In this document: one piece after another, positions 1 to 64,000 of the stretch
Layout of the letters: each line of letters starts with the position of its first letter
Position numbering within the stretch: the stretch's first letter is position 1
From: Novosphingobium sp.
Lineage (GTDB): Bacteria > Pseudomonadota > Alphaproteobacteria > Sphingomonadales > Sphingomonadaceae
NCBI RefSeq assembly: GCF_030699305.1
Contig: NZ_JAUYNB010000021.1
Location: 62,001-126,000 of the forward strand
Reading direction: 5' to 3'
Length of the DNA: 64,000 nt
Notes under the pieces: model-generated
Seen by the model: only the letters and a program-made list of their open reading frames with translations
Told to the model about the DNA's origin: nothing
The model's database searches: none
Made by a program: the position numbers and the translations under genes

Positions 1-145
1 CGCGCTTTTGCGCGGTGACGACGATTTCGCCCAGTCCGCCGTCTTCGCCTTCGCTGTCCTGTGCCAGCGCCGGGCTGGCGACTGCGATCAGGCTGGCCCC
101 TAGCAGGAACCGTGTGGCAATGCGCGTGTTACCGGAAATCGTCAT
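1..145 (-). CDS. TonB-dependent receptor, N-terminal fragment (runs off window)
   Basis: Only the first 48 codons lie in the window. They encode a typical Sec signal peptide (a hydrophobic stretch ending in SPALAQ), a short acidic linker and then EIVVTAQKR, the usual TonB-box region of sphingomonad outer-membrane receptors. The ATG at 145 is preceded by AAGGGAG at good spacing, so the start is secure. The plug and barrel would continue to the left. The substrate cannot be told from this fragment. It shares direction with the propionyl-CoA synthetase upstream of it, but a 259-bp spacer separates the two. Confidence 0.8.
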   Translation of the reverse strand, partial: MTISGNTRIATRFLLGASLIAVASPALAQDSEGEDGGLGEIVVTAQKR

Positions 146-404
146 GTTCACTCCCTTATCACCCATATTCTTGCCCATGGGCGGGCCAAGGGCGGCGAAT
201 TGCGTAATAGGGGTGAATTGTAAATGCGCAAACGCCTCATCGTGGCGCAATCTGGTCCGGCGTTCAATGCACGCAGATGACCGTGAATCGCCGAGTTCTG
301 CGGCTTATTGCCTGCACAGCCGGTTCCCGGCATGGGTGTTCACGCGCCTCCTTGGCCGAAACTGTGCATTCCGGCCGGTGGTGAATTGCGGAGCCTGCTG
401 CGGC

Positions 405-2276
405 CTAGGGCCGCACCGCAGCTTCGATCAAGGCTGGCACTGCCGGATCTTCGATTGTGGGCGGGGTGACGTAGTCCCCGCCATTCACGATCGTGCGCAG
501 CAGGTTGCGCAGGATTTTGCCGGACCGCGTCTTGGGCAGTTGCGGCACAATATAGGCGGTTTTCAGCGCGGCGACCGCGCCCAGTTCATGGCGCACGGCA
601 GCAATCACGCGCGCGGACATTTCGTCCGCGCTGCCCGCCCCGGCGCGGGCGACCACGAAGGCCACCGGGACCATCGCCTTGATCGGATCGTCCGCGCCGA
701 TCACCGCGCATTCGGCCACGCCGTCCTGCGCGGCGACGATCTGTTCCATCTGTCCGGTCGACAGGCGGTGGCCCGCAACGTTGATGATATCATCGGTACG
801 GCCCATGATGTTGAGGAACCCGTCGGTATCGAAATGGCCCGCATCGCCGGTTTCGTAATAGCCGGGGAAGGCGGCGAAGTTCTTCTCGAACCCGGCCTGG
901 TTGTTCCACAGCGTTCTGAATGCGCCGGGCGCGAGCGGAGCCTTGATCGTGACCGATCCGCTCTGCCCATCCGGCACCGGCTGCCCATCCTCGCCCAGAA
1001 TGGCGAATTCGAACCCCGGCACCGGAAACCCGGCCGAGCCGCGCCGCCGCCTGAGGTCGCCCAGCGCAAAGCAGCTGGCGATGGCGGGCCAGCCGAGTTC
1101 GGTCTGCCACCAGTGGTCGATCACCGGCAGGCCGGACTTTTCCTCCAGCCAGGCGATGGTGTCCGGGTCGGCGCGTTCGCCGGCCAGAAAGATCACGCGG
1201 CAGTCACCCGTGCCGATGTCCTTCAGGAACGCCGCGTCCGGGTCTTCTTTCCGCACCGCGCGGATTGCCGTCGGGGCGGTGAAGAAGCTTTTGACGCGGT
1301 GGCGGGTCATTACCCGCCAGAACGTGCCGGGATCGGGCGTGCCAACGGGCTTGCCCTCAAACAGCACCGTGGCCGCGCCGACCAGCAGCGGGGCATAGAC
1401 GATATAGCTGTGGCCCACGACCCAGCCCACGTCCGACGCGGCCCAGAACGGATCGCCCGCGCCGATGCCATAGATGTTGGCCATCGACCACGCGAGCGCG
1501 ACCGCATGGCCGCCGTTGTCGCGGACCACGCCCTTGGGGGTTCCGGTCGTGCCGGAGGTGTAGAGAATGTAGAGCGGATCGGCCGCGGCCACTTCGGCGC
1601 AATCCGGCACCGGATCGGCGGCGGTTGCGGCGCGCAGCATCTCCCAGTCATGGTCGCGCGTATCGCCAAGCTCGGCCAGCAGGCGATCACGCTGGTACAC
1701 CACCACATCGCGGACGGCGTACCGGGCCAGGTCCAGCGCCTCATCGACCATCGGTTTATAGGCAATCGTCCGCGCGGCTTCGATCCCGCAGCTGGCGGTG
1801 AGGAGCACCTTGGGCTGCGCATCGTCGATGCGCTTGGCCAGTTCCAGCGGGGCGAACCCGCCGAACACGACCGAATGCACCGCCCCCAGCCGCGCGCAGG
1901 CCAGCATGGCAAATACGGTCTGCGGGATCATCGGCATGTAGATGATGACACGGTCGCCCTTGGCCACTCCAAGCCGCGCCAGCATCGCGGCGACCCGGCC
2001 CACTTCGTCATACATCTGCGCATAGGTGAACTGCTGCACCACATCGGTGACCGGGCTGTCATAGACCAGTGCCAGAGCATCGCCGCGCCCGGCGGCAATA
2101 TGGCGGTCAATGCAGTTGTAGGCGGTGTTGAGCGTCCCGCCGGGGAACCACCCTTCAGCGTCGTCCCATGTGGCGGCGGGCGGGGTGAACCAGTCAATCG
2201 CGGTAGCCGCTTCGCCCCAGAAGGCTGAGGGGTTTTCGATGCTGGCGCGCCGTGCGCTTTCGTAGGCTTCGCTCAT
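405..2276 (-). CDS. prpE: Propionyl-CoA synthetase (AMP-forming)
   Basis: A 623-residue acyl-CoA synthetase of the acetyl/propionyl-CoA synthetase family, converting propionate, ATP and CoA to propionyl-CoA, AMP and PPi in the cytoplasm. The P-loop YTSGTTGTPKG lies at about 239-249 and the C-terminal [11 protein letters not shown] carries the catalytic, acetylatable lysine (Lys587). Length and the FFTAPTAIRAVRKEDP segment fit PrpE better than Acs; the neighbouring plus-strand gene is the clear Acs. It lies downstream of the porin and MHS permease genes on the same strand, separated by a terminator-like hairpin. Acetate or another short acid remains possible as substrate. Confidence 0.88.
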   Translation of the reverse strand: MSEAYESARRASIENPSAFWGEAATAIDWFTPPAATWDDAEGWFPGGTLNTAYNCIDRHIAAGRGDALALVYDSPVTDVVQQFTYAQMYDEVGRVAAMLARLGVAKGDRVIIYMPMIPQTVFAMLACARLGAVHSVVFGGFAPLELAKRIDDAQPKVLLTASCGIEAARTIAYKPMVDEALDLARYAVRDVVVYQRDRLLAELGDTRDHDWEMLRAATAADPVPDCAEVAAADPLYILYTSGTTGTPKGVVRDNGGHAVALAWSMANIYGIGAGDPFWAASDVGWVVGHSYIVYAPLLVGAATVLFEGKPVGTPDPGTFWRVMTRHRVKSFFTAPTAIRAVRKEDPDAAFLKDIGTGDCRVIFLAGERADPDTIAWLEEKSGLPVIDHWWQTELGWPAIASCFALGDLRRRRGSAGFPVPGFEFAILGEDGQPVPDGQSGSVTIKAPLAPGAFRTLWNNQAGFEKNFAAFPGYYETGDAGHFDTDGFLNIMGRTDDIINVAGHRLSTGQMEQIVAAQDGVAECAVIGADDPIKAMVPVAFVVARAGAGSADEMSARVIAAVRHELGAVAALKTAYIVPQLPKTRSGKILRNLLRTIVNGGDYVTPPTIEDPAVPALIEAAVRP

Positions 2277-2327
2277 GATGGCAGGACCGTTTGGTTGGAA
2301 TTGAAATCAGGTTAGGCAAACAGGCTA

Positions 2328-2359
2328 CGCCGCGCCTTGATCATGCTCAAGACGCGGCG
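2328..2359 (-). terminator. Terminator-like hairpin after the MHS permease gene
   Basis: Two 13-bp arms (2328-2340 and 2347-2359, one G-U pair) enclose a 6-base loop, about 20 bp past the stop of the minus-strand permease gene. The T-run that follows is weak (GTTTG), so it may terminate poorly or only protect the mRNA end. It sits between the permease and prpE. Confidence 0.5.
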
Positions 2360-2379
2360 CAGTTCCTGGGGTATTGCCC

Positions 2380-4050
2380 TTAGTCGTCGATGTTTCGCTT
2401 GAAGGTTTCAGGCAGGAACAGCAGGCCCGCGACCAGCGTCAGTCCGGCGACCACGATGGGATACCACAGGCCGTAGTAGATATCGCCGGTGGCCGCGACC
2501 ATCGCGAAGGCGGTGGTCGGCAGGAACCCGCCGAACCAGCCGTTGCCGATGTGATAGGGCAGCGACATCGAGGTATAGCGGATCCGGCTGGGGAACAGTT
2601 CCACCAGCAGCGCCGCAATCGGCCCGTAAACCATCGTCACCAGCAGCACGAGGTAAGTCAGGATCGCCACCGTCAGCGGCTTGTTGATCTGATCCGGTTC
2701 GGCCTTTGACGGATAACCAGCCTTCGTCAGCGCAGCCTTTACGTCACCCTGGAATGCGGTGATCGCGGCCTTGCGGTCATCGCCGGTGACCTTGGCCGGA
2801 TCGGGCGCGGTGAAGGTTTCGCCGCCCACGGTGACTTGCGCAACCGTGCCAGCCGCCGCTTCGACCGAGGAGTAGCTGACCGAGCTCTTGGCCAGGAATG
2901 CCTTGGCGATGTCGCAGCTTTTCGCGTCGAACTTGTTCCTGCCGACCGGATCGAACTGCAGCGAGCAATCGTCATCGTTGGTGATGACGGTGACCGGCGC
3001 ATTGGCCTGGGCGTGGGCGAGGGCCGGGTTGGCGGCTTCGCTCAGCGCCTTGAACGCCGGAAAATAGGTCAGCACGGCCAGTGCGCAGCCCACCATGATG
3101 ATCGGCTTGCGTCCGATCTTGTCCGACAGCCAGCCGAAGAAGATGAAGAACGGCGTGCCGATGGCCAGCGCGATGGCGATCAGGATGTTGGTGGTCGCAC
3201 CATCGACCAGCAGCATCTTTTCGAGGAAGAACATCGCGTAGAACTGGCCAGTATACCAGACCACGGCTTGCCCCGCGACCGCGCCGACCAGCGCGATCAA
3301 AACCCACTTGGCGTTCTTCCACTGGCCGAACGCTTCGGTCAGCGGCGCCTTGGAGGTCGTGCCTTCATCCTTCATCTTCTGGAACACCGGGCTTTCGGCC
3401 AGCTGCATCCGGATCCACATCGACACCGCCAGCAGCAGGATCGAAACCAGGAACGGCACGCGCCAGCCCCAGTCCTTGAACGCTTCCTCACCGATCAGGG
3501 TGCGGGTGCCGATCACGACCAGCAGCGCCGCGAACAGCCCCAGCGTGGCCGTGGTCTGGATGAAGCTGGTGTACAGCCCGCGCTTGTGGTTGGGGGCGTG
3601 TTCAGCCACGTAAGTCGCCGCGCCGCCATATTCACCGCCCAGCGCCAGACCCTGAACCAGCCGCATGATCAGCAGCATGATCGGCGCTGCAACCCCGATC
3701 GAGGCATAGGACGGCAGGATGCCGACCATGAACGTGGACAGGCCCATCAGCCCCATGGTGACGAGGAACGTGTTCTTGCGGCCGACCATGTCGCCGATCC
3801 GCCCGAACACCAGCGCGCCGAACGGGCGCACCGCGAACCCGGCCGCGAAGGCTGCCAGCGCGAAGATGAACCCGGTCGTTTCGTTCACGCCCGAAAAGAA
3901 CTGTGCGGAAATGATCGTCGCCAGCAGGCCGTAGAGGTAGAAATCATACCATTCGAACACTGTTCCCAGCGACGAGGCGGTGATGACCAGTTTTTCACTC
4001 TGGGTCGCCTCGTGATGCTTGGGCATTGTGTCATCGGTGGACGTAGCCAT
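2380..4050 (-). CDS. MHS-family MFS transporter with large periplasmic loop
   Basis: A 556-residue major facilitator of the metabolite:H+ symporter type. Two conserved MFS loop motifs are visible: GRIGDMVGRK (about 83-92, loop 2-3) and GWLSDKIGRK (about 306-315, loop 8-9). FEWYDFYLYG near the N-terminus is also typical of the family. Twelve membrane segments can be drawn. Between TM9 and TM10, roughly residues 337-457, lies a soluble insert with Cys362 and Cys379 that most MHS proteins lack. Its position between the porin and prpE, facing acs, suggests uptake of a short organic acid such as acetate or propionate; the substrate is inferred. The porin gene ends only 22 bp upstream, so the two are probably cotranscribed. 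Confidence 0.82.
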   Translation of the reverse strand: MATSTDDTMPKHHEATQSEKLVITASSLGTVFEWYDFYLYGLLATIISAQFFSGVNETTGFIFALAAFAAGFAVRPFGALVFGRIGDMVGRKNTFLVTMGLMGLSTFMVGILPSYASIGVAAPIMLLIMRLVQGLALGGEYGGAATYVAEHAPNHKRGLYTSFIQTTATLGLFAALLVVIGTRTLIGEEAFKDWGWRVPFLVSILLLAVSMWIRMQLAESPVFQKMKDEGTTSKAPLTEAFGQWKNAKWVLIALVGAVAGQAVVWYTGQFYAMFFLEKMLLVDGATTNILIAIALAIGTPFFIFFGWLSDKIGRKPIIMVGCALAVLTYFPAFKALSEAANPALAHAQANAPVTVITNDDDCSLQFDPVGRNKFDAKSCDIAKAFLAKSSVSYSSVEAAAGTVAQVTVGGETFTAPDPAKVTGDDRKAAITAFQGDVKAALTKAGYPSKAEPDQINKPLTVAILTYLVLLVTMVYGPIAALLVELFPSRIRYTSMSLPYHIGNGWFGGFLPTTAFAMVAATGDIYYGLWYPIVVAGLTLVAGLLFLPETFKRNIDD

Positions 4051-4072
4051 TGCACTCTCCCTTGTTATCTCG

Positions 4073-5467
4073 TCAGAAGCCGTATTTCGCGGCGAATTCG
4101 ATGCGGTTCACGGCCCCGTCTGCCCCGCTGACGAGCTTGCGCTCACCATGGCGGTACTCGATGCCGAGGTCGATATTCTTGACCGGCGACCAGAACAGGT
4201 TGGCCGCCGCGCTCCAGGCGCGCTGGTTGAAACTGGCCAGACTGGCCAGCGGCAGCGCGTCGGCGTAATCGACCGACTGGTAACTGCCCATCAGGTTGGC
4301 CCGCACGCCCGGTGCCAGCGGCACGCGCAGCGCGGCAATCGCGGCGAACACGCGCACATCTTCCAGCCGGTTGGTGGCCGGCACATAGACCGCGTCGGGC
4401 GCGAAGTTCAGCCCGACATAGCGACCGATGTTCTGGCCATACGTCGCCATGAACCGCAGATCGCCGGTCCTGGCCTCGTTCAGAAACAGCTTGCCCGCCG
4501 CGCTGATGCCATAGCCGCCGGCGCTGGCCGTGACGCCCGCATTCTGGACGCGCACCTGACGGCCGAGCGCCGCCAGCGACATTTCGCCCGCCTTGCCAGC
4601 CCAGGCCAGCCGCGCGGCAAAATCGGGCAGGCGGTCATCGCCGTTCTCGATCAAGGCGGGCGCGCCCAGATTGGCGGTGCCGGATTCGTCGTTCTCGGCC
4701 GACAGGTGCAGCGTCATGCCGTTGCCCAGCGGCGCGGAGTAACGGATCAGCGGCTGACGGACGAACACTGTGCCTTCCGCCCCGCCGACATAGTCGGTCG
4801 TCTCAGGCAGCGCGCCGGTATACTGGAAGGTCGACCAGTCCTGCCCGAAAGTCCACTTGTCGAACTGGATGAATGCGCGGCGCAGTGCCGGGTTGTACCC
4901 GTTGGTGGTGCGCTGCGACCCTTGGGTGCCGGGCGCGGTCTGGAAGTCCGCCTCAACATAGCCTTTCAGCGTGTGGCCGGAAATGTCGGTGGCGAAGTTC
5001 ACCCAGAAGCGGGATTGCTTGGCGGTGAAATCGGTCACCGTGCTGGCCGGACCGGTGCCGGTGGGGACCGCCTGCGGCAAATAGAAATCGCGGCCCAGCG
5101 AGTTCGTTGCAACCTCGCCCTCGCTGTAGGACGTGCTGGCGGCTAGCAGCTTGATATAGCCGCCGACCTTGATCGTGGTCGATCCGGCGCGGAAGCCGTC
5201 CGGCTGAGGTTTCGTTTCCAGCGCGGCGACTTTGCTGGCGGCGGCGGTGCTGGTTGTCACGGCTGTTTGCGCCTGTGCGGCGGTGGCTGCCTGTTCACTG
5301 CGCGCCGTGCCGAGATCGGCCTTGAGCGTCTGCATTTCCTGTTCAAGCTTGGCCAGCCGCGCTTCCAGTTCCGCTTCCCGGGCGGTCTGGGCGCTGGCGA
5401 GCTGCGGCGCGATCAGCGCGGATCCGGCCAGCAGGGCGGCTATGAGAGCCTTTGTCCCTCGTTGCAT
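4073..5467 (-). CDS. DcaP-like outer-membrane porin
   Basis: A 464-residue protein with a Sec signal peptide (cleavage after ASA near residue 26), a short coiled coil (about 30-60, heptad-like Leu/Ala with Glu/Lys) and then a beta-rich domain ending in the aromatic C-terminus EFAAKYGF, as expected for an outer-membrane barrel. The coiled coil followed by a GGYIK-type strand resembles DcaP-family trimeric porins that pass small anionic molecules. It is first in an operon with the MHS permease and is divergent from acs, so a role in entry of short organic acids is likely. Substrate selectivity is inferred. Confidence 0.75.
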   Translation of the reverse strand: MQRGTKALIAALLAGSALIAPQLASAQTAREAELEARLAKLEQEMQTLKADLGTARSEQAATAAQAQTAVTTSTAAASKVAALETKPQPDGFRAGSTTIKVGGYIKLLAASTSYSEGEVATNSLGRDFYLPQAVPTGTGPASTVTDFTAKQSRFWVNFATDISGHTLKGYVEADFQTAPGTQGSQRTTNGYNPALRRAFIQFDKWTFGQDWSTFQYTGALPETTDYVGGAEGTVFVRQPLIRYSAPLGNGMTLHLSAENDESGTANLGAPALIENGDDRLPDFAARLAWAGKAGEMSLAALGRQVRVQNAGVTASAGGYGISAAGKLFLNEARTGDLRFMATYGQNIGRYVGLNFAPDAVYVPATNRLEDVRVFAAIAALRVPLAPGVRANLMGSYQSVDYADALPLASLASFNQRAWSAAANLFWSPVKNIDLGIEYRHGERKLVSGADGAVNRIEFAAKYGF

Positions 5468-5532
5468 TGTCCCACTCCATGTCCCCCGATGTCAGTCCTC
5501 GAGGTCACGCCACCATCCGGTGTTCAGGGGGT

Positions 5533-5575
5533 GGGATACCATCCCGACATAGGTCGCACGTCTACGACCATGGTC
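5533..5575. promoter_or_regulatory. Divergent porin/acs control region with two inverted repeats
   Basis: The 186-bp spacer between the porin and acs starts holds GGGAT-ACC-ATCCC (5533-5545) and the perfect 10-bp palindrome GACCATGGTC (5566-5575), the latter about 80 bp upstream of the acs ATG. Such a position suits an activator site. The response regulator encoded just downstream of acs is the obvious candidate, but no binding consensus could be compared here. Confidence 0.35.
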
Positions 5576-5653
5576 TAATGTCGCGCTCCATCGCGGCGGA
5601 GTAGGCTGCGCCGCAAAAGGCGAATGCCGCCGCTTGAGAGGAGCATCTGGATC

Positions 5654-7603
5654 ATGGCCGAAGCCGTCTATCCCGTCCCCGCGAACTGGGCGCAGGACGC
5701 CCTGGTTGACGAAGCCGCGTATCACGCGATGCACCGCGTATCGGTGGCTGACCCCGACGGGTTCTGGCGCGATGCGGCGCAGCGGATTGACTGGATCAAG
5801 CCGTTCACCACCGTGAAGCAGACCAGCTTTCACGAAGCCGATTTCGGGATCGAATGGTTTGCCGACGGCACGCTGAACCTGTCCGCCAACGCGCTTGACC
5901 GCCATCTGGACACGCGCGGCGATCAGGTCGCGATCCTGTGGGAGCCGGATGATCCAGCCGACGCCGAACGCCGGATCACTTACCGTGAACTCCACGCCGA
6001 TGTCTGCCGCTTTGCCAACGTGCTGAAAAGCCGCGGCGTGCAAAAGGGTGACCGGGTGACGATCTATCTGCCGATGGTGCCCGAAGCCGCCGTCGCGATG
6101 CTGGCCTGCGCCCGGATCGGCGCGATCCATTCGATCGTGTTCGCGGGCTTCAGCCCCGAAGCGCTGGCGGGCCGGATCATCGATTGCGACAGCACTATCG
6201 TGCTGACCGCCGACGAAGGTCTGCGCGGCGGCAAGAAAGTCCCACTGAAGGCCAATGTCGATGAAGCGCTGGGCCACTGCCCGGCGGTCGAGACCGTTAT
6301 CGTTCTCCAGCGCACCGGAGCAGAAGTGCCAATGGTGCAGGGTCGCGACGTGGACTGGGCAGTGGCCACATCTGCCCAGTCTGCGGTTTGCCCGCCTGAG
6401 GAGATGGGGGCGGAAGATCCGCTGTTCATCCTTTACACCTCCGGCTCCACCGGCAAGCCCAAGGGCGTGCTGCACACCACCGGCGGCTACAGCGTCTGGG
6501 CGTCGATCACGCATCAGTACGTGTTCGATTACCGGCCGGGGCAGATCTACTGGTGCGCGGCGGATATCGGCTGGGTCACGGGCCACAGCTATGTCGTCTA
6601 TGGTCCGCTGATGAACGGCGCGACGACGGTGATGTTCGAAGGCGTGCCGAACTATCCCGATGCCAGCCGGTTCTGGCAGGTGGTCGACAAATTCGGCGTC
6701 GAAATCTTCTATGGCGCGCCGACCGCGCTGCGCGCCCTGATGCGCGAGGGCGATGACTGGGTGAGGCGCACCAGCCGCAAAACGCTCCGCCTGCTGGGCA
6801 GCGTGGGTGAGCCGATCAATCCCGAAGCGTGGGAATGGTATCACAAGGTGGTGGGCGAGGGGCGATGCCCGATTGTCGACACCTGGTGGCAGACCGAAAC
6901 CGGCGGCGTAATGATCTCGCCGCTCCCCGGCGCGACCGCGCTGAAACCGGGCAGTGCGACCAGGCCGTTCTTCGGCGTTCAGCCCGCATTGGTCGATAAC
7001 GAAGGGGCGGTGATCGACGGCGCGGGCGATGGCTGCCTGGTCATCACCGACAGCTGGCCGGGGCAGATGCGCACCGTGTGGGGCGATCACGAACGGTTCT
7101 TCCAGACCTATTTCAGCACCTTCCCCGGCACCTATTTCACCGGCGACGGATGCCGCCGGGATGCGGACGGCTATTACTGGATCACGGGGCGGATCGACGA
7201 TGTGATCAACGTGTCCGGGCACCGGATGGGCACGGCGGAAATCGAAAGCGCGCTGGTCGCCCATGCCAAAGTGGCCGAGGCCGCCGTGGTCGGTATGCCG
7301 CACGACATCAAGGGGCAGGGCATCTATGCCTTTGTCACCACCAACGCCAATGTCGAACCGGACGAGGCGCTGCGGCGTGAGCTGGTGCAGTGGGTCCGCC
7401 ACGAAATCGGCCCGATCGCCACGCCTGATGTGATCCAGTTCGCGCCGGGCCTGCCCAAGACCCGGTCGGGCAAGATCATGCGCCGCATCCTGCGCAAGAT
7501 CGGTGAGAATGACGTGAGCAATCTGGGCGATACGTCAACGCTTGCCGATCCGTCGGTTGTCGATCATCTCTTGGCGAACCGCCCGCATCTGGCGACGGCG
7601 TAG
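5654..7603 (+). CDS. acs: Acetyl-CoA synthetase (AMP-forming)
   Basis: A 649-residue enzyme making acetyl-CoA from acetate, ATP and CoA. It has the P-loop [11 protein letters not shown] (about 261-271), TWWQTETGG, the hinge region [20 protein letters not shown], and the C-terminal [12 protein letters not shown], whose lysine (about 607) is the site acetylated by Pat-type enzymes in the family. Length matches Acs (about 650). The ATG at 5654 is preceded by GAGAGGAG; an upstream in-frame ATG at 5624 is less likely. The response-regulator gene follows after 18 bp and the transporter-fused kinase lies beyond, the arrangement expected for acetate-switch control. Confidence 0.95.
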
Positions 7604-7621
7604 TTCAGGAAAGCGGGCGGC

Positions 7622-8254
7622 GTGACCGAAACCGTCCTCATTGCCGATGACCACCCGCTGTTCCGGCAGGCGCTGATGCTCGCCGTTCAGCGGGTGCTCC
7701 CCGATGCGCGGATTGCAGAGGCCGGTACGCTCGCCGCAGCTGCGCGCGCGGTCGAAGCGGCGGAAGGGCTGCGGCTGATCCTGCTCGATCTGAAAATGCC
7801 CGGTGCGGTGGGATATTCCGGCATTGCGCTGCTCCATGCCGAACGGCCCGATGTGCCGATTTTGGTCGTGTCCAGCGCCGAAGGCACAGCGGCAGCGGAC
7901 GAAGTGCGCGCGTTCGGCGCCATCGGTTTCCTGCGCAAGGACAGCGATCTTGGCGCGATCGAGGATGCGATTGCGCGCGCAATTCAGGCCCAGCCGCCAG
8001 CCAGCGCGCCAGTGCCGGACGACCAACCCATCGCCGCGATCCGCGAAACGGTGGCGGGCCTCACTCCCACGCAATTGAAAGTGTTGCTGGCGGTGCTGGA
8101 CGGCCAGCTCAACAAGCAGATTGCCCACAGTCTGGGGATGAGCGAGGCGACGGTGAAAGCGCACATGACCGCGATCATGCGCAAGCTGGACGTCCGCAAC
8201 CGCACGCAGGCGGCATTGGTCGCGCGCTCACTCGGGCTTGATCTGCGGCACTGA
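7622..8254 (+). CDS. crbR: LuxR-family response regulator (CrbR/ErdR type)
   Basis: A 210-residue NarL/FixJ-type regulator. The receiver domain (about 3-120) has the acidic pair ADDH, the phosphoacceptor Asp56 in LLDLKMPG, and Lys105 in FLRKDSD. The C-terminal LuxR helix-turn-helix (about 145-205) contains LNKQIAHSLGMSEATVKAHM. The start is GTG at 7622, with AGGA upstream. It directly follows acs and converges on the SSSF-fused kinase, the gene set of CrbS/CrbR (MxtR/ErdR) systems, which activate acs on acetate in Vibrio and Pseudomonas. Control of acs and perhaps the porin is inferred from this context. Confidence 0.8.
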   Translation: MTETVLIADDHPLFRQALMLAVQRVLPDARIAEAGTLAAAARAVEAAEGLRLILLDLKMPGAVGYSGIALLHAERPDVPILVVSSAEGTAAADEVRAFGAIGFLRKDSDLGAIEDAIARAIQAQPPASAPVPDDQPIAAIRETVAGLTPTQLKVLLAVLDGQLNKQIAHSLGMSEATVKAHMTAIMRKLDVRNRTQAALVARSLGLDLRH

Positions 8255-11200
8255 CAGTTCGTTGAGCGTGCGTTCCAGCACTTGCGGATCGACCGGCTTG
8301 GCCATGATCCGGACCCCCAGCGCGGCCGCGCGGGCCTTCATCGCCGCCCCGCTTTCCGCCGTCACCAGCAGCGCGGGTAGGGCAGGGCGGCGCTGGCGGA
8401 CGGCGGCAATCAGGTCCAGCCCGTTTTCGTCGTGATCGAGCTGGTAATCGGCCAGCAGCACATCGGCCTGTTCGCACAGTGCCAGACCGCCCGCGATATC
8501 CGCCGCGCCGAGCGGGTGGTGGCCCAGCCCTTCGAGCAGGGCCATGCTGGCCTCGACGATCCGCTCGTCATTGTCGACCACCAGCACGTTCAGCGCGCGG
8601 CCGGTTCCGCTCGCCGATTGCTCGCCGCGCGTTGAAGGTGGGACTTCCACGCCGTCCAGCGCAGGCAGGATCAGACTGAACCGGCTGCCCTTGCCGGGAT
8701 TGGACGCGACATCGACCCGCCCGCCCAGCAGCCGCGTGATCCGCTCCACCAGCGCAAGGCCCAGGCCCAGCCCTTCGACCTCGACCTGCCCCAGCCGGGT
8801 GAATTCGCCAAACACAGCGCCCAGCTGGCCCGGTGCGATCCCGATCCCGGTATCGACCACGTCAACCCGCCATTCTTCGCCGCGCCGCCGCACCCCGATC
8901 AGGATGCCGCCTTCGGGGGTATAGCGCACCGCATTGGTCACGAAGTTCTGCATGACCGAGCGCAGCAGCCCCGGATCGGTCATCACCGCACCGGGCACTG
9001 GACCGAGCCGCAGCGTCAGTCCCTTTTCCTCGGCCAGCGGTCGGAAGCTGTCAGCCAGATCAGTCAGGAACGCACCGAGCCGCACCGGTTCAGGCCGGGG
9101 TGTCACGCCGCCTGCGTCCAGTTTGCTGATATCGAGCAGCGCGCGCAGCAGGTCTTCGGCCGCCACAATCGCGCTGTCGACCCGGCGGACGAGTTGCTGC
9201 GCGCGGCCCTCGACATCGCGGTCGAGCGCGGCGGTGAACAGACGGGCGGCGTGGAGCGGTTGCAGCAGATCGTGGCTGGCGGCGGCAAGGAAGCGGGTCT
9301 TCTCGCGGTCAGCCTTGGCCAGCCGGCGGTTCGCCTCGCTCAGTTCGCGGGTGCGGTCGGTGACGCGCGTTTCCAGCTCTTCCAGCGTGCGGCGCAGTTC
9401 CTCACGCACACGGGCTTCCTCGGAGATGTCGGTAAAGCTCATCACATAACCGCCGCCCGGCATCGGCCCGCCGACGGTCTTGATTACGCGGCCATCGTTG
9501 CGCTGCCGTTCAAAGCTGTGCTCCTGCCCGCGCCGCATGTGGCCCAGCCGCTTTTCGACGTGGTAGTCCGTGTCGCCCGGCCCGAAATCCCCACGCGCGG
9601 CGTTATGCCGGATCAGGTCGGCAACCGGCACGCCGACCCGCAGCAGGTGCGGCGGATACCGGAATATCTCCTCATACCGGCTGTTCCACGCGATCAGGTT
9701 CATTTCGGCATCGACCACGCTGATCCCGGCATCGATGTTCTCGAACGTGGAGGCCAGCAGCTGGCGTGAGAAGCGCAGGCTTTGCCCGCCCTTGTCGAGC
9801 AGCTGGGTGACCTGTTGCAGGTTCATCGTCCCGCCCGCCAGCGCCGAGGCGACCAGTGATCGTGCGGATGAGGCGCCGACCACGCTGGCGATCAGGCGCT
9901 GGGCGCGCTGGGCCGTGTCGGGGGTAATCGGCTGACCGCGCCGAACGCCCGGAAACTCTGCCTCCACCCGCTCGCGCCCGACAAAGCTGGCGGTCAACTG
10001 GACCAGTTCGGCCAGATCGGTGACCGTCCGGGCGGCGCGGACCAGCCGTGGCAGCGGCGCGCCGGACACTTTGCGCGCGGCAAAGGCGGCCAGCACTGCC
10101 AGATTGGCACCAAGGCTCCAGATCACGCCGTGGACCAGCGGGCTGACTTGCCCCAGGCCCAGCAAGTGCAGCGGATCGAGTGGGGTCAGCGCCAGCCACG
10201 CCAGCCACGCGGCGGGCAGGATGGGGGGCAGCGCCAGCGTGTAAAGCCACAGCACCAGCCCGACGCTCAGGCTGGCCCGCGCCGGGACCGGATCGCGCGC
10301 CCGGCCATAGGCGGCCATGATCAGGTGCGGCGTGAACTGCGCCATTCCGGCAAAGGCGATCAGCCCGATCGATGCGAGCGAATCCTTGGGTGAAACCAGC
10401 AGCGCCCAGGCCGATGCCAGCGCCATGATCCCCAGCACGGATCCGCGCCGCACCGCCAGCATCCGCCGCCCGATCGCGCCCGCTTCGGCGCGCTGCGGGC
10501 TGCGCATCAGCGTCGGGAAGATCAGGTCGTTCGACACCATTGTCGAAAGCGCGGTGGAATCGACGATCGCCATCGATGCCGCCGCTGCCACCCCGCCCAG
10601 CAGCGCCGCCACCACGACCCAGCGATACCCGCCCGCGTTGGGCAGTTGCAGCACATAGATATCGGGCGAAGTCTGCTCACCCAGCAGCACCACGCCGGCC
10701 AGCGCAATCGGCAGCACCAGCAGCGCCATGATCCCCAGATAGGCCGACAGCCCGAACCGGGCCCGCACCAGATCATCCGGTGCGCGCGCTTCGACCAGCG
10801 CCATGTAGAACTGGCGCGGCAAGGTGATGATTGCGGTGACGGAAATCAGCGCGATAATCAGCGTTTCGCCCGACAGCCGCGCGGGATCGAACTGTTCGCG
10901 CAGGACGGCAATGCCGCCCGCCGTGGCCGGAGACGTCCAGTCCAGCAGCATCACGGCCAGTCCTGCCACGGCGGCCAGCGCAACCAGCTTGACCAGCGAT
11001 TCCAGGCCAATCGCATAGAGCAGCCCCTCGCTGCGGCCAGCCAGTTCGAACCGGCGCACCCCGAACAGGATCGAGAACAGCGCCAGCAGCAGCGCCGCGG
11101 CGATCATCATGCCGGTGGTGCCGGACTGGCCGGACACCACGGCCAGCGCCGTGCCGATTGAGCGCAGTTGCAGCGCGACGTAGGGAATGGTGCCCAGCAG

Positions 11201-11572
11201 CGCGATCACTGTCACCAGCCGCGCGATCACCACATCGTGGCCAAACCGCGCGGCAATGAAATCGGATACCGTCGTGGCCTGTTCCTCGGCCACGGCTTCG
11301 GCCAGTCGGCTCAAGAAGCGGGGGGCGGCCAGCAGCAGCAGGATTGGCGCGGCATAGATCGGCAGGTAATTCCAGCCATCGCGCACCGCGCTGCCAACCG
11401 CGCCATAGAACGTCCAGCTGGTGCAATAGACGCCAAGCGCCAGCGTGTAGGTGCGGTGGCGTAGCTTGACATGCCGGTCCAGCCGGGGGCCGCGCGCCTC
11501 AACCCATGCGGCCAGCGCGAACAGCACGAGGATCAGCGCAAGCGCAAGCAGGGCGGCCGACCGTAACTCCAT
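8228..11572 (-). CDS. crbS: Transporter-fused hybrid sensor histidine kinase (CrbS/MxtR type)
   Basis: A 1114-residue membrane protein. The N-terminal half (about 1-490) is a sodium:solute symporter-like (SSSF/SLC5) domain with some 12-13 hydrophobic segments. A linker resembling the STAC domain follows (about 490-580), then a PAS-7 domain (about 620-735), a coiled coil, HisKA with His767 in AASHDLLQPL, HATPase with DTGIGIAPGQ and GLGLGLALV, and a C-terminal receiver with Asp1042 in LLADYQLD. This architecture is that of CrbS/CbrA-like kinases. Its last 27 bp overlap the 3' end of the crbR-like gene on the other strand. Acetate or a related acid is the probable signal. Confidence 0.85.
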   Translation of the reverse strand: MELRSAALLALALILVLFALAAWVEARGPRLDRHVKLRHRTYTLALGVYCTSWTFYGAVGSAVRDGWNYLPIYAAPILLLLAAPRFLSRLAEAVAEEQATTVSDFIAARFGHDVVIARLVTVIALLGTIPYVALQLRSIGTALAVVSGQSGTTGMMIAAALLLALFSILFGVRRFELAGRSEGLLYAIGLESLVKLVALAAVAGLAVMLLDWTSPATAGGIAVLREQFDPARLSGETLIIALISVTAIITLPRQFYMALVEARAPDDLVRARFGLSAYLGIMALLVLPIALAGVVLLGEQTSPDIYVLQLPNAGGYRWVVVAALLGGVAAAASMAIVDSTALSTMVSNDLIFPTLMRSPQRAEAGAIGRRMLAVRRGSVLGIMALASAWALLVSPKDSLASIGLIAFAGMAQFTPHLIMAAYGRARDPVPARASLSVGLVLWLYTLALPPILPAAWLAWLALTPLDPLHLLGLGQVSPLVHGVIWSLGANLAVLAAFAARKVSGAPLPRLVRAARTVTDLAELVQLTASFVGRERVEAEFPGVRRGQPITPDTAQRAQRLIASVVGASSARSLVASALAGGTMNLQQVTQLLDKGGQSLRFSRQLLASTFENIDAGISVVDAEMNLIAWNSRYEEIFRYPPHLLRVGVPVADLIRHNAARGDFGPGDTDYHVEKRLGHMRRGQEHSFERQRNDGRVIKTVGGPMPGGGYVMSFTDISEEARVREELRRTLEELETRVTDRTRELSEANRRLAKADREKTRFLAAASHDLLQPLHAARLFTAALDRDVEGRAQQLVRRVDSAIVAAEDLLRALLDISKLDAGGVTPRPEPVRLGAFLTDLADSFRPLAEEKGLTLRLGPVPGAVMTDPGLLRSVMQNFVTNAVRYTPEGGILIGVRRRGEEWRVDVVDTGIGIAPGQLGAVFGEFTRLGQVEVEGLGLGLALVERITRLLGGRVDVASNPGKGSRFSLILPALDGVEVPPSTRGEQSASGTGRALNVLVVDNDERIVEASMALLEGLGHHPLGAADIAGGLALCEQADVLLADYQLDHDENGLDLIAAVRQRRPALPALLVTAESGAAMKARAAALGVRIMAKPVDPQVLERTLNELSVPQIKPE

Positions 11573-11647
11573 TTGCGCCTCCCGCTCCCCCGACTTACGC
11601 CAGTGGAGCCTAGCGGTTACCGGCAGTTACGCAACCGGCCCGGAAAG

Positions 11648-11959
11648 TCAGGCGTGGGAGGTCTGGCAAATCTCGCACAGCGAATGGATGATTGCGCGCA
11701 CGACCGGGTCGGTCAGCCGGTAAAACCGCACTTGCGCTTCGGCGCGGATGCCGACGATATCTTCATCGCGGAGCATCGCCAGATGCTGCGAGACGGCCGA
11801 TTGCGACAATCCGGTCAGCGCGATCAGTTCACTGACCGAAACCTCCCCCTCGTCCATCCGGCACAGCATCAGCAGCCGTTCCGGATGGCTCATGATCCGC
11901 AGACGCGTGGCCATGCGGTTGGCGTTCGATTTCAGTTCGGTCAGATCACTGGGCGTCAT
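11648..11959 (-). CDS. bigR: ArsR-family repressor, BigR/SqrR-like sulfide sensor
   Basis: A 103-residue winged-helix protein. The recognition helix region is LTGLSQSAVSQHLAMLRDE, followed by a beta-wing (VRFYRL). It has Cys33 (in LMLC) and C-terminal Cys95 and Cys98 (CEIC). BigR and SqrR use one Cys near the N-terminal helix and one near the C-terminus to form a sulfur bridge with persulfide, and Cys33 plus Cys95 or Cys98 fit that layout. It is divergent from a persulfide dioxygenase and a TauE exporter, the classic BigR regulon. The call rests on this context and the cysteines; metal sensing is the alternative. Confidence 0.8.
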   Translation of the reverse strand: MTPSDLTELKSNANRMATRLRIMSHPERLLMLCRMDEGEVSVSELIALTGLSQSAVSQHLAMLRDEDIVGIRAEAQVRFYRLTDPVVRAIIHSLCEICQTSHA

Positions 11960-11997
11960 AGGCAGGGCAGGCTTCCGGAAAATAACATTTACACTTG

Positions 11998-12028
11998 CTA
12001 ATATAAAGGTGTGTGCATATTAGTAATA
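11998..12028. promoter_or_regulatory. AT-rich operator candidate for the BigR-like repressor
   Basis: In an otherwise GC-rich region, CTAATAT (11998-12004) and its exact reverse complement ATATTAG (12017-12023) are 12 bp apart. A second overlapping symmetry, TATTA-G-TAATA (12018-12028), follows. The site lies about 40 bp upstream of the repressor ATG and about 150 bp upstream of the dioxygenase, where one ArsR-type repressor could control both directions. Confidence 0.5.
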
Positions 12029-12059
12029 CACAATATGAGAGCGTGAGTCGAGTCCCCCT

Positions 12060-12147
12060 GTTCCGCTGCGCTTCCCCCCAAATCTGGCGCGGCGGAACAC
12101 CACGGCGGCGATCCCGGTCCGACAACGGAGCCGAGCCGGGATCGCCG
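12060..12147 (+). other. Two tandem 12-bp hairpins in the persulfide dioxygenase leader
   Basis: Stem 1 pairs 12060-12071 with 12087-12098 (12 pairs, one G-U, 15-base loop). Stem 2 pairs CGGCGATCCCGG (12106-12117) with CCGGGATCGCCG (12136-12147), 12 perfect pairs with an 18-base loop. Neither is followed by a T-run, so they are not simple terminators. They lie between the operator and the dioxygenase start. Possible roles are mRNA stability, translation control or a remnant repeat; the function is unknown. Confidence 0.6.
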
Positions 12148-12178
12148 TTCGCGCGGTGGCTTGGCGTGAAGCTGGCAG

Positions 12179-13117
12179 ATGGATCAGAATGCGATGACCG
12201 ACACCGTGCTTGAAGCCGCTATTGCCCAGATCACTGCCGCGCGCGCCGCCGGACGTGTGCCGGTGGTCAAGACGTTTTTCGATGAGCCGACCTTCACCGC
12301 CACCCATATAATCCATGATCCGGTGACCCGCCGCGCCGCGATTGTCGATTCCGTGCTCGATTTCGACCAGCCTTCGGGCCGCACCAGCCACGCATCCGCC
12401 GATGCGGTGATCGCCTATGTCCGGGCGGAAGGGCTGACCGTGAACTGGCTGCTGGAAACCCACGCCCATGCCGACCACCTGTCCGCTGCGCCGTATCTGA
12501 AGCAACAGCTGGGCGGGCAGATCGCCATCGGCGCGGAAATCCGCACCGTGCAGGATGTGTTCGGCAAAGTGTTCAACGAACCGGCCAGCTTTGCGCGGGA
12601 TGGATCGCAGTTCGATCACTTGTTCAGCGATGGCGAACGTTTTGCGCTGGGCGATCTGGAAGTGATCGCGCTGCACGTGCCGGGGCATACCCCGGCCTGT
12701 CTGGCTTATGTCATCGGCGATGCGGTGTTCGTGGGCGATACGCTGTTCATGCCGGACTATGGCACCGCCCGCGCCGATTTCCCCGGCGGCGATGCGCGCG
12801 TGCTGTTTCGCTCGATCCGCCGCCTGATGGCATTGCCGCCCGAAACGCGGGTGTTCCTGTGCCACGATTACAAGGCACCGGGGCGCGACGCGTTCATCTG
12901 GGAAACGACCATCGGGGCAGAGGTTGCGGCCAACGTCCATGTCCACACCGGCGTGGCCGAGGATGATTTCGTGACCATGCGTGAGGCGCGCGACGCCACA
13001 CTGGCGATGCCCCGGCTGATCCTGCCGTCGGTGCAGATCAACATCCGCGCCGGGCATTTTCCGGAGCCTGAGGAAAACGGCGTCCGTTACCTCAAGCTGC
13101 CGCTGAACCTGCTGTAA
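12179..13117 (+). CDS. blh: Persulfide dioxygenase-like MBL-fold hydrolase (Blh/ETHE1 type)
   Basis: A 312-residue metallo-beta-lactamase-fold protein. The metal motif THAHADH is at about 94-100, a further ligand sits in VPGHTP, and the family-specific MPDYGTARADFPGGDA follows. This places it with bacterial ETHE1/Blh non-heme iron persulfide dioxygenases, which oxidise glutathione persulfide to sulfite and glutathione. Starts at 12179 and 12194 (MTDTVLEAA) are both possible; neither has a strong ribosome site. The exporter gene follows 4 bp after the stop, consistent with sulfite being made and then expelled. Confidence 0.85.
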   Translation: MDQNAMTDTVLEAAIAQITAARAAGRVPVVKTFFDEPTFTATHIIHDPVTRRAAIVDSVLDFDQPSGRTSHASADAVIAYVRAEGLTVNWLLETHAHADHLSAAPYLKQQLGGQIAIGAEIRTVQDVFGKVFNEPASFARDGSQFDHLFSDGERFALGDLEVIALHVPGHTPACLAYVIGDAVFVGDTLFMPDYGTARADFPGGDARVLFRSIRRLMALPPETRVFLCHDYKAPGRDAFIWETTIGAEVAANVHVHTGVAEDDFVTMREARDATLAMPRLILPSVQINIRAGHFPEPEENGVRYLKLPLNLL

Positions 13118-13121
13118 GCCG

Positions 13122-13904
13122 GTGGAGCACCTGCAATATATCCTCTCGGCGCTGAGCGGCATCCTCGTCGGGTTCTCATTGGGGCTGGTCGGTGGGGGCG
13201 GGTCGATCCTGGCCGTGCCGCTGATGGTCTATGTGATCGGCGTGAAAAGCCCGCATATCGCCATTGGCACCAGCGCGCTGGCGGTGGCGGCAAATGCGCT
13301 TGCCGGATTGGCCAGCCATGCGCGCGCCCACAACGTCAACTGGCGCTGCGGCGGGGCTTATGCGCTGGCCGGGGTGCTTGGCGCGTTTGCCGGATCGAGC
13401 GCGGGCAAGGCGTTCGACGGTGAAAAGCTGCTGTTCCTGTTTGCGCTGCTGATGGTCGTGGTCGGCGCGCTGATGTTCCGCCAGCGCGGCGATGCGGGCG
13501 TCGAAGGCGTGGTCTGCAACCGCGACAACTTCCCCAAGGTCGGCGCGTTCGGGTTCGGCACCGGGGCGCTCTCGGGCTTTTTCGGGATCGGCGGCGGTTT
13601 CCTGATCGTGCCGGGACTGGTGCGGTCCACCGCCATGCCGATCTACCGGGCGATCGGCACGTCACTGGTCGCGGTCAGCGCATTCGGGCTGACCACCGCG
13701 TTCAACTACGCGGTATCGGGCCTGATCGACTGGCCGGTTGCCGCCAGCTTCATCAGCGGCGGCGTGATCGGCAGCGTGGCGGGCACGGCTGCTTCGACCC
13801 GGCTGGCGGCACACAAGGGCATGCTGAGCACCGTGTTCGCGGTGATGATCCTGTTTGTCGCGGGCTATACAATCTACCGCAGCTGGGGCGCGTTGTTCGG
13901 CTAG
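13122..13904 (+). CDS. TauE/SafE-family sulfite exporter-like permease
   Basis: A 260-residue membrane protein with about eight hydrophobic segments in two repeats. Each repeat starts with a glycine-rich motif: GLVGGGGSILAVPLM near residue 20 and GFFGIGGGFLIVPGL near 155, the hallmark of TauE/SafE permeases. The start is GTG at 13122, four bases after the dioxygenase stop, so translation is likely coupled. In BigR operons this protein removes sulfite made by the dioxygenase; that role is inferred. The stop overlaps the end of the convergent SDR gene by 4 bp. Confidence 0.85.
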   Translation: MEHLQYILSALSGILVGFSLGLVGGGGSILAVPLMVYVIGVKSPHIAIGTSALAVAANALAGLASHARAHNVNWRCGGAYALAGVLGAFAGSSAGKAFDGEKLLFLFALLMVVVGALMFRQRGDAGVEGVVCNRDNFPKVGAFGFGTGALSGFFGIGGGFLIVPGLVRSTAMPIYRAIGTSLVAVSAFGLTTAFNYAVSGLIDWPVAASFISGGVIGSVAGTAASTRLAAHKGMLSTVFAVMILFVAGYTIYRSWGALFG

Positions 13905-14677
13905 GCGTTCCTTGCCATCAGTCCGCCATCGACCGGGATCGTCACGCCGGTGATGTAACTGGCTGCCGGAAGGCACAGGCTGAGCGTGATGTGCGCCACT
14001 TCCTCCGGCGCGCCATAGCGGCGCAGCGCGGTGCGGCGGTGGGCGTACGTGGTCTTGTCGGCGTCGGGCACTTTTGCGGTCATGCCGGTGTCGATCGGGC
14101 CGGGGCAGATCGCATTGACGGTAATTCCGTCGCGCCCCAGTTCCACCGCCAGCGCGCGGGTCAGGCCGGTGACGCCCGCCTTGGCGGCGCAATAGGGGCT
14201 GTCGCGCGAGGTGGCGCCCAGCGCCTCGGTCGAGGCGATGTTGACAATGCGCGGGCTGGACGATTGCCGCAAATGGGGCAGGGCGGCGCGGATGATCCGC
14301 TGGTGCGCGCTCAGCAGTACCACGACGGCGCGGTCCCAGATCAGGTCATAGCCGTCATCGTCAATCGGGCAGAACGCGCTGATCCCGGCGTTATTGACCA
14401 CCGCGTCCAGCCCGCCGAACGTGGCGGCAACATCATCCACAACGTGCCGGATTGCGGCGTGGTCGCTGACGTCCAGCGCCCAGGCTTTCGCGTTATACCC
14501 TTGTGCGACCAGATCCGCCGCAACCTGGTCCAGCGCCGGGCCGGGCAGATCGGTCACGGCCACGTTCGCGCCTTCAGCCGCAAAGACTTGCGCCGTCGCG
14601 CGGCCCATCCCGCTGGCCGCGCCCGTGACCAGCACCGTCTTGCCCGCGACCGAGCGGCTGAGGTTCAATCCTGTCAT
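13901..14677 (-). CDS. Short-chain dehydrogenase/reductase (SDR)
   Basis: A 258-residue classical SDR: NAD(P)-binding TGAASGMG near the N-terminus, NNAG in VVNNAGIS, the catalytic Tyr-x-x-x-Lys as YCAAKAG, and the C-terminal ICPGPIDTGM and ITGVTIPVDGG. The catalytic Ser region reads NIASTEAL. An aspartate after the second strand (VTDLPG) favours NAD(H). The ATG at 14677 is preceded by GGGAAG; the longer frame starting at 14716 is less likely. The substrate is unknown. It converges on the TauE gene and has no functional partner next to it. Confidence 0.82.
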   Translation of the reverse strand: MTGLNLSRSVAGKTVLVTGAASGMGRATAQVFAAEGANVAVTDLPGPALDQVAADLVAQGYNAKAWALDVSDHAAIRHVVDDVAATFGGLDAVVNNAGISAFCPIDDDGYDLIWDRAVVVLLSAHQRIIRAALPHLRQSSSPRIVNIASTEALGATSRDSPYCAAKAGVTGLTRALAVELGRDGITVNAICPGPIDTGMTAKVPDADKTTYAHRRTALRRYGAPEEVAHITLSLCLPAASYITGVTIPVDGGLMARNA

Positions 14678-14722
14678 GTCATCATCTTCCCGTTTGATTT
14701 GCCCGCAACCAACCACCTAACC

Positions 14723-14738
14723 CCGTTCGTGTCGAGCG
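14723..14738. repeat. Half copy of the palindromic repeat found in btuD
   Basis: CCGTTCGTGTCGAGCG matches exactly the first 16 bases of the left arm of the 67-bp palindrome at 47351. Here it stands between the SDR and the regulator genes, and the second arm is missing. Confidence 0.55.
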
Positions 14739-14762
14739 AAGCGGGGCGCGGAGCGAGCAATT

Positions 14763-16157
14763 TCAGTCGTTGTCGAACCCGAACGGCGCGGTATCGCGGC
14801 GGAAATCGTCGGGCAGGATTTCACGGCCCACCGGCGGCACGGCGCGGGCGGTGCAGGCGGGGCGGTTGCACAAGCGGCAGGTGACGCCGATGGGGGTAGG
14901 CTCAGGGGCGATATCGCTGCGCGCGTAAGCGATTTTCGGTGCGTGTTCGGCGGCGCAGGCCAGCGCAATGGCGCGGGTGACGGCTGGCCGGTCAAACGTG
15001 CCGCCCCCCGCGCGCACGGTCCGTGCGATCGAGAAGAACCGCTGGCCGTCGGGCAGTTCCAGAAACTGCGTGATGACTTCGCCCGGCGTGCGGAACACCG
15101 AATGGACGCTCCACAGCGGACAGCCGCCGCCATGCGCCGCGAACGGAAAGCCCGCGCCGTCCAGCCGCTTGGACACGTTCCCGGCCTGATCTACGCGGAT
15201 GAAGAAGAACGGAATGCGCAGCATCCCCGGCTTGTTCAGCGTGGTCAGCCGGTGGGCGACTTGTTCGAAGCTGGTGCCGAACTGGCGGCTCAGCGCCTCG
15301 ATGTCATAGGCCCGGGCCTCGACCGCGCGGGCGAACCGGTCATAGGGCATCAGGATCGCCGCTGCGCCGTAAGACGCGAGGGCGCGCCGGACCAGACTGG
15401 TGGCGGTCGGGCTGGCGAATTCCTCCGCCCGGACGATGGCGGCGATCTCCTTGCGCAGCGCGGTATAGGCGATGTGCGTGGCGATCTGGAACGCGCGGCT
15501 GGCGGCGTCGAGCGTGTCATCGATCAGCAGTTGCTCGTTGTGCCGGTCATAACGGCGCAGCGCATCCATCATCACGTCGGGCGGCAGGAACCGCACGCGG
15601 ACGCCGGTCGTACTACGCAGCCATTCCGCCGCGCTGCCGGCCTTGGCAATTTCGGCGGCGATCTCTTCGGCGCGGGTATCGATGGCGTGGAAATAGTTGC
15701 GCTGGCTGGCCACGAACCGGCGCGCTTCAGCCACGGGATCGGAGGCGCCGGGGGCATCGCGCTGTTCGGCCAGCGCGCGCTGTTCCTTGGTATACGCGCC
15801 GTGCAGCCGCAGCAGCGCCTCGCTCACGCCGGGAAAGCTGGAGGCGAGGTCGGCGATTTCCAGCGCGGGCAGGTCGATATCGGCAAAGATCGGATCGCGC
15901 AGCATGTCGGACAGGCGGCGGGCGTAATCGTCGCTGTCTTCGCCTGCGAAATCGGCCAGGTCGAACTTGTAGCTTTTGGCCAGCCGCAGCAGCAGGTCCG
16001 CCGTCAGCGGGCGCTGGTTGCGTTCCAGCAGCGCGACATAGCTGGGCGAAATGCCCAGATCGCCCGCCATCGTCTGCTGGGTCAGTCCCAGTTCGCGGCG
16101 CAGTCGCTTGAGGCGCGGACCAAGGTAAAGGGGGCGGGATTCGGCCATGAGCGCCAT
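14763..16157 (-). CDS. RamB/ScfR-like XRE regulator of short-chain fatty acid metabolism
   Basis: About 464 residues from the ATG at 16157 (16148 is also possible). It has an XRE helix-turn-helix (LTQQTMAGDLGISPSYVALLERNQRPLT spans it, near residues 20-50), a middle IrrE/ImmA-like region without a clear HExxH, and a cysteine-bearing C-terminal domain with CRLCNRPAC. This is the layout of RamB and MccR-type short-chain fatty acyl regulators, which control isocitrate lyase and methylcitrate or acetate genes. It is divergent from isocitrate lyase over an inverted repeat, so that gene is the likely target. Confidence 0.82.
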   Translation of the reverse strand: MALMAESRPLYLGPRLKRLRRELGLTQQTMAGDLGISPSYVALLERNQRPLTADLLLRLAKSYKFDLADFAGEDSDDYARRLSDMLRDPIFADIDLPALEIADLASSFPGVSEALLRLHGAYTKEQRALAEQRDAPGASDPVAEARRFVASQRNYFHAIDTRAEEIAAEIAKAGSAAEWLRSTTGVRVRFLPPDVMMDALRRYDRHNEQLLIDDTLDAASRAFQIATHIAYTALRKEIAAIVRAEEFASPTATSLVRRALASYGAAAILMPYDRFARAVEARAYDIEALSRQFGTSFEQVAHRLTTLNKPGMLRIPFFFIRVDQAGNVSKRLDGAGFPFAAHGGGCPLWSVHSVFRTPGEVITQFLELPDGQRFFSIARTVRAGGGTFDRPAVTRAIALACAAEHAPKIAYARSDIAPEPTPIGVTCRLCNRPACTARAVPPVGREILPDDFRRDTAPFGFDND

Positions 16158-16175
16158 TCTGTCATTTCTGCACAA

Positions 16176-16198
16176 CTTTACAAGGAAAAGGTGTAAAG
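16176..16198. promoter_or_regulatory. Inverted repeat between the ScfR-like regulator and aceA
   Basis: CTTTACA (16176-16182), 9 bp, then TGTAAAG (16192-16198): perfect 7-bp arms. A further partial half-site CTTACA follows at 16200-16205. It lies about 20 bp upstream of the regulator start and about 105 bp upstream of aceA. This is a likely operator for autoregulation and aceA control. Confidence 0.55.
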
Positions 16199-16268
16199 CC
16201 TTACAGGCTGACTCCGCATGACCTTTCGGGGCGCAGCGCGGCGCGGCATTGGGCGTCCCACAGATCGT

Positions 16269-16283
16269 GCCCCGCTGCGGGGC
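16269..16283 (+). other. Small hairpin in the aceA leader
   Basis: GCCCC (16269-16273) pairs with GGGGC (16279-16283) around GCTGC. It lies 20 bases before the aceA ATG and just upstream of the AAGGGA ribosome site. It may stabilise the 5' end; no further role can be claimed. Confidence 0.35.
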
Positions 16284-16303
16284 AAAAGCCAAGGGACAGT
16301 GTA

Positions 16304-17899
16304 ATGACCTATCAGCAGACCATCACCGAAGCCGGTCAGGAAATCGGCCGTTTCCAGCAGACCTGGAACGGGATCGAAGCTGAATCCGTGGCGCGGATGC
16401 GGCTCCAGAACAGGTTTCGGACCGGGCTGGATATCGCCCGCTATACCGCGAAGATCATGCGTGATGACATGGCTGCCTATGATGCCGATCCGGCGGCCTA
16501 CACCCAGTCGCTGGGTTGCTGGCACGGGTTCATCGGCCAGCAGAAGATGATTTCCATCAAGAAGCACTTCGGCAGCACCAAGGGCCGCTACCTCTATCTG
16601 TCGGGCTGGATGGTCGCCGCGCTGCGTAGCGATTTCGGCCCGTTGCCGGATCAGTCGATGCACGAAAAGACCACCGTGCCGATGCTGATCGAAGAACTCT
16701 ACACGTTCCTGCGTCAGGCCGATGCCCGCGAACTGGGCATGTTGTTCCGCGATCTCGACGCTGCCCGCGCCGCCGGGGATGAGGTCAAGGCCAAGCAGAT
16801 CAGCCACGCGATCGACACCCATCAGACCCACGTCGTGCCGATCATTGCCGACATCGACGCGGGCTTCGGCAACGCGGAAGCGACCTACCTGCTGTCCAAG
16901 CAGATGATCGAAGCCGGTGCGTGCTGCATCCAGATCGAAAACCAGGTGTCCGACGAAAAGCAGTGCGGCCATCAGGACGGCAAGGTTACCGTCCCGCATG
17001 AAGACTTCCTCGCGAAGATCCGCGCGGTCCGTTACGCATTCATGGAACTGGGCGTCGAAGACGGCGTGATCGTGGCCCGCACGGACTCGCTCGGCGCGGG
17101 CCTGACCAAGCAGATCGCCTTCACCCGCGAAGCTGGCGACATTGGCGATCAGTACAACAGCTTCCTCGATTGCGATGAAGTCGATCCCGCCAACCTGGGC
17201 CACGGCGATGTGCTGATCAGCCGGGATGGCAAGCTGATGCGCCCGAAGCGGTTGCCGTCGAACCTCTATCAGTTCCGTCCGGGCACCGGCGAAGACCGCT
17301 GCGTGCTCGACAGCATCACCTCGCTTCAGAACGGCGCGGACTTGCTGTGGATCGAAACCGAAAAGCCCCACATCGCGCAGATCGCGGGCATGGTTGACCG
17401 CATCCGCGAAGTGATCCCGAATGCCAAGCTGGTCTACAACAACTCGCCCAGCTTCAACTGGACGCTGAACTTCCGCCAGCAGGTGTTCGATGCGTGGACG
17501 GCCGAAGGCAAGGACCTGTCCGCTTATGACCGGGCCAGGCTGATGAGCGTGGATTACGACGGCACCGATCTGGGCAACGAAGCCGACGAACGCATCCGCA
17601 CGTTCCAGCGCGATGCCGCCGCGCGCGCCGGTATCTTCCACCACCTGATCACGCTGCCGACCTACCACACCGCCGCGCTCAGCACCGACAATCTGGCGAA
17701 GGAATACTTCGGCGATCAGGGCATGCTGGGCTATGTCAAGGGCGTCCAGCGTCAGGAAATCCGTCAGGGCATCGCCTGCGTGAAGCACCAGAACATGTCC
17801 GGCAGCGACATTGGCGACGATCACAAGGAATACTTCGCCGGTGAAGCCGCGCTCAAGGCCGGCGGGTCCGCCAATACTATGAATCAATTTGCGGCCTGA
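16304..17899 (+). CDS. aceA: Isocitrate lyase
   Basis: A 531-residue glyoxylate-shunt enzyme splitting isocitrate into succinate and glyoxylate. The active-site loop reads KQCGH (219-223) with catalytic Cys221; many other lyases have KKCGH. Length and the KQCGHQDGKVTVPH segment fit the longer pseudomonad/alphaproteobacterial class. FNWTLNF carries substrate-binding residues. AAGGGA precedes the ATG at 7 bases. It is monocistronic, with a hairpin terminator 63 bp downstream. Malate synthase is not in the window. Induction on acetate through the divergent ScfR-like regulator is likely. Confidence 0.95.
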   Translation: MTYQQTITEAGQEIGRFQQTWNGIEAESVARMRLQNRFRTGLDIARYTAKIMRDDMAAYDADPAAYTQSLGCWHGFIGQQKMISIKKHFGSTKGRYLYLSGWMVAALRSDFGPLPDQSMHEKTTVPMLIEELYTFLRQADARELGMLFRDLDAARAAGDEVKAKQISHAIDTHQTHVVPIIADIDAGFGNAEATYLLSKQMIEAGACCIQIENQVSDEKQCGHQDGKVTVPHEDFLAKIRAVRYAFMELGVEDGVIVARTDSLGAGLTKQIAFTREAGDIGDQYNSFLDCDEVDPANLGHGDVLISRDGKLMRPKRLPSNLYQFRPGTGEDRCVLDSITSLQNGADLLWIETEKPHIAQIAGMVDRIREVIPNAKLVYNNSPSFNWTLNFRQQVFDAWTAEGKDLSAYDRARLMSVDYDGTDLGNEADERIRTFQRDAAARAGIFHHLITLPTYHTAALSTDNLAKEYFGDQGMLGYVKGVQRQEIRQGIACVKHQNMSGSDIGDDHKEYFAGEAALKAGGSANTMNQFAA

Positions 17900-17961
17900 C
17901 GCCGCGGGGGAACCAGTTCGCGGCCTGACCGTCGCACAAACCATCCTGGGGAGGATGCATT

Positions 17962-17992
17962 GGCCCGTCGCACTTCGGTGCGGCGGGCCTTT
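17962..17992 (+). terminator. aceA terminator
   Basis: A 12-bp stem (17962-17973 with 17978-17989, one G-U) closed by a stable TTCG tetraloop and followed by TTTC. A smaller hairpin CATCCT-GGGG-AGGATG stands just before it (17942-17957). It lies between the convergent aceA and MFS genes, so it may serve both strands. Confidence 0.7.
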
Positions 17993-18007
17993 CGCTGCTG
18001 GCACCGT

Positions 18008-19549
18008 TCAGGGCCTTGGCAGCGTGACCTTGCGCATCAGCAGAACGATCGGCACCGCTGCCAGCGTCACCCACGCCATCGCGTAGAAATCGTTGATATA
18101 GGCGACCATCATCGCCTGCCGGGTCACTTCGCCATCGATCATCCGCACCGCCGTTTCGCCGACGGCCTGGAACCGGTCGATCGTGGTGATGTCGATGGCT
18201 TCGGTGAACGATCCATCGACATGGGTGGCCAGGTCCGCATGGCTGATCTGCACGTTGCGGGCGAACAGCGTGGTGCAGATCGAGATGCCGACCGATGCCC
18301 CCAGCGACCGCGACAGGTTGAGCAGACTCGCCCCTTCGGTCCGCATCGTCGGCGGCAGCGTGGAAAAAGCGGCGTTGTTGAGCGGGATGAACACCAGCCC
18401 CATGCCCAGCCCCTGGATAACCCCCGTCACCAGGATGTGCCAGCTGTCCACTTCCAGCGACCAGCCCGACATCATCCACAACGATATGCCCGCCAGCAGG
18501 AAACCCAGCATCATGATCGGCCGTGCATCGACCCCCCGGCGCACCAGAATGCCCGATACCTGCATGGAGATCAGCGTGCCGACCCCGCGCGGCATCAGTG
18601 CCCAGCCGGTGTCGATCACGCTGTAGCCGAACAAGTGCTGCATCATCGGCGGCAGCAGCGCCATGGATGCCATCATCACCATCCCGACCACGATCATCAA
18701 CAGCAGCGACACCGCAAAGTTCGGATCGGCAAACAACTCGCGCCGGAACAGCGGATCGCTTGTGGTGGTCAGGTGGATCATCCCAATCCAGGTCGCCGAA
18801 ACGGTGATCGCGGCGTAGATCCAGATCTCGAGAGATTCGAACCAGTCGAGATGATTGCCCCGGTCCAGCAGCAGTTGCAGCGATCCCAGCGCCAGCGCGA
18901 CCAGCGCAAAACCGAACATGTCAAACCGCCGTTCGCTCCTGGGGCGGTCGGGCAATTCGGCAATCAGGATCACCAGCGAAACGATCCCCAGCGGCAAGTT
19001 GATGTAGAACACCCAGCGCCAGTTCCACTCCTCGGTCAGCCACCCGCCCATGATCGGGCCAAGGATCGGGCCGATCATCACGCTCATCCCCCACAGCGCC
19101 ATCATCTGCGGCTGCCGTGAAGGCTTGGTGCTGTCGATCATGGCGGCCTGGCTAAGCGGGCTGATGAACGATCCGGTGACCCCCTGCAATGCGCGGAATA
19201 TGACCATGCTGGTCATGTTCTGCGCCATGCCGCACAGCATGGACGAGATGATGAACCCCGCGACTGACCAGATGAACAGCCGCCGCGTGCCGACGCGTTC
19301 TGCCAGCCAGCCGGTGATCGGCATGGCAATGGCGGCGGCGACGATATAGCTGGTCAGCACCCAGTTGATCGTATCCGCATTCGCCCCAAGCGATGTCTGC
19401 ATATGGGGCACCGCAACGTTGGCGATCGTGGTATCGAGGATCTGCAACAGCGCCGCGATCATGACGCCCAGCATCATCAGCCTGTGGTTGCGGACCGGAT
19501 AGAGCGGAACGTCCGCTTCGGTGGGCAGGAGGGCGGGGGCGCTGGCCAT
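18008..19549 (-). CDS. DHA2-family multidrug efflux MFS permease (EmrB-like)
   Basis: A 513-residue inner-membrane drug:H+ antiporter of the 14-segment DHA2 family. Early motifs include LDTTIANVAVPHM (motif D1) and GWLAERVGTRRLF (motif A), with TGSFISPLSQA in the motif C region. It follows the membrane-fusion gene by 9 bp, which in turn overlaps a MarR gene, giving an EmrAB-like operon that would export hydrophobic compounds or fatty acids across both membranes with an outer-membrane channel encoded elsewhere. The substrate is unknown. Confidence 0.88.
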   Translation of the reverse strand: MASAPALLPTEADVPLYPVRNHRLMMLGVMIAALLQILDTTIANVAVPHMQTSLGANADTINWVLTSYIVAAAIAMPITGWLAERVGTRRLFIWSVAGFIISSMLCGMAQNMTSMVIFRALQGVTGSFISPLSQAAMIDSTKPSRQPQMMALWGMSVMIGPILGPIMGGWLTEEWNWRWVFYINLPLGIVSLVILIAELPDRPRSERRFDMFGFALVALALGSLQLLLDRGNHLDWFESLEIWIYAAITVSATWIGMIHLTTTSDPLFRRELFADPNFAVSLLLMIVVGMVMMASMALLPPMMQHLFGYSVIDTGWALMPRGVGTLISMQVSGILVRRGVDARPIMMLGFLLAGISLWMMSGWSLEVDSWHILVTGVIQGLGMGLVFIPLNNAAFSTLPPTMRTEGASLLNLSRSLGASVGISICTTLFARNVQISHADLATHVDGSFTEAIDITTIDRFQAVGETAVRMIDGEVTRQAMMVAYINDFYAMAWVTLAAVPIVLLMRKVTLPRP

Positions 19550-19558
19550 CGGCGCAGA

Positions 19559-20641
19559 TCAGCGCTTTACGGTGTCGTCGATCAAGACCTTCACCTTGGC
19601 CGAAAGTCCCGCCAGCAACGGACGCGGGCTGGCGTCGTCCAAGGCAATGCGCACCGCCACGCGCTGGGTCACTTTCACCCAGTTGCCGGTCGCATTCTGC
19701 GCGGGAAGCATCGAAAACTCGCTGCCGGTTCCGGCCCCGATCGAGGCGACATGCCCGTTCAGCGTGACATCCGGATAGGCATCGAACCTGATCTCTGCCC
19801 GTTGGCCGGGGCGCATGCGGTCGAGATCGGTTTCCTTGAAGTTGGCTTCGACATAGCCGCCCTGGCTGGCGACGATGGTAACCACCGGCAGTCCGGAAAT
19901 CGCCTGCTGTCCCACCAGCAGGCGGCTGGCCTGTGACAGACGCCCGGCGATCGGCGCGCGCACGTCGGTGCGGCGCAAGTTGAGCTCTGCGGCGGCACGC
20001 TGCGCGCGGGCCTGCGCGACCTGTGGATTGACGCCGGGAACCTGCGCCCCGGTAGCCAGCCGGGCTGATGCTTCGCGCGCCTTGGCCTGGGCAAGGTTCA
20101 GTTCCTCGCGCGCTTGCTGCACCGTATGTTGCGCAGCATCGAAGGCCGCCTTGGTGGTGAAGCCGCGCTCCATCAACGCTTGCTGGCGGACAAAGTTTGA
20201 CTGGGCAAAAGCCACGCTTTCGCGCGCGGCGGCAATATCGGAACCCGACAGCGCACTGGCGTTCGACAGCGCAACCACATTGGCCTGCGCCGCAGCAATC
20301 GCCGCATCGGACTGCGCAATCTGCAACTGATAGGGTTCAGGATCGATCTGGAACAGCAGGTCGCCTGCTTTGACCGTCTGGTTGTCACGCACCGCGACAG
20401 CGATGATCCGTCCGCTGATTTCCGCGCTGACCGATACCTTGTCCTGTTTGACATAGGCATTGTCGGTGGACACCTGACCTTGCAGGCTGAGCCAATACCA
20501 GCTGCCCGCGGTCAGGATCAGCACCGGGACGGACAGCATCGCCAGCAGTCGCCCGAAGTGGCGCTTGGGCGGCGGCGCGGCGGCGTCAGTGTTCGGGACG
20601 GTGTCGTCGCCAGCCGGGAAAGTGGGGTCTGCTTCAGCCAT
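19559..20641 (-). CDS. HlyD/EmrA-family membrane fusion protein
   Basis: A 360-residue periplasmic adaptor with one N-terminal membrane anchor (about 31-50), a biotinyl-lipoyl-like domain (STDNAYVKQDKVSVSAEISG and later VRAPIAGRLSQAS), and an alpha-hairpin (about 115-215) rich in Ala, Gln and Arg heptads. It bridges the DHA2 permease to an outer-membrane channel. Its ATG overlaps the end of the MarR gene by 8 bp, so regulator, adaptor and permease are one operon. Confidence 0.88.
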   Translation of the reverse strand: MAEADPTFPAGDDTVPNTDAAAPPPKRHFGRLLAMLSVPVLILTAGSWYWLSLQGQVSTDNAYVKQDKVSVSAEISGRIIAVAVRDNQTVKAGDLLFQIDPEPYQLQIAQSDAAIAAAQANVVALSNASALSGSDIAAARESVAFAQSNFVRQQALMERGFTTKAAFDAAQHTVQQAREELNLAQAKAREASARLATGAQVPGVNPQVAQARAQRAAAELNLRRTDVRAPIAGRLSQASRLLVGQQAISGLPVVTIVASQGGYVEANFKETDLDRMRPGQRAEIRFDAYPDVTLNGHVASIGAGTGSEFSMLPAQNATGNWVKVTQRVAVRIALDDASPRPLLAGLSAKVKVLIDDTVKR

Positions 20642-21086
20642 TGGCGCTGGTCCGATAGGCGGGGGCGGGGTTGCCTCCCAGATTCATCCGCACGCGCTCC
20701 AGCGCATCGGCCAGCGCGTTGCGCTCGGCTGGGTTCAGGCCGGCTTGCATGTCAGCGTCCAATTGTTCGACGCAGTCACGCAATGCTTCGATCAGCGGGC
20801 GGCTGCGGTCAGTCAGGTGGAGCTGCCAGGCGCGGCGGTCAGCCGGATCGTGGCGGCGCTCCAGCATTCCGGCTTCCTCCATCCGGTCCACCATCCGGCA
20901 CAAGGTGATCGGTTCCACATCCAGCCGCTCGGCATAATAGCCTTGATTTTCGCCTTCGCTGACGGACAGCACCAGCAACAGCCGGGCCTGCGGGCCGGTC
21001 ACGCCCAGCGTCCGCACCCGGTTGTCGAACGACCTGCGCAACAGCCGCGAGCTGTCACTGATCAGATAGGTGGTCGGGATGGTCAT
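20634..21086 (-). CDS. MarR-family transcriptional regulator
   Basis: A 150-residue winged-helix protein. LDVEPITLCRMVDRMEEAGMLERR is the recognition-helix region and DPADRRAWQLHLT the wing. It is the first gene of the efflux operon and presumably represses it until a ligand binds. The C-terminus ends in a short loop after EALRD-type dimer helices. An inverted repeat of TAAG/CTTA type lies just upstream. Confidence 0.88.
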   Translation of the reverse strand: MTIPTTYLISDSSRLLRRSFDNRVRTLGVTGPQARLLLVLSVSEGENQGYYAERLDVEPITLCRMVDRMEEAGMLERRHDPADRRAWQLHLTDRSRPLIEALRDCVEQLDADMQAGLNPAERNALADALERVRMNLGGNPAPAYRTSANG

Positions 21087-21100
21087 CGCCGCACATTTAG

Positions 21101-21133
21101 TAAGCGCACTTAGAATGTCCAGACTTAATGTAA
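21101..21133. promoter_or_regulatory. Candidate MarR operator region
   Basis: TAAG-CGCA-CTTA (21101-21112) and TTA-ATG-TAA (21125-21133) form two short symmetric elements 15-47 bp upstream of the MarR start, in the short AT-richer spacer facing the AraC-like gene. The arms are short, so this is tentative. Confidence 0.3.
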
Positions 21134-21196
21134 CTGTGTATTGTTGGCCCGTCCGGGCACTTGCACTTTTCGATCATTCCGGCAAAGCATGAGCCC

Positions 21197-22099
21197 ATGG
21201 CTCAACCCACCCGGCAGATCGCGGAATTTGCTCTCTACGGCGACAAGCAGGGCGCGATTGCGCCCGAGTTCGTGCATGTCGAGCCGATTTCCGAACGGTC
21301 GAGTCTGTATGAATGGACCATCGCACCACATTCGCATCCCTGCATATTCCAGCTGTTGCTGATCACGGACGGGGCAGGGGCGTTGGCCGATGGCGAGGGG
21401 GAGGCGCCGCTCGGCCCCGGGATGCTTGCGCTTGTGCCAGGCGGAATCGTCCACGCGTTCCGGTTCGCGCCCGATACGCAAGGATGGGTGCTGTCCGTGG
21501 CCGATGCGCTGCTGGATGATCCCCGGATCGCGGCATTCCGGGTTTCCGGGTTGGTGCGTGGCGGCAAGGCGCTGCGCCTGCCGGTCGCGCCGCTGACGGC
21601 CCGTCTGCTGGAACGCCTCCATGGTGGCCGGGGGCTGCCCGATGCCGCCACACTGGCCGCACTGGCGCTGTTGCTGGCGCTGGTCGAGGAATCCGCAGCG
21701 GCGCTGGCTGCCGCGGCAACCGGGCCGGTCGATCACCGCATCCTGCTGGTCCGCCGCTTCACCGCTCTGGTCGAGGCGCGGTTCCGCCAGCATTGGCCGA
21801 TTGCGCGCTATGCCGCAGAGCTTGGCACCACGCCCCAGACCCTGACCCGCGCCTGTCGCCGGGTGACCGGCAAGTCCCCCGGCGACATTGCCCTTGACCG
21901 CCTGCTGCGCGAAGCGATGCGCGCGCTGACGTTCACGGCGGGGGCTGTGGCCCAGGTTTCAGAGGATCTGGGCTTTGCCGACCCGGCCTATTTCTCGCGG
22001 TTCTTCAAAGGCCGGGCGGGAGTGGAGCCATCACGCTTCCGGCGTGACCGCGGGTGGTTCAGGCAAACGCCCACAAATACAGCGGATCGGCCGCGCTGA
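21197..22099 (+). CDS. AraC-family regulator, PobR-like
   Basis: About 300 residues. The N-terminal cupin-like ligand domain (SLYEWTIAPHSHPCIFQLLLI) resembles PobR/HpaA regulators of aromatic acid catabolism. The C-terminal AraC domain has two helix-turn-helix units: YAAELGTTPQTLTRACRRV and VAQVSEDLGFADPAYFSRFF. The ATG at 21197 fits the domain start; a TTG at 21161 would add 12 residues. The last 41 bp overlap the convergent thiolase-like gene. The aromatic ligand is inferred, and no target gene is obvious beside it. Confidence 0.82.
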   Translation: MAQPTRQIAEFALYGDKQGAIAPEFVHVEPISERSSLYEWTIAPHSHPCIFQLLLITDGAGALADGEGEAPLGPGMLALVPGGIVHAFRFAPDTQGWVLSVADALLDDPRIAAFRVSGLVRGGKALRLPVAPLTARLLERLHGGRGLPDAATLAALALLLALVEESAAALAAAATGPVDHRILLVRRFTALVEARFRQHWPIARYAAELGTTPQTLTRACRRVTGKSPGDIALDRLLREAMRALTFTAGAVAQVSEDLGFADPAYFSRFFKGRAGVEPSRFRRDRGWFRQTPTNTADRPR

Positions 22100-23552
22100 T
22101 GACGCCAGCGGCTCCCACCGGGTCGCTGTCCTCAGCCGTCAATCGCGCCAGCGCGGCGGTTTCGCTGCCCGGAACATGGCCCAGGGTGCGCTTGCCAGCG
22201 GGCGTGCGCGCCACGACGACGCCCGATCTGGGCTGGCCGTCCCGGCCATAGAACACGGTGTAGGTCTCAATCGTGGCAGGTCCGGCATATGTCCGGTCCT
22301 GTTCCGGAATGGGCCCGCGCAGCCGATCGGCCTCGGCCTGGAAATCATAGCTGCGGGGGAAGCTGGCGGCCGCGATGGGCTGGCTCGACACGACGATCGA
22401 ATGGTTGTGCGTGGCGAACCCGCCGTTGGCAAACAGCAGTCCCGTGCCGGGCTGCGCGCGCAGCTGATCGACCATGCTGGCGACCGCGTGACTCATGTAA
22501 TTGCCGATCGGGCCGCCGCCGAATGTCAGCCCGCCGAACACGGTCGCGGGCTTGTCCAGCGGCCAGTCGATGATCCGGCGGGCCAGCTTGGGAATGCAGG
22601 GGAAGCAGCTGTACAGCTCGACCGTATCCAGATTGCCCGGTGCAACCGCGTTCAGTTCCAGCGCGCGGCGGATCGATACTTCCATGCTGGCGCTGTGGTC
22701 ATAGGTGTCGCGTTCCAGCCAGCTGTCATGTTCATGCGCCGCTGCGCCGTTGCCGACATAGATCCACTTCGCTTCCGGTATGCCGCGCCGCCGCGCTTCG
22801 CCGACGCTGGTGACGATGAACGCCGCGCCCTGATTGACCGCCGCGTTGGCGACCTGGAACTTGGTGTAGGGAAAGGCAATCGGGCGGTTGCTGTTCGATG
22901 GTGTGACAATATCGGACGCGCTGACCGGCTTTCTGATCCACGCGTTTTCGTTCGCGGCGGCGACTTGGCTGAACGTGCTCCAGATTGCGCCGCTTTCGGC
23001 CTGCGCCTGCGCCAGCGTCTGACCCAGGCTGTGGCGCAGCGCGTTTTCATAGAGCGGATAGACGTCAACCGGCGCGACCAGTCCGTGGCTTTGCGCGTAG
23101 CCCAGCTGCTTGCGGTGTGCAGCCTGGCGCAGCGCATCGGGTTTCTGCCCGTCCGCCGCCGCCGCAGCGGCGCGCGCGCCAGCGGTGCGCAGGGCTTCGG
23201 CCCCGGCGATGATGGCAATGGTGGCTTCGCCCGCACCGATCCGGTTGGCGGCTTCGTTCAGCAGCATGACCGGACTGTCGCCGTTGGGGCCGTGGCTCTG
23301 AAACATTTCAGCCGGGGTCGCACCAAGCCGCGCGGCCAGCGGCGCGCAGGCATCGGCGATGTCGGGAAATGCAATCTGCTTGATCACGCCCAGATAGTCG
23401 GCATCGGCCAGCAGGCTTGCGCCGGCGTCCGCTTCGGCCTGTTCCAGCGCGGCCGCCATCAGCTCGACCGGATCGCGCCCTTCGACCGGATTGGCCGGAC
23501 GGTCGTTCACCTGACCCACGCCGACGATCACCGGCAGCCGTTCATCCAGCAT
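22059..23552 (-). CDS. Thiolase-like protein (SCP2-thiolase/TLP1 type)
   Basis: A 497-residue thiolase-fold protein with an extra C-terminal domain of the TLP1 kind. The place where thiolases carry the nucleophilic Cys reads HGPNGDSPVMLLNEA, with no cysteine, and the C-terminal Cys-x-Gly region reads ANGGFATHNHS. Both usual catalytic cysteines thus seem absent, so thiolytic activity is doubtful. It is divergent from an acyl-CoA degradation operon and probably belongs to the same pathway. Many such proteins are annotated as acetyl-CoA acetyltransferase by fold alone. Confidence 0.75.
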   Translation of the reverse strand: MLDERLPVIVGVGQVNDRPANPVEGRDPVELMAAALEQAEADAGASLLADADYLGVIKQIAFPDIADACAPLAARLGATPAEMFQSHGPNGDSPVMLLNEAANRIGAGEATIAIIAGAEALRTAGARAAAAAADGQKPDALRQAAHRKQLGYAQSHGLVAPVDVYPLYENALRHSLGQTLAQAQAESGAIWSTFSQVAAANENAWIRKPVSASDIVTPSNSNRPIAFPYTKFQVANAAVNQGAAFIVTSVGEARRRGIPEAKWIYVGNGAAAHEHDSWLERDTYDHSASMEVSIRRALELNAVAPGNLDTVELYSCFPCIPKLARRIIDWPLDKPATVFGGLTFGGGPIGNYMSHAVASMVDQLRAQPGTGLLFANGGFATHNHSIVVSSQPIAAASFPRSYDFQAEADRLRGPIPEQDRTYAGPATIETYTVFYGRDGQPRSGVVVARTPAGKRTLGHVPGSETAALARLTAEDSDPVGAAGVISAADPLYLWAFA

Positions 23553-23648
23553 TGCATTTCTCTCCCTTGCGTTCCGACTTAACCTAGCGCATTGCCAAAG
23601 TTAATCGAGCGATTAAACCGTGAATCGGAAAAATGGAGAGAATCGTCC

Positions 23649-24739
23649 ATGTCGATACTGTATGACGAAGGCCAGCAAGCCATCGCGACCGAATCGCGGC
23701 GCGTGCTGGATGCACGGGTCGGTAAAGACCGCTTGCTCAAACTGCTTGAACAGGTCGGCGAATATGACCAGCCGTTCTGGGATACCGCGGTTGAACAGGG
23801 CTGGACCGCGCTGGCGATTCCGGAAGAACATGGCGGTTTGGGGCTCGGCCTGGTGGAACTGGGTCTGGTGGCGCTGGCCACGGGCGCGGCAACCGCTGGC
23901 GCACCGTTCCTGACGGTGGGTTATGGTGCGGCTCAGGCGCTGATTGGTTCGGGTCAGGCTGATTTGCAGGCCGCTTGGTTGCCGAAACTGGCCGCTGGAG
24001 AAGCGTTGGCGACTGTCGCCTTTGCCGAGGGCAACGCACCGTTGCCGCCGCTGCCGACCACCATTTTCGCCGGGGGCAAGCTGTCCGGCGCGAAAGAAGG
24101 CGTGACCGGCGGGCTGAAGGCCGATTTCGCCATCGTCTGGGCGGCCCACGAAGGCAAGCCCGCGCTGGTGCTGGCCGAGCTGAAGAACGCCGCGCGAACG
24201 GCGGTTGAAAGCTATGATAATTCAAGGCTTTATGCAGACATTGCGTTCGCAGGCGCACCCGCGACGCTGCTGGCCGAAGGCGACTCTGCACTGGCGCTGG
24301 CGCGTGATGTGCTGGCCCGGATGGCGGTTGTGACTGCGCATGAGCAAGTCGGCGGAGCCGAGGCGCTGCTGTATATCGCCCGCGATTACGCAACCACGCG
24401 CCGCGCGTTTGGCCAGTTTATCGGCGCGTTCCAGTCGATCAAGCACCGCATTTCGGAAATGTACGGGCTGGTCGAAATCGCCCGTGCCAACTGCATCCAC
24501 GCCGCTGCCAGCGAAGGGAAGGACAACTTCCTGATCGCCGCTGCCGATGCGCGGATTTCCGCGACGGACGCTTATGACACCAATTCGCGTGACTGCGTGC
24601 AGATCCACGGCGGCATCGGTGTAACGTGGGAACAGGGCCTGCACCTGCACATGCGCCGCGCGCGCAGTCTGGCCGTAGAGCTGGGCAACCTCTACTATTG
24701 GGAAGATCTGCTGGTTGAACAGCTGACGGGAGTGGCCGC

Positions 24740-24743
<4 letters not shown>
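23649..24743 (+). CDS. Acyl-CoA dehydrogenase, short subunit (FadE-like)
   Basis: A 364-residue FAD-dependent acyl-CoA dehydrogenase homolog. The N-terminal helical part has AIPEEHGGLGLG; the C-terminal part has RRAFGQFIGAFQSIKHR and QIHGGIGVTWEQGLHLH, whose Glu aligns with the catalytic base of medium-chain enzymes. The ATG at 23649 follows GGAGAG. Its stop overlaps the start of the second dehydrogenase (ATGA), typical of paired subunits that form mixed tetramers in sterol and cyclic-acid pathways; that assembly is inferred. Confidence 0.85.
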
Positions 24744-26951
<2,208 letters not shown>

Positions 26952-26984
26952 ACCGCGAATATTACGCCATAAAGGAGAACACCA

Positions 26985-28235
26985 ATGGCCGAAGCTTATA
27001 TCATTGACGCCTGCCGCACCCCGCGCGGCGTTGGCAAACCCGGCAAGGGCGCGCTTTCGCACCTGCACCCGCAGCATCTGGCCGCGACTGTGCTGAAGGC
27101 GCTGAAGGACCGCAACAACCTTGACACCTCGACCGTTGACGACGTGATCTGGTCAACCTCGACCCAGAAGGGCAAGCAGGGCGGCGACCTTGGCCGTATG
27201 GCCGCGCTGGCCGCCGGTTATGACATCAGTGCATCGGGCATGACGCTGGACCGCTTCTGCGGCGGTGGCATCACCACGGTCAATCTCGCCACGGCGGCGG
27301 TCATGTCGGGCATGGAAGACTGCGTGATCGCAGGCGGCACCGAAATGATGAGCTACACCGCCCAGATCGGCGCCGAAGAAGCGAACGCCGGGCTGAAGCC
27401 GCTGGGTATGGGCTCAGGCAACCCCGAACTCGACGCGCTGCACCCGCAATCGCATCAGGGCGTCTGCGGCGATGCGATCGCGGCCATGGAAGGCATCCCG
27501 CGCGAGGCCCTCGACGCGCTGGCGCTGGTTTCGCAGGAACGTGCCGACCGCGCGATCCGCGAAGGCCGTTTCGACAAGTCGCTGGTCACGGTCTACAACC
27601 CGGACGGCACGGTCGCGCTGGACCGTGAAGAATTTCCGCGCCCCGAAACCACTGCCGAAGGCCTCGCCGGGCTGAAGGCCAGCTTCGATGGCATCGCCGA
27701 TTTCGATCTGGGCGGCGGGGTAACCTTCCGCAAGCAGATCCAGCGCCGCTATCCTGACCTGACCTGGAAGGGCGTGCATCACGCCGGCAACAGCTCGGGC
27801 GTGGTCGATGGCGCGGGCGCTGTGCTGATTGCCAGCAAGGCTTATGCCGACAAGCATGGCCTCAAGCCGCGCGGCCGCGTGGTGGCTTATGTCAACTGCG
27901 GAGATGACCCCACGCTGATGCTCAACGCCCCGGTTCCGGCCGCGAAGAAGGTGCTCGAAAAGGCTGGCCTCAAGGTTGAAGACATCGACATCTTCGAAAT
28001 CAACGAAGCCTTTGCCGTCGTCGCTGAAAAGTTCATCCGCGATCTCGATCTCGATCGGACCAAGGTGAACCCGAATGGCGGCGCGATGGCGCTGGGCCAC
28101 CCGATCGGCGCGACCGGATCGATGCTGATCGGCACCGCGCTCGATGAACTGGAGCGCACCAATGGTCGTTACGGCCTGATCACGATGTGCGCCGCTGGCG
28201 GCATGGCTCCGGCGATCATCATCGAACGGATCTGA
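26985..28235 (+). CDS. Acetyl-CoA C-acyltransferase (thiolase)
   Basis: A 416-residue thiolase with the full catalytic set: nucleophile Cys in LDRFCGGG near residue 92, NEAFAVVAEK, NPNGGAMALGHPIGATG with the active His, and the C-terminal Cys in MCAAGGM. AAGGAG precedes the ATG. It is the last gene of the operon and would release acetyl-CoA (or propionyl-CoA) from the 3-ketoacyl-CoA made upstream. A strong terminator follows 44 bp later. Confidence 0.93.
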   Translation: MAEAYIIDACRTPRGVGKPGKGALSHLHPQHLAATVLKALKDRNNLDTSTVDDVIWSTSTQKGKQGGDLGRMAALAAGYDISASGMTLDRFCGGGITTVNLATAAVMSGMEDCVIAGGTEMMSYTAQIGAEEANAGLKPLGMGSGNPELDALHPQSHQGVCGDAIAAMEGIPREALDALALVSQERADRAIREGRFDKSLVTVYNPDGTVALDREEFPRPETTAEGLAGLKASFDGIADFDLGGGVTFRKQIQRRYPDLTWKGVHHAGNSSGVVDGAGAVLIASKAYADKHGLKPRGRVVAYVNCGDDPTLMLNAPVPAAKKVLEKAGLKVEDIDIFEINEAFAVVAEKFIRDLDLDRTKVNPNGGAMALGHPIGATGSMLIGTALDELERTNGRYGLITMCAAGGMAPAIIIERI

Positions 28236-28278
28236 TCGGACCGACGGCTGTCCTGCCTCCGGGCGGCCTGCAAGATTG

Positions 28279-28305
28279 CCCCTCCCCCTAGCGGGGAGGG
28301 GTTTT
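28279..28305 (+). terminator. Rho-independent terminator of the acyl-CoA operon
   Basis: Perfect 9-bp arms CCCCTCCCC (28279-28287) and GGGGAGGGG (28293-28301), a 5-base loop and then TTTTC. This is the clearest intrinsic terminator in the window. Confidence 0.88.
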
Positions 28306-28403
28306 CATTTGTTGCGCGCACATGGCTGATTTTGATGCAATTCACCCTTGTCGACTCGCGCCGCTCGGCCTAGGCGAACCGCACTTGTCGAGGGGTTCGA
28401 GCG

Positions 28404-29627
28404 ATGCATTATGATGTTCTGATTGTCGGCGCGGGACAGGGCGGGGCAGGGGCCGCGATCCAGCTGCGCCAGCAGGGGTTCGAAGGTTCGGTCGGGATGA
28501 TCGGACGCGAGCACGAACCGCCGTATGAACGCCCGCCGCTGTCCAAGGAATACATGCTGGGCGACAAGACGTTCGACCGGCTTTACATCCGTCCGCGCGA
28601 ATTCTGGGCGACCAAGAATATCGACCTGGTCCTGGGCGTCGAAGTGTCGGCGATCGATCCGGCGGCGAAGTCCGTCACGCTGTCCGATGGCCGAAGCTGC
28701 ACTTATGGCAGCGCAATCTGGGCCACTGGCGGTGATCCGCGCCAACTGACGATTCCGGGTGCGCAACTGCCCGGTGTTCACGGCGTGCGCACCCGCGAGG
28801 ATGCCGATGCAATCCTGGCCGAACTGACGGACGTGACCCGCGTCGTTGTGATCGGCGGCGGGTACATCGGGCTGGAAGCGGCCGCCGTGCTACGCAAGCT
28901 GGGCAAGGACGTGACCCTGCTGGAAGTCCTGCCGCGCGTGCTGGCACGTGTCGCCGGTCCGCAGTTATCCGAATTTTTTGAGGCCGAACACCGCGCCCAC
29001 GGCGTCGATCTGCGGACCGAAACCGGCGTTGATGAAATCCGGGGCGATACCCGCGTCACCGGCGTGAAGCTGGCTGATGGCAGTGAGATCGCCTGCGAAC
29101 TGGTGATTGTCGGCATCGGCATTATCCCGGCGGTCGGCGCGCTGCTGGCGGCTGGTGCGGGCGGCGGCAACGGGGTGGATGTTGACGAGTTCTGCCGGAC
29201 CAGCCTGCCAGACGTTTACGCGATTGGTGACTGCGCTGCCCATGCCAACGGCTTTGCCGAAGGCGCGGTAATCCGGCTCGAATCGGTCCAGAATGCCAAC
29301 GATCAGGCGGCTGTCGCGGTAAAGTCCATCCTTGGCGATCCGGAGCCTTACAAAGCGACGCCGTGGTTCTGGTCGAACCAGTATGACCTGAAACTGCAAA
29401 CCGTTGGCCTGTCCGCGGGGCATGACACCGCCGTGCTGCGCGGCGATCCGGCGGCGCGCAGCTTTTCGGTGATCTACCTGAAGCGGGGCAAGCTGATTGC
29501 AATCGACGCTGTCAACGCGGTGAAGGACTACGTTCAGGCCCGCAAACTGGTCGAAGAAGGCGCGGTTATCGCTGCCGACGATCTGGCGGACAGCACCCGT
29601 CCGCTGAAGGAACTGCCGCGCGCCTAA
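28404..29627 (+). CDS. FAD-dependent ferredoxin/rubredoxin reductase-like oxidoreductase
   Basis: A 407-residue pyridine nucleotide-disulfide-type flavoprotein of the oxygenase-coupled reductase class (like RedA2, ThcD or PdR). It has the FAD motif [12 protein letters not shown], the NAD(P) motif [15 protein letters not shown], the second FAD motif VYAIGDCA, and a C-terminal domain with [13 protein letters not shown] typical of this class. There is no CxxxxC redox pair. It would pass electrons from NAD(P)H to a small ferredoxin for a P450 or ring-hydroxylating oxygenase, but no partner is encoded nearby. GAGGGG precedes the ATG. The last 4 bp overlap the convergent TRIC gene. Confidence 0.88.
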
Positions 29628-30238
29628 TCGCCCGCGCGTTGATACGCGGGCAAGTGGATACCGAACCGGATCGCCGCGCCGCGCAGGGCAAATCCGGCCA
29701 GCGCGGCGACGCTCCACGCGATCTCGCGCGGCAGGCCCAGCACATCGCCGAGTGCGCATAGTCCGGCGCTGAGCGCGGCGGCGGTGACGTAAAGTTCCGG
29801 GCGCATCAGGATCGATGGTCGCCCGGCCAGCACATCGCGGATGATCCCGCCGACGCAGCCGGTGATGACTCCCATCAGCACGGCGGGCACCGGGGCAACG
29901 TCGAAAGCCAGCGCTTTGGCCGTGCCGAGCACCGCATAGGCCGCCAGCCCCGCCGCATCGGCCCATTCCAGCAGGCTGCCTTCCCACCATTTGCGAGGGG
30001 TGAACCATGCGATCAGGGCGACTGTCAGGCAGACCGGGGCAACCCATGGATCGCGCACCCAGAACACCGGCGCGCCGATCAGCAGATCGCGGACCGAGCC
30101 GCCGCCCACCCCGGTAATCAGTGCGAAGAACGCCATTGTCACGAACGTCTGCCTGAGCCGCGCCGCCAGCAGCGCACCGGTCAGCGCGAAAACTGCCGTG
30201 CCGAGCAGATCAAGCGGGGCGGGAATCGTGGGGATCAT
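29624..30238 (-). CDS. Trimeric intracellular cation channel-type protein (UPF0126/YadS-like)
   Basis: A 204-residue membrane protein with about seven segments in two homologous triplets, each carrying a glycine-rich kink and an Arg-Asp pair: [11 protein letters not shown] and [11 protein letters not shown]. This is the TRIC/UPF0126 signature; bacterial members conduct K+ or, in some reports, glycine. The ATG at 30238 overlaps the stop of the upstream PepSY gene by 4 bp (ATGA), so the two are translated together. Confidence 0.83.
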
Positions 30239-30927
30239 GTCCGCGCCTTGCGCCGCCGAAACAGCAATAGCGTGCCCAGCAGGACACTGACCAGTGCCAG
30301 CGCGGCACTGACAATCAGCAGCGGGTGACTGGTGTCTTCGCGCTCCACCGGGTCCATGATGTGCAGTCCCCACATGAAATCGAACGCCCGCCACCAGCGG
30401 GTCCGCACCGCCTCGATCTCACCGGTATCGCGCCCGACATAGACGTGGGTCTGGTCGGTCAGCGTGACTTGCCAGACGGGCATGGACTTTCGAAAATCGA
30501 ACGGCACGGCCTTGGCGGGAAAGAACCGAGCCGCGCTGATCCGGTCGCCGCCCTTGATGGCGTAAATGACCGCGCGGCGGGCTTCTGCTTCATCGACAGC
30601 GGGTAGCGGGCGGTTGGTGGTCAGGTCGATCCGTGCGGCCGAGCCGTCCGGGTACGTCGCCAGCAGGATCGAACGGCCGCGCTGGTTGATCAGGCGTCCG
30701 TCACGCAGCAGGGTTTCTGCGGACGAACCGTTCAGCGTTATGCGCACCGGTTGCGGCGGATGCTCGATCCGCAGGGTCGTGCCGCGAACGACCTCGATCG
30801 GGCGGGCGACCATCAGCAACCCGCTGGCAGTCCACAGCAGCAGCGGGATCGCCACCAGCCAGCCCAGCCAGATGTGCCAGCGCGCAAACCGCCGCATGAT
30901 CGTGCGCATGTCCATCACCGCGTTCAT
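30235..30927 (-). CDS. PepSY-domain membrane protein
   Basis: About 230 residues. One N-terminal membrane helix (WHIWLGWLVAIPLLLWTASG), a periplasmic PepSY-like part with WQVTLTDQTHVYVGRDTGE, then a HIMD-containing motif and a C-terminal helix before RRRK. This is the PepSY-associated TM protein family, often linked to iron or heme reduction or to protease control; its function here is unknown. Several in-frame starts exist (30930 GTG, 30927 and 30915 ATG). It is translationally coupled to the TRIC gene. Confidence 0.75.
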   Translation of the reverse strand: MNAVMDMRTIMRRFARWHIWLGWLVAIPLLLWTASGLLMVARPIEVVRGTTLRIEHPPQPVRITLNGSSAETLLRDGRLINQRGRSILLATYPDGSAARIDLTTNRPLPAVDEAEARRAVIYAIKGGDRISAARFFPAKAVPFDFRKSMPVWQVTLTDQTHVYVGRDTGEIEAVRTRWWRAFDFMWGLHIMDPVEREDTSHPLLIVSAALALVSVLLGTLLLFRRRKART

Positions 30928-30963
30928 CACAGCCGATTAGCCGTTGCCGTGATGATCAGCAAA

Positions 30964-31173
30964 TCAGTCGTCGTCCCCGACCAGATCGCGCAGCTTGGCC
31001 ATCAGCGTCTGGATGCGGGTGGCCGCTTCGGTGAAGGTCGCCACATCGGCGCGGTTGTTGTTGCCGCGCGCTTCCTTGGCGGATTCGACATAGCCTTCCA
31101 TATCGACTTCGAGGGCATCGACGATCATTTCGATTTCGTCGGTGGTCAGCTTGACGGAGATGGGTTTGGTCAC
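30964..31173 (-). CDS. Small conserved-looking protein, unknown function
   Basis: A 69-residue acidic, helix-rich cytoplasmic protein (VKLTTDEIEMIVDALEVD near the N-terminus, an acidic GDDD end). The start is GTG at 31173 with AAGGA 8 bases upstream, which decides it against a longer frame. No domain is recognised; it has no cysteines and no signal peptide. It lies between lpdA and the PepSY gene, beyond the lpdA terminator hairpin, and is probably its own unit. Confidence 0.65.
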   Translation of the reverse strand: MTKPISVKLTTDEIEMIVDALEVDMEGYVESAKEARGNNNRADVATFTEAATRIQTLMAKLRDLVGDDD

Positions 31174-31211
31174 GGGATAAGTCCTTGTCGAAAGACGGAA
31201 TTGGAAAGGCT

Positions 31212-31240
31212 GGGGCCGCCCGGACGAACCGGACGGCCCC
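31212..31240 (-). terminator. Terminator-like hairpin after lpdA
   Basis: Arms 31212-31223 and 31229-31240 (12 bp, one G-U) with a 5-base loop. On the minus strand it is followed by a short CTTT run. It ends the mdh-suc-lpdA transcript or separates it from the small gene downstream. Confidence 0.6.
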
Positions 31241-31286
31241 GATAATGATAGGTGGTCGATCGAAAGTCGATCAGATGTGGATCGGC

Positions 31287-32690
31287 CTAGATGTGGATGG
31301 GCTTGCCCTGCACGGCCATCGCGGCTTCCTTGATGGCTTCCGAATGGGTCGGGTGGGCATGGCAGGTATAGGCGATGTCTTCGCTCGTCGCGCCGAATTC
31401 CATGGCCTGCGCAACTTGCGCGACCATCGTTCCGGCCAGACTGGCGATCATCCACGCGCCCAGCACGCGGTCGGTCTTCGCATCGGCGATGACCTTCACG
31501 AAGCCGTCCGGCTCGCCGTTGGTCTTGGCGCGGCTGTTGGCCATCATCGGGAACTTGCCGACCTTGATCTCGTGGCCCGCTTCGCGCGCAGCTTCCTCGG
31601 TCAGGCCGACCCCGGCGAATTCGGGCATGGTATAGACGACGCCTGGGATCACCGCGTGATTGACGATCCCGGTCAACCCGGCGATGTTTTCCGCGACGGC
31701 AATGCCCTCGTCCTCGGCCTTGTGGGCCAGCATCGGGCCGGGGATCACGTCACCTACCGCCCAGACGCCGTCCACCTTGGTGGCGAAATCATGGTCGGTT
31801 TCGATCTGACCGCGCCCGTTCAGTTCCAGCCCGATGTTTTCCAGGCCCAGCCCGGTCACATTCGGGCGGCGGCCGATGGCCACCAGCACGCAATCCGCTT
31901 CGATCGTTTCAGCCGCTCCGCCAGCCGACGGTTCGACCGTCAGCGTCGCGGTCTTGCCCTTGACGGAGACTCCGGTGACCTTGGTCGACAGCTTGAGCGC
32001 CATGCCCTGCTTCTTGAAGATCCTGGCGGCTTCCTTGCGGATATCGCCGTCCATGCCGGGCAGCAGCTGGTCGAGGAATTCGACCACGGTGACTTTCGCC
32101 CCCAGACGCCGCCAGACCGAGCCGAGTTCCAGCCCGATAACGCCGCCGCCGATCACCACCAGATGGTTCGGCACACGGTCCAGCGCCAGTGCGCCGGTGC
32201 TGTCAACGACAATGCCCTTGTCGTTATCGACTTCAACGCCGGGCAGCGGGGTGACCGACGACCCGGTCGCGATCACGATGTCGCGCGCGGTATAGGCCTT
32301 GCCGGCCACTTCGACGGTGCCGGCATCCTTGAACGTGGCGTAGCCCTTGATCCAGTCGACCTTGTTCTTCTTGAACAGGTATTCGATCCCGCCGGTCAGC
32401 CCTTTTACGGCATCGTCCTTCTCGGCCTGCATCTTGGCGAGATCGAGTTCGACCTTGCCGGTCTTGATCCCGTATTTGGCGAGCGTGCCGCCGGCGGCTT
32501 CCTCGAACAGTTCGGAGCCGTGCAGCAGCGCCTTGCTGGGGATGCAGCCAACGTTGAGGCAGGTTCCGCCCAGCGTTTCGCGGGCTTCGACGCAGGCGGT
32601 CTTCAGCCCGGCCTGCGCCGCACGGATCGCGCCGACATAACCGCCGGGACCGGCACCGATGAACAGGACGTCGTAATCGTAATCAGCCAT
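31287..32690 (-). CDS. lpdA: Dihydrolipoyl dehydrogenase (E3)
   Basis: A 467-residue flavoprotein that reoxidises dihydrolipoamide in the 2-oxoglutarate (and perhaps other) dehydrogenase complexes. The redox pair is visible in GGTCLNVGCIPSK, FAD binding in FIGAGPGGY, NAD binding in VIGGGVIGLELG, and the C-terminal His-Glu couple in HAHPTHSEAI. It follows sucB by 12 bp and is the last gene of the TCA operon. Confidence 0.96.
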   Translation of the reverse strand: MADYDYDVLFIGAGPGGYVGAIRAAQAGLKTACVEARETLGGTCLNVGCIPSKALLHGSELFEEAAGGTLAKYGIKTGKVELDLAKMQAEKDDAVKGLTGGIEYLFKKNKVDWIKGYATFKDAGTVEVAGKAYTARDIVIATGSSVTPLPGVEVDNDKGIVVDSTGALALDRVPNHLVVIGGGVIGLELGSVWRRLGAKVTVVEFLDQLLPGMDGDIRKEAARIFKKQGMALKLSTKVTGVSVKGKTATLTVEPSAGGAAETIEADCVLVAIGRRPNVTGLGLENIGLELNGRGQIETDHDFATKVDGVWAVGDVIPGPMLAHKAEDEGIAVAENIAGLTGIVNHAVIPGVVYTMPEFAGVGLTEEAAREAGHEIKVGKFPMMANSRAKTNGEPDGFVKVIADAKTDRVLGAWMIASLAGTMVAQVAQAMEFGATSEDIAYTCHAHPTHSEAIKEAAMAVQGKPIHI

Positions 32691-32702
32691 GGTTTGCGTC
32701 CC

Positions 32703-33926
32703 TTAAAGGTCGATCAGCAGACGGGTGGGATCTTCGATCGCTTCCTTGATGGTCTTCAGTGCGGTCACTGCTTCACGCCCGTCGATCAGGCGGTGGTCAT
32801 AGGACAACGCGATGTACATCATCGGCCGGATCACGATCTGGCCGTCGCGCACAACCGGGCGGTCCTCGATCCGGTGCAGGCCCAGCACGGCGCTCTGCGG
32901 CGGATTGATGATCGGGGTCGACATCAGGCCGCCGAATACGCCGCCGTTGGAAATGGTGAATGTGCCGCCGGTCATGTCGGCCATCGTCAGCGAGCCGTCC
33001 TTGGCGCGCTTGCCGAGGTCTGCAATCGCCTTTTCGATGTCGGCAAAGCCCATCTTGTCGACATTGCGGACCACCGGGACGACCAGCCCATTGGGGGCGG
33101 AGACGGCGACCGACAGGTCCACATAGGGGTGATAGACGATCTCATCGCCCTCAATCCGGGCGTTGACCGTCGGAATATCCTTCAGCGCCAGACAGGCAGC
33201 CTTGGCGAAGAACGACATGAAGCCGAGCCGCACGCCGTGCTTCTTTTCAAAGCTGTCGCGGAAGGTTTCGCGCGCCTTCATCACCGCCGACATATCGACG
33301 TCGTTGAAGGTGGTGAGCAATGCGGCGGTATCCTGCGCATCCTTCAGGCGGCGGGCGATGGTCTGGCGCAGGCGCGTCATCCTGACGCGTTCCTCACCCC
33401 GGTCGCCCGAAGCGGCGGCAGCCGGAGCGGCAACGGCGGCGGGGGGCGGGGCGGCGCTCTTGGCCTGAGCGGCGGCGGTTACGTCTTCCTTGGTGATCCG
33501 GCCATCCTTGCCGCTGCCCTTGATCGTCGCCGGGTCGATCCCGTGTTCCAGCACCGCGCGGCGCACGGCGGGCGAGAGGACGGCGGCATCGTTGCCAGCG
33601 GCCGGAGCGGCCACCGGAGCCGGAGCAGCGGCCGGTGCCGGGGCAGGCGCCGCAGCGGGAGCGGCCGCAGGCGCAGCCGCCGCGCCCGAACCGGCCTCGA
33701 TCGTGGCGATCACCGCGCCGACAGCCACGTTCTCACCGACTTGTGCGATGTATTGGCCCATCACGCCCGCTGCCGGTGCGCCGACTTCGATGGCAACCTT
33801 GTCGGTTTCCAGGCTGGCAATCGGCTCATCGAGCGCGACGGCTTCACCCGGCTTCTTCAGCCATTCGCCGATCGTGGCTTCGGCAACGGATTCGCCCAAC
33901 GTCGGGACTTTCACTTCGGTGGACAT
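32703..33926 (-). CDS. sucB: 2-oxoglutarate dehydrogenase E2, dihydrolipoyl succinyltransferase
   Basis: A 407-residue E2: one lipoyl domain (about 1-78, lipoyl Lys in ETDKVAIEV), an Ala/Pro-rich linker, a peripheral subunit-binding domain ([13 protein letters not shown], about 112-145), a second linker, and the catalytic domain ending in [12 protein letters not shown] with the active His and Asp. It transfers the succinyl group to CoA. It lies 11 bp after sucA and is cotranscribed. Confidence 0.96.
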
Positions 33927-33937
33927 GGTGACTTTCC

Positions 33938-36775
33938 TCAGGCCTTCTTGCGGCGACGGATTTCGGAGCGGACCGACAGGCCCAGAGCATGGCTGATCAG
34001 CGCACCCTGTTCGCTTTCATGGCGCTTGGCCAGCCCCGTGGCGGGCGAGGCGCTGGCGATACGGCCAGCGTAGCGGGCGCGGGCGATCTTGCTGTTGGCG
34101 GCGGCGAGCGCTTCTTCGATGAACGGTTCGACGAAGAACCAGCCGCCGTTGTTCTTCGGCTCTTCCTGGCACCACACCACGTCTTCAAGGTTGGGCATGC
34201 GCGCCAGGCGCAGCGCCAGCGGCTCTCCGGGGAAGGGATAGAGCTGTTCCAGCCGGATGATCTGCGTATCGTCCAGTTCGGCTGCGTTGCGGGCTTCCAT
34301 CAGGTCATAGGCGACCTTGCCCGAACACAGCACCACGCGCCTGGTTTTCGCGTCCTGCGCTCCATTGGTGTCCGACAGGATGCGCATGAAGTGCGATTCA
34401 CCGATGAACTCCGCGCCTTCGCTCTTGGCCAGTGGATGGCGCAGCAGCGACTTGGGGGTCATGATGATCAGCGGCTTGCGGAACGGACGGTGCATCTGCC
34501 GGCGCAGCACGTGGAAGTAGTTGGCCGGGGTGGTGATGTTGCAGACTTGGATATTGTCCTGCGCACACAGCTGCAGGAAGCGCTCCAGCCGGGCCGAGGA
34601 GTGTTCCGGACCCTGACCCTCAAACCCGTGCGGCAGCAGCATGACCAGCCCGTTCGCGCGCAGCCACTTGGCCTCAGACGCGGCAATATACTGATCGATC
34701 ATGATCTGCGCGCCGTTGGCGAAATCACCGAACTGCGCTTCCCACAGCACCAACGTCTTGGGGTCGGCGCTGGCATAGCCGTATTCAAAGCCCAGCACGC
34801 CGTATTCCGACAGCGGGCTGTCATGCACTTCGAACTTGCCGTGCGGCACGGTGGAGAGCGGGATATACTTGCGTTCATCGGTCTGGTCGACCCACACCGC
34901 ATGCCGATGGCTGAACGTGCCGCGCCCGGAATCCTGGCCCGACAGGCGGACATTGTAGCCTTCGCTGCACAAGCTGCCATAGGCCAGCGCCTCACCGGTC
35001 GCCCAGTCAAACCCCTTGCCGTTGGCGAACATCTCGCGCTTGGCGTCCAGCACGCGGGCCAGCGTCTTGTGGACGGTCAGCCCTTCCGGGATCGTGGTGA
35101 GCGTGCGGCCCAGACTTTCGAACAGCTTGCCCTCGATGCCGGTCGGCACGTTGCGGCGCGCGGTTTCGGGATCGGCCGGGGCGTGCAGCCCGGTCCAGCG
35201 TCCGGCAAACCAGTCAGCCTGGTTGGGCTTGTAGCTTTTCGCGGCCTCGAACTCGTCTTCCAGCGTGGCGACGAACTGGGTTTCCACTTCGGTCGCATAG
35301 CCAGCCTCGATCACGCTGTCGCGGACCAGCCGGTCGGAATAGATCTTGCTGACGCCCGGATGCTGGCGGATCTTGGCGTACATCAGCGGCTGGGTGAAGC
35401 CAGGTTCATCACCCTCGTTATGGCCGAACCGGCGATAGCACCACATGTCGACCACGATGTCGCGGCCGAACGTCTGGCGATAGTCGATCGCCAGCTTGCA
35501 CGCGAACGTCACTGCTTCGGGATCATCGCCGTTGACGTGGATGATCGGTGCCTGCACGCCCTTGGCCACGTCGGACGGATAGGGCGAGCCACGCGAAAAT
35601 TGCGGGCTGGTGGTGAAGCCGATCTGGTTGTTGATGATGAAGTGGATGCAGCCGCCGGTGTTGTAGCCCTTCACGCCGGAAAAGCCGAAGCATTCCCAGA
35701 CGATCCCCTGGCCCGCGAACGCGGCGTCGCCGTGGATCAGCACCGGCAGCACCTGCTTGTGCTTGCCCTTGCCGATATCGTCACGGAACACCTGATTGGC
35801 GCGGACTTTGCCCAGCACCACCGGATCGACCGTTTCCAGGTGCGACGGGTTTGGCACCAGGCTCATGTGGACCTTGATGCCGTTAAATTCACGGTCCGCC
35901 GAAGTGCCGAGGTGATACTTCACATCGCCCGATCCGCTGACGTCTTCCGGATTGGCGGTGCCACCCGAAAATTCGTGGAAGATCACACGATAGGGTTTGG
36001 CCAGCACGTTGGCGAGCACGTTCAGGCGGCCGCGGTGGGCCATCCCGTAAACGATTTCGCGCACGCCCAGCTGGCCGCCATACTTGATCACGGCTTCCAG
36101 CGCCGGGATCATCGATTCCCCGCCATCCAGGCCGAACCGCTTGGTGCCGACGTACTTGCGGCCCAGGAACTTTTCATATTGTTCGCCACGGATCACGGCG
36201 GCCAGAATGGCCTTCTTGCCTTCCGGGGTGAAATCGATGTGCTTGTCGCCGCCTTCGATCCGGTCCTGCAGGAAGCGGCGTTCCTCCACGTCCGAAATGT
36301 GCATGTATTCCAGGCCGACCTTGCCGCAATAGTTCGCGCGCAGGATCGCCACCAGTTCGCGCACCGTGGCCCAGTGCAGGCCCAGCGTGCCGCCCAGATA
36401 GACCTTGCGGTCCAACGCCGCGCCGACGAAACCGTGGTATTCGGGCGAAAGGTCCGCCGGCAGGTCCTGCCGGGCGAGGCCCAGCGGATCGAGATCAGCC
36501 GCCAGATGCCCGCGCACGCGATAGGTGCGGATCAGCATCATCGCCCGGATCGAATCCGCCGCCGCTTCTTCGATCGCACGGCCATCGGGGGCAGCGCCGC
36601 CCTTGGTCGCGGCCTTGATCGCGGCCTGCATGGCGGTGGGGTCCATCGCCTGGGTCAGGTCATCCTCAAACCCGCCGCCGACCGCAGGCCAGTTGCCGCG
36701 CGCCCAGCTGGGGCCGGGTTGCTGGCCAGACTCGAGGGGATCGTCGGGGAGGAAATCGTGGCTTTCATTGCCCAT
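33938..36775 (-). CDS. sucA: 2-oxoglutarate dehydrogenase E1
   Basis: A 945-residue thiamine diphosphate enzyme that decarboxylates 2-oxoglutarate. The N-terminal motif of OdhA proteins (DPLGL) is present, as are [14 protein letters not shown], the ThDP motif GDAAFAGQG ending in NNQIGFTT, and [12 protein letters not shown]. The start at 36775 ([10 protein letters not shown]) follows GGAAGGG; an upstream in-frame start at 36844 is less likely. It is preceded by sucD with a 124-bp spacer that holds an 8-bp hairpin. Confidence 0.95.
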
Positions 36776-36792
36776 CGGAACTGACCCTTCCG

Positions 36793-36811
36793 GGGCGGCC
36801 GCTGGCCGCCC
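36793..36811 (-). other. Hairpin in the sucD-sucA spacer
   Basis: GGGCGGCC (36793-36800) and GGCCGCCC (36804-36811) form a perfect 8-bp stem with a 3-base loop, 18 bases before the sucA ATG. There is no T-run after it. It could be a processing or stability element inside the operon. Confidence 0.45.
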
Positions 36812-36899
36812 GTTGCTTGCACTGACTTCAGGGGCAGTCCGCACCTGGGGAGGACGCGTCTATGCCCGTAACTTGCTGAACCGCGGCTTAGGAGCTGGC

Positions 36900-37790
36900 T
36901 CAGGCCAGTTCCTTAAGCACCTCGGCCAGCGTTTCACCCAGCAGCGACGGTGAGGGGCTGACGCGGATGCCCGCTTCTTCCATCGCCGCGATCTTGTCGT
37001 CCGCGCCGCCCTGACCGCCGGAGACGATCGCGCCAGCGTGGCCCATGCGGCGGCCCGGAGGTGCCGTGCGGCCCGCAATGAAGCCGACCATCGGCTTCTT
37101 GCGCCCGCGCTTGGCTTCGTCCTTCAGGAACTGCGCGGCTTCTTCTTCGGCGCTGCCGCCGATTTCGCCGATCATGATGATCGACTTGGTTTCATCGTCC
37201 GCCAGGAACAGTTCCAGTACGTCGATGAAGTTGGTGCCGTTGACCGGATCGCCGCCGATGCCGACCGCGGTGGTCTGGCCGAGGCCGATCTGGGTGGTCT
37301 GGAACACGGCTTCATAGGTCAGCGTGCCCGAGCGGCTGACAACGCCGACGCTGCCCTGCTTGAAGATCGAACCCGGCATGATGCCGATCTTGCATTCGTT
37401 CGGCGTCAGCACGCCGGGGCAGTTCGGGCCGATCAGGCGGCTCTTGCTGCCTTGCAGCGCGCGCTTCACCTTGACCATGTCGAGCACCGGGATGCCTTCG
37501 GTAATGCAGACGATCAGTTCCATTTCAGCGTCGATCGCTTCCAGGATGGCGTCAGCCGCACCCGGAGGCGGCACGTAGATGCACGATGCGGTCGCGCCGG
37601 TCGCGGCCTTGGCTTCGGCGACGGTGTCGAACTGCGGCAGGCCGATGTGGGTGATCCCGCCCTTGCCGGGGGTAACGCCGGCCACCATCTGCGTGCCGTA
37701 ATCGAGCGCCGACTGGGTGTGGAATTCACCGGTCTTGCCGGTCATCCCTTGCGTGATGACCTTGGTATGCTTGTTGACGAGAATCGACAT
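36900..37790 (-). CDS. sucD: Succinate-CoA ligase, alpha subunit
   Basis: A 296-residue subunit with the CoA-binding fold at the N-terminus ([13 protein letters not shown]) and the phosphohistidine in [19 protein letters not shown]. It forms succinyl-CoA ligase with SucC, which interconverts succinyl-CoA and succinate with formation of ATP or GTP. The sucC gene, usually just upstream of sucD, is not there; a secreted-protein gene ends 2 bp before this start instead, and no sucC is seen anywhere in the window. Confidence 0.96.
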
Positions 37791-37792
37791 GT

Positions 37793-38383
37793 TCAGAATC
37801 CTCCGATGGCTTGCGCCGTAAGTACCAGGCCCTTGAGGCCGAATTTTTGCGAAACCGGGTCAGTCCCGGTCAGATAACTGACTTCCACGCTGTGGCCTGA
37901 TTTCCAGCCCGGTTCCCACAAGTGCCTGGCATTGCCATCGGGCAGGGGAACCGTGCCGGTGTTGGGCTTGCCCATCAGCGCGACCAGCGTTTCGAGCGGG
38001 AGCGGGGCGGCCGCCGCAAAGTCATAGACCCGGCAGCCATTGCCCCAGTACCCGCTCTTGTCTTCATAGCGTGAGGCGACGAGCCAGAGCGTGCGCCCGC
38101 CCACGTCCTTGCGGAACTGGGTGCCATAGACTTTGGCGTCCGGCTCATCTTTGAGCAAGGCTTCACGTCCGCCGCGCACCAGCGAAGCCAGGTTGGGGTG
38201 GGCGTCTTCCGCCACTTCCTGCCACTGTGCCTTGCGCGCGGCTTTCGCCACCCGGTCCAGCTTGCGGACCTGGCTGCACGGCGCCTTGAACGCGGCAAAC
38301 AGCGCCTTGTCCTCGGCTGAGGGCAAGGGCGCTGTTGCGGCTGCGGTGGCAGCAAGCAGAGTGAAGATCGCCACAGGTGTCAA
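37793..38383 (-). CDS. Secreted protein of unknown function between mdh and sucD
   Basis: About 196 residues with an N-terminal signal peptide (hydrophobic Ala/Leu run ending near PLPSA) and two cysteines in the mature part (in APCSQVR and NGCRVYD) that could form a disulfide. The rest is soluble, basic at first and Trp/Tyr-rich in the middle. The start is TTG at 38383, directly abutting the mdh stop, or GTG at 38374. It ends 2 bp before sucD, so it sits tightly inside the TCA operon. I do not recognise the family. Confidence 0.72.
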
Positions 38384-39460
<1,077 letters not shown>

Positions 39461-39615
39461 CTAAGCCCCTGCCGGAGCGATTGCAACCCGGTAAAAACCC
39501 CCTCGGTCAACTATTTTCTGATAACAGTTCGCAATCGCAATTGAGGCTGCGTGGCGCTGTTCTCACCAGCCGGGAACAGCAGGGACGCGCCTTGCCGTAG
39601 CGGTAAGCAATTTCG

Positions 39616-41544
39616 CTAGCCTGCCGCGCGCTGCGGCCCGTCGAGCTGTTCGCGTTCGCGCGCCAGCAGCATTCCCGCCAGATAGTCCGGCACCGCGCGG
39701 CTGAAGTAATAGCCCTGGCCAAGCGTGCACCCGGCAGCCTGCACAGCCTGCACCTGCTCGATCGTTTCCAGCCCTTCGGCCACGATCTGCATGTCCAGCG
39801 TGGAAGCCATGCCCGATACCGCCCGGATGATCGCATCGCTCTTCTTGCCGACGTTGACGCCCGACACGAAGCTGCGATCGACCTTGATCTTCCCGAACGG
39901 ATACTTGTTGAGATAGCCCAGCGATGAATAGCCGGTGCCGAAATCGTCCAGCGCGAAGCGCACGCCTGCGGCGGACAGTTCGGCCATGAAGTCCTCGGTC
40001 TGCTTGGAATGGTCAAGCAGCACCGTTTCGGTGATTTCCAGTTCCAGCCGGTGCGGGGGCAGGCGTGCTTCGCGCAGCGCGTTGAGAATGCCCAGCGCCG
40101 CGCCGGGTGCCTTGATCTGAAGCGGTGAGAGGTTGACCGCGACCGTCACATCGTCTGGCCACTGCGCCGCGGCGCGGGCCGCCTGCGTGGTGATCCAGTT
40201 GCCCAGCGTGATGATTGCGCCGGTTTCCTCGGCCACGGGGATGAACTCGTCAGGCCGCAGTTCGCCCTTGATCGGATGGAACCAGCGCACCAGTGCCTCG
40301 AACGCGCGAATCCGGCCGGTGGCCAGTTCAATGATCGGTTGGAAAAAGATCGACAGTTCGTCGCGTTGCAGGGCCAGGCGCAGTTCCGCCTCGATCTCGC
40401 GCCGACGCACGAGGTTGCGCGACATCGACGGATCGTAGAAGCTGACCTGGTTCCGACCGTTGACCTTGGCGTGATAGAGCGCCAGATCGGCGCCCTGAAA
40501 CAGGGTTTCCAGGTCTTCGCCATCGTCGGGTTGCAGGGCAATGCCCATCGAGCAGCCGATTTCCAGCCGGTCATCGTCGATCCGGATCGGCCGGGTCACT
40601 TCGGCCAGCACGGCCAGTGCAATGGTTTCAGCCTCGCGCCGGTCACGCACATCGCAGGCGACAATGAATTCGTCCCCGCCAAACCGGCCGATGACGGCAT
40701 CGGGCTTGGCCTGCGCGCGCAGCCGTTGCCCGACTTCGGACAGCACCCGGTCGCCGACCTGGTGGCCCAGCGCGTCATTGATGTCCTTGAACTTGTCGAG
40801 GTCCAGCCAGAACAGCGCCAGGCTGGGCAAGGCCCGGCGGCGTGACATATACTCGACCAGATAGTGGTTCAGGCCGGCGCGATTGTGGAGGCCGGTGACA
40901 ACATCGGTGCGAGCCAGATGTTGCATCTTTTCCGCCAGCCGCGCGCTGGTATCTGCCGCCGCGACAGAATCGCGCAAGGTATGGAACACTTTGAGCGTGA
41001 TCGAGATCATCCCCACCCACAGCAACACGATCGCGACGGCAAGGGCTTGTTGGGCCAGTTCGCCACCCGACCACAACGCCAGGTTGATCGGCGTGAAGAT
41101 CAGCAGCATCTGAACGATCGAAATCGTCGGACGGCCAGCGTTGCGGGCCGCAATTCCGGTGCCGTAGCCAATGGCATAGCCGACCATCAGCAACTGTGCG
41201 GTTGCGGGCAACTGATACCACACGGTCATTGCTCCGAACACGCCCAGCACGGCCGAATAGGTGAACGCGCCCAGCTCGTAGAGCAGTTCCATCCGGCGCG
41301 CGTCGCGATTGCGCAGGCGCGGCAGCATCACCGCCATCGCGATCCGCGCTACGGCAACCGCACTGAGCAGCACCGCGACTTCAAGAAAGATCTGATCGGG
41401 GGAATAGCTGGCGGCAACCAGGCTGCATAGCACGCCGGTGATGGCACCGATCGCCAGGTTGGCGGGCTGCATATACAGCGTGTCGACCAGAGTCTTCCTG
41501 ACCCGGTCGTCCAGCGCATTGGTGCGCAGCAGCACCCGCAACAT
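39616..41544 (-). CDS. Membrane GGDEF-EAL c-di-GMP signalling protein
   Basis: A 642-residue protein. About six membrane segments occupy residues 28-190 with no recognised ligand domain. A GGDEF domain follows with intact GGDEF at 289-293 and no RxxD inhibitory site at the usual place. The EAL domain has EAL at 416-418 plus the metal and catalytic motifs EITET, DDFGTGYSSL, KVDRSFV and EGLET. Both diguanylate cyclase and phosphodiesterase activities are possible; which prevails is unclear. It stands alone 256 bp from mdh. Confidence 0.9.
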   Translation of the reverse strand: MLRVLLRTNALDDRVRKTLVDTLYMQPANLAIGAITGVLCSLVAASYSPDQIFLEVAVLLSAVAVARIAMAVMLPRLRNRDARRMELLYELGAFTYSAVLGVFGAMTVWYQLPATAQLLMVGYAIGYGTGIAARNAGRPTISIVQMLLIFTPINLALWSGGELAQQALAVAIVLLWVGMISITLKVFHTLRDSVAAADTSARLAEKMQHLARTDVVTGLHNRAGLNHYLVEYMSRRRALPSLALFWLDLDKFKDINDALGHQVGDRVLSEVGQRLRAQAKPDAVIGRFGGDEFIVACDVRDRREAETIALAVLAEVTRPIRIDDDRLEIGCSMGIALQPDDGEDLETLFQGADLALYHAKVNGRNQVSFYDPSMSRNLVRRREIEAELRLALQRDELSIFFQPIIELATGRIRAFEALVRWFHPIKGELRPDEFIPVAEETGAIITLGNWITTQAARAAAQWPDDVTVAVNLSPLQIKAPGAALGILNALREARLPPHRLELEITETVLLDHSKQTEDFMAELSAAGVRFALDDFGTGYSSLGYLNKYPFGKIKVDRSFVSGVNVGKKSDAIIRAVSGMASTLDMQIVAEGLETIEQVQAVQAAGCTLGQGYYFSRAVPDYLAGMLLAREREQLDGPQRAAG

Positions 41545-41662
41545 GGTTCGCCAACGTTTGATAGCGCGCTCCGTTTCCTGACCATTCGGCTCTAGCGGCA
41601 GCAGGTCACTGAATGGTTAATGCAGTGCTTACTTTAATACGCAGGCGCAGCAGTGGTCGTGG

Positions 41663-41971
41663 TCAGCGCGGACCAGCCTCGGTCCGGGCATGGCAGGCGA
41701 TGGCCATGCGGCGATCGAGCGCCCGGCAGATTTCCAGCCAGTGGCGATAGGATTGGCGATCCCCGGCGAAGAATGCCCGTTCCGCATTCTGGCGCGCCAC
41801 CTCTGCCGCGCGCAGACCATGGCGGGCGAAGTGTTTCAGTGCATCGCGCAGCAGCACGTCGTGGGTTTCTGCAGCGTTGTCGTTCGCAGCCAGGGCGGGC
41901 AGATCAGCGCAGGCAACCGGCTTTACAAAGGCGGCAGAGGTGGCGGTGGCTGACGCAAAACGGATGGTCAT
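41663..41971 (-). CDS. Small soluble protein of unknown function
   Basis: A 102-residue protein, mostly helical, with RDALKHFARHGLRAAEVARQ and a similar following helix (YRHWLEICRALDRRMA). AGGGCG lies before the ATG at 41971. The Ala/Arg/His-rich helices and codon use match the neighbours. It resembles a short conserved sphingomonad protein, but I know no function. There is no signal peptide. Confidence 0.62.
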   Translation of the reverse strand: MTIRFASATATSAAFVKPVACADLPALAANDNAAETHDVLLRDALKHFARHGLRAAEVARQNAERAFFAGDRQSYRHWLEICRALDRRMAIACHARTEAGPR

Positions 41972-42084
41972 GGAAATCGCCCTGAGATTGTTATCTGGAC
42001 GGAATTCCTAGGGCCAAAGCGGTTAGCAGTTGGTGAGAACCTATGGTTGCCGGGATTTAACCTTGTTCGGAAACAGGCCGAAAA

Positions 42085-43230
42085 TCAGGTGCCTGGCTGG
42101 CTGATCCAGCGTCCTGAATTCTGGTATTCGGGGCGCACCTGATTGTTTTCCGGCAACTTTTCACCGCGATAGATCGCATCGCCGCCGCGGCTTTGCACTT
42201 CGGCGGAATAAGCCGGAGCGGGCGCTGGACGCGCCGGGGTGAGGCCGCTTCCCGCCGCTGGGGTCAGCGCGCCGCCCTGGGCGCTCTTCAATCCGGCTTC
42301 ATAAGCCTTTTGCACGGCCAGCGGATCGAGCGTGGGATCGGGCTGCTTGTCGGCGGCGGCGCTGCGGGGATGCGGCGCGGGCAGCGGCTCGCCCCCGCCA
42401 TAGGCAAAGCGGAACGCGCCCGGCTGTCCGGCCGCGCCATTGAAACGGTAGAACCGGTGCGCGCCAATCGTGGTGATATGCGTCAGCGACGGCGCCCAAT
42501 AGGGGTGGATCGCGATGGTGTGGTAATGCGTCGCCAGCCCCACGCTGCGCTCGACATAGCCGGACAGCGCGGCGCGCGCGGTGTCCATCGCCCGCAGCCA
42601 GAACATCCGCCCCGGTTTGCGTGCAAGGGCGCCGTCACAGGTGAAACTGAACTGGCAGCCCGTCACGCGTTCCGACCCCTGATAGACCACACCGCAGACG
42701 GTATTGGGATAACTGGGATGGGCCACCCGGTTCAGCACGACCTGGGCGACCGCGCGCTGGCCCTGATCGGATTCGCTGGCCGCTTCAAAATAGATCGCGG
42801 CGGTCAGGCATTCGAGCGCGCGGGTCCGGTCAATCCCGGAGTTATCAACCCGCAAGGCGCGGGCGATGGCCCCCGCGATGGGATCGGTGGCGGGGCCTGC
42901 ATCGGACGTGATCCCGTCACCCAGCTGCGGCAGCGGTTCTTCCGGGGCAAGGTAATAGAATGCAGAACCGGGAAAGCTCTCGCCCGATTTCTCGAACGGC
43001 ATCGGCTCGACCGTGATCGTGCTTGATCCGGCATTGCCGATGCTGAAGCTGGCCCACTGATCCGGCGCGGCCAGCGCGGGAACAGCGATCGCCGCCAGCA
43101 GCACGAGCGCCCGCCGCCCCAGATGCCGCCGCCGCATCCGCATCCCCAGCGTGCGCGCCCGCGACCGGCCCAGCCGCGCGGCGAAATCGCGCGGGCGGGT
43201 TTCCAGGGGCAGGGCGAGGGCGTGGATCAT
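42085..43230 (-). CDS. SleB-type cell wall hydrolase
   Basis: A 381-residue protein. After a basic N-terminus (RMRRRHLGRR) there is a signal-anchor (ALVLLAAIAVPALAA), then the hydrolase_2/SleB domain: AAIYFEAASESDQGQRAVAQ with the catalytic Glu, VLNRVAHPSYP, VYQGS and CQFSFTCDG. The C-terminal 100 residues are Pro/Ala-rich and low in complexity. It would cleave peptidoglycan in the periplasm. The ATG at 43230 suits the domain layout; a longer frame to 43365 is less likely. Confidence 0.83.
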   Translation of the reverse strand: MIHALALPLETRPRDFAARLGRSRARTLGMRMRRRHLGRRALVLLAAIAVPALAAPDQWASFSIGNAGSSTITVEPMPFEKSGESFPGSAFYYLAPEEPLPQLGDGITSDAGPATDPIAGAIARALRVDNSGIDRTRALECLTAAIYFEAASESDQGQRAVAQVVLNRVAHPSYPNTVCGVVYQGSERVTGCQFSFTCDGALARKPGRMFWLRAMDTARAALSGYVERSVGLATHYHTIAIHPYWAPSLTHITTIGAHRFYRFNGAAGQPGAFRFAYGGGEPLPAPHPRSAAADKQPDPTLDPLAVQKAYEAGLKSAQGGALTPAAGSGLTPARPAPAPAYSAEVQSRGGDAIYRGEKLPENNQVRPEYQNSGRWISQPGT

Positions 43231-43411
43231 CGGGACTTTCGGTTGCGGCACTACGCGGCCTGGCGCGTAACCCGCTTTGGCCGTGCGCGCATCCGCGTTG
43301 TCTGCGCCGTGCCGTTGCGGGACAGCTATGCCTCTATCCGTTAAGCGGTTAAGAAATCGCGCCATTCCGGCATGGACTTGCGCAGCCCGGTGACCGGGAC
43401 TAAAGGCTGCC

Positions 43412-43573
43412 TCACGTCATGGGTTGTCTGCGCAAGCAGGCCTAAGAGGGAAGCGGGTGGAATACCCGCGCTGCCCCCGCAACTGTGACCGGGGAGCGAA
43501 CCGCCAATTTCGCCACTGGGTAACCGGGAAGGCAGGCGGCCAGCGTTGATCCGGGAGCCAGGAGACCTGCCGA
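43412..43573 (+). promoter_or_regulatory. Cobalamin riboswitch upstream of btuB
   Basis: The conserved B12 core is present in order: CCTAAGAGGGAAGCGGGTGG near 43441-43460, then GCCCCCGCAACTGT (43473-43486) before the GC-rich stems, GCCACTGGG and GGGAAGGC, and the B12 box AGCCAGGAGACCTGCC at 43556-43571. Its ends are approximate. It lies about 95 bp before the receptor start and would switch the whole btu operon off when cobalamin is plentiful. It accounts for most of the 435-bp gene-free stretch 43231-43665; in the rest I see only the short upstream hairpin GCAGCC/GGCTGC near 43383-43411. Confidence 0.93.
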
Positions 43574-43665
43574 TGACGGTCGTTCCGCGCCGGGCGGGGT
43601 GTACCGGAATGCAGCGTGATCCCGCGAATTCGTGCGGGGTCGCTCGCCATGAACGGCATTCGTTC

Positions 43666-45543
43666 ATGACGGGAGTATTGCGTTTGAAATATCTGTTTTT
43701 GCTGGGTTGTTCAATGTTGTCCACCGCTCCGGCGCTGGCGCAGGATAGTGTTGCCGATGAAGCGGCGGGTGATCCGATCATCCTCTATCACCCCTACCGC
43801 GATACTTACATCACGGTGCTCGCCACGGGTCACGCCGAACCGATCGTGCGGTCCGGACAGTCGATCAGCGTCGTCGGCGCGGATGAAATCGAGGCAGTGC
43901 AGGGGCCAGACCTGACCCGCGTGCTGGAACGCCTGCCCGGCGTCACCACCGCGCGCAGCGGCGGCCTCGGCAGCCAGACCAGCTTGTTCGTGCGCGGGGC
44001 CAATTCGCAGCAATTGCTGGTCACTATCGACGGCGTGCGGATGGCCGATGTCGCCGCGCCCAGCGGCGGGTTCGATCTTGGGACGCTGCTGACCGGTGGG
44101 ATCGCCAAGCTGGAACTGCTGCGCGGATCGAACAGCGTGGCCTGGGGTTCAGACGCGATGGGCGGGGTGCTGGCGGTAACCAGCAAGACGCCGGGTGGCC
44201 TCGCCGGATCGCTGGAATATGGCGCGAACGATACCCTGACCGCCGGGGCCGAAGCGGGCCTTGCGGGTGATGGCTACAGCCTTGGGGTGAGCGGCGGTTA
44301 CACCCGCACCGATGGCATTTCGGCCTATGCCGCCGGGACGGAGCCGGACGGGTTCCGCCAGTGGCACGGCACGGTGAATGGTGAGGCCGAACTGGCATCG
44401 AACCTGTCGCTTCGAGCGGTCGCACGCTATGCCGACAGCACGGTCGATTTCGATGGCTACCCAGCGCCGAACTATACCTTTGCCGACACACCCGAATACC
44501 AGAACACCCGGCAGGGATCGGGTCGGGTGGGGCTGGATTACAATGGTGACGGGCTGAATCTGGCCGCAGGGCTTGCGCTGTCGGATACGCGCCGGGCCTA
44601 CTTCGATCCGACCTATGGCACAGCGCCGAACTTTGAAACGCAGGGCCGCAGCTGGCGGGCGGATATGAAGGGCCGGGCTGACCTGACCGACGCTTTCGTG
44701 CTCGATTTTGGGGCGGACAGCGAATGGACGCGGTTCTCGACTACTTATGATGCGCAGCAGGACGCGCGGCTGAGCAGCGGCCATGCGCTGCTGGGCTATC
44801 ACGGCGGCAGCGTCCACCTGACTGGCGGGGTGCGGCTGGATGACCATGACCGGTTCGGTTCGCATTGGACCTTCGGGGCAAACGGTGCCGTCGAACTGGC
44901 GGGCGATCTGCGGCTGCGGGCCAGCTTTGGCGAGGGCTTCAAAGCGCCGACGCTGTATCAGCTTTATGGATACGGCGGGAACGTAGCGCTGCGGCCCGAA
45001 ACATCGACCGCGTTCGACGCCGGGGTCGAGCTGGGCGACCGGGGTGGTTACCGCCACTTCGCCGTTACACTGTTCCGCCGCGACAGCCGCAACCTGATCG
45101 ATTACGTCTGGCCGACCGGCTATTTCAACACCGCCCGCGCCCGCGCCGAAGGGGTTGAAGCCGAACTGACCGGTGAACTGACCGAGGGGCTGCGGGGCTA
45201 TGCCAGCTACAGCTATACCAAGTCCGTCAACCGCCAGACCGGCAAGGATCTGGCCCGCCGTCCGCGCCATGCGTTCAGCACGGGGCTGGAATGGACCACG
45301 CCGCTGCACGATCTGGCCGTGGGCGCGGATTTGCGGGTGCTGTCCAGCAGCTTTGACGATGCCGGCAATTTCACCCGGCTCGGCGGCTTTGCGCTGGTCA
45401 CGCTGCGGGCCAGCCTGCCGGTGACGGAAACGGTGGAACTCTATGGCCGGGTAGAGAATCTGGGCAACAAGCAGTATCAGACCGTCGCCGGTTACGGCAC
45501 CTATGGCCGCTCTGCCTTCGCCGGGATCAGGGCGCGGTGGTAA
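43666..45543 (+). CDS. btuB: TonB-dependent vitamin B12 receptor
   Basis: About 625 residues: signal peptide ending APALAQ, TonB-box-like ITVLATG, plug domain (GQSISVVGADEIE through LELLRGSNSVAWGSDAMGG), and a barrel closing with the C-terminal aromatic FAGIRARW. It imports cobalamin across the outer membrane using TonB energy. The riboswitch and the downstream ABC genes support the substrate. Start is uncertain: ATG at 43666 lacks a ribosome site, while TTG at 43684 has GGGAG 7 bases before it and would begin directly at the signal peptide. Confidence 0.92.
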   Translation: MTGVLRLKYLFLLGCSMLSTAPALAQDSVADEAAGDPIILYHPYRDTYITVLATGHAEPIVRSGQSISVVGADEIEAVQGPDLTRVLERLPGVTTARSGGLGSQTSLFVRGANSQQLLVTIDGVRMADVAAPSGGFDLGTLLTGGIAKLELLRGSNSVAWGSDAMGGVLAVTSKTPGGLAGSLEYGANDTLTAGAEAGLAGDGYSLGVSGGYTRTDGISAYAAGTEPDGFRQWHGTVNGEAELASNLSLRAVARYADSTVDFDGYPAPNYTFADTPEYQNTRQGSGRVGLDYNGDGLNLAAGLALSDTRRAYFDPTYGTAPNFETQGRSWRADMKGRADLTDAFVLDFGADSEWTRFSTTYDAQQDARLSSGHALLGYHGGSVHLTGGVRLDDHDRFGSHWTFGANGAVELAGDLRLRASFGEGFKAPTLYQLYGYGGNVALRPETSTAFDAGVELGDRGGYRHFAVTLFRRDSRNLIDYVWPTGYFNTARARAEGVEAELTGELTEGLRGYASYSYTKSVNRQTGKDLARRPRHAFSTGLEWTTPLHDLAVGADLRVLSSSFDDAGNFTRLGGFALVTLRASLPVTETVELYGRVENLGNKQYQTVAGYGTYGRSAFAGIRARW

Positions 45544-46367
45544 GGCGCCTGACGCCGCTTATCGCGCTGGCGCTGGGGGCTTGTACCTCTGCCCCGGCGC
45601 GAGAGGCGGCGTCGCCGCTGCCCCGGATCGTCAGCCTGAACCCGTGTACTGACGCGATTCTGGCCGAAGTGGCCGATCCGGCGCAAGTGCTGGCGCTCTC
45701 CAGCTATAGCAGCGATCCGGCATCGAGTTCGATGGACGTCGCGCTGGCCCGGCGGTTCCGCGCCGTGGGCGGCACGGTCGAGGAAGTCGCGGCGCTGCGG
45801 CCGGATGTCGTGCTGTCGGGAAATTTCATCGCCCCGGCCACGCGCGGCGCGCTCGAACGGCTCGGCGCGCGGCTGGAATTGCTCCCGATTGCCACCACCG
45901 TGGCCGATAGCCGCGCGCAAGTGCGCCAGATCGCCGCGCTGGCGGGCCATCCGGCGCGCGGCGAGGCGCTGGTGGCGCGGATCGATACGGCACTGCTGGC
46001 GGCGCGGCCCGCTGCCGGCCAGCCGATCCCGGCGCTGGTTTGGCAATCGGGCGGGATGGTGCCGGGGCCGCAGACCCTGATCGCGGACTTGCTCACCCGC
46101 ACCGGCTTCACCAATGCCGCCGCCGCGCGCGGGCTGGGGCAGGCAGACCTGTTGCCGCTGGAACAAGTGCTGACCGATCCGCCGCGCGTGATCCTGACCG
46201 CCGGGAACCTCCACGGCAACGAAGACCGACTGTTGCGCCATCCCGCACTCGATGCGCTGGCCGGAAAAACCGCGCGGGCGCGACTGGACGGCAACTTGCT
46301 GTGGTGCGGTGGGCCGACGATCATCCACGCGGCAAAGCGGCTGGCCGAAGTGCGGCGCACGCTATGA
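45537..46367 (+). CDS. btuF: Cobalamin ABC transporter substrate-binding lipoprotein
   Basis: A 276-residue periplasmic binding protein of the BtuF/FhuD class with a lipobox (ALGAC, Cys16) at its N-terminus. The two lobes have RIVSLNPCTDAILAEV and ALVWQSGGMVPGPQTLIADLL, joined by a long helix. GTG at 45537 overlaps the btuB stop by 7 bp and its own stop overlaps btuC (ATGA). It hands B12 to BtuCD; a corrinoid precursor is also possible. Confidence 0.87.
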   Translation: MVRRLTPLIALALGACTSAPAREAASPLPRIVSLNPCTDAILAEVADPAQVLALSSYSSDPASSSMDVALARRFRAVGGTVEEVAALRPDVVLSGNFIAPATRGALERLGARLELLPIATTVADSRAQVRQIAALAGHPARGEALVARIDTALLAARPAAGQPIPALVWQSGGMVPGPQTLIADLLTRTGFTNAAAARGLGQADLLPLEQVLTDPPRVILTAGNLHGNEDRLLRHPALDALAGKTARARLDGNLLWCGGPTIIHAAKRLAEVRRTL

Positions 46368-47326
46368 CCCGGCTGAACACGCTCCTGCTGCTGGCATTGG
46401 CCGTCACGGTGCCGCTGTCGTTGCTGGCAGGCCGGGTGTGGATCGATCCGTTCGATCCCGCGCTCCCCAACGCTGCCGTGATCTTTGCCGAACTGCGCCT
46501 GCCGCGCGCGGTGCTGGCGCTGCTGCTCGGCGCGGGGCTGGGCGCGGCGGGGGCGACGATGCAGGGCTATTTGCGCAACCCGCTGGCTGACCCCGGCCTG
46601 TTTGGGATTGCGCCGGGCGCGGCGCTGGGCGCGGTGCTCAGCTTCTGGACCGGCTGGGCAGCGAGTGGCTGGGCGCTGCCGCTGTTTGCACTGATCGGAG
46701 CCGCTGGCGCGATGGCACTGCTCGGCGCGATTGCCGGGCGAGGCGGCGGCGTGCTGCTGTTCACGCTGGCGGGCATGATGATCGCCAGTCTGGCCGGCGC
46801 GTTGATGAGCCTGGCAATCAGCCTGTCGCCCACGCCGTTTGCGATGAGCGAGATCGTTACCTGGCTGATGGGCGCGCTGGTCGATCGCGGCTGGGCCGAT
46901 GTGTGGATCGCCGCGCCGCTGACGCTGTTGGGGCTTGCAGTATTGCTGCGGGCCGGGCGCAGTCTCGATGCCCTGACGCTGGGCGAAGTCGCCGCGCGTT
47001 CGCTGGGGATCGATCCGCGCCGCCTGCAACTGTTGATGATCGCGGGCGTCGGGCTGACCGTGGGCGCAGGCGTTGCGGTCGCGGGAATCATCGGGTTTGT
47101 CGGCCTGATGGTGCCGCATTTCGTCCGCCCCTTCACGGATCGCCGCCCGTCCAGCCTGATCGTGCCGAGTGCGCTGGCGGGGGCGCTGTTGCTGCTGGTG
47201 GCGGATTGCCTGTGCCGGGTGCTGCCGCTGGCGGGCGGCGAATTGCGGCTGGGCATCGCGCTCTCGCTGCTGGGCGCACCGTTTTTCCTGCACTTGTTGC
47301 TGCGGTTGCGGCGGGAACTGGCGTGA
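46364..47326 (+). CDS. btuC: Cobalamin ABC transporter permease (FecCD family)
   Basis: A 320-residue inner-membrane permease with some ten segments. Family motifs are RLPRAVLALLLGAGLGAAGA, QGYLRNPLADPGLFG and GFVGLMVPHFVRPF (the cytoplasmic loop that contacts the ATPase), and LPLAGGELRLGI near the end. The ATG overlaps the btuF stop and its TGA overlaps the GTG of the ATPase gene. It is part of the btuBFCD operon. Confidence 0.92.
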   Translation: MTRLNTLLLLALAVTVPLSLLAGRVWIDPFDPALPNAAVIFAELRLPRAVLALLLGAGLGAAGATMQGYLRNPLADPGLFGIAPGAALGAVLSFWTGWAASGWALPLFALIGAAGAMALLGAIAGRGGGVLLFTLAGMMIASLAGALMSLAISLSPTPFAMSEIVTWLMGALVDRGWADVWIAAPLTLLGLAVLLRAGRSLDALTLGEVAARSLGIDPRRLQLLMIAGVGLTVGAGVAVAGIIGFVGLMVPHFVRPFTDRRPSSLIVPSALAGALLLLVADCLCRVLPLAGGELRLGIALSLLGAPFFLHLLLRLRRELA

Positions 47327-48156
47327 TCAAACAATCCAACCCCACGCCATCCGTTCGTGTCGAGCGTAGTCGAGAGACGGGTGCGCGACGTGTCTCGACT
47401 ACGCTCGACACGAACGGCGGTTTGGAATGTGCCGGGGTCGTGCTGAAGGCGCGGCTTGCGGATGTGACCGCCAGCCTGAAGCCCGGCGAAGTTACCGCGA
47501 TTTGCGGGCCGAACGGAGCGGGGAAGTCATCGCTGCTGGCCGTGCTGGCGGGGCTGCTGGCGTCCGATAGCGGTGCGGTTTCGCTGGATGGTCAGCCGCT
47601 GAACCAGCTGCCCGCACCGAAGCGCGCGCAGGCCATCGGGTTTCTGCCGCAAAGCGCCGAAGTGGCATGGGACATCTCGGTTGAAACGCTGGCCGCGCTG
47701 GGCCGCCTGCCGTGGCGCACCAGCGCTGCGGAGGATGCGGCGGCGGTGCAGGGCGCATTGGCGGCGCTGCAACTGGAATCGCTGCGTGACCGCCCGGTAT
47801 CGCAGTTATCCGGCGGCGAACGCGCCCGCGCGCTGCTTGCACGGGTATTGGCGGGCGAGCCGCGCTGGCTGCTGGCGGATGAACCGCTGGCCAACCTTGA
47901 CCTTGCGCACCAGCTGGCGCTGCTCGCGCGGCTGCGCGAACTGGCGCGCCGGCGCGGGCTGGGGGTGGTGCTGGTGCTGCACGATCTGGCGCAGGCGATG
48001 AACCATGCTGACCGTGTGCTGGTGCTCGATCTTGGCGCGGTGGTGGCCGACGGTCCGCCCGAAATGGTGCTGACGGCCGACCTGATCAGCGTGGTGTGGG
48101 GCGTACCCGCGCGCTGGCTGGGAGAGCCGGGCGCGCGGGCATTGCTTCCCGGCTGA
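47323..48156 (+). CDS. btuD: Cobalamin ABC transporter ATPase
   Basis: Up to 277 residues. Walker A is GPNGAGKSSL, the signature motif LSGGERARALLARVL, Walker B WLLADEPLANLD, and the switch His lies in VLVLHDLAQ. GTG at 47323 overlaps btuC by 4 bp, but then the first 32 residues include a translated 67-bp palindromic repeat (VRVERSRE to LDTNG) foreign to the family. A TTG at 47422 just after the repeat is an in-frame alternative start and would give a normal N-terminus. The repeat leaves the frame open either way. Confidence 0.88.
   Translation: MIKQSNPTPSVRVERSRETGARRVSTTLDTNGGLECAGVVLKARLADVTASLKPGEVTAICGPNGAGKSSLLAVLAGLLASDSGAVSLDGQPLNQLPAPKRAQAIGFLPQSAEVAWDISVETLAALGRLPWRTSAAEDAAAVQGALAALQLESLRDRPVSQLSGGERARALLARVLAGEPRWLLADEPLANLDLAHQLALLARLRELARRRGLGVVLVLHDLAQAMNHADRVLVLDLGAVVADGPPEMVLTADLISVVWGVPARWLGEPGARALLPG
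47351..47417. repeat. 67-bp palindromic repeat (REP/BIME-like)
   Basis: Perfect 25-bp inverted arms at 47351-47375 and 47393-47417 around a 17-bp centre, with 3 more inner pairs after one mismatch (47377-47379 with 47389-47391). The arm begins CCGTTCGTGTCGAGCG, also present as a half copy at 14723. Elements of this kind are scattered through sphingomonad genomes. Here it lies between btuC and the ATPase core, inside the open frame. Confidence 0.9.
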
Positions 48157-48157
48157 G

Positions 48158-50329
48158 TTACTTCAGCCCGCGCGCTTTCAGCATCGGTTCGACGCTGGGA
48201 TCGCGGCCCGCGAAGGCACGGTACATCTCGGCGTAGTCCTTGCTGTTGCCCTGGCTCAGCACCATGTCGCGGAACCGCTGGCCGTTTTCACGGGTCATGC
48301 CGCCGTTGTCGACGAACCACTGATAGGCATCGTGGTTGAGCATTTCGGTCCACTGATAGGCGTAATACCCGGCCGCATAGCCGCCGCCCCAGATGTGGCG
48401 GAAATAGCTGGTGCGATAGCGCGGCGGCACCTTGCCGGTCAGCAGCCCGAGCGAGCCGAGCGCCTGCGTTTCAAACGCATTCACGTCCTGTCGCCCTGCG
48501 CTGGCGGGCAGCGCGTGCCACTTCTGATCAAGGATTGCGCCGGTCAGCGCCTCGCCCAGCGCATAGCCCTGATTGAAACGGGCGGCGCGTTCCACCTTGT
48601 CGACCAGTTCCTGCGGCATCGGCGCGCCGGTCTGGTAGTGCTTGGCGAAGTTGGCGAACACGCGCGGCTGGGTCATCCAGTTTTCGTTGAACTGGCTGGG
48701 GAACTCCACGAAATCGCGCGCCGTGTTGGCGCCCGAGATCGAGGGGTAGCGCTGGTTCGACAGGATGCCGTGCAGCGCGTGGCCAAATTCGTGGAACATC
48801 GTTTCAGCATCGGTGAAGCTGACCAGCAGCGGCTGGCCCGGTGCGGGCTTGGGCGAGTTCTGGACGTTGAACACCACCGGCTTGGTGCCCATCAGGTGCG
48901 ACTGGTCGACAAAGTTCGACATCCACGCGCCGCCCTGCTTGTTGTCGCGCTTCCACGGGTCGAAATAGAACAGCGCCATCTCGCTGCCGTCCTTGTCATA
49001 GACGGTATAGACGGTGACGTCCGGGTGATAGACCGGCAGGTCGGTGCGCTGCTTGAAGGACAGCCCGTAAAGTTGGTTCGCGGCGAAGAACACGCCGTTT
49101 TCCAGCACATTGGTGATTTCGAAGTACGGCTTCACCTGGCTTTCGTCGAACGCGTACTTTTCCTTGCGCAGCCGCTCGGCATAGAAATCCCAGTCCCACG
49201 GTTCGACGCTGAACTTGCCGCCGGTGCGCTTGATCAGCCCGTCCAGTTCAGCCGCTTCACGCCTTTGCGCAGCGGCGAGGGCGGGGACCAGACCTTCCAT
49301 GAACTTCAGCGCGTTGCCGGGGTTCTTGGCCATCTGGTCCGACATGGTGAAGCTGGCATAATCGGCAAAGCCCAGCAGCTGGGCCTTTTCGGCGCGCAGC
49401 TGCGCCAGTTCGGAAATCAGCGCGCGGGTATCGTTCGCGCCGCCCCGTTCGCTGCGGTTCCAGCTGGCTTCGAACAGCGCCTTGCGGGTGGCGCGGTTGG
49501 ACAGCCGGGTCAGCAAAGGCTGCTGGGTGGTGTTCTGAAGCGGGAGCAGGAACTTGCCCTTCATCCCCCGGTCCGCCGCAGCCTTGGCCGCAGTGGCGAT
49601 TTCGGCGTCCGAAAGACCCGCCAGTTCCGCCCTGGTGTTCACCACCAGCGCCGCATCGCGTGTGCCGGCGGTCAGCTTTTGTCCGAAATCGGTCTGGAGC
49701 GTTGAAATCCGCCCGTTAAGCGTCTTCAGCTTTTCCTTTTCCGCCCCTGCCAGCAATGCGCCGTTCTGGACGAAGCGGTCATAGGTGATCTTCAGCAGGC
49801 GCTGCTCATCCGCGGCAAGACCCAGGCTGTCGCGCTGATCGTAGAGCGCCTTGACCCGCCCAAACAGCTTTTCGTTGAGGTAGAGCGAATCTCGCAGCGC
49901 GGCGAGTTTCGGCGCGGTCGCGCTGTCCACCTTGTCAAGCGTGTCATTGGTATTCGCCGCCGTCAGCGCGCTGAACACATAATAGGCACGGGTCAGCATC
50001 TGGCCGGTCTTTTCCAGCGCGATCATGGTGTTTTCGAACGTCGGCGCGGCGGGATTGTTGGCAATCGCCGCAATCTCCGCCTCGTTGATGGCGATGCCCT
50101 GCTCGATGGCGGGCTGGAAATCGCTGTCCTTGATCTTGCTGAAATCGGGGGTCTGGAATGGCAGCGTGGAGACTTGCGCGAACACGCCGGTCCCGGTGGG
50201 GATCACCGGGGCATACGGGGCAGGTGCCGGGGCGGCTTCGACGGCCGGGACGGAGGCGACGTCGTCCACCCGGCCAGTGCAACCGGCCATGGCCAGCGCG
50301 GACAGTGATACGAGAGCAAGCTTGTGCAT
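48158..50329 (-). CDS. M3-family zinc metallopeptidase lipoprotein (Dcp-like)
   Basis: A 723-residue peptidyl-dipeptidase-type enzyme. A lipobox (AMAGC) follows the short signal. The zinc motif HEFGH is at 512-516 within FHEFGHALHG, and the third ligand Glu is in the DFVEFPSQ helix downstream; DPWKRDNKQGGAWM is also typical of Dcp. It would trim C-terminal dipeptides from oligopeptides in the periplasm. The next gene upstream on this strand is a second zinc peptidase (M13). The gene converges on btuD with 1 bp between the stops. Confidence 0.92.
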   Translation of the reverse strand: MHKLALVSLSALAMAGCTGRVDDVASVPAVEAAPAPAPYAPVIPTGTGVFAQVSTLPFQTPDFSKIKDSDFQPAIEQGIAINEAEIAAIANNPAAPTFENTMIALEKTGQMLTRAYYVFSALTAANTNDTLDKVDSATAPKLAALRDSLYLNEKLFGRVKALYDQRDSLGLAADEQRLLKITYDRFVQNGALLAGAEKEKLKTLNGRISTLQTDFGQKLTAGTRDAALVVNTRAELAGLSDAEIATAAKAAADRGMKGKFLLPLQNTTQQPLLTRLSNRATRKALFEASWNRSERGGANDTRALISELAQLRAEKAQLLGFADYASFTMSDQMAKNPGNALKFMEGLVPALAAAQRREAAELDGLIKRTGGKFSVEPWDWDFYAERLRKEKYAFDESQVKPYFEITNVLENGVFFAANQLYGLSFKQRTDLPVYHPDVTVYTVYDKDGSEMALFYFDPWKRDNKQGGAWMSNFVDQSHLMGTKPVVFNVQNSPKPAPGQPLLVSFTDAETMFHEFGHALHGILSNQRYPSISGANTARDFVEFPSQFNENWMTQPRVFANFAKHYQTGAPMPQELVDKVERAARFNQGYALGEALTGAILDQKWHALPASAGRQDVNAFETQALGSLGLLTGKVPPRYRTSYFRHIWGGGYAAGYYAYQWTEMLNHDAYQWFVDNGGMTRENGQRFRDMVLSQGNSKDYAEMYRAFAGRDPSVEPMLKARGLK

Positions 50330-50397
50330 GAAAAGTCCTTGAATAATCCGGTCCGGGGCAGCGCGGCGGCTACCTCCGGTTCGTGTGATGGCCTGGC

Positions 50398-52425
50398 TTA
50401 CCAGATTTTTGCGCGTTGTTCCGGTGCAATATACATCGCATCGCCCGGCTTAACCCCGAATGCCTGATACCACGCTTCGATGTTCCGGGTCGGGCCGAGC
50501 AGGCGGAAGCGCTGCGGGCTGTGCGGATCGGTCGCCACCTGGTTGCGGATCGCGTCTTCGCGCGCCTTGCCGCGCCACACTTGTGCGAAGGCCAGGAACA
50601 GCCGCTGTTCACCGCTGAGGCCGTCGATCACCGGTGCGTCCTTGCCGCCCAGCGACTTGCGATAGGCATCCAGCGTGACCAGCAGCCCGGCCAGATCGGC
50701 GATATTCTCACCCATCGTCAGGTCGGGATTGACGAATGCACCGGGCGCGGCCTCATACTTGGCATACTGATCGCCGAACACTTTGGCGCGTTCTTCAAAG
50801 CGCTTGCCATCGTCTTCGCCCCACCAGTCGCGCACCGCGCCATTGGCGTCGATCTTGCGGCCCTGATCGTCGAACCCGTGGATGATTTCGTGGCCGATCA
50901 CCGCGCCAATCGCGCCATAGTTGACTGCATCGTCCGCCGCCGGGTCGAAGAACGGGGCTTGCAGGATCCCGGCCGGGAACACGATCTTGTTTTCCAGCCC
51001 GCCGTTATAGGCGTTCACCGTCTGCGGGTTCATGCCCCACTTCTTGCGATCCACCTTCTTGCCCAGATCGGCCATCGTGTAGGCATAGTTGAACTGGCCC
51101 GCGCGCTTGACGTTTCCGTAAAGGTCATCGGACTTCACTTCCAGCGCATCGTAATTGCGGAACTTGTCGGGATAGCCGACCATCACGTCCATCCGCGTCA
51201 GCTTTTCCAGCGCGGCGGTCTTGGTGGACTCGCTCATCCAGTCATTCGCCTTGATCCGGTCCGCCATGGCGAGGTTGAGGTTGACGACCAGCGCTTCCAT
51301 CTTGGCCTTGGACGATGCCGGGAAATACCGCGCGACGTAATCCTGCCCGACCAGTTCGCCCAGCGAGCCATCGACCTGTCCAACGGCGCGGCGCCAGCGC
51401 GGGCGCTGCTGGGCCTGGCCGCTCAGCGTCTTGACGTATTCGAACCGGCTGTCGACCAGCGCCTTGGTCAGGTACGGTGCGGCCTGATCGGCCACGTGGA
51501 ACGCCTGCCACAGCTTCAGCGTAGCCAAAGGTGTCTTGTCATACAGCGCCGAAATATCGCGGATTGCGGTGTTTTCGTTGACGATGATCCGCTGCTGCGC
51601 GCCGATCCCGGCGCCTTCCATCAGCGCGGTCCATTCGATGCCGGGCGCATAGCTCATCAGCTGCGCGCTGCTCATCGGGTTGTTGACCTTGTCGATGTCG
51701 CGGCGGTCGGCCACTTTCCAGCTGACCTGCGCAAGCGCAGTTTCGAACGCCATGATCGTTTTGGCCGCCGCTTTGGGGTTGGCGTGGCCGATGGCCTTCA
51801 TCGTGCGCTCGATATAGCCGGCATAGGCCGCGCGCTGGGTCTTGAACTGATCCGCGAAGTAATACTCACGCTCGGGCAGGCCGATGCCGCCCTGGCTCAT
51901 CCACAGCACGTTGACGGTCGGATCGGTGGTATCCGCGTAAGGCCCGGAATCGACCAGCGAGATGCCGAACTGGCCCGCCGTGCCGCCCATGAACCGCGCG
52001 AAATCACGTTTCGTTGCAATCGCATCCAGCACCGCCAGATCGGCCTTCAGCGGGGCCAGCCCCAGCTTCTCGGCGCGCGCTTCGTCCATGTAGCTGTCAT
52101 AAAAGGCGCGGTATTTTGCCTCTGCCGGGCCTTCGGTGATCAGCTTTTGCAGCTGTTCCTGCGTGGTTTCACGCAGATCGTTGAACGCGCCCACGCTGGG
52201 CCGGTCGGCCGGAATCTCGGTCGCGTCGAGCCACTTGCCGCTGGTATAGCGCTGGAAATCGTCGCCCGGCTTGGCGGCGGTATCCATGGCGGACAGATCG
52301 ACGCCCCAGGTGCCGAAGTGCGGCTTGGCAGCGGTGCTGGTAGCCGGAGCAGGGGCGGTCTGGGCCAGGGCGGGAGCAGCACCAAGCGTCAGCAAGGCAG
52401 CGGTCAGAAACAGGTGCGACTTCAT
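50398..52425 (-). CDS. M13-family zinc metallopeptidase (neprilysin/PepO-like)
   Basis: A 675-residue secreted endopeptidase with a signal peptide ending APALAQ. The zinc site HEIIH is at 512-516 in IGHEIIHGFDDQG, the third ligand Glu in MGENIADLAG, and substrate-binding NAYNGG lies upstream. It probably degrades short peptides in the periplasm. It is followed by the M3 peptidase after 68 bp on the same strand, so the pair could work on the same peptides. Confidence 0.93.
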   Translation of the reverse strand: MKSHLFLTAALLTLGAAPALAQTAPAPATSTAAKPHFGTWGVDLSAMDTAAKPGDDFQRYTSGKWLDATEIPADRPSVGAFNDLRETTQEQLQKLITEGPAEAKYRAFYDSYMDEARAEKLGLAPLKADLAVLDAIATKRDFARFMGGTAGQFGISLVDSGPYADTTDPTVNVLWMSQGGIGLPEREYYFADQFKTQRAAYAGYIERTMKAIGHANPKAAAKTIMAFETALAQVSWKVADRRDIDKVNNPMSSAQLMSYAPGIEWTALMEGAGIGAQQRIIVNENTAIRDISALYDKTPLATLKLWQAFHVADQAAPYLTKALVDSRFEYVKTLSGQAQQRPRWRRAVGQVDGSLGELVGQDYVARYFPASSKAKMEALVVNLNLAMADRIKANDWMSESTKTAALEKLTRMDVMVGYPDKFRNYDALEVKSDDLYGNVKRAGQFNYAYTMADLGKKVDRKKWGMNPQTVNAYNGGLENKIVFPAGILQAPFFDPAADDAVNYGAIGAVIGHEIIHGFDDQGRKIDANGAVRDWWGEDDGKRFEERAKVFGDQYAKYEAAPGAFVNPDLTMGENIADLAGLLVTLDAYRKSLGGKDAPVIDGLSGEQRLFLAFAQVWRGKAREDAIRNQVATDPHSPQRFRLLGPTRNIEAWYQAFGVKPGDAMYIAPEQRAKIW

Positions 52426-52644
52426 GGTTTTGGTTCCCCTCAGAACGGCTGCACGCGGGCCGGATCAGCAGTCCGCAAGAATGCAGCATGCGTCGCGCGC
52501 CGGGTATAAAGTGTCAAGGTTGTCTGCCGAACTGGGTGCGGCGTTGGTCGGCGGGCGCGGGCGGTTCCGAAATACGGCATTGCGATTCCCCACGATCACT
52601 GCGTAATGCCCACAAGGCGCTGGCCAGCGCCTCTTGCCTCCTGT

Positions 52645-52659
52645 GAACAGATGTGGAAC
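52645..52659 (+). promoter_or_regulatory. LexA (SOS) box of uvrA
   Basis: GAAC-N7-GAAC (52645-52648 and 52656-52659) is the alphaproteobacterial LexA box GTTC-N7-GTTC read from the other strand. It sits 2-11 bp before the possible uvrA ATGs, so it must overlap the promoter, and the leader must be very short. Confidence 0.82.
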
Positions 52660-52670
52660 AAATGCGGCCT

Positions 52671-55562
52671 ATGTCGCTGAACAAGATTGTCGTGCGCGGC
52701 GCGCGCGAGCACAACCTCAAAGGCTTTGATGTCGAGCTTCCGCGCGACAGCCTGATCGTGATTACCGGCCTGTCAGGCTCCGGCAAGTCGAGCCTGGCGT
52801 TCGACACGATCTATGCCGAAGGACAGCGCCGCTATGTCGAGAGCTTGAGCGCCTATGCGCGCCAGTTCCTCGAAATGATGCAGAAGCCCGATGTCGAGCA
52901 TATCGACGGGCTCAGCCCCGCGATCTCGATCGAGCAGAAGACCACCAGCCGCAACCCGCGCTCCACCGTCGCCACGGTGACGGAGATCTACGATTACATG
53001 CGCCTGCTCTGGGCGCGGGTCGGCGTGCCCTATTCCCCCGCCACCGGCCTGCCGATCGCGGCGCAGACTGTCAGCCAGATGGTCGACCGGGTGATGACCC
53101 TGCCAGAAGGCACGCGCGCCTATCTGCTGGCCCCCGTGGTGCGCGCCCGCAAGGGTGAATACCGCAAGGAACTGGCCGAATGGCAGCGCGCCGGCTACAC
53201 CCGCGTCCGCATCGACGGCGAATTCCACGCCATTGAGGAAGCCCCCGCGCTCGACAAGAAGTACAAGCATGACATCGAAGTCGTGGTGGACCGCATCGCC
53301 GTGCGCGAAGGCATCGAAACACGGCTGGCCGACAGTTTTGAACAGGCGCTGAAACTGGCCGAGGGGCTAGTCTTTCTCGACCTGGCCGATGGCGTGGTGC
53401 CCGGACGCGAGGAAGAGAAAGGCGGCGCGATGAAAGGCGCCGGCCTCCCGCCCAACCGGATCGTGTTCAGCGAAAAGTTCGCCTGCCCGGTCTCCGGCTT
53501 CACAATTGAATCGATCGAGCCGCGGCTGTTTTCGTTCAACGCCCCGCAAGGCGCCTGTCCGGCCTGCGACGGGCTGGGTGAAAAGCTGTTGTTCGATCCG
53601 CAACTGGTCGTCCCCAACGAAACGCTCAGCCTGAAGCAGGGGGCCGTGGTGCCGTGGGCGAAATCGAACCCGCCGTCGCCCTATTACATGCAGGTGCTGG
53701 CCAGTCTGGCGGCCGAATACGGATTCAGCCTGGAAACGCCGTGGCAGGAACTGCCGGGCGAGGTGCAGCTGGTGATCCTTTATGGCACCGGGGGCAAGCC
53801 AGTGGCGCTGACGTTCATGGACGGCAAGAAAAGCTACACCGTCAAGAAGGCGTTCGAAGGGGTGATCGGCAACCTCAACCGCCGGATGCTGCAAACCGAA
53901 AGCGCCTGGATGCGCGAGGAACTGGGCAAGTTCCAGACCGCGCAGCCGTGCGAAACCTGCGACGGCGCGCGGCTCAAGCCGGAAGCGCTGTCGGTCAAGA
54001 TCGCGGGCCAGCATATCTCGTCGCGCACCCGGCTGTCGGTGTCGGACGCGCTTGAATGGTTCTCCACCCTCAATGACCAGCTGACCGGCCAGCAGCAGCA
54101 GATTGCCAAGGCGATCCTGAAGGAAATCAACGAGCGGCTGGGCTTCCTCAACAACGTTGGCCTCGATTACCTCAATCTCGACCGGACCAGCGGCACGCTG
54201 TCGGGCGGGGAAAGCCAGCGCATCCGGCTCGCCAGCCAGATCGGCAGCGGGCTTTCGGGCGTGCTTTACGTGCTGGATGAACCCAGCATCGGCCTGCACC
54301 AGCGTGACAACGACCGGCTGCTCGAAACGCTGCGCCGCCTGCGCGATCTGGGCAATACCGTGATCGTGGTGGAGCATGACGAAGACGCGATCCGCACTGC
54401 CGATCATATCGTCGACCTTGGCCCCGGCGCGGGCGTCCACGGGGGCGAGATCGTGGCGCAGGGCACCCTGGAGGACATCCTCAAATCCAAGACCAGCCTG
54501 ACCGGGCAGTACCTGTCCGGCGCGCGGAAGATCGCGGTGCCGAAGCAGCGCCGCAAGGGCAACGGCCACCACATTACCGTTCACAACGCGCGGGCCAACA
54601 ACCTGACCGGGGTAACCGCCAGCTTCCCGCTCGGCACATTTTGCTGCGTGACGGGCGTGTCGGGCAGCGGCAAGTCCAGCCTGACGCTCGATACGCTTTA
54701 TGCCGGGGCGGCGCGCACTCTCAACGGCGCGCGGGTGATCGCGGGGGCGCATGACAAGATTACCGGGCTGGAACTGTGCGACAAGGTGATCGAGATCGAC
54801 CAGTCGCCGATCGGCCGCACCCCGCGCTCCAACCCGGCGACCTATACCGGCGCGTTCACCCAGATCCGCGACTGGTTTGCGGGCCTCCCCGAAAGCGCCG
54901 CTCGGGGCTACAAGGCCGGGCGGTTCAGCTTCAACGTCAAGGGCGGGCGCTGCGAAAAGTGCCAGGGCGACGGGCTGATCAAGATCGAGATGCACTTCCT
55001 CCCCGACGTCTACGTCACGTGTGAGGAATGCCACGGCAAACGCTACAACCGCGAAACGCTGGAAGTGAAGTTCAAGGGCCACTCGATCGCCGACGTGCTC
55101 GACATGACGATCGAGGACGCGGAGGAGTTCTTCAAGGCGGTGCCCCCGATCCGCGACAAGATGCACATGCTGAACGAGGTGGGCCTCGGCTACGTCAAGG
55201 TTGGCCAGCAGGCCACCACGCTGTCCGGGGGGGAGGCGCAGCGGGTGAAACTGGCCAAGGAACTCAGCCGCCGCTCGACCGGACAAACGCTCTATATCCT
55301 CGATGAACCCACCACCGGGCTGCACTTCGAAGATGTCCGCAAGCTGCTGGAAGTGCTGCACCGGCTGGTCGATCAGGGCAACAGCGTGGTGGTGATCGAG
55401 CACAACCTCGATGTGATCAAGACCGCCGACTGGGTGCTGGACCTCGGCCCGGAAGGCGGCGTGCGCGGCGGCGAGATCGTAGCCGAAGGCACCCCCGAAC
55501 AAGTCGCCGCCAACCCCGGCAGCTTCACCGGCGGCTACCTGAAAGCGCTGTTGGAGCGCTGA
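52671..55562 (+). CDS. uvrA: Excinuclease ABC subunit A
   Basis: A 963-residue nucleotide-excision-repair ATPase that scans DNA for bulky damage with UvrB. It has two ABC ATPase halves with Walker [11 protein letters not shown] and [10 protein letters not shown], signatures [13 protein letters not shown] and [13 protein letters not shown], and zinc modules CPACDG, CETCDG, CEKCQG and CEECHG. The start at [10 protein letters not shown] (52671) matches family N-termini; ATG 52662 and GTG 52653 are alternatives, but the latter lies inside the SOS box. DNA-damage induction through LexA is expected. Confidence 0.96.
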
Positions 55563-55690
55563 CGCGTCTTGTTTCGGAAGGGGGTAGGGCGGCCTGGCAG
55601 TGCGCGCTGGTTGTGCCCTGCGCCGCCAATTCATTTGACGGTTCGCGTCCATCCAGCATGATCGGCAAAACAGGAGAGGGACCACCGCTT

Positions 55691-55984
55691 ATGCTCGACA
55701 CACTTGCCCCGTTCATCGGGCTGATCGGCCTGATTGGCTTTGCCGGTCTCGCCGGAATCAAGCACCCTGCCTACAAGTCGCGCCCCGGTGGCGGTATCCG
55801 CATGCTGGGCCTGCTGGGCCTCGTCGGCCTGATCGGGTTCTGGGTTCCCGGCGCGGGTGCGATCGGTGCCAGCGGGGCGCTGGGGCTGTGGAACCACCAG
55901 AACCCCCGACTAGCCTTCTGGGGCAAGCTCGGCTGGGCGTCATTGGCGGGCCTGCCGTATCTGGTGCGGTGGGCAATGGGGTGA
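55691..55984 (+). CDS. Small membrane protein, unknown function
   Basis: A 97-residue, very hydrophobic protein rich in Gly, Leu and Ile, with three likely membrane segments (FIGLIGLIGFAGLAGI, LGLLGLVGLIGFWV, and one near the C-terminus). The charged loop KHPAYKSRPGGG lies between the first two. GGAGAGGG precedes the ATG at 55691 by about 11 bases. I recognise no family with confidence. It follows uvrA by 128 bp and may share its transcript. Confidence 0.6.
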   Translation: MLDTLAPFIGLIGLIGFAGLAGIKHPAYKSRPGGGIRMLGLLGLVGLIGFWVPGAGAIGASGALGLWNHQNPRLAFWGKLGWASLAGLPYLVRWAMG

Positions 55985-56020
55985 TCGCGCAGTCACTATC
56001 GTAATTTCATAAACACGAAC

Positions 56021-56038
56021 TTTTCATGCACGCGAAAA
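56021..56038. promoter_or_regulatory. Inverted repeat in the LigM-like gene promoter
   Basis: TTTTC (56021-56025) and GAAAA (56034-56038) are 8 bp apart in the AT-rich part of the 120-bp spacer before the O-demethylase gene. It could be an IclR-type site; the arms are short and the link is tentative. Confidence 0.3.
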
Positions 56039-56104
56039 TGTGCCACAGGGATTCGGGAGCGGAGCGCGGATGGCGTCCGCACGGGATCATGAGAAGGATG
56101 CACC

Positions 56105-57496
56105 ATGGCTGATACGCTTGAAACCATGCTCGGCGGGACGGGCGATATCGTGGAACTGCTGCGCAACCAGCAGGTCGGCCCAAATGTCTATCCCGGCGTT
56201 CCGGCGGAATATTCCAACTGGCGCGCCGAACAGTGGGCGTGGCAGCACACCGCGGTGCTCTATAACCAGAGCTACCACATGGTCGATCTGGAAGTGCGCG
56301 GGCCGGATGCGTTCGCGATGCTGGAGTATCTGGCGATCAATTCGTTCAAGGGCTTTGTCCCCGACAAGGCCAAGCAGTTTGTGCCGGTGACCCCCTATGG
56401 TCACGTGATCGGCGACGTGATCCTGTTCTATCTGGAAGAACAGCGGTTCAACCTGGTCGGCCGCGCGCCCTCGATCGAGTGGGTGGAATTCCACGCCGCG
56501 TCGGGCAAGTGGAACGTGGAAGTCGAGCGCGATGAGCGCTGGGCGATGCGCACCGATGGCAAGCGCAAGAACTATCGCTTCCAGGTGCAAGGCCCCAACG
56601 CGATGAAGATCATCGAACGGGCCACCGGGATCGTGCCGCCCGACCTCAAGTTCTTCAACATCACCCACCTGACTATCGCGGGCAAGACCGTCCACGCGCT
56701 GCGCCACGGGATGGCCGGGCAGCCGGGCTGGGAACTGTATGGTCCGTGGGAAGACTACGGCGCGGTCCATGCCGCATTGGTCGAAGCGGGCAAGGAATAT
56801 GGCATGGCACTGGTCGGCGGCCGGGCCTATTCATCCAACACGCTGGAATCGGGCTGGATTCCGTCGCCGCTGCCCGCGATCTATACCGGGGATGAACTGA
56901 AGCCGTTCCGCGAATGGCTCTCGGCCAATTCCTATGCCGGCAAGTGCTCGATCGGCGGTTCCTATGTGCCGGACAGCATCGAGGGCTATTACCTGACCCC
57001 GTGGGATCTGGGTTACGGTCCGTTCGTGAAGTTCGATCACGATTTCATCGGCCGCGCGGCGCTGGAAAAGATCGCTGCCGGACCGCACCGCAAGAAGGTG
57101 ACGCTGGCGCTCGACAACGAAGACGTGATCCGCGTCCAATCCTCGGCACTGTCGAAGGGCGACCGGGCGAAGTTCATGGAATATCCCAGCGCCGTCTATG
57201 CGATGCACCCGTTTGACGAAGTGCGCGCCGAAGACGGCAGCCTGGCGGGCCTGTCGACCTGGATCGGTTACACCGCGAACGAGGGCAAGTTCCTGACGCT
57301 GGCGATGCTCGATGCGAAGTATGCCGAACCCGGCACCAGGGTCTCGCTGATCTGGGGTGAGCCGAACGGCGGCACCAGCAAGCCCACTGTCGAACCCCAC
57401 GTGCAGACCGCGATCAAGGCGATTGTGGCGGCAACGCCCTATGTCGAGGCGGCGCGCGACAACTATGCCGATGGGTGGCGGACGAAGGGGGCCTGA
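56105..57496 (+). CDS. LigM-like tetrahydrofolate-dependent aromatic O-demethylase
   Basis: A 463-residue GcvT-like (aminomethyltransferase) protein. NWRAEQWAWQHTAVLYNQSYHMVDL and KQFVPVTPYGHVIGDVI resemble LigM of Sphingobium, which moves the methyl of vanillate or 3-O-methylgallate to tetrahydrofolate. DesA is a close relative. PGWELYGPWEDYG and the C-terminal GcvT_C barrel fit the fold. It is about the same length as LigM. The genes next to it (IclR, NTF2-like, MetE-like) point to a methyl-transfer role, but the aromatic substrate is unproved; DMSP- or glycine-type demethylation is less likely. Confidence 0.78.
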   Translation: MADTLETMLGGTGDIVELLRNQQVGPNVYPGVPAEYSNWRAEQWAWQHTAVLYNQSYHMVDLEVRGPDAFAMLEYLAINSFKGFVPDKAKQFVPVTPYGHVIGDVILFYLEEQRFNLVGRAPSIEWVEFHAASGKWNVEVERDERWAMRTDGKRKNYRFQVQGPNAMKIIERATGIVPPDLKFFNITHLTIAGKTVHALRHGMAGQPGWELYGPWEDYGAVHAALVEAGKEYGMALVGGRAYSSNTLESGWIPSPLPAIYTGDELKPFREWLSANSYAGKCSIGGSYVPDSIEGYYLTPWDLGYGPFVKFDHDFIGRAALEKIAAGPHRKKVTLALDNEDVIRVQSSALSKGDRAKFMEYPSAVYAMHPFDEVRAEDGSLAGLSTWIGYTANEGKFLTLAMLDAKYAEPGTRVSLIWGEPNGGTSKPTVEPHVQTAIKAIVAATPYVEAARDNYADGWRTKGA

Positions 57497-57497
57497 G

Positions 57498-58280
57498 CTA
57501 GATCCCGGCCAGGCTCGCGGCCGCGCGGGCCAGCGCGGCGCGGGCCTTGGCCGCGACGTGCGGGTTGAACCGCACAGCGGGGATAGCGACGGCAAACGCG
57601 CCGACGGCCTCCCCGTTCAGCCATGCCGCCGCGCCAAGCCCGCAGATGCCGGGGGTGTTTTCCTCATGCGCTTCGGCCACCCCGTCACGCCGGATCTGTT
57701 CCAGCGCGGCGCTCAGCGCGGTTTCATCGACCAGCGTGTGCGGGGTAAAGCGCGGGCGTGGGCATTCGGCGAAATAGCGCGCCAGTTCGGCTTCGGGCAG
57801 GGTGGCGAGGATCGCCTTGCCCGCGGCGAGGGCGTGGAGCGGCTTGCGGTGGCCGGGTTCGATTGCATAGCGCAGCGCCTGCCCGCTCGCCTCGGTCACC
57901 AGCGCTTCGACTTCCCAGCCGGTGCGAACCATGAAGCTGGCGGTTTCATCGAGTTCGCGGCGCAAGATATTGACCAGCGGCTCCACCCGGTCAGCCAGGG
58001 TCAGGTCGGCCGGCGGCGCGGTCAGCCGGCGCAGGCCCGGTCCGGCCCGGTAACGGCGACCATCGCGGATCAGGTATTCGCGCTCGGCCAGCGTGCCCAG
58101 CAGGTAGAACAGGCTGGACACCGGAATGTCGAGCGCGGCGGCGATGTCCTGCGCGATCGGGCCTTGCGGATGGGCGACCACGAATTCAATGATATCGAGC
58201 GTGCGCAGCGCCGATTTGACCGTATTGGACGGGTTTGGGTTGGCCGTGTTTGGGTTGGCCGATTTGGCTGTCTGGGGCAT
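57498..58280 (-). CDS. IclR-family transcriptional regulator
   Basis: A 260-residue regulator: winged helix-turn-helix (about 20-85, IAQDIAAALDIPVSSLFYLLGTL) and the C-terminal IclR ligand domain with GICGLGAAAWLNGEAVGAFAVAIPA. IclR proteins often control aromatic acid catabolism. It overlaps the NTF2-like gene by 1 bp (TAATG) and ends facing the LigM-like gene with 1 bp between the stops. The N-terminus carries a 15-bp in-frame tandem duplication giving ANPNT ANPNP. Confidence 0.87.
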   Translation of the reverse strand: MPQTAKSANPNTANPNPSNTVKSALRTLDIIEFVVAHPQGPIAQDIAAALDIPVSSLFYLLGTLAEREYLIRDGRRYRAGPGLRRLTAPPADLTLADRVEPLVNILRRELDETASFMVRTGWEVEALVTEASGQALRYAIEPGHRKPLHALAAGKAILATLPEAELARYFAECPRPRFTPHTLVDETALSAALEQIRRDGVAEAHEENTPGICGLGAAAWLNGEAVGAFAVAIPAVRFNPHVAAKARAALARAAASLAGI

Positions 58281-58669
58281 TACCAGGCCAGCGATCCGCG
58301 CCGCTCGGCAAAGCGCCAGCCCTCGGCAGTCAAAACGAACCGGTCGTGGAACGATCCGGCCAGCGGCGCGGCGCCCTCGCTGAACAGCACCATTGCGCTG
58401 GTGCCGCGCGCGGCGGCGGGGCCTTCCACATCGATCACGACGTTGGAGCAGACGTGCCGGGTCTTGCGCGGCGGGCGGCTCTGGAACGCGGCCAGGATCG
58501 CCGCGCGGCCGCTGATCGGCGCATCCGGCGCGGTCGGACGGGTCATCAGCCCGTCCTCGGCATAGAGCGCGGCAAGCTCGGCCCAGCGGGCCTCGTCATT
58601 GAGGTTGGCGTAAAGCGCGATCAGCCGCGCGCAGTCAGCCTCAATCGCGCGGCGTTCGTCACCCGTCAC
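58280..58669 (-). CDS. NTF2/SnoaL-like protein
   Basis: A 129-residue single-domain protein of the cone-shaped NTF2-like fold: IEADCARLIALYANLND, WAELAALYAEDGLM and a C-terminal strand with FVLTAEGWRFAERRG. Related proteins serve as small isomerases, cyclases or ring-hydroxylating dioxygenase beta subunits; none can be chosen here. The start is GTG at 58669, overlapping the MetE-like stop by 4 bp, so it is translationally coupled to that gene and to iclR. Confidence 0.72.
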   Translation of the reverse strand: MTGDERRAIEADCARLIALYANLNDEARWAELAALYAEDGLMTRPTAPDAPISGRAAILAAFQSRPPRKTRHVCSNVVIDVEGPAAARGTSAMVLFSEGAAPLAGSFHDRFVLTAEGWRFAERRGSLAW

Positions 58670-59799
58670 AGGCGGCTCGCGGCGATATCCGCGCCTTCGC
58701 GCAAGTTGCGCAGCTTGCGCCAGGTGACGATGGGGTCGATCTTGCCATAGCCCGCGAACGTGCCGAAGCCGCAATCGGTGCTGGCGACCACGCGGTCGGC
58801 TCCGACGATGTCGGCGAAGCGCTCGATCCGCTGGGCGATCAGCTCAGGATGCTCGACATAGTTGGAACAGGTGTCGATCATGCCGGGGGCCAGGATCTTC
58901 CAGTCGGGCAGCCTGGCATCACGCCAGACTTTCCATTCGTGTTCGTGGCGGGGGTTGGCGGCTTCGAACAGGACAGTGGCAGGGCGGGCGCCGACGACGA
59001 TGTCGATCACCTTTTCCAGCGCGATGTCATGATCGTGCGGGCCTTCGTAGTTGCCCCAGCACACGTGCATCCGCATCCGTTCGGGCGGAATGTTGGCGGT
59101 GGCGGCGTTCAGCGCCTCGACATTGGCGGCGGCGATTTTCAGGAACTCCGCGTCGCTGGCATCCTGATACCCGGTGTGGCGGCTCATCGCGAGGTCGGGG
59201 CAATCGAGCTGAAGGTAGAAGCCGGCATTGACGATCGTTTCGTATTCCTCGCGCATCGCATCGACCAGCGCGGCCAGATAAGCCTCGTGGCTGGGGTAGA
59301 ACCGGTTGACCTGAAACGCGGTAATCAGCCCCGGCGAGGCGGCGTTCATGAACGCTTCGGTATCCGGCCCGGCCTGCTTGTCGAGCGCGGCGCGGAACCG
59401 GCGGATATCATCGTGGAGCGGCTCCAGCGTGATCAGCTTGACCTCGTCGATGCAACTGGCGCGGACGAAATCCTGGCTGCCCATCATCACCGACAGCTTT
59501 TTGGCAAGGTCTGGCACTTCGGCCAGATCGGCGGCAGGCTTGCGATCCGTATGCCCGCCAAAGCCGGACAGCCGTTCGATCATGTAAGTCGAATAGCCGA
59601 CCTTGCCCAGTTCGCCGTCCGATACCACGCTGACGCCTGCCGCGACCTGCTGCTTCACCGCTTCTTCCACGGCGGCGCTGACCACCCGGTCGAACTCGGC
59701 CGCGTCATAGGGTTTGCCCGCATCGCGCGCGAGCAGCAGCGGGGTCAGTTCTTCACCGCGCGGCAGGCTGCCAACATGCGTGGTCTTGATGTGGGTCAT
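58666..59799 (-). CDS. Core-MetE-like (cobalamin-independent methionine synthase C-terminal domain) methyltransferase
   Basis: A 377-residue protein matching only the catalytic half of MetE. The zinc ligands are visible as His-x-Cys in MHVCWGN and Cys in STDCGFG, and the N-terminal TTHVGSLPR is typical. Full MetE is about 750 residues, so this is a core-MetE/YxjG-type or related zinc methyltransferase. The methyl donor may be 5-methyl-THF made by the LigM-like protein next door. It is first in an operon with NTF2-like and iclR. The alternative is a coenzyme M or thiol transferase of the same fold. Confidence 0.78.
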   Translation of the reverse strand: MTHIKTTHVGSLPRGEELTPLLLARDAGKPYDAAEFDRVVSAAVEEAVKQQVAAGVSVVSDGELGKVGYSTYMIERLSGFGGHTDRKPAADLAEVPDLAKKLSVMMGSQDFVRASCIDEVKLITLEPLHDDIRRFRAALDKQAGPDTEAFMNAASPGLITAFQVNRFYPSHEAYLAALVDAMREEYETIVNAGFYLQLDCPDLAMSRHTGYQDASDAEFLKIAAANVEALNAATANIPPERMRMHVCWGNYEGPHDHDIALEKVIDIVVGARPATVLFEAANPRHEHEWKVWRDARLPDWKILAPGMIDTCSNYVEHPELIAQRIERFADIVGADRVVASTDCGFGTFAGYGKIDPIVTWRKLRNLREGADIAASRL

Positions 59800-59832
59800 G
59801 CGAGAACCTCTCACTCAGATCATTTCGTGAAA

Positions 59833-59850
59833 CATTCGCATATATGAATG
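59833..59850. promoter_or_regulatory. Candidate IclR operator upstream of the MetE-like gene
   Basis: CATTC (59833-59837) and GAATG (59846-59850) form inverted arms around CATATATG-rich DNA, with TTTC-GT-GAAA just before (59823-59832). It lies 34-51 bp upstream of the MetE-like start, in a short AT-rich stretch. The IclR protein of the same operon is the natural candidate to bind it. Confidence 0.4.
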
Positions 59851-59875
59851 GCACTGGCAAACGCAGATCGCAGGA

Positions 59876-61006
59876 TCACAGCAGCAGGATCACAAAACCC
59901 AGCGCAACGCCAAAGCTGACCACCGTCGCCGCGAGCACCGGCACCGTCGCGCGCCAGCCCATTTCCATCAGCAGGTCCATCCGGCTGCGCATCGCGGTGG
60001 CGGTAACAGCCAGCAGCAGCAGCGCCTTTGACCCGACCAGCGCATAGTGCGACAGCACCGGCGGCATCGTGACCACGCTGTTGAGCGCCACCGTGGCCAG
60101 AAACGCGGTGATGAACCAGGGCATGGCCAGGCGCCTCCACAGCGGCTGTCCGGCGGTGCCTTCGGCCGGGGTCAGCGCCAGCGAGACGAGCGCGACGACC
60201 GGGGCCAGCAGTGCGACGCGGGCCAGCTTGACGATGGTCGCATAGCTACCCGCCGCGTCGGAAAAGGCATAGCCGCCGCCGATGGCCTGCGCGACGTCAT
60301 GGATCGAAGCGCCGATCAGGAACCCGGCCTGCCGGTCTGACAGCGCAAATTCCTCGGCCAGCATGGGATAGACCGACATCGCAAACGCGCTGGCGAGCGA
60401 GATGCCCACCAGCGTCAGCGCGAACTGGGCCTGACTGAGCCGGTGTTTGCCGATCACGCCATAGAGCGCGAGTGCCGCGCTCGCCCCGCAGATCGCGGTC
60501 GCACCGCCTGCCAGCATCCCGGCATAAGTTGACTGCCCGCTGATCCGGCTGCCCACCACGCCCGCCAGGATCGTCGCCGCCATGACCACCACCAGCGCGC
60601 CGAATGGCGCAGGCCCCAGCGCGCCGATCTGGGCGAAGGTCACTTGCAGCCCCAGCATCACAATCCCGATCCGCAGGCAGGTGCGCGAGGCGAAATCGAG
60701 CCCCAGATGGGTGCGCGGATCGCGCGCGATGAAGTTCAGCGACAGGCCGACCAGCAGCCCCAGCAGGATGATCGGAAAGCCATAGTGTTCGGACAACCAC
60801 GCCGCCGCCGCCGCCGCCACGCCGCAGATCGCCAGGCCGGGAAACAGCGTTTCCCTGGGCTTATCGGCCTTCGGCGCGGTTTCGGCCAGGTGCATCTCAC
60901 CGAACAGGTCGCCGCCATAGGGCAGCGTATCCCAGTCAACCTGAGCCATGCCACGTCCGTCGCCGGCGTTCGGGCCTGCCCCGGTATTTCTGTCCTGCGG
61001 TGTCAT
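59876..61006 (-). CDS. YeiH-family putative sulfate exporter-like membrane protein
   Basis: A 376-residue membrane protein of the YeiH (PF03601) family with about ten segments. Typical motifs are RDPRTHLGLDFASRTCLRIGIVMLGLQ, CGASAALAL and GASIHDVAQAIGGGYAFSD. The family has been called sulfate exporters, but the substrate is rarely proven. The ATG at 61006 follows AAGGA; a longer frame to 61183 is unlikely. There is a 336-bp gene-free stretch upstream (61007-61342), in which I see no other gene, only the CTCTCC/GAGAG mini-palindrome near 61034-61053. Confidence 0.82.
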   Translation of the reverse strand: MTPQDRNTGAGPNAGDGRGMAQVDWDTLPYGGDLFGEMHLAETAPKADKPRETLFPGLAICGVAAAAAAWLSEHYGFPIILLGLLVGLSLNFIARDPRTHLGLDFASRTCLRIGIVMLGLQVTFAQIGALGPAPFGALVVVMAATILAGVVGSRISGQSTYAGMLAGGATAICGASAALALYGVIGKHRLSQAQFALTLVGISLASAFAMSVYPMLAEEFALSDRQAGFLIGASIHDVAQAIGGGYAFSDAAGSYATIVKLARVALLAPVVALVSLALTPAEGTAGQPLWRRLAMPWFITAFLATVALNSVVTMPPVLSHYALVGSKALLLLAVTATAMRSRMDLLMEMGWRATVPVLAATVVSFGVALGFVILLL

Positions 61007-61342
61007 ATCCCGCTTTCCTTGTTCATCTGGCGTGCCCGCCTCTCCGGGAGAGTGTTTTGTCGCCTCCGAATCAGAGCGCATAGACGATGGCTTGGGCAAC
61101 ATCGCAATAGCCCATAGATGCCGTGAATGCTGCAAGGCGCAAGACTGAGGAACAGCGTCGCGTTGAGAAGTTCGTCCACGCATCCGGCCTGAGAAGGAGG
61201 TTTCAGGAGGCGCGCGCCTGTCAGGCTATCCCCACATGCAGGAAGCCGACAGGTTTGCGCGGCCATTTTCCATGCGCGATGCAAGCGCACCCGCTGCGAC
61301 GGATCAAAGGCGAAATGCCGGGTTGGGGGCTTGATGGGGAAA

Positions 61343-61418
61343 TGGTGCCCGGAGGCGGATTCGAACCACCGACACGCGGATTTTCAATCCGCTGCTCTAC
61401 CAGCTGAGCTATCCGGGC
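61343..61418 (-). tRNA. tRNA-Phe (GAA)
   Basis: The minus strand folds as a full cloverleaf: acceptor GCCCGGA/TCCGGGC, D arm GCTC-AGCTGGTA-GAGC, anticodon stem GCGGA/TCCGC with loop TTGAAAA (anticodon GAA), T arm GGTGG-TTCGAAT-CCGCC, and CCA encoded. 76 bases including CCA. Confidence 0.98.
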
Positions 61419-61505
61419 AACGCAATGACGGGGCCTTATCGCGTCCCGCCAATGATTGGAAGCGCGCCTATGGCGAAGCAGGTGACGCTTGGCAAGTCTG
61501 AATTA

Positions 61506-61670
61506 TCAATCATCACCCTCTTCGCGTCCGACGACTGGACCGGGCAGGGCGTAGCCATCGTCCAGCCACCGCACGAGGTCGCGGTCGCGACAACGGGTGG
61601 AGCAAAACGGGGTGTGCTCAGCGCTGCGGGGCTTGCCGCAGACCGGGCATTTGCGGGTGTTGGTCGTCAT
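61506..61670 (-). CDS. yacG: DNA gyrase inhibitor YacG-type zinc protein
   Basis: 54 residues with the four-cysteine zinc knuckle CPVCGKP and CSTRC, then [15 protein letters not shown], the YacG signature. In E. coli YacG binds gyrase. The ATG at 61670 overlaps the ribonuclease stop by 4 bp. It is last in infA-maf-ribonuclease-yacG. The usual length is about 60-65. Confidence 0.9.
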
Positions 61671-62626
61671 GCTGTGGTCGCCTGCGCGAAACCGCCGTCG
61701 AGCGCAAGCGCGGGATTTTCCGACCAGCGCAGCACCCGCCCGGTCCGGCGAGCGAGCGCGGTTTCCCACTCGGCGCGAATCGCCGCCCGGACAGCGGGAT
61801 GACAGGTCACCAGCAACACGCCGGGTTCGGTCACGTTTTCTGCCCTGCGGAGCAGCAGGCGCGCTGCGGCAGCGGTGCGATAGCGGGTCAGCAGCGTCAG
61901 TAACGAAGGGCGTTCCAACCGGGCGACCAACTGGACAAACCCGAAGCCGTTCATGCCGGTGCGTTCATGCGCCCAGTGGTTGAGCGTGACCTCCAGCGCC
62001 ACATCCACAGCGCGGCGATCGGCCTTGTCGGGCAGGGTGGGGAAATCGATCCCGATCGATCCGGCCAGATCCATCCGCCCGGCAGCAGCTGCGATTGCGG
62101 GCACCGCTGCCAATGCCAGTGCGGCCGGGGGCAGGGAGCCGTCGATATCGATCAGCGTCATTGCCGGGGTGGGGGTGATGGTCAGGCTACCGCCCTTGAA
62201 ATCGACGCTGCCGCTCCACGCATCGGCGAAGACATCGTCCCATGTCCCGGCGGGAAAGCGCTGGACGCATCGCCCGCCCAGTTGTTCGGCCAGGCCTGGC
62301 GCGGAGCAGGGTGCGGCGATGCTTGGCCGGGCTTGCGCGCGTTTCAGGCGGCCGCGCTCGGCGATGGCGGCACGGGTGACGATCAGGCGCAGCGTAGCGC
62401 CTTCACAGGCGTCGTGCGGCAGGCTGTCGACCAGCGCTTCTTCGCCGCTGGCGAAGCGGGCGGTGCCGCGTTTCGATCCGCCGGAACGGGCGATCAGGAC
62501 CGCATCCTCGATCTGACCGGCTTCCAGCCCGCCCGGCCAGCGCAGCCGCGCGGCCAGCACTTCGCCGCCATCCAGCAGGATCGCGCGCTCCTCGCCGATC
62601 CCGTCCTCGATCAGCCACTCAGCCAA
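61667..62626 (-). CDS. Ribonuclease E/G-like protein (short)
   Basis: A 319-residue relative of RNase [15 protein letters not shown] matches the N-terminal S1-like start, TLIDIDGS the first catalytic Asp strand, and [14 protein letters not shown] the second. Normal RNase G is about 490 residues, so much of the family's domain set is reduced here, and no CPxCxG zinc link is seen. It starts at TTG 62626, overlapping maf by 8 bp. Position after infA and maf and before yacG agrees with alphaproteobacterial gene order. Confidence 0.72.
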
Positions 62627-63191
62627 TGGGAAACCCCGCCGATTTGAGGAGGCTGCGGGTTTCGAACAATGGCAGGCCGACCACGCCGGAATGGCTGCCT
62701 TCGATCCAAGCGATCAGCCCTTCGGCGCTGCCCTGGATGGCATAGCCGCCTGCCTTGCCGTGCCATTCCCCGCCCGCGATATAGCCATCGACTTCGGCCG
62801 GGGAGAGCTGTTTGAACCGGACGACGGTCTCCGACAGTTTCTCGCGCAGCGAACCGTCAGGGTGTTTCAGGGCGATGGCGGACAGCACGCGGTGACGGCG
62901 GCCTGACAGCAGCGTCAGGCAGCGGCGCGCAGTGGCTTCATCCTCAGCCTTCGGCAGGATGCGGCGACCGCAGGCAACCACCGTATCGCCGGCCAGAACA
63001 TAGGACCCGCCGCCATCAACGGCGGCCGCCTTTTCGCGTGCCATGCGCGCGGCATAGACGCGCGGCAGTTCCGAGCGAAGCGGGCTTTCGTCAATGTCGG
63101 CAGCGGCCACGCCAGCCAGTTCAACGCCCAGCCGCGCGATCAGTTCGCGGCGGCGGGGGCTGGCAGAGCCAAGGATCAGCGAGGGCGCCAT
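62619..63191 (-). CDS. maf: Maf-family nucleoside triphosphate pyrophosphatase
   Basis: 190 residues: [11 protein letters not shown] at the N-terminus, [27 protein letters not shown], and [12 protein letters not shown] near the end, the Maf/Maf-2 signature (house-cleaning pyrophosphatase of modified nucleotides). The ATG at 63191 is taken as start; a TTG at 63212 overlaps the infA stop by 4 bp and would add 7 residues. It is cotranscribed with infA and the ribonuclease. Confidence 0.92.
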
Positions 63192-63208
63192 ACCGCCCGC
63201 ATTCTCGT

Positions 63209-63454
63209 TCAATATTGTCCGGGGCCACCGCGGCCAGGCATGAAGCGATAGGTGATCCGGCCCTTGGTCAGATCATACGGGGTCAGTTCGACGAGCACTT
63301 CATCGCCCACCAGCACGCGAATGCGGTTTTTGCGCATTTTGCCCGCGGTATGACCAAGGATTTCGTGGTCATTTTCCAGCCGGACACGGAACATGGCATT
63401 GGGCAGTAGTTCAACCACCTGGCCACGCATTTCGAGCAGTTCTTCTTTCGCCAT
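63209..63454 (-). CDS. infA: Translation initiation factor IF-1
   Basis: An 81-residue OB-fold protein that binds the A site of the 30S subunit. [27 protein letters not shown] and [12 protein letters not shown] are conserved. The standard length is 72; this one has a 9-residue tail, [10 protein letters not shown]. The gene starts the infA-maf-ribonuclease-yacG unit and is divergent from the TonB-dependent receptor at the right edge. Confidence 0.95.
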
Positions 63455-63677
63455 CCGCGATCAGTTTCCGTTTATGTCGGTGTGATTTCGGCGCGCCATA
63501 GCCCCGTGCGGCGCAAAAGGGAAGCCTTAGGCGTGTTGCACCCCTGCAACCCTGTTTCACGAACGCGACAAATTGTTACGTGGTGCGACTTGCCAAGGCG
63601 GGCACAAGGCCCCACCTCACAACCGGGGAGCGGGGAAGCCTGCACAAAGCGCGGATTAATTACAGCAATTGGACGCC

Positions 63678-64000
63678 ATGCCCAACCATCATACACTCTC
63701 CATTACCGCCCTTGCCATCGCCATGATTGCATCGCCCGCGTTCGCGGCTGCTGATCCCCAAGATGTGCCGGACTCTGCCGAAGCGGCATCGCAGGACGAG
63801 GAAAATCTGCTGGATCGCGGTGGTGACATCGTGGTGATGGCGACCCGCGTTGCCGGACAAGTCGAAGCGCCGCAGCCCCCAATCGCAACGCTCGATGAAA
63901 AAGACCTGCAATCGCTGGGCGCGGCAAACCTGACCGATGTGCTCGCGCGGATCAGCCCGCAGACGACATCGGGGCGCGGGCGCGGCGGCGGGATGCCGGT
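63678..64000 (+). CDS. TonB-dependent receptor, N-terminal part (runs off window)
   Basis: The frame is open from the ATG at 63678 to the window edge (107 codons). Signal peptide ending ASPAFAA, an acidic linker, TonB box-like DIVVMATR, and the start of the plug (LDEKDLQSLGAANLTDVLARI). It then enters a Gly/Arg-rich segment, GRGRGGGMP, seen in a sphingomonad receptor subclass. The substrate is unknown. It is divergent from infA with 223 bp between them. Confidence 0.83.
   Translation, partial: MPNHHTLSITALAIAMIASPAFAAADPQDVPDSAEAASQDEENLLDRGGDIVVMATRVAGQVEAPQPPIATLDEKDLQSLGAANLTDVLARISPQTTSGRGRGGGMP

Follow-up and report, generated by a model that had tools for sequence, protein, structure and literature searches.

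The window (the whole 64-kb stretch of DNA analysed here) carries the syringate O-demethylase gene desA opposite a run of three genes encoding a half-size MetE-like protein, an NTF2-like protein and an IclR regulator. The favoured reading, held tentatively and at slightly less than an even chance, is of a syringate-responsive locus in which the MetE-like protein would act as a B12-free homocysteine S-methyltransferase, tapping methyl groups released by DesA. Co-occurrence, linkage and a shared operator-like site connect DesA, a well-studied enzyme of lignin catabolism, with a protein that resembles core methionine synthases and has yet to be characterised. The conservation and apparent co-regulation of this zinc enzyme, which looks like a small methionine synthase, raise the possibility that certain bacteria draw on wood aromatics for the methyl group of methionine. 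The fate of these methyl groups affects yield when Novosphingobium is engineered for lignin use.

Genes of the desA locus

All four genes named in the preliminary description are present at the coordinates given there, including the half-size metE-like gene opposite the demethylase gene. The latter (nt 56105–57496, + strand) encodes a protein of 463 aa that had been labelled LigM-like. Its best NCBIfam match is the DesA model NF047633 (872.5 bits, cut-off 800), and its score to the LigM model, while above the cut-off (606.4 bits, cut-off 580), is so far below this that the label was replaced: by family score the protein is a DesA, the tetrahydrofolate-dependent syringate O-demethylase, although its nearest PDB match is the solved LigM structure. 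The DesA of genome G314, almost certainly that of Sphingobium sp. SYK-6, scores 854.9 bits to the same model. A true LigM is encoded separately on contig C18 of the same genome as the window (898 bits to the LigM model). In N. aromaticivorans, DesA converts syringate to 3-O-methylgallate in a tetrahydrofolate-dependent reaction and desA is needed for growth on syringate (PMC8091115). A role in vanillate or guaiacol use is not supported, DesA being a syringate enzyme. The MetE-like gene tracks DesA, not LigM.

The MetE-like protein (377 aa; nt 58666–59799, − strand) was assigned from PF01717, a fold model and residue alignment. Meth_synt_2 is its sole Pfam domain (41 bits) and Meth_synt_1 is absent, so the protein represents a half-size MetE with the catalytic barrel only. 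Alignment to MetE and MesD places all four zinc ligands (H245, C247, E279, C343) and all three homocysteine-binding residues (S11, E63, D199), the roles of which are named in PMC7857596. These seven residues are invariant in 101/101 relatives of at least 70% identity, and among 24 more distant MetE-like relatives S11 and E279 are each found in 23 and the other five in all 24. R243, H255, H285 and H287 are further invariant basic residues. The structure model (pLDDT 92.9) has its best matches in MesD (3rpd, Z 38.2) and the C-terminal half of MetE (Z about 34). Judged by model and alignment, this is a core-MetE fold with complete zinc and homocysteine residue sets, and with these residues kept, the protein could plausibly, on chemical grounds, transfer a methyl group to homocysteine.

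None of the NCBIfam methionine synthase models reaches its own cut-off on this protein. MesD was considered and rejected as its identity: the score to PRK09121 is 43.7 bits (cut-off 392), this being taken as the MesD model because the SYK-6-type gene that adjoins mesX scores 596.4 bits; the protein is 23% identical to the SYK-6-type MesD; and MesX (PF08908), which occurs in 2 of the 43 genomes searched, was not found in the genome that contains the window.

The NTF2/SnoaL_4-fold protein (129 aa; nt 58280–58669, − strand; PF13577, junctions, alignment and fold model) has its likely start at a GTG at nt 58669, which overlaps the metE-like stop codon as GTGA, and its own stop codon overlaps the ATG of iclR (nt 57498–58280, − strand; PF09339 and PF01614) as TAATG. 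The three genes thus lie head to tail with overlapping ends, as had been described. The structure model of the NTF2-like protein (pLDDT 97.1) shares its fold with the lyases LinA, scytalone dehydratase and LdpA, from which an identity of 15–24% sets it apart. Residues D25 and H72, invariant in the alignment of relatives, recall the catalytic pair of LinA. The protein probably serves the syringate aromatic pathway as a small lyase or isomerase.

The iclR gene has IclR domains, adjoins desA, and accompanies a palindrome upstream of desA; its product is 53% identical to the IclR encoded downstream of desA in G314. It is a probable orthologue of desX, the desA repressor. In SYK-6, repression of desA by DesX is reported to be lifted by syringate, as cited in PMC12314914.

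Co-occurrence and promoter sites of the two arms

A lack of co-conservation of the two arms (desA, and metE-like/NTF2/iclR) had been named beforehand as one refuting condition; the arms are in fact conserved together. Across 149 genomes of the genus, 55 carry both, 1 the MetE-like gene only, 3 DesA only and 90 neither; the corresponding counts for 196 genomes of the order are 17, 1, 2 and 176, the two samples having some genomes in common and the Fisher values for both ignoring shared ancestry. Clade limits were set at identity gaps, which for the MetE-like protein run from 75 to 50% (genus) and from 71 to 50% (order), and for DesA lie at 66% against a next group at about 58% (genus) and from 62 to 55% (order). 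On this basis the genus counts include 56 of the 66 genomes with any MetE-like match (one 74% fragment was left out of the clade, its genome being counted anyway, and one 79% partial hit was counted) and 58 of the 68 with a DesA-like match at E 1e-100; in the order, 18/31 and 19/23 were counted, respectively. Of the 58 named loci that are not truncated, 45 keep the arms linked, and the arms co-occur though unlinked in, for example, G028, G078 and SYK-6. A chance neighbourhood was rejected on the counts, and co-occurrence, linkage and a common palindrome support the view that the two arms belong together.

Gene calls around the loci of relatives are heuristic, the LigA, LigC, LigJ, fer, CaiB, aldolase and transporter neighbours having been read by eye. 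The loci could share their neighbourhood by descent, the MetE-like/NTF2 pair serving another aromatic pathway, such as the breakdown of beta-aryl ethers or of ferulate, and having no more than the DesX regulon in common with desA. A number of loci do carry LigE beta-etherase (26 of the 96 searched, assigned by NCBIfam) or ferB-type and ferA-type genes (9 and 8, named by eye), but the pair is missing where DesA is missing and the co-occurrence persists in unlinked genomes, which makes this explanation improbable.

The association has exceptions. Five genomes of the genus have a LigM-type but no DesA hit ("LigM-type" here meaning 50–58% identity to the DesA of the window, not a model score, with hits at 40–50% omitted); only one of them, G075, carries the MetE-like gene, and its contig ends soon after iclR. 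Because of the LigM-only genomes without it, a requirement for the MetE-like gene in all O-demethylating genomes was rejected. The converse, desA without the MetE-like gene, occurs in G095 and G148 (genus) and in G307 and G212 (order). G019 (92% complete, 200 contigs) encodes DesA but not MetH, and its MetE-like matches are limited to fragments of more distant relatives; G147 (93% complete) has neither MetH nor the MetE-like gene.

A motif scan located operator-like palindromes upstream of desA (TTCATAAACACGAA, nt 56006–56019, with a second, TTCATGCACGCGAA, 17 bases beyond the first at nt 56023–56036) and upstream of metE-like/NTF2/iclR (TTCGCATATATGAA, nt 59835–59848). The window contains 4 sites against 0.87 expected, a number reached in 2 of 100 shuffles. 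The motif was picked by eye from the window and then counted in related, non-independent loci with gene starts extrapolated from tblastn hits. It was found in 27/57 desA-operon and 49/79 metE-like promoters of relatives, where 0.5% would be expected per 150-base window, and is missing from the other 30 of each; 57 desA genes and all but one of the 80 named MetE-like loci had sufficient upstream sequence. Five loci of divergent layout (L132, L139, L141, L143 and L146) have no site at their desA/metE-like promoters, and none was found at the LigM loci of ten genomes, the scan being confined in five of them to loci some 4.4 kb long. In G314, the alpha/beta hydrolase-desA genes are preceded by a palindrome of the same type. 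For DesX, an 18-bp repeat and an SLG_25010-desA operon are reportedly described by Araki (2020).

The two arms are apparently co-regulated, judging from these sites. A DesX-type IclR would most likely bind here and repress both desA and metE-like/NTF2/iclR until syringate appears. In N. aromaticivorans, the IclR protein Saro_2407, whose locus number places it next to desA, gave no more than 2 DAP-seq peaks (PMC12352068), as would be expected of a regulator with two operators close by.

Fate of the methyl group

The preliminary description regarded metF and ligH as absent and the MetE-like protein as part of an alternative methyl route. Single-query searches for LigH, MTHFR-like, PurU and FolD gave no match in the 64-kb window at E 0.001, so the absence stands for the window, which was also the extent of the ligH search; it does not stand for the genome as to metF, a canonical copy of which adjoins metH on contig C35, while a divergent MTHFR-like (metF-like) gene and purU flank ligM on contig C18. 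That the locus provides a substitute route for methyl-THF is unlikely because the genome keeps these genes, and in relatives metF-like, folD and purU genes accompany the MetE-like gene in the neighbourhood of desA. The predicted growth yield on syringate is 116 mg dry weight per mmol (a model prediction; PMC9028409). Each gram of cells would thus correspond to 8.6 mmol methyl or more. As E. coli contains about 0.15 mmol methionine per g cells, methionine would absorb about 2% of the methyl released. Thus, while the arms are co-conserved and the window lacks matches to C1-oxidation genes, it is very improbable that this set chiefly takes the place of metF/ligH, regenerating tetrahydrofolate by passing all methyl groups to a thiol, and this was rejected as its main role. 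What survives of the alternative route is that the arms belong together and that transfer to homocysteine is plausible.

In the favoured reading, DesA would pass the methyl group of syringate to tetrahydrofolate, and the zinc of the MetE-like protein would hold homocysteine as a thiolate. The putative methyl donor is the 5-methyl-THF made by DesA, used directly or via a further step, giving methionine without B12. As predicted from its residues, the core-MetE most likely passes a small share of the methyl flow to homocysteine, most 5-methyl-THF presumably being oxidised by the MTHFR-like, FolD and PurU enzymes encoded elsewhere in the genome.

MetH was found in 141 of the 149 genomes of the genus, so that most carriers need no MetE-like gene for methionine; Meth_synt_1 (full MetE) was found in 0 of 43 genomes searched. 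Four genomes (G314, G167, G178 and G248) have no MetE, no MetH and only a divergent MTHFR, and all four keep DesA and the core-MetE. MesX is present in two of them (full in G314, partial in G248), and G314 also has MesD. SYK-6 requires added methionine except when methoxylated aromatics are supplied (PMC6888825), and the MetE-like protein is a candidate for the enzyme through which demethylation of vanillate or syringate relieves this need.

Several observations count against the favoured reading. The MetE-like gene tracks DesA and not LigM, though LigM also yields 5-methyl-THF, and the core-MetE of Dehalococcoides does not accept 5-methyl-THF (PMC7005905). To these may be added the MetH of most carriers, the MesX of two MetH-less genomes, the MesD of G314, the desA-only genomes, G147 and G019, and the promoters without palindrome. 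In G314, moreover, the metE-like and NTF2 genes adjoin ligJABC, away from desA and without a palindrome, and paralogues of 47–50% identity lie in catabolic-looking clusters, where those at about 50% have a neighbour resembling an alpha/beta hydrolase, an aldolase or CaiB (neighbours named by eye from reading-frame starts, without a family search).

A close rival, somewhat less probable than the methionine role, is that the MetE-like protein works in syringyl catabolism and not in methionine synthesis, as a zinc-thiolate enzyme with a thiol as acceptor or nucleophile, which would act with the NTF2-like lyase or isomerase on syringate, 3-O-methylgallate or a ring-cleavage intermediate. The model for this is epoxyalkane:CoM transferase, a relative of MetE; it is absent among the structural matches listed for the MetE-like model, and a search of the open-access literature on this kinship gave nothing useful. 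The preference for DesA over LigM, the overlap with a gene whose product bears invariant Asp and His, the ligJABC location in SYK-6, the setting of the paralogues, the extra invariant basic residues and the MetH of most carriers all fit such an enzyme. It accounts less well for the complete homocysteine triad in every close relative and for the retention of the gene in all four genomes without MetH and canonical MetF, and we are aware of no gap in the syringate pathway that this protein would be required to fill.

A stronger form of the methionine role, in which DesA and the core-MetE together make up an aryl methyl ether:homocysteine methyltransferase of two proteins and add a fifth family to the core methionine synthases, is doubtful. 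Were it true, a separate GcvT-fold demethylase would replace the folate half of MetE, and lignin demethylation would feed methionine synthesis. This would then be the way, or one way, in which methionine is made in SYK-6 and in three or more further sphingomonads that lack metE, metH and canonical metF, and the old methionine auxotrophy of SYK-6, relieved by methoxy-aromatics, would be explained.

Comparison with known systems

The locus shares its demethylase family and IclR gene with DesA/DesX of Sphingobium sp. SYK-6 and with DesA of N. aromaticivorans DSM 12444, and its palindrome type with the alpha/beta hydrolase-desA promoter of SYK-6; it differs from SYK-6 in having the metE-like and NTF2 genes at desA. 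No description of these two genes as part of the DesA/DesX system, and no paper naming Saro_2408 to Saro_2410, was found in the open-access literature; going by locus order, the MetE-like gene of N. aromaticivorans DSM 12444 is probably Saro_2409. RB-TnSeq in N. aromaticivorans has reportedly been carried out by Cecil (2018). Like the ligM-metF-ligH operon of SYK-6, the locus encodes a GcvT-fold O-demethylase making 5-methyl-THF, but here the partner is a core-MetE, metF and ligH being absent from the window. As a half-size MetE with zinc and homocysteine residues and no folate domain, the protein resembles the core methionine synthases MesA, MesB, MesC and MesD (PMC7857596) and the core-MetE of Dehalococcoides (PMC7005905). 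MesD is its best fold match, yet by score it is not a MesD, and it differs from the core methionine synthases in its genomic partner, which is an aromatic O-demethylase and not a corrinoid protein.

DesA and the facing gene set

All four genes of the preliminary description are found in the window. The plus-strand gene (nt 56105–57496), there called LigM-like, is an O-demethylase gene, but it scores higher with the DesA model (NF047633, 872.5 bits; cut-off 800) than with the LigM model (606.4 bits), and by this comparison it is DesA, syringate O-demethylase. A separate LigM of the same genome lies on contig C18, where an MTHFR-like gene follows ligM and purU is divergent from it. The minus strand carries the metE-like (nt 58666–59799), NTF2-like (nt 58280–58669) and iclR (nt 57498–58280) genes. 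Both junctions overlap, GTGA joining the end of the metE-like frame to the start of NTF2 and TAATG the end of NTF2 to the start of iclR, so that translational coupling of the three is likely.

Upstream of the metE-like gene is a YeiH-type putative sulfate exporter gene (PF03601; nt 59876–61183), which is probably outside the module because only L071 (N. arvoryzae) among the named loci (best 80 of 409) has one. Between iclR and desA, many Novosphingobium loci (L074–L108, e.g. L077 and L087) carry a beta-etherase gene of LigE type (NF042997; that of L108 scores 513.8 bits); 26 of the 96 loci searched have one, and a sequence search of the 64-kb window found none. In many lineages (L211, nt 13788–14540; L099, L237 and others) an alpha/beta hydrolase gene immediately precedes desA, in an apparent operon, that of L099 being PcaD-like by NCBIfam with a score below cut-off. 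The SYK-6 counterpart of this pair is presumably the SLG_25010-desA operon.

The MetE-like protein consists of the catalytic barrel of MetE only (Meth_synt_2). AlphaFold2 predicts its structure with confidence (mean pLDDT 92.9), and the top VIA-align match is MesD of Shewanella (3rpd; Z 38.2, 321 residues, rmsd 2.2), followed by C-terminal halves of MetE (Z about 34). When the protein is aligned by profile with chains of MetE and MesD, the zinc ligands fall at H245, C247, E279 and C343 and the homocysteine residues at S11, E63 and D199, with roles as given in PMC7857596. Not one of the seven differs in any of the 101 distinct relatives with at least 70% identity; among 24 more distant relatives, S11 and E279 are each present in 23 and the other five in all. 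An identity as MesD was rejected (43.7 bits against a cut-off of 392); the protein is 23% identical to the SYK-6-type MesD, and the window genome has no MesX, the MesD partner.

The model of the NTF2-like protein is also confident (pLDDT 97.1) and matches the folds of LdpA, LinA and the scytalone dehydratase-like protein 3ef8 of N. aromaticivorans. Across 40 aligned sequences 16 columns are invariant, D25 and H72 being two of them, and LinA uses an Asp/His pair at similar positions. Given these fold matches and residues, a lyase or isomerase role appears more likely than that of a carrier.

Distribution of DesA and the MetE-like gene

A co-occurrence survey, as the preliminary description had proposed, found both arms in 55 of 149 genomes of the genus and neither in 90, the four exceptions having the MetE-like gene without DesA (G075) or DesA without the MetE-like gene (G019, G095, G148); across the order (196 genomes) 17 have both, one MetE-like only, two DesA only and 176 neither, all these counts ignoring shared ancestry and following the removal of some rows. 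The best 80 of 409 matched MetE-like loci are mostly from Novosphingobium, with others from Sphingomonas, Sphingobium, Sphingosinicella, Croceicoccus, Alteraurantiacibacter and further genera, and DesA lies inside the examined stretch in 61 (45 of the 58 untruncated). The arms may face each other, diverge or run in the same direction (desA, metE-like, NTF2 in L115), and in some genomes (G028, G078) they are far apart yet both present. Genome G095 (L049, nt 7156–8425) has lost the metE-like gene while keeping NTF2, iclR and an operator-like palindrome beside desA, and so represents a natural test strain for this loss.

The MetE-like gene does not accompany LigM. Of five genus genomes with a LigM-type but no DesA match, only G075 has it (on a contig that stops roughly 0.7 kb beyond iclR), and the two such genomes seen in the order sample (G211, G246) both lack it. 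Genome G314 almost certainly represents Sphingobium sp. SYK-6; it has a published DesR site, ligB beside genes read as ligJ, ligA and ligC, and, downstream of ligM, genes for an MTHFR-like protein and formate-THF ligase. Its metE-like gene and NTF2 homologue lie beside ligJABC (L208, nt 8832–19994; names partly by eye), far from desA, accompanied by a homologue of CmcJ/NvfI-like oxidoreductases and two genes resembling transporter genes. A catabolic role of the zinc enzyme in the syringate pathway stays a close rival to methyl transfer, since the gene tracks DesA rather than O-demethylation in general, is coupled to a lyase-like NTF2 gene and, in SYK-6, adjoins a ring-cleavage operon; moreover, the core-MetE of Dehalococcoides refuses 5-methyl-THF, according to PMC7005905.

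Methyl groups and methionine supply

Methyl transfer to a thiol in place of metF/ligH had been proposed partly on the absence of these two genes. This absence holds for the 64-kb window, where metF, ligH, folD and purU gave no match, but not genome-wide for metF: a canonical metF lies by metH, and an MTHFR-like gene and purU by ligM. In 96 loci of relatives (80 named and 16 unnamed, some from the same genomes) MTHFR-like genes were found in 21, folD in 23 and purU in 12, in many cases close to desA and alongside the metE-like gene. Methionine amounts to roughly 0.15 mmol per gram of cells. The modelled yield in PMC9028409, 116 mg dry weight for each mmol of syringate, implies that 8.6 mmol methyl or more is released per gram, so the main methyl outlet must lie outside the MetE-like protein unless cells export or degrade methionine. 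This excess, with metF and purU elsewhere in the genome, weakens the proposed mechanism, although homocysteine, the acceptor it named, is the best-supported one.

On protocatechuate SYK-6 needs methionine, which it does not when demethylating vanillate or syringate (PMC6888825). As G314 has neither MetH nor MetE, the candidate methionine makers are MesD/MesX, present there, and the core-MetE. MesD/MesX of S. koreensis functions without methoxy aromatics, as described in PMC7857596, and would thus not by itself explain the SYK-6 dependence.

MetH is present in 141 of 149 genus genomes. Among 43 selected genomes, all without the MetE N-terminal domain, four lack MetH (G314, G167, G178, G248; confirmed with the full MetH model) and two have MesX (G314 and, as a partial hit where a contig ends, G248). 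All four retain DesA and the MetE-like gene and have no canonical MetF, only a divergent MTHFR-like gene (33.8–39.4 bits); canonical MetF (at least 275 bits) was found in 17 of 22 genomes searched, and G246 (77% complete) has none. Since metF adjoins metH in the window genome and G258, the pair may have been lost together in these four. Two genomes run counter to this pattern: both MetH and the MetE-like gene are missing from G147 (93% complete), and G019 (92% complete) has DesA without MetH or a MetE-like clade member, and among the eight MetH-negative genus genomes (57–93% complete) only G020 and G142 have a clade member. G167 and G178, which also carry two other MetE-type paralogues at a separate locus, may simply be methionine auxotrophs. 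In L240 (nt 5842–8197) and L241 (nt 8446–10595) two different half-size MetE-type genes occur in tandem near a CaiB-type CoA transferase-like gene (by eye), and may form a two-part zinc methyltransferase that serves another pathway.

The shared palindrome

The palindrome TTCRYNNNNRYGAA occurs four times in the window, twice upstream of desA, once upstream of the metE-like gene and once distantly at nt 5804, against 0.87 expected (2 of 100 shuffles reach four). In the named loci (best 80 of 409) it is present in 49 of 79 metE-like promoters and 27 of 57 desA or hydrolase-desA promoters, with a background of 0.5% per 150-base window; the remaining promoters of these loci, including those of the divergent-layout loci L132, L139, L141, L143 and L146, lack it, and none was found in the LigM loci of ten genomes scanned. 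We infer that the IclR protein of the window controls both promoters. The SYK-6-type genome has a perfect palindrome before the hydrolase-desA genes and an IclR gene after desA, and DesX of SYK-6 is described in PMC12314914 as an IclR-type desA repressor responsive to syringate. The IclR protein Saro_2407 of N. aromaticivorans, which had just two DAP-seq peaks (PMC12352068), adjoins by locus number ligE (Saro_2405) and desA (Saro_2404).
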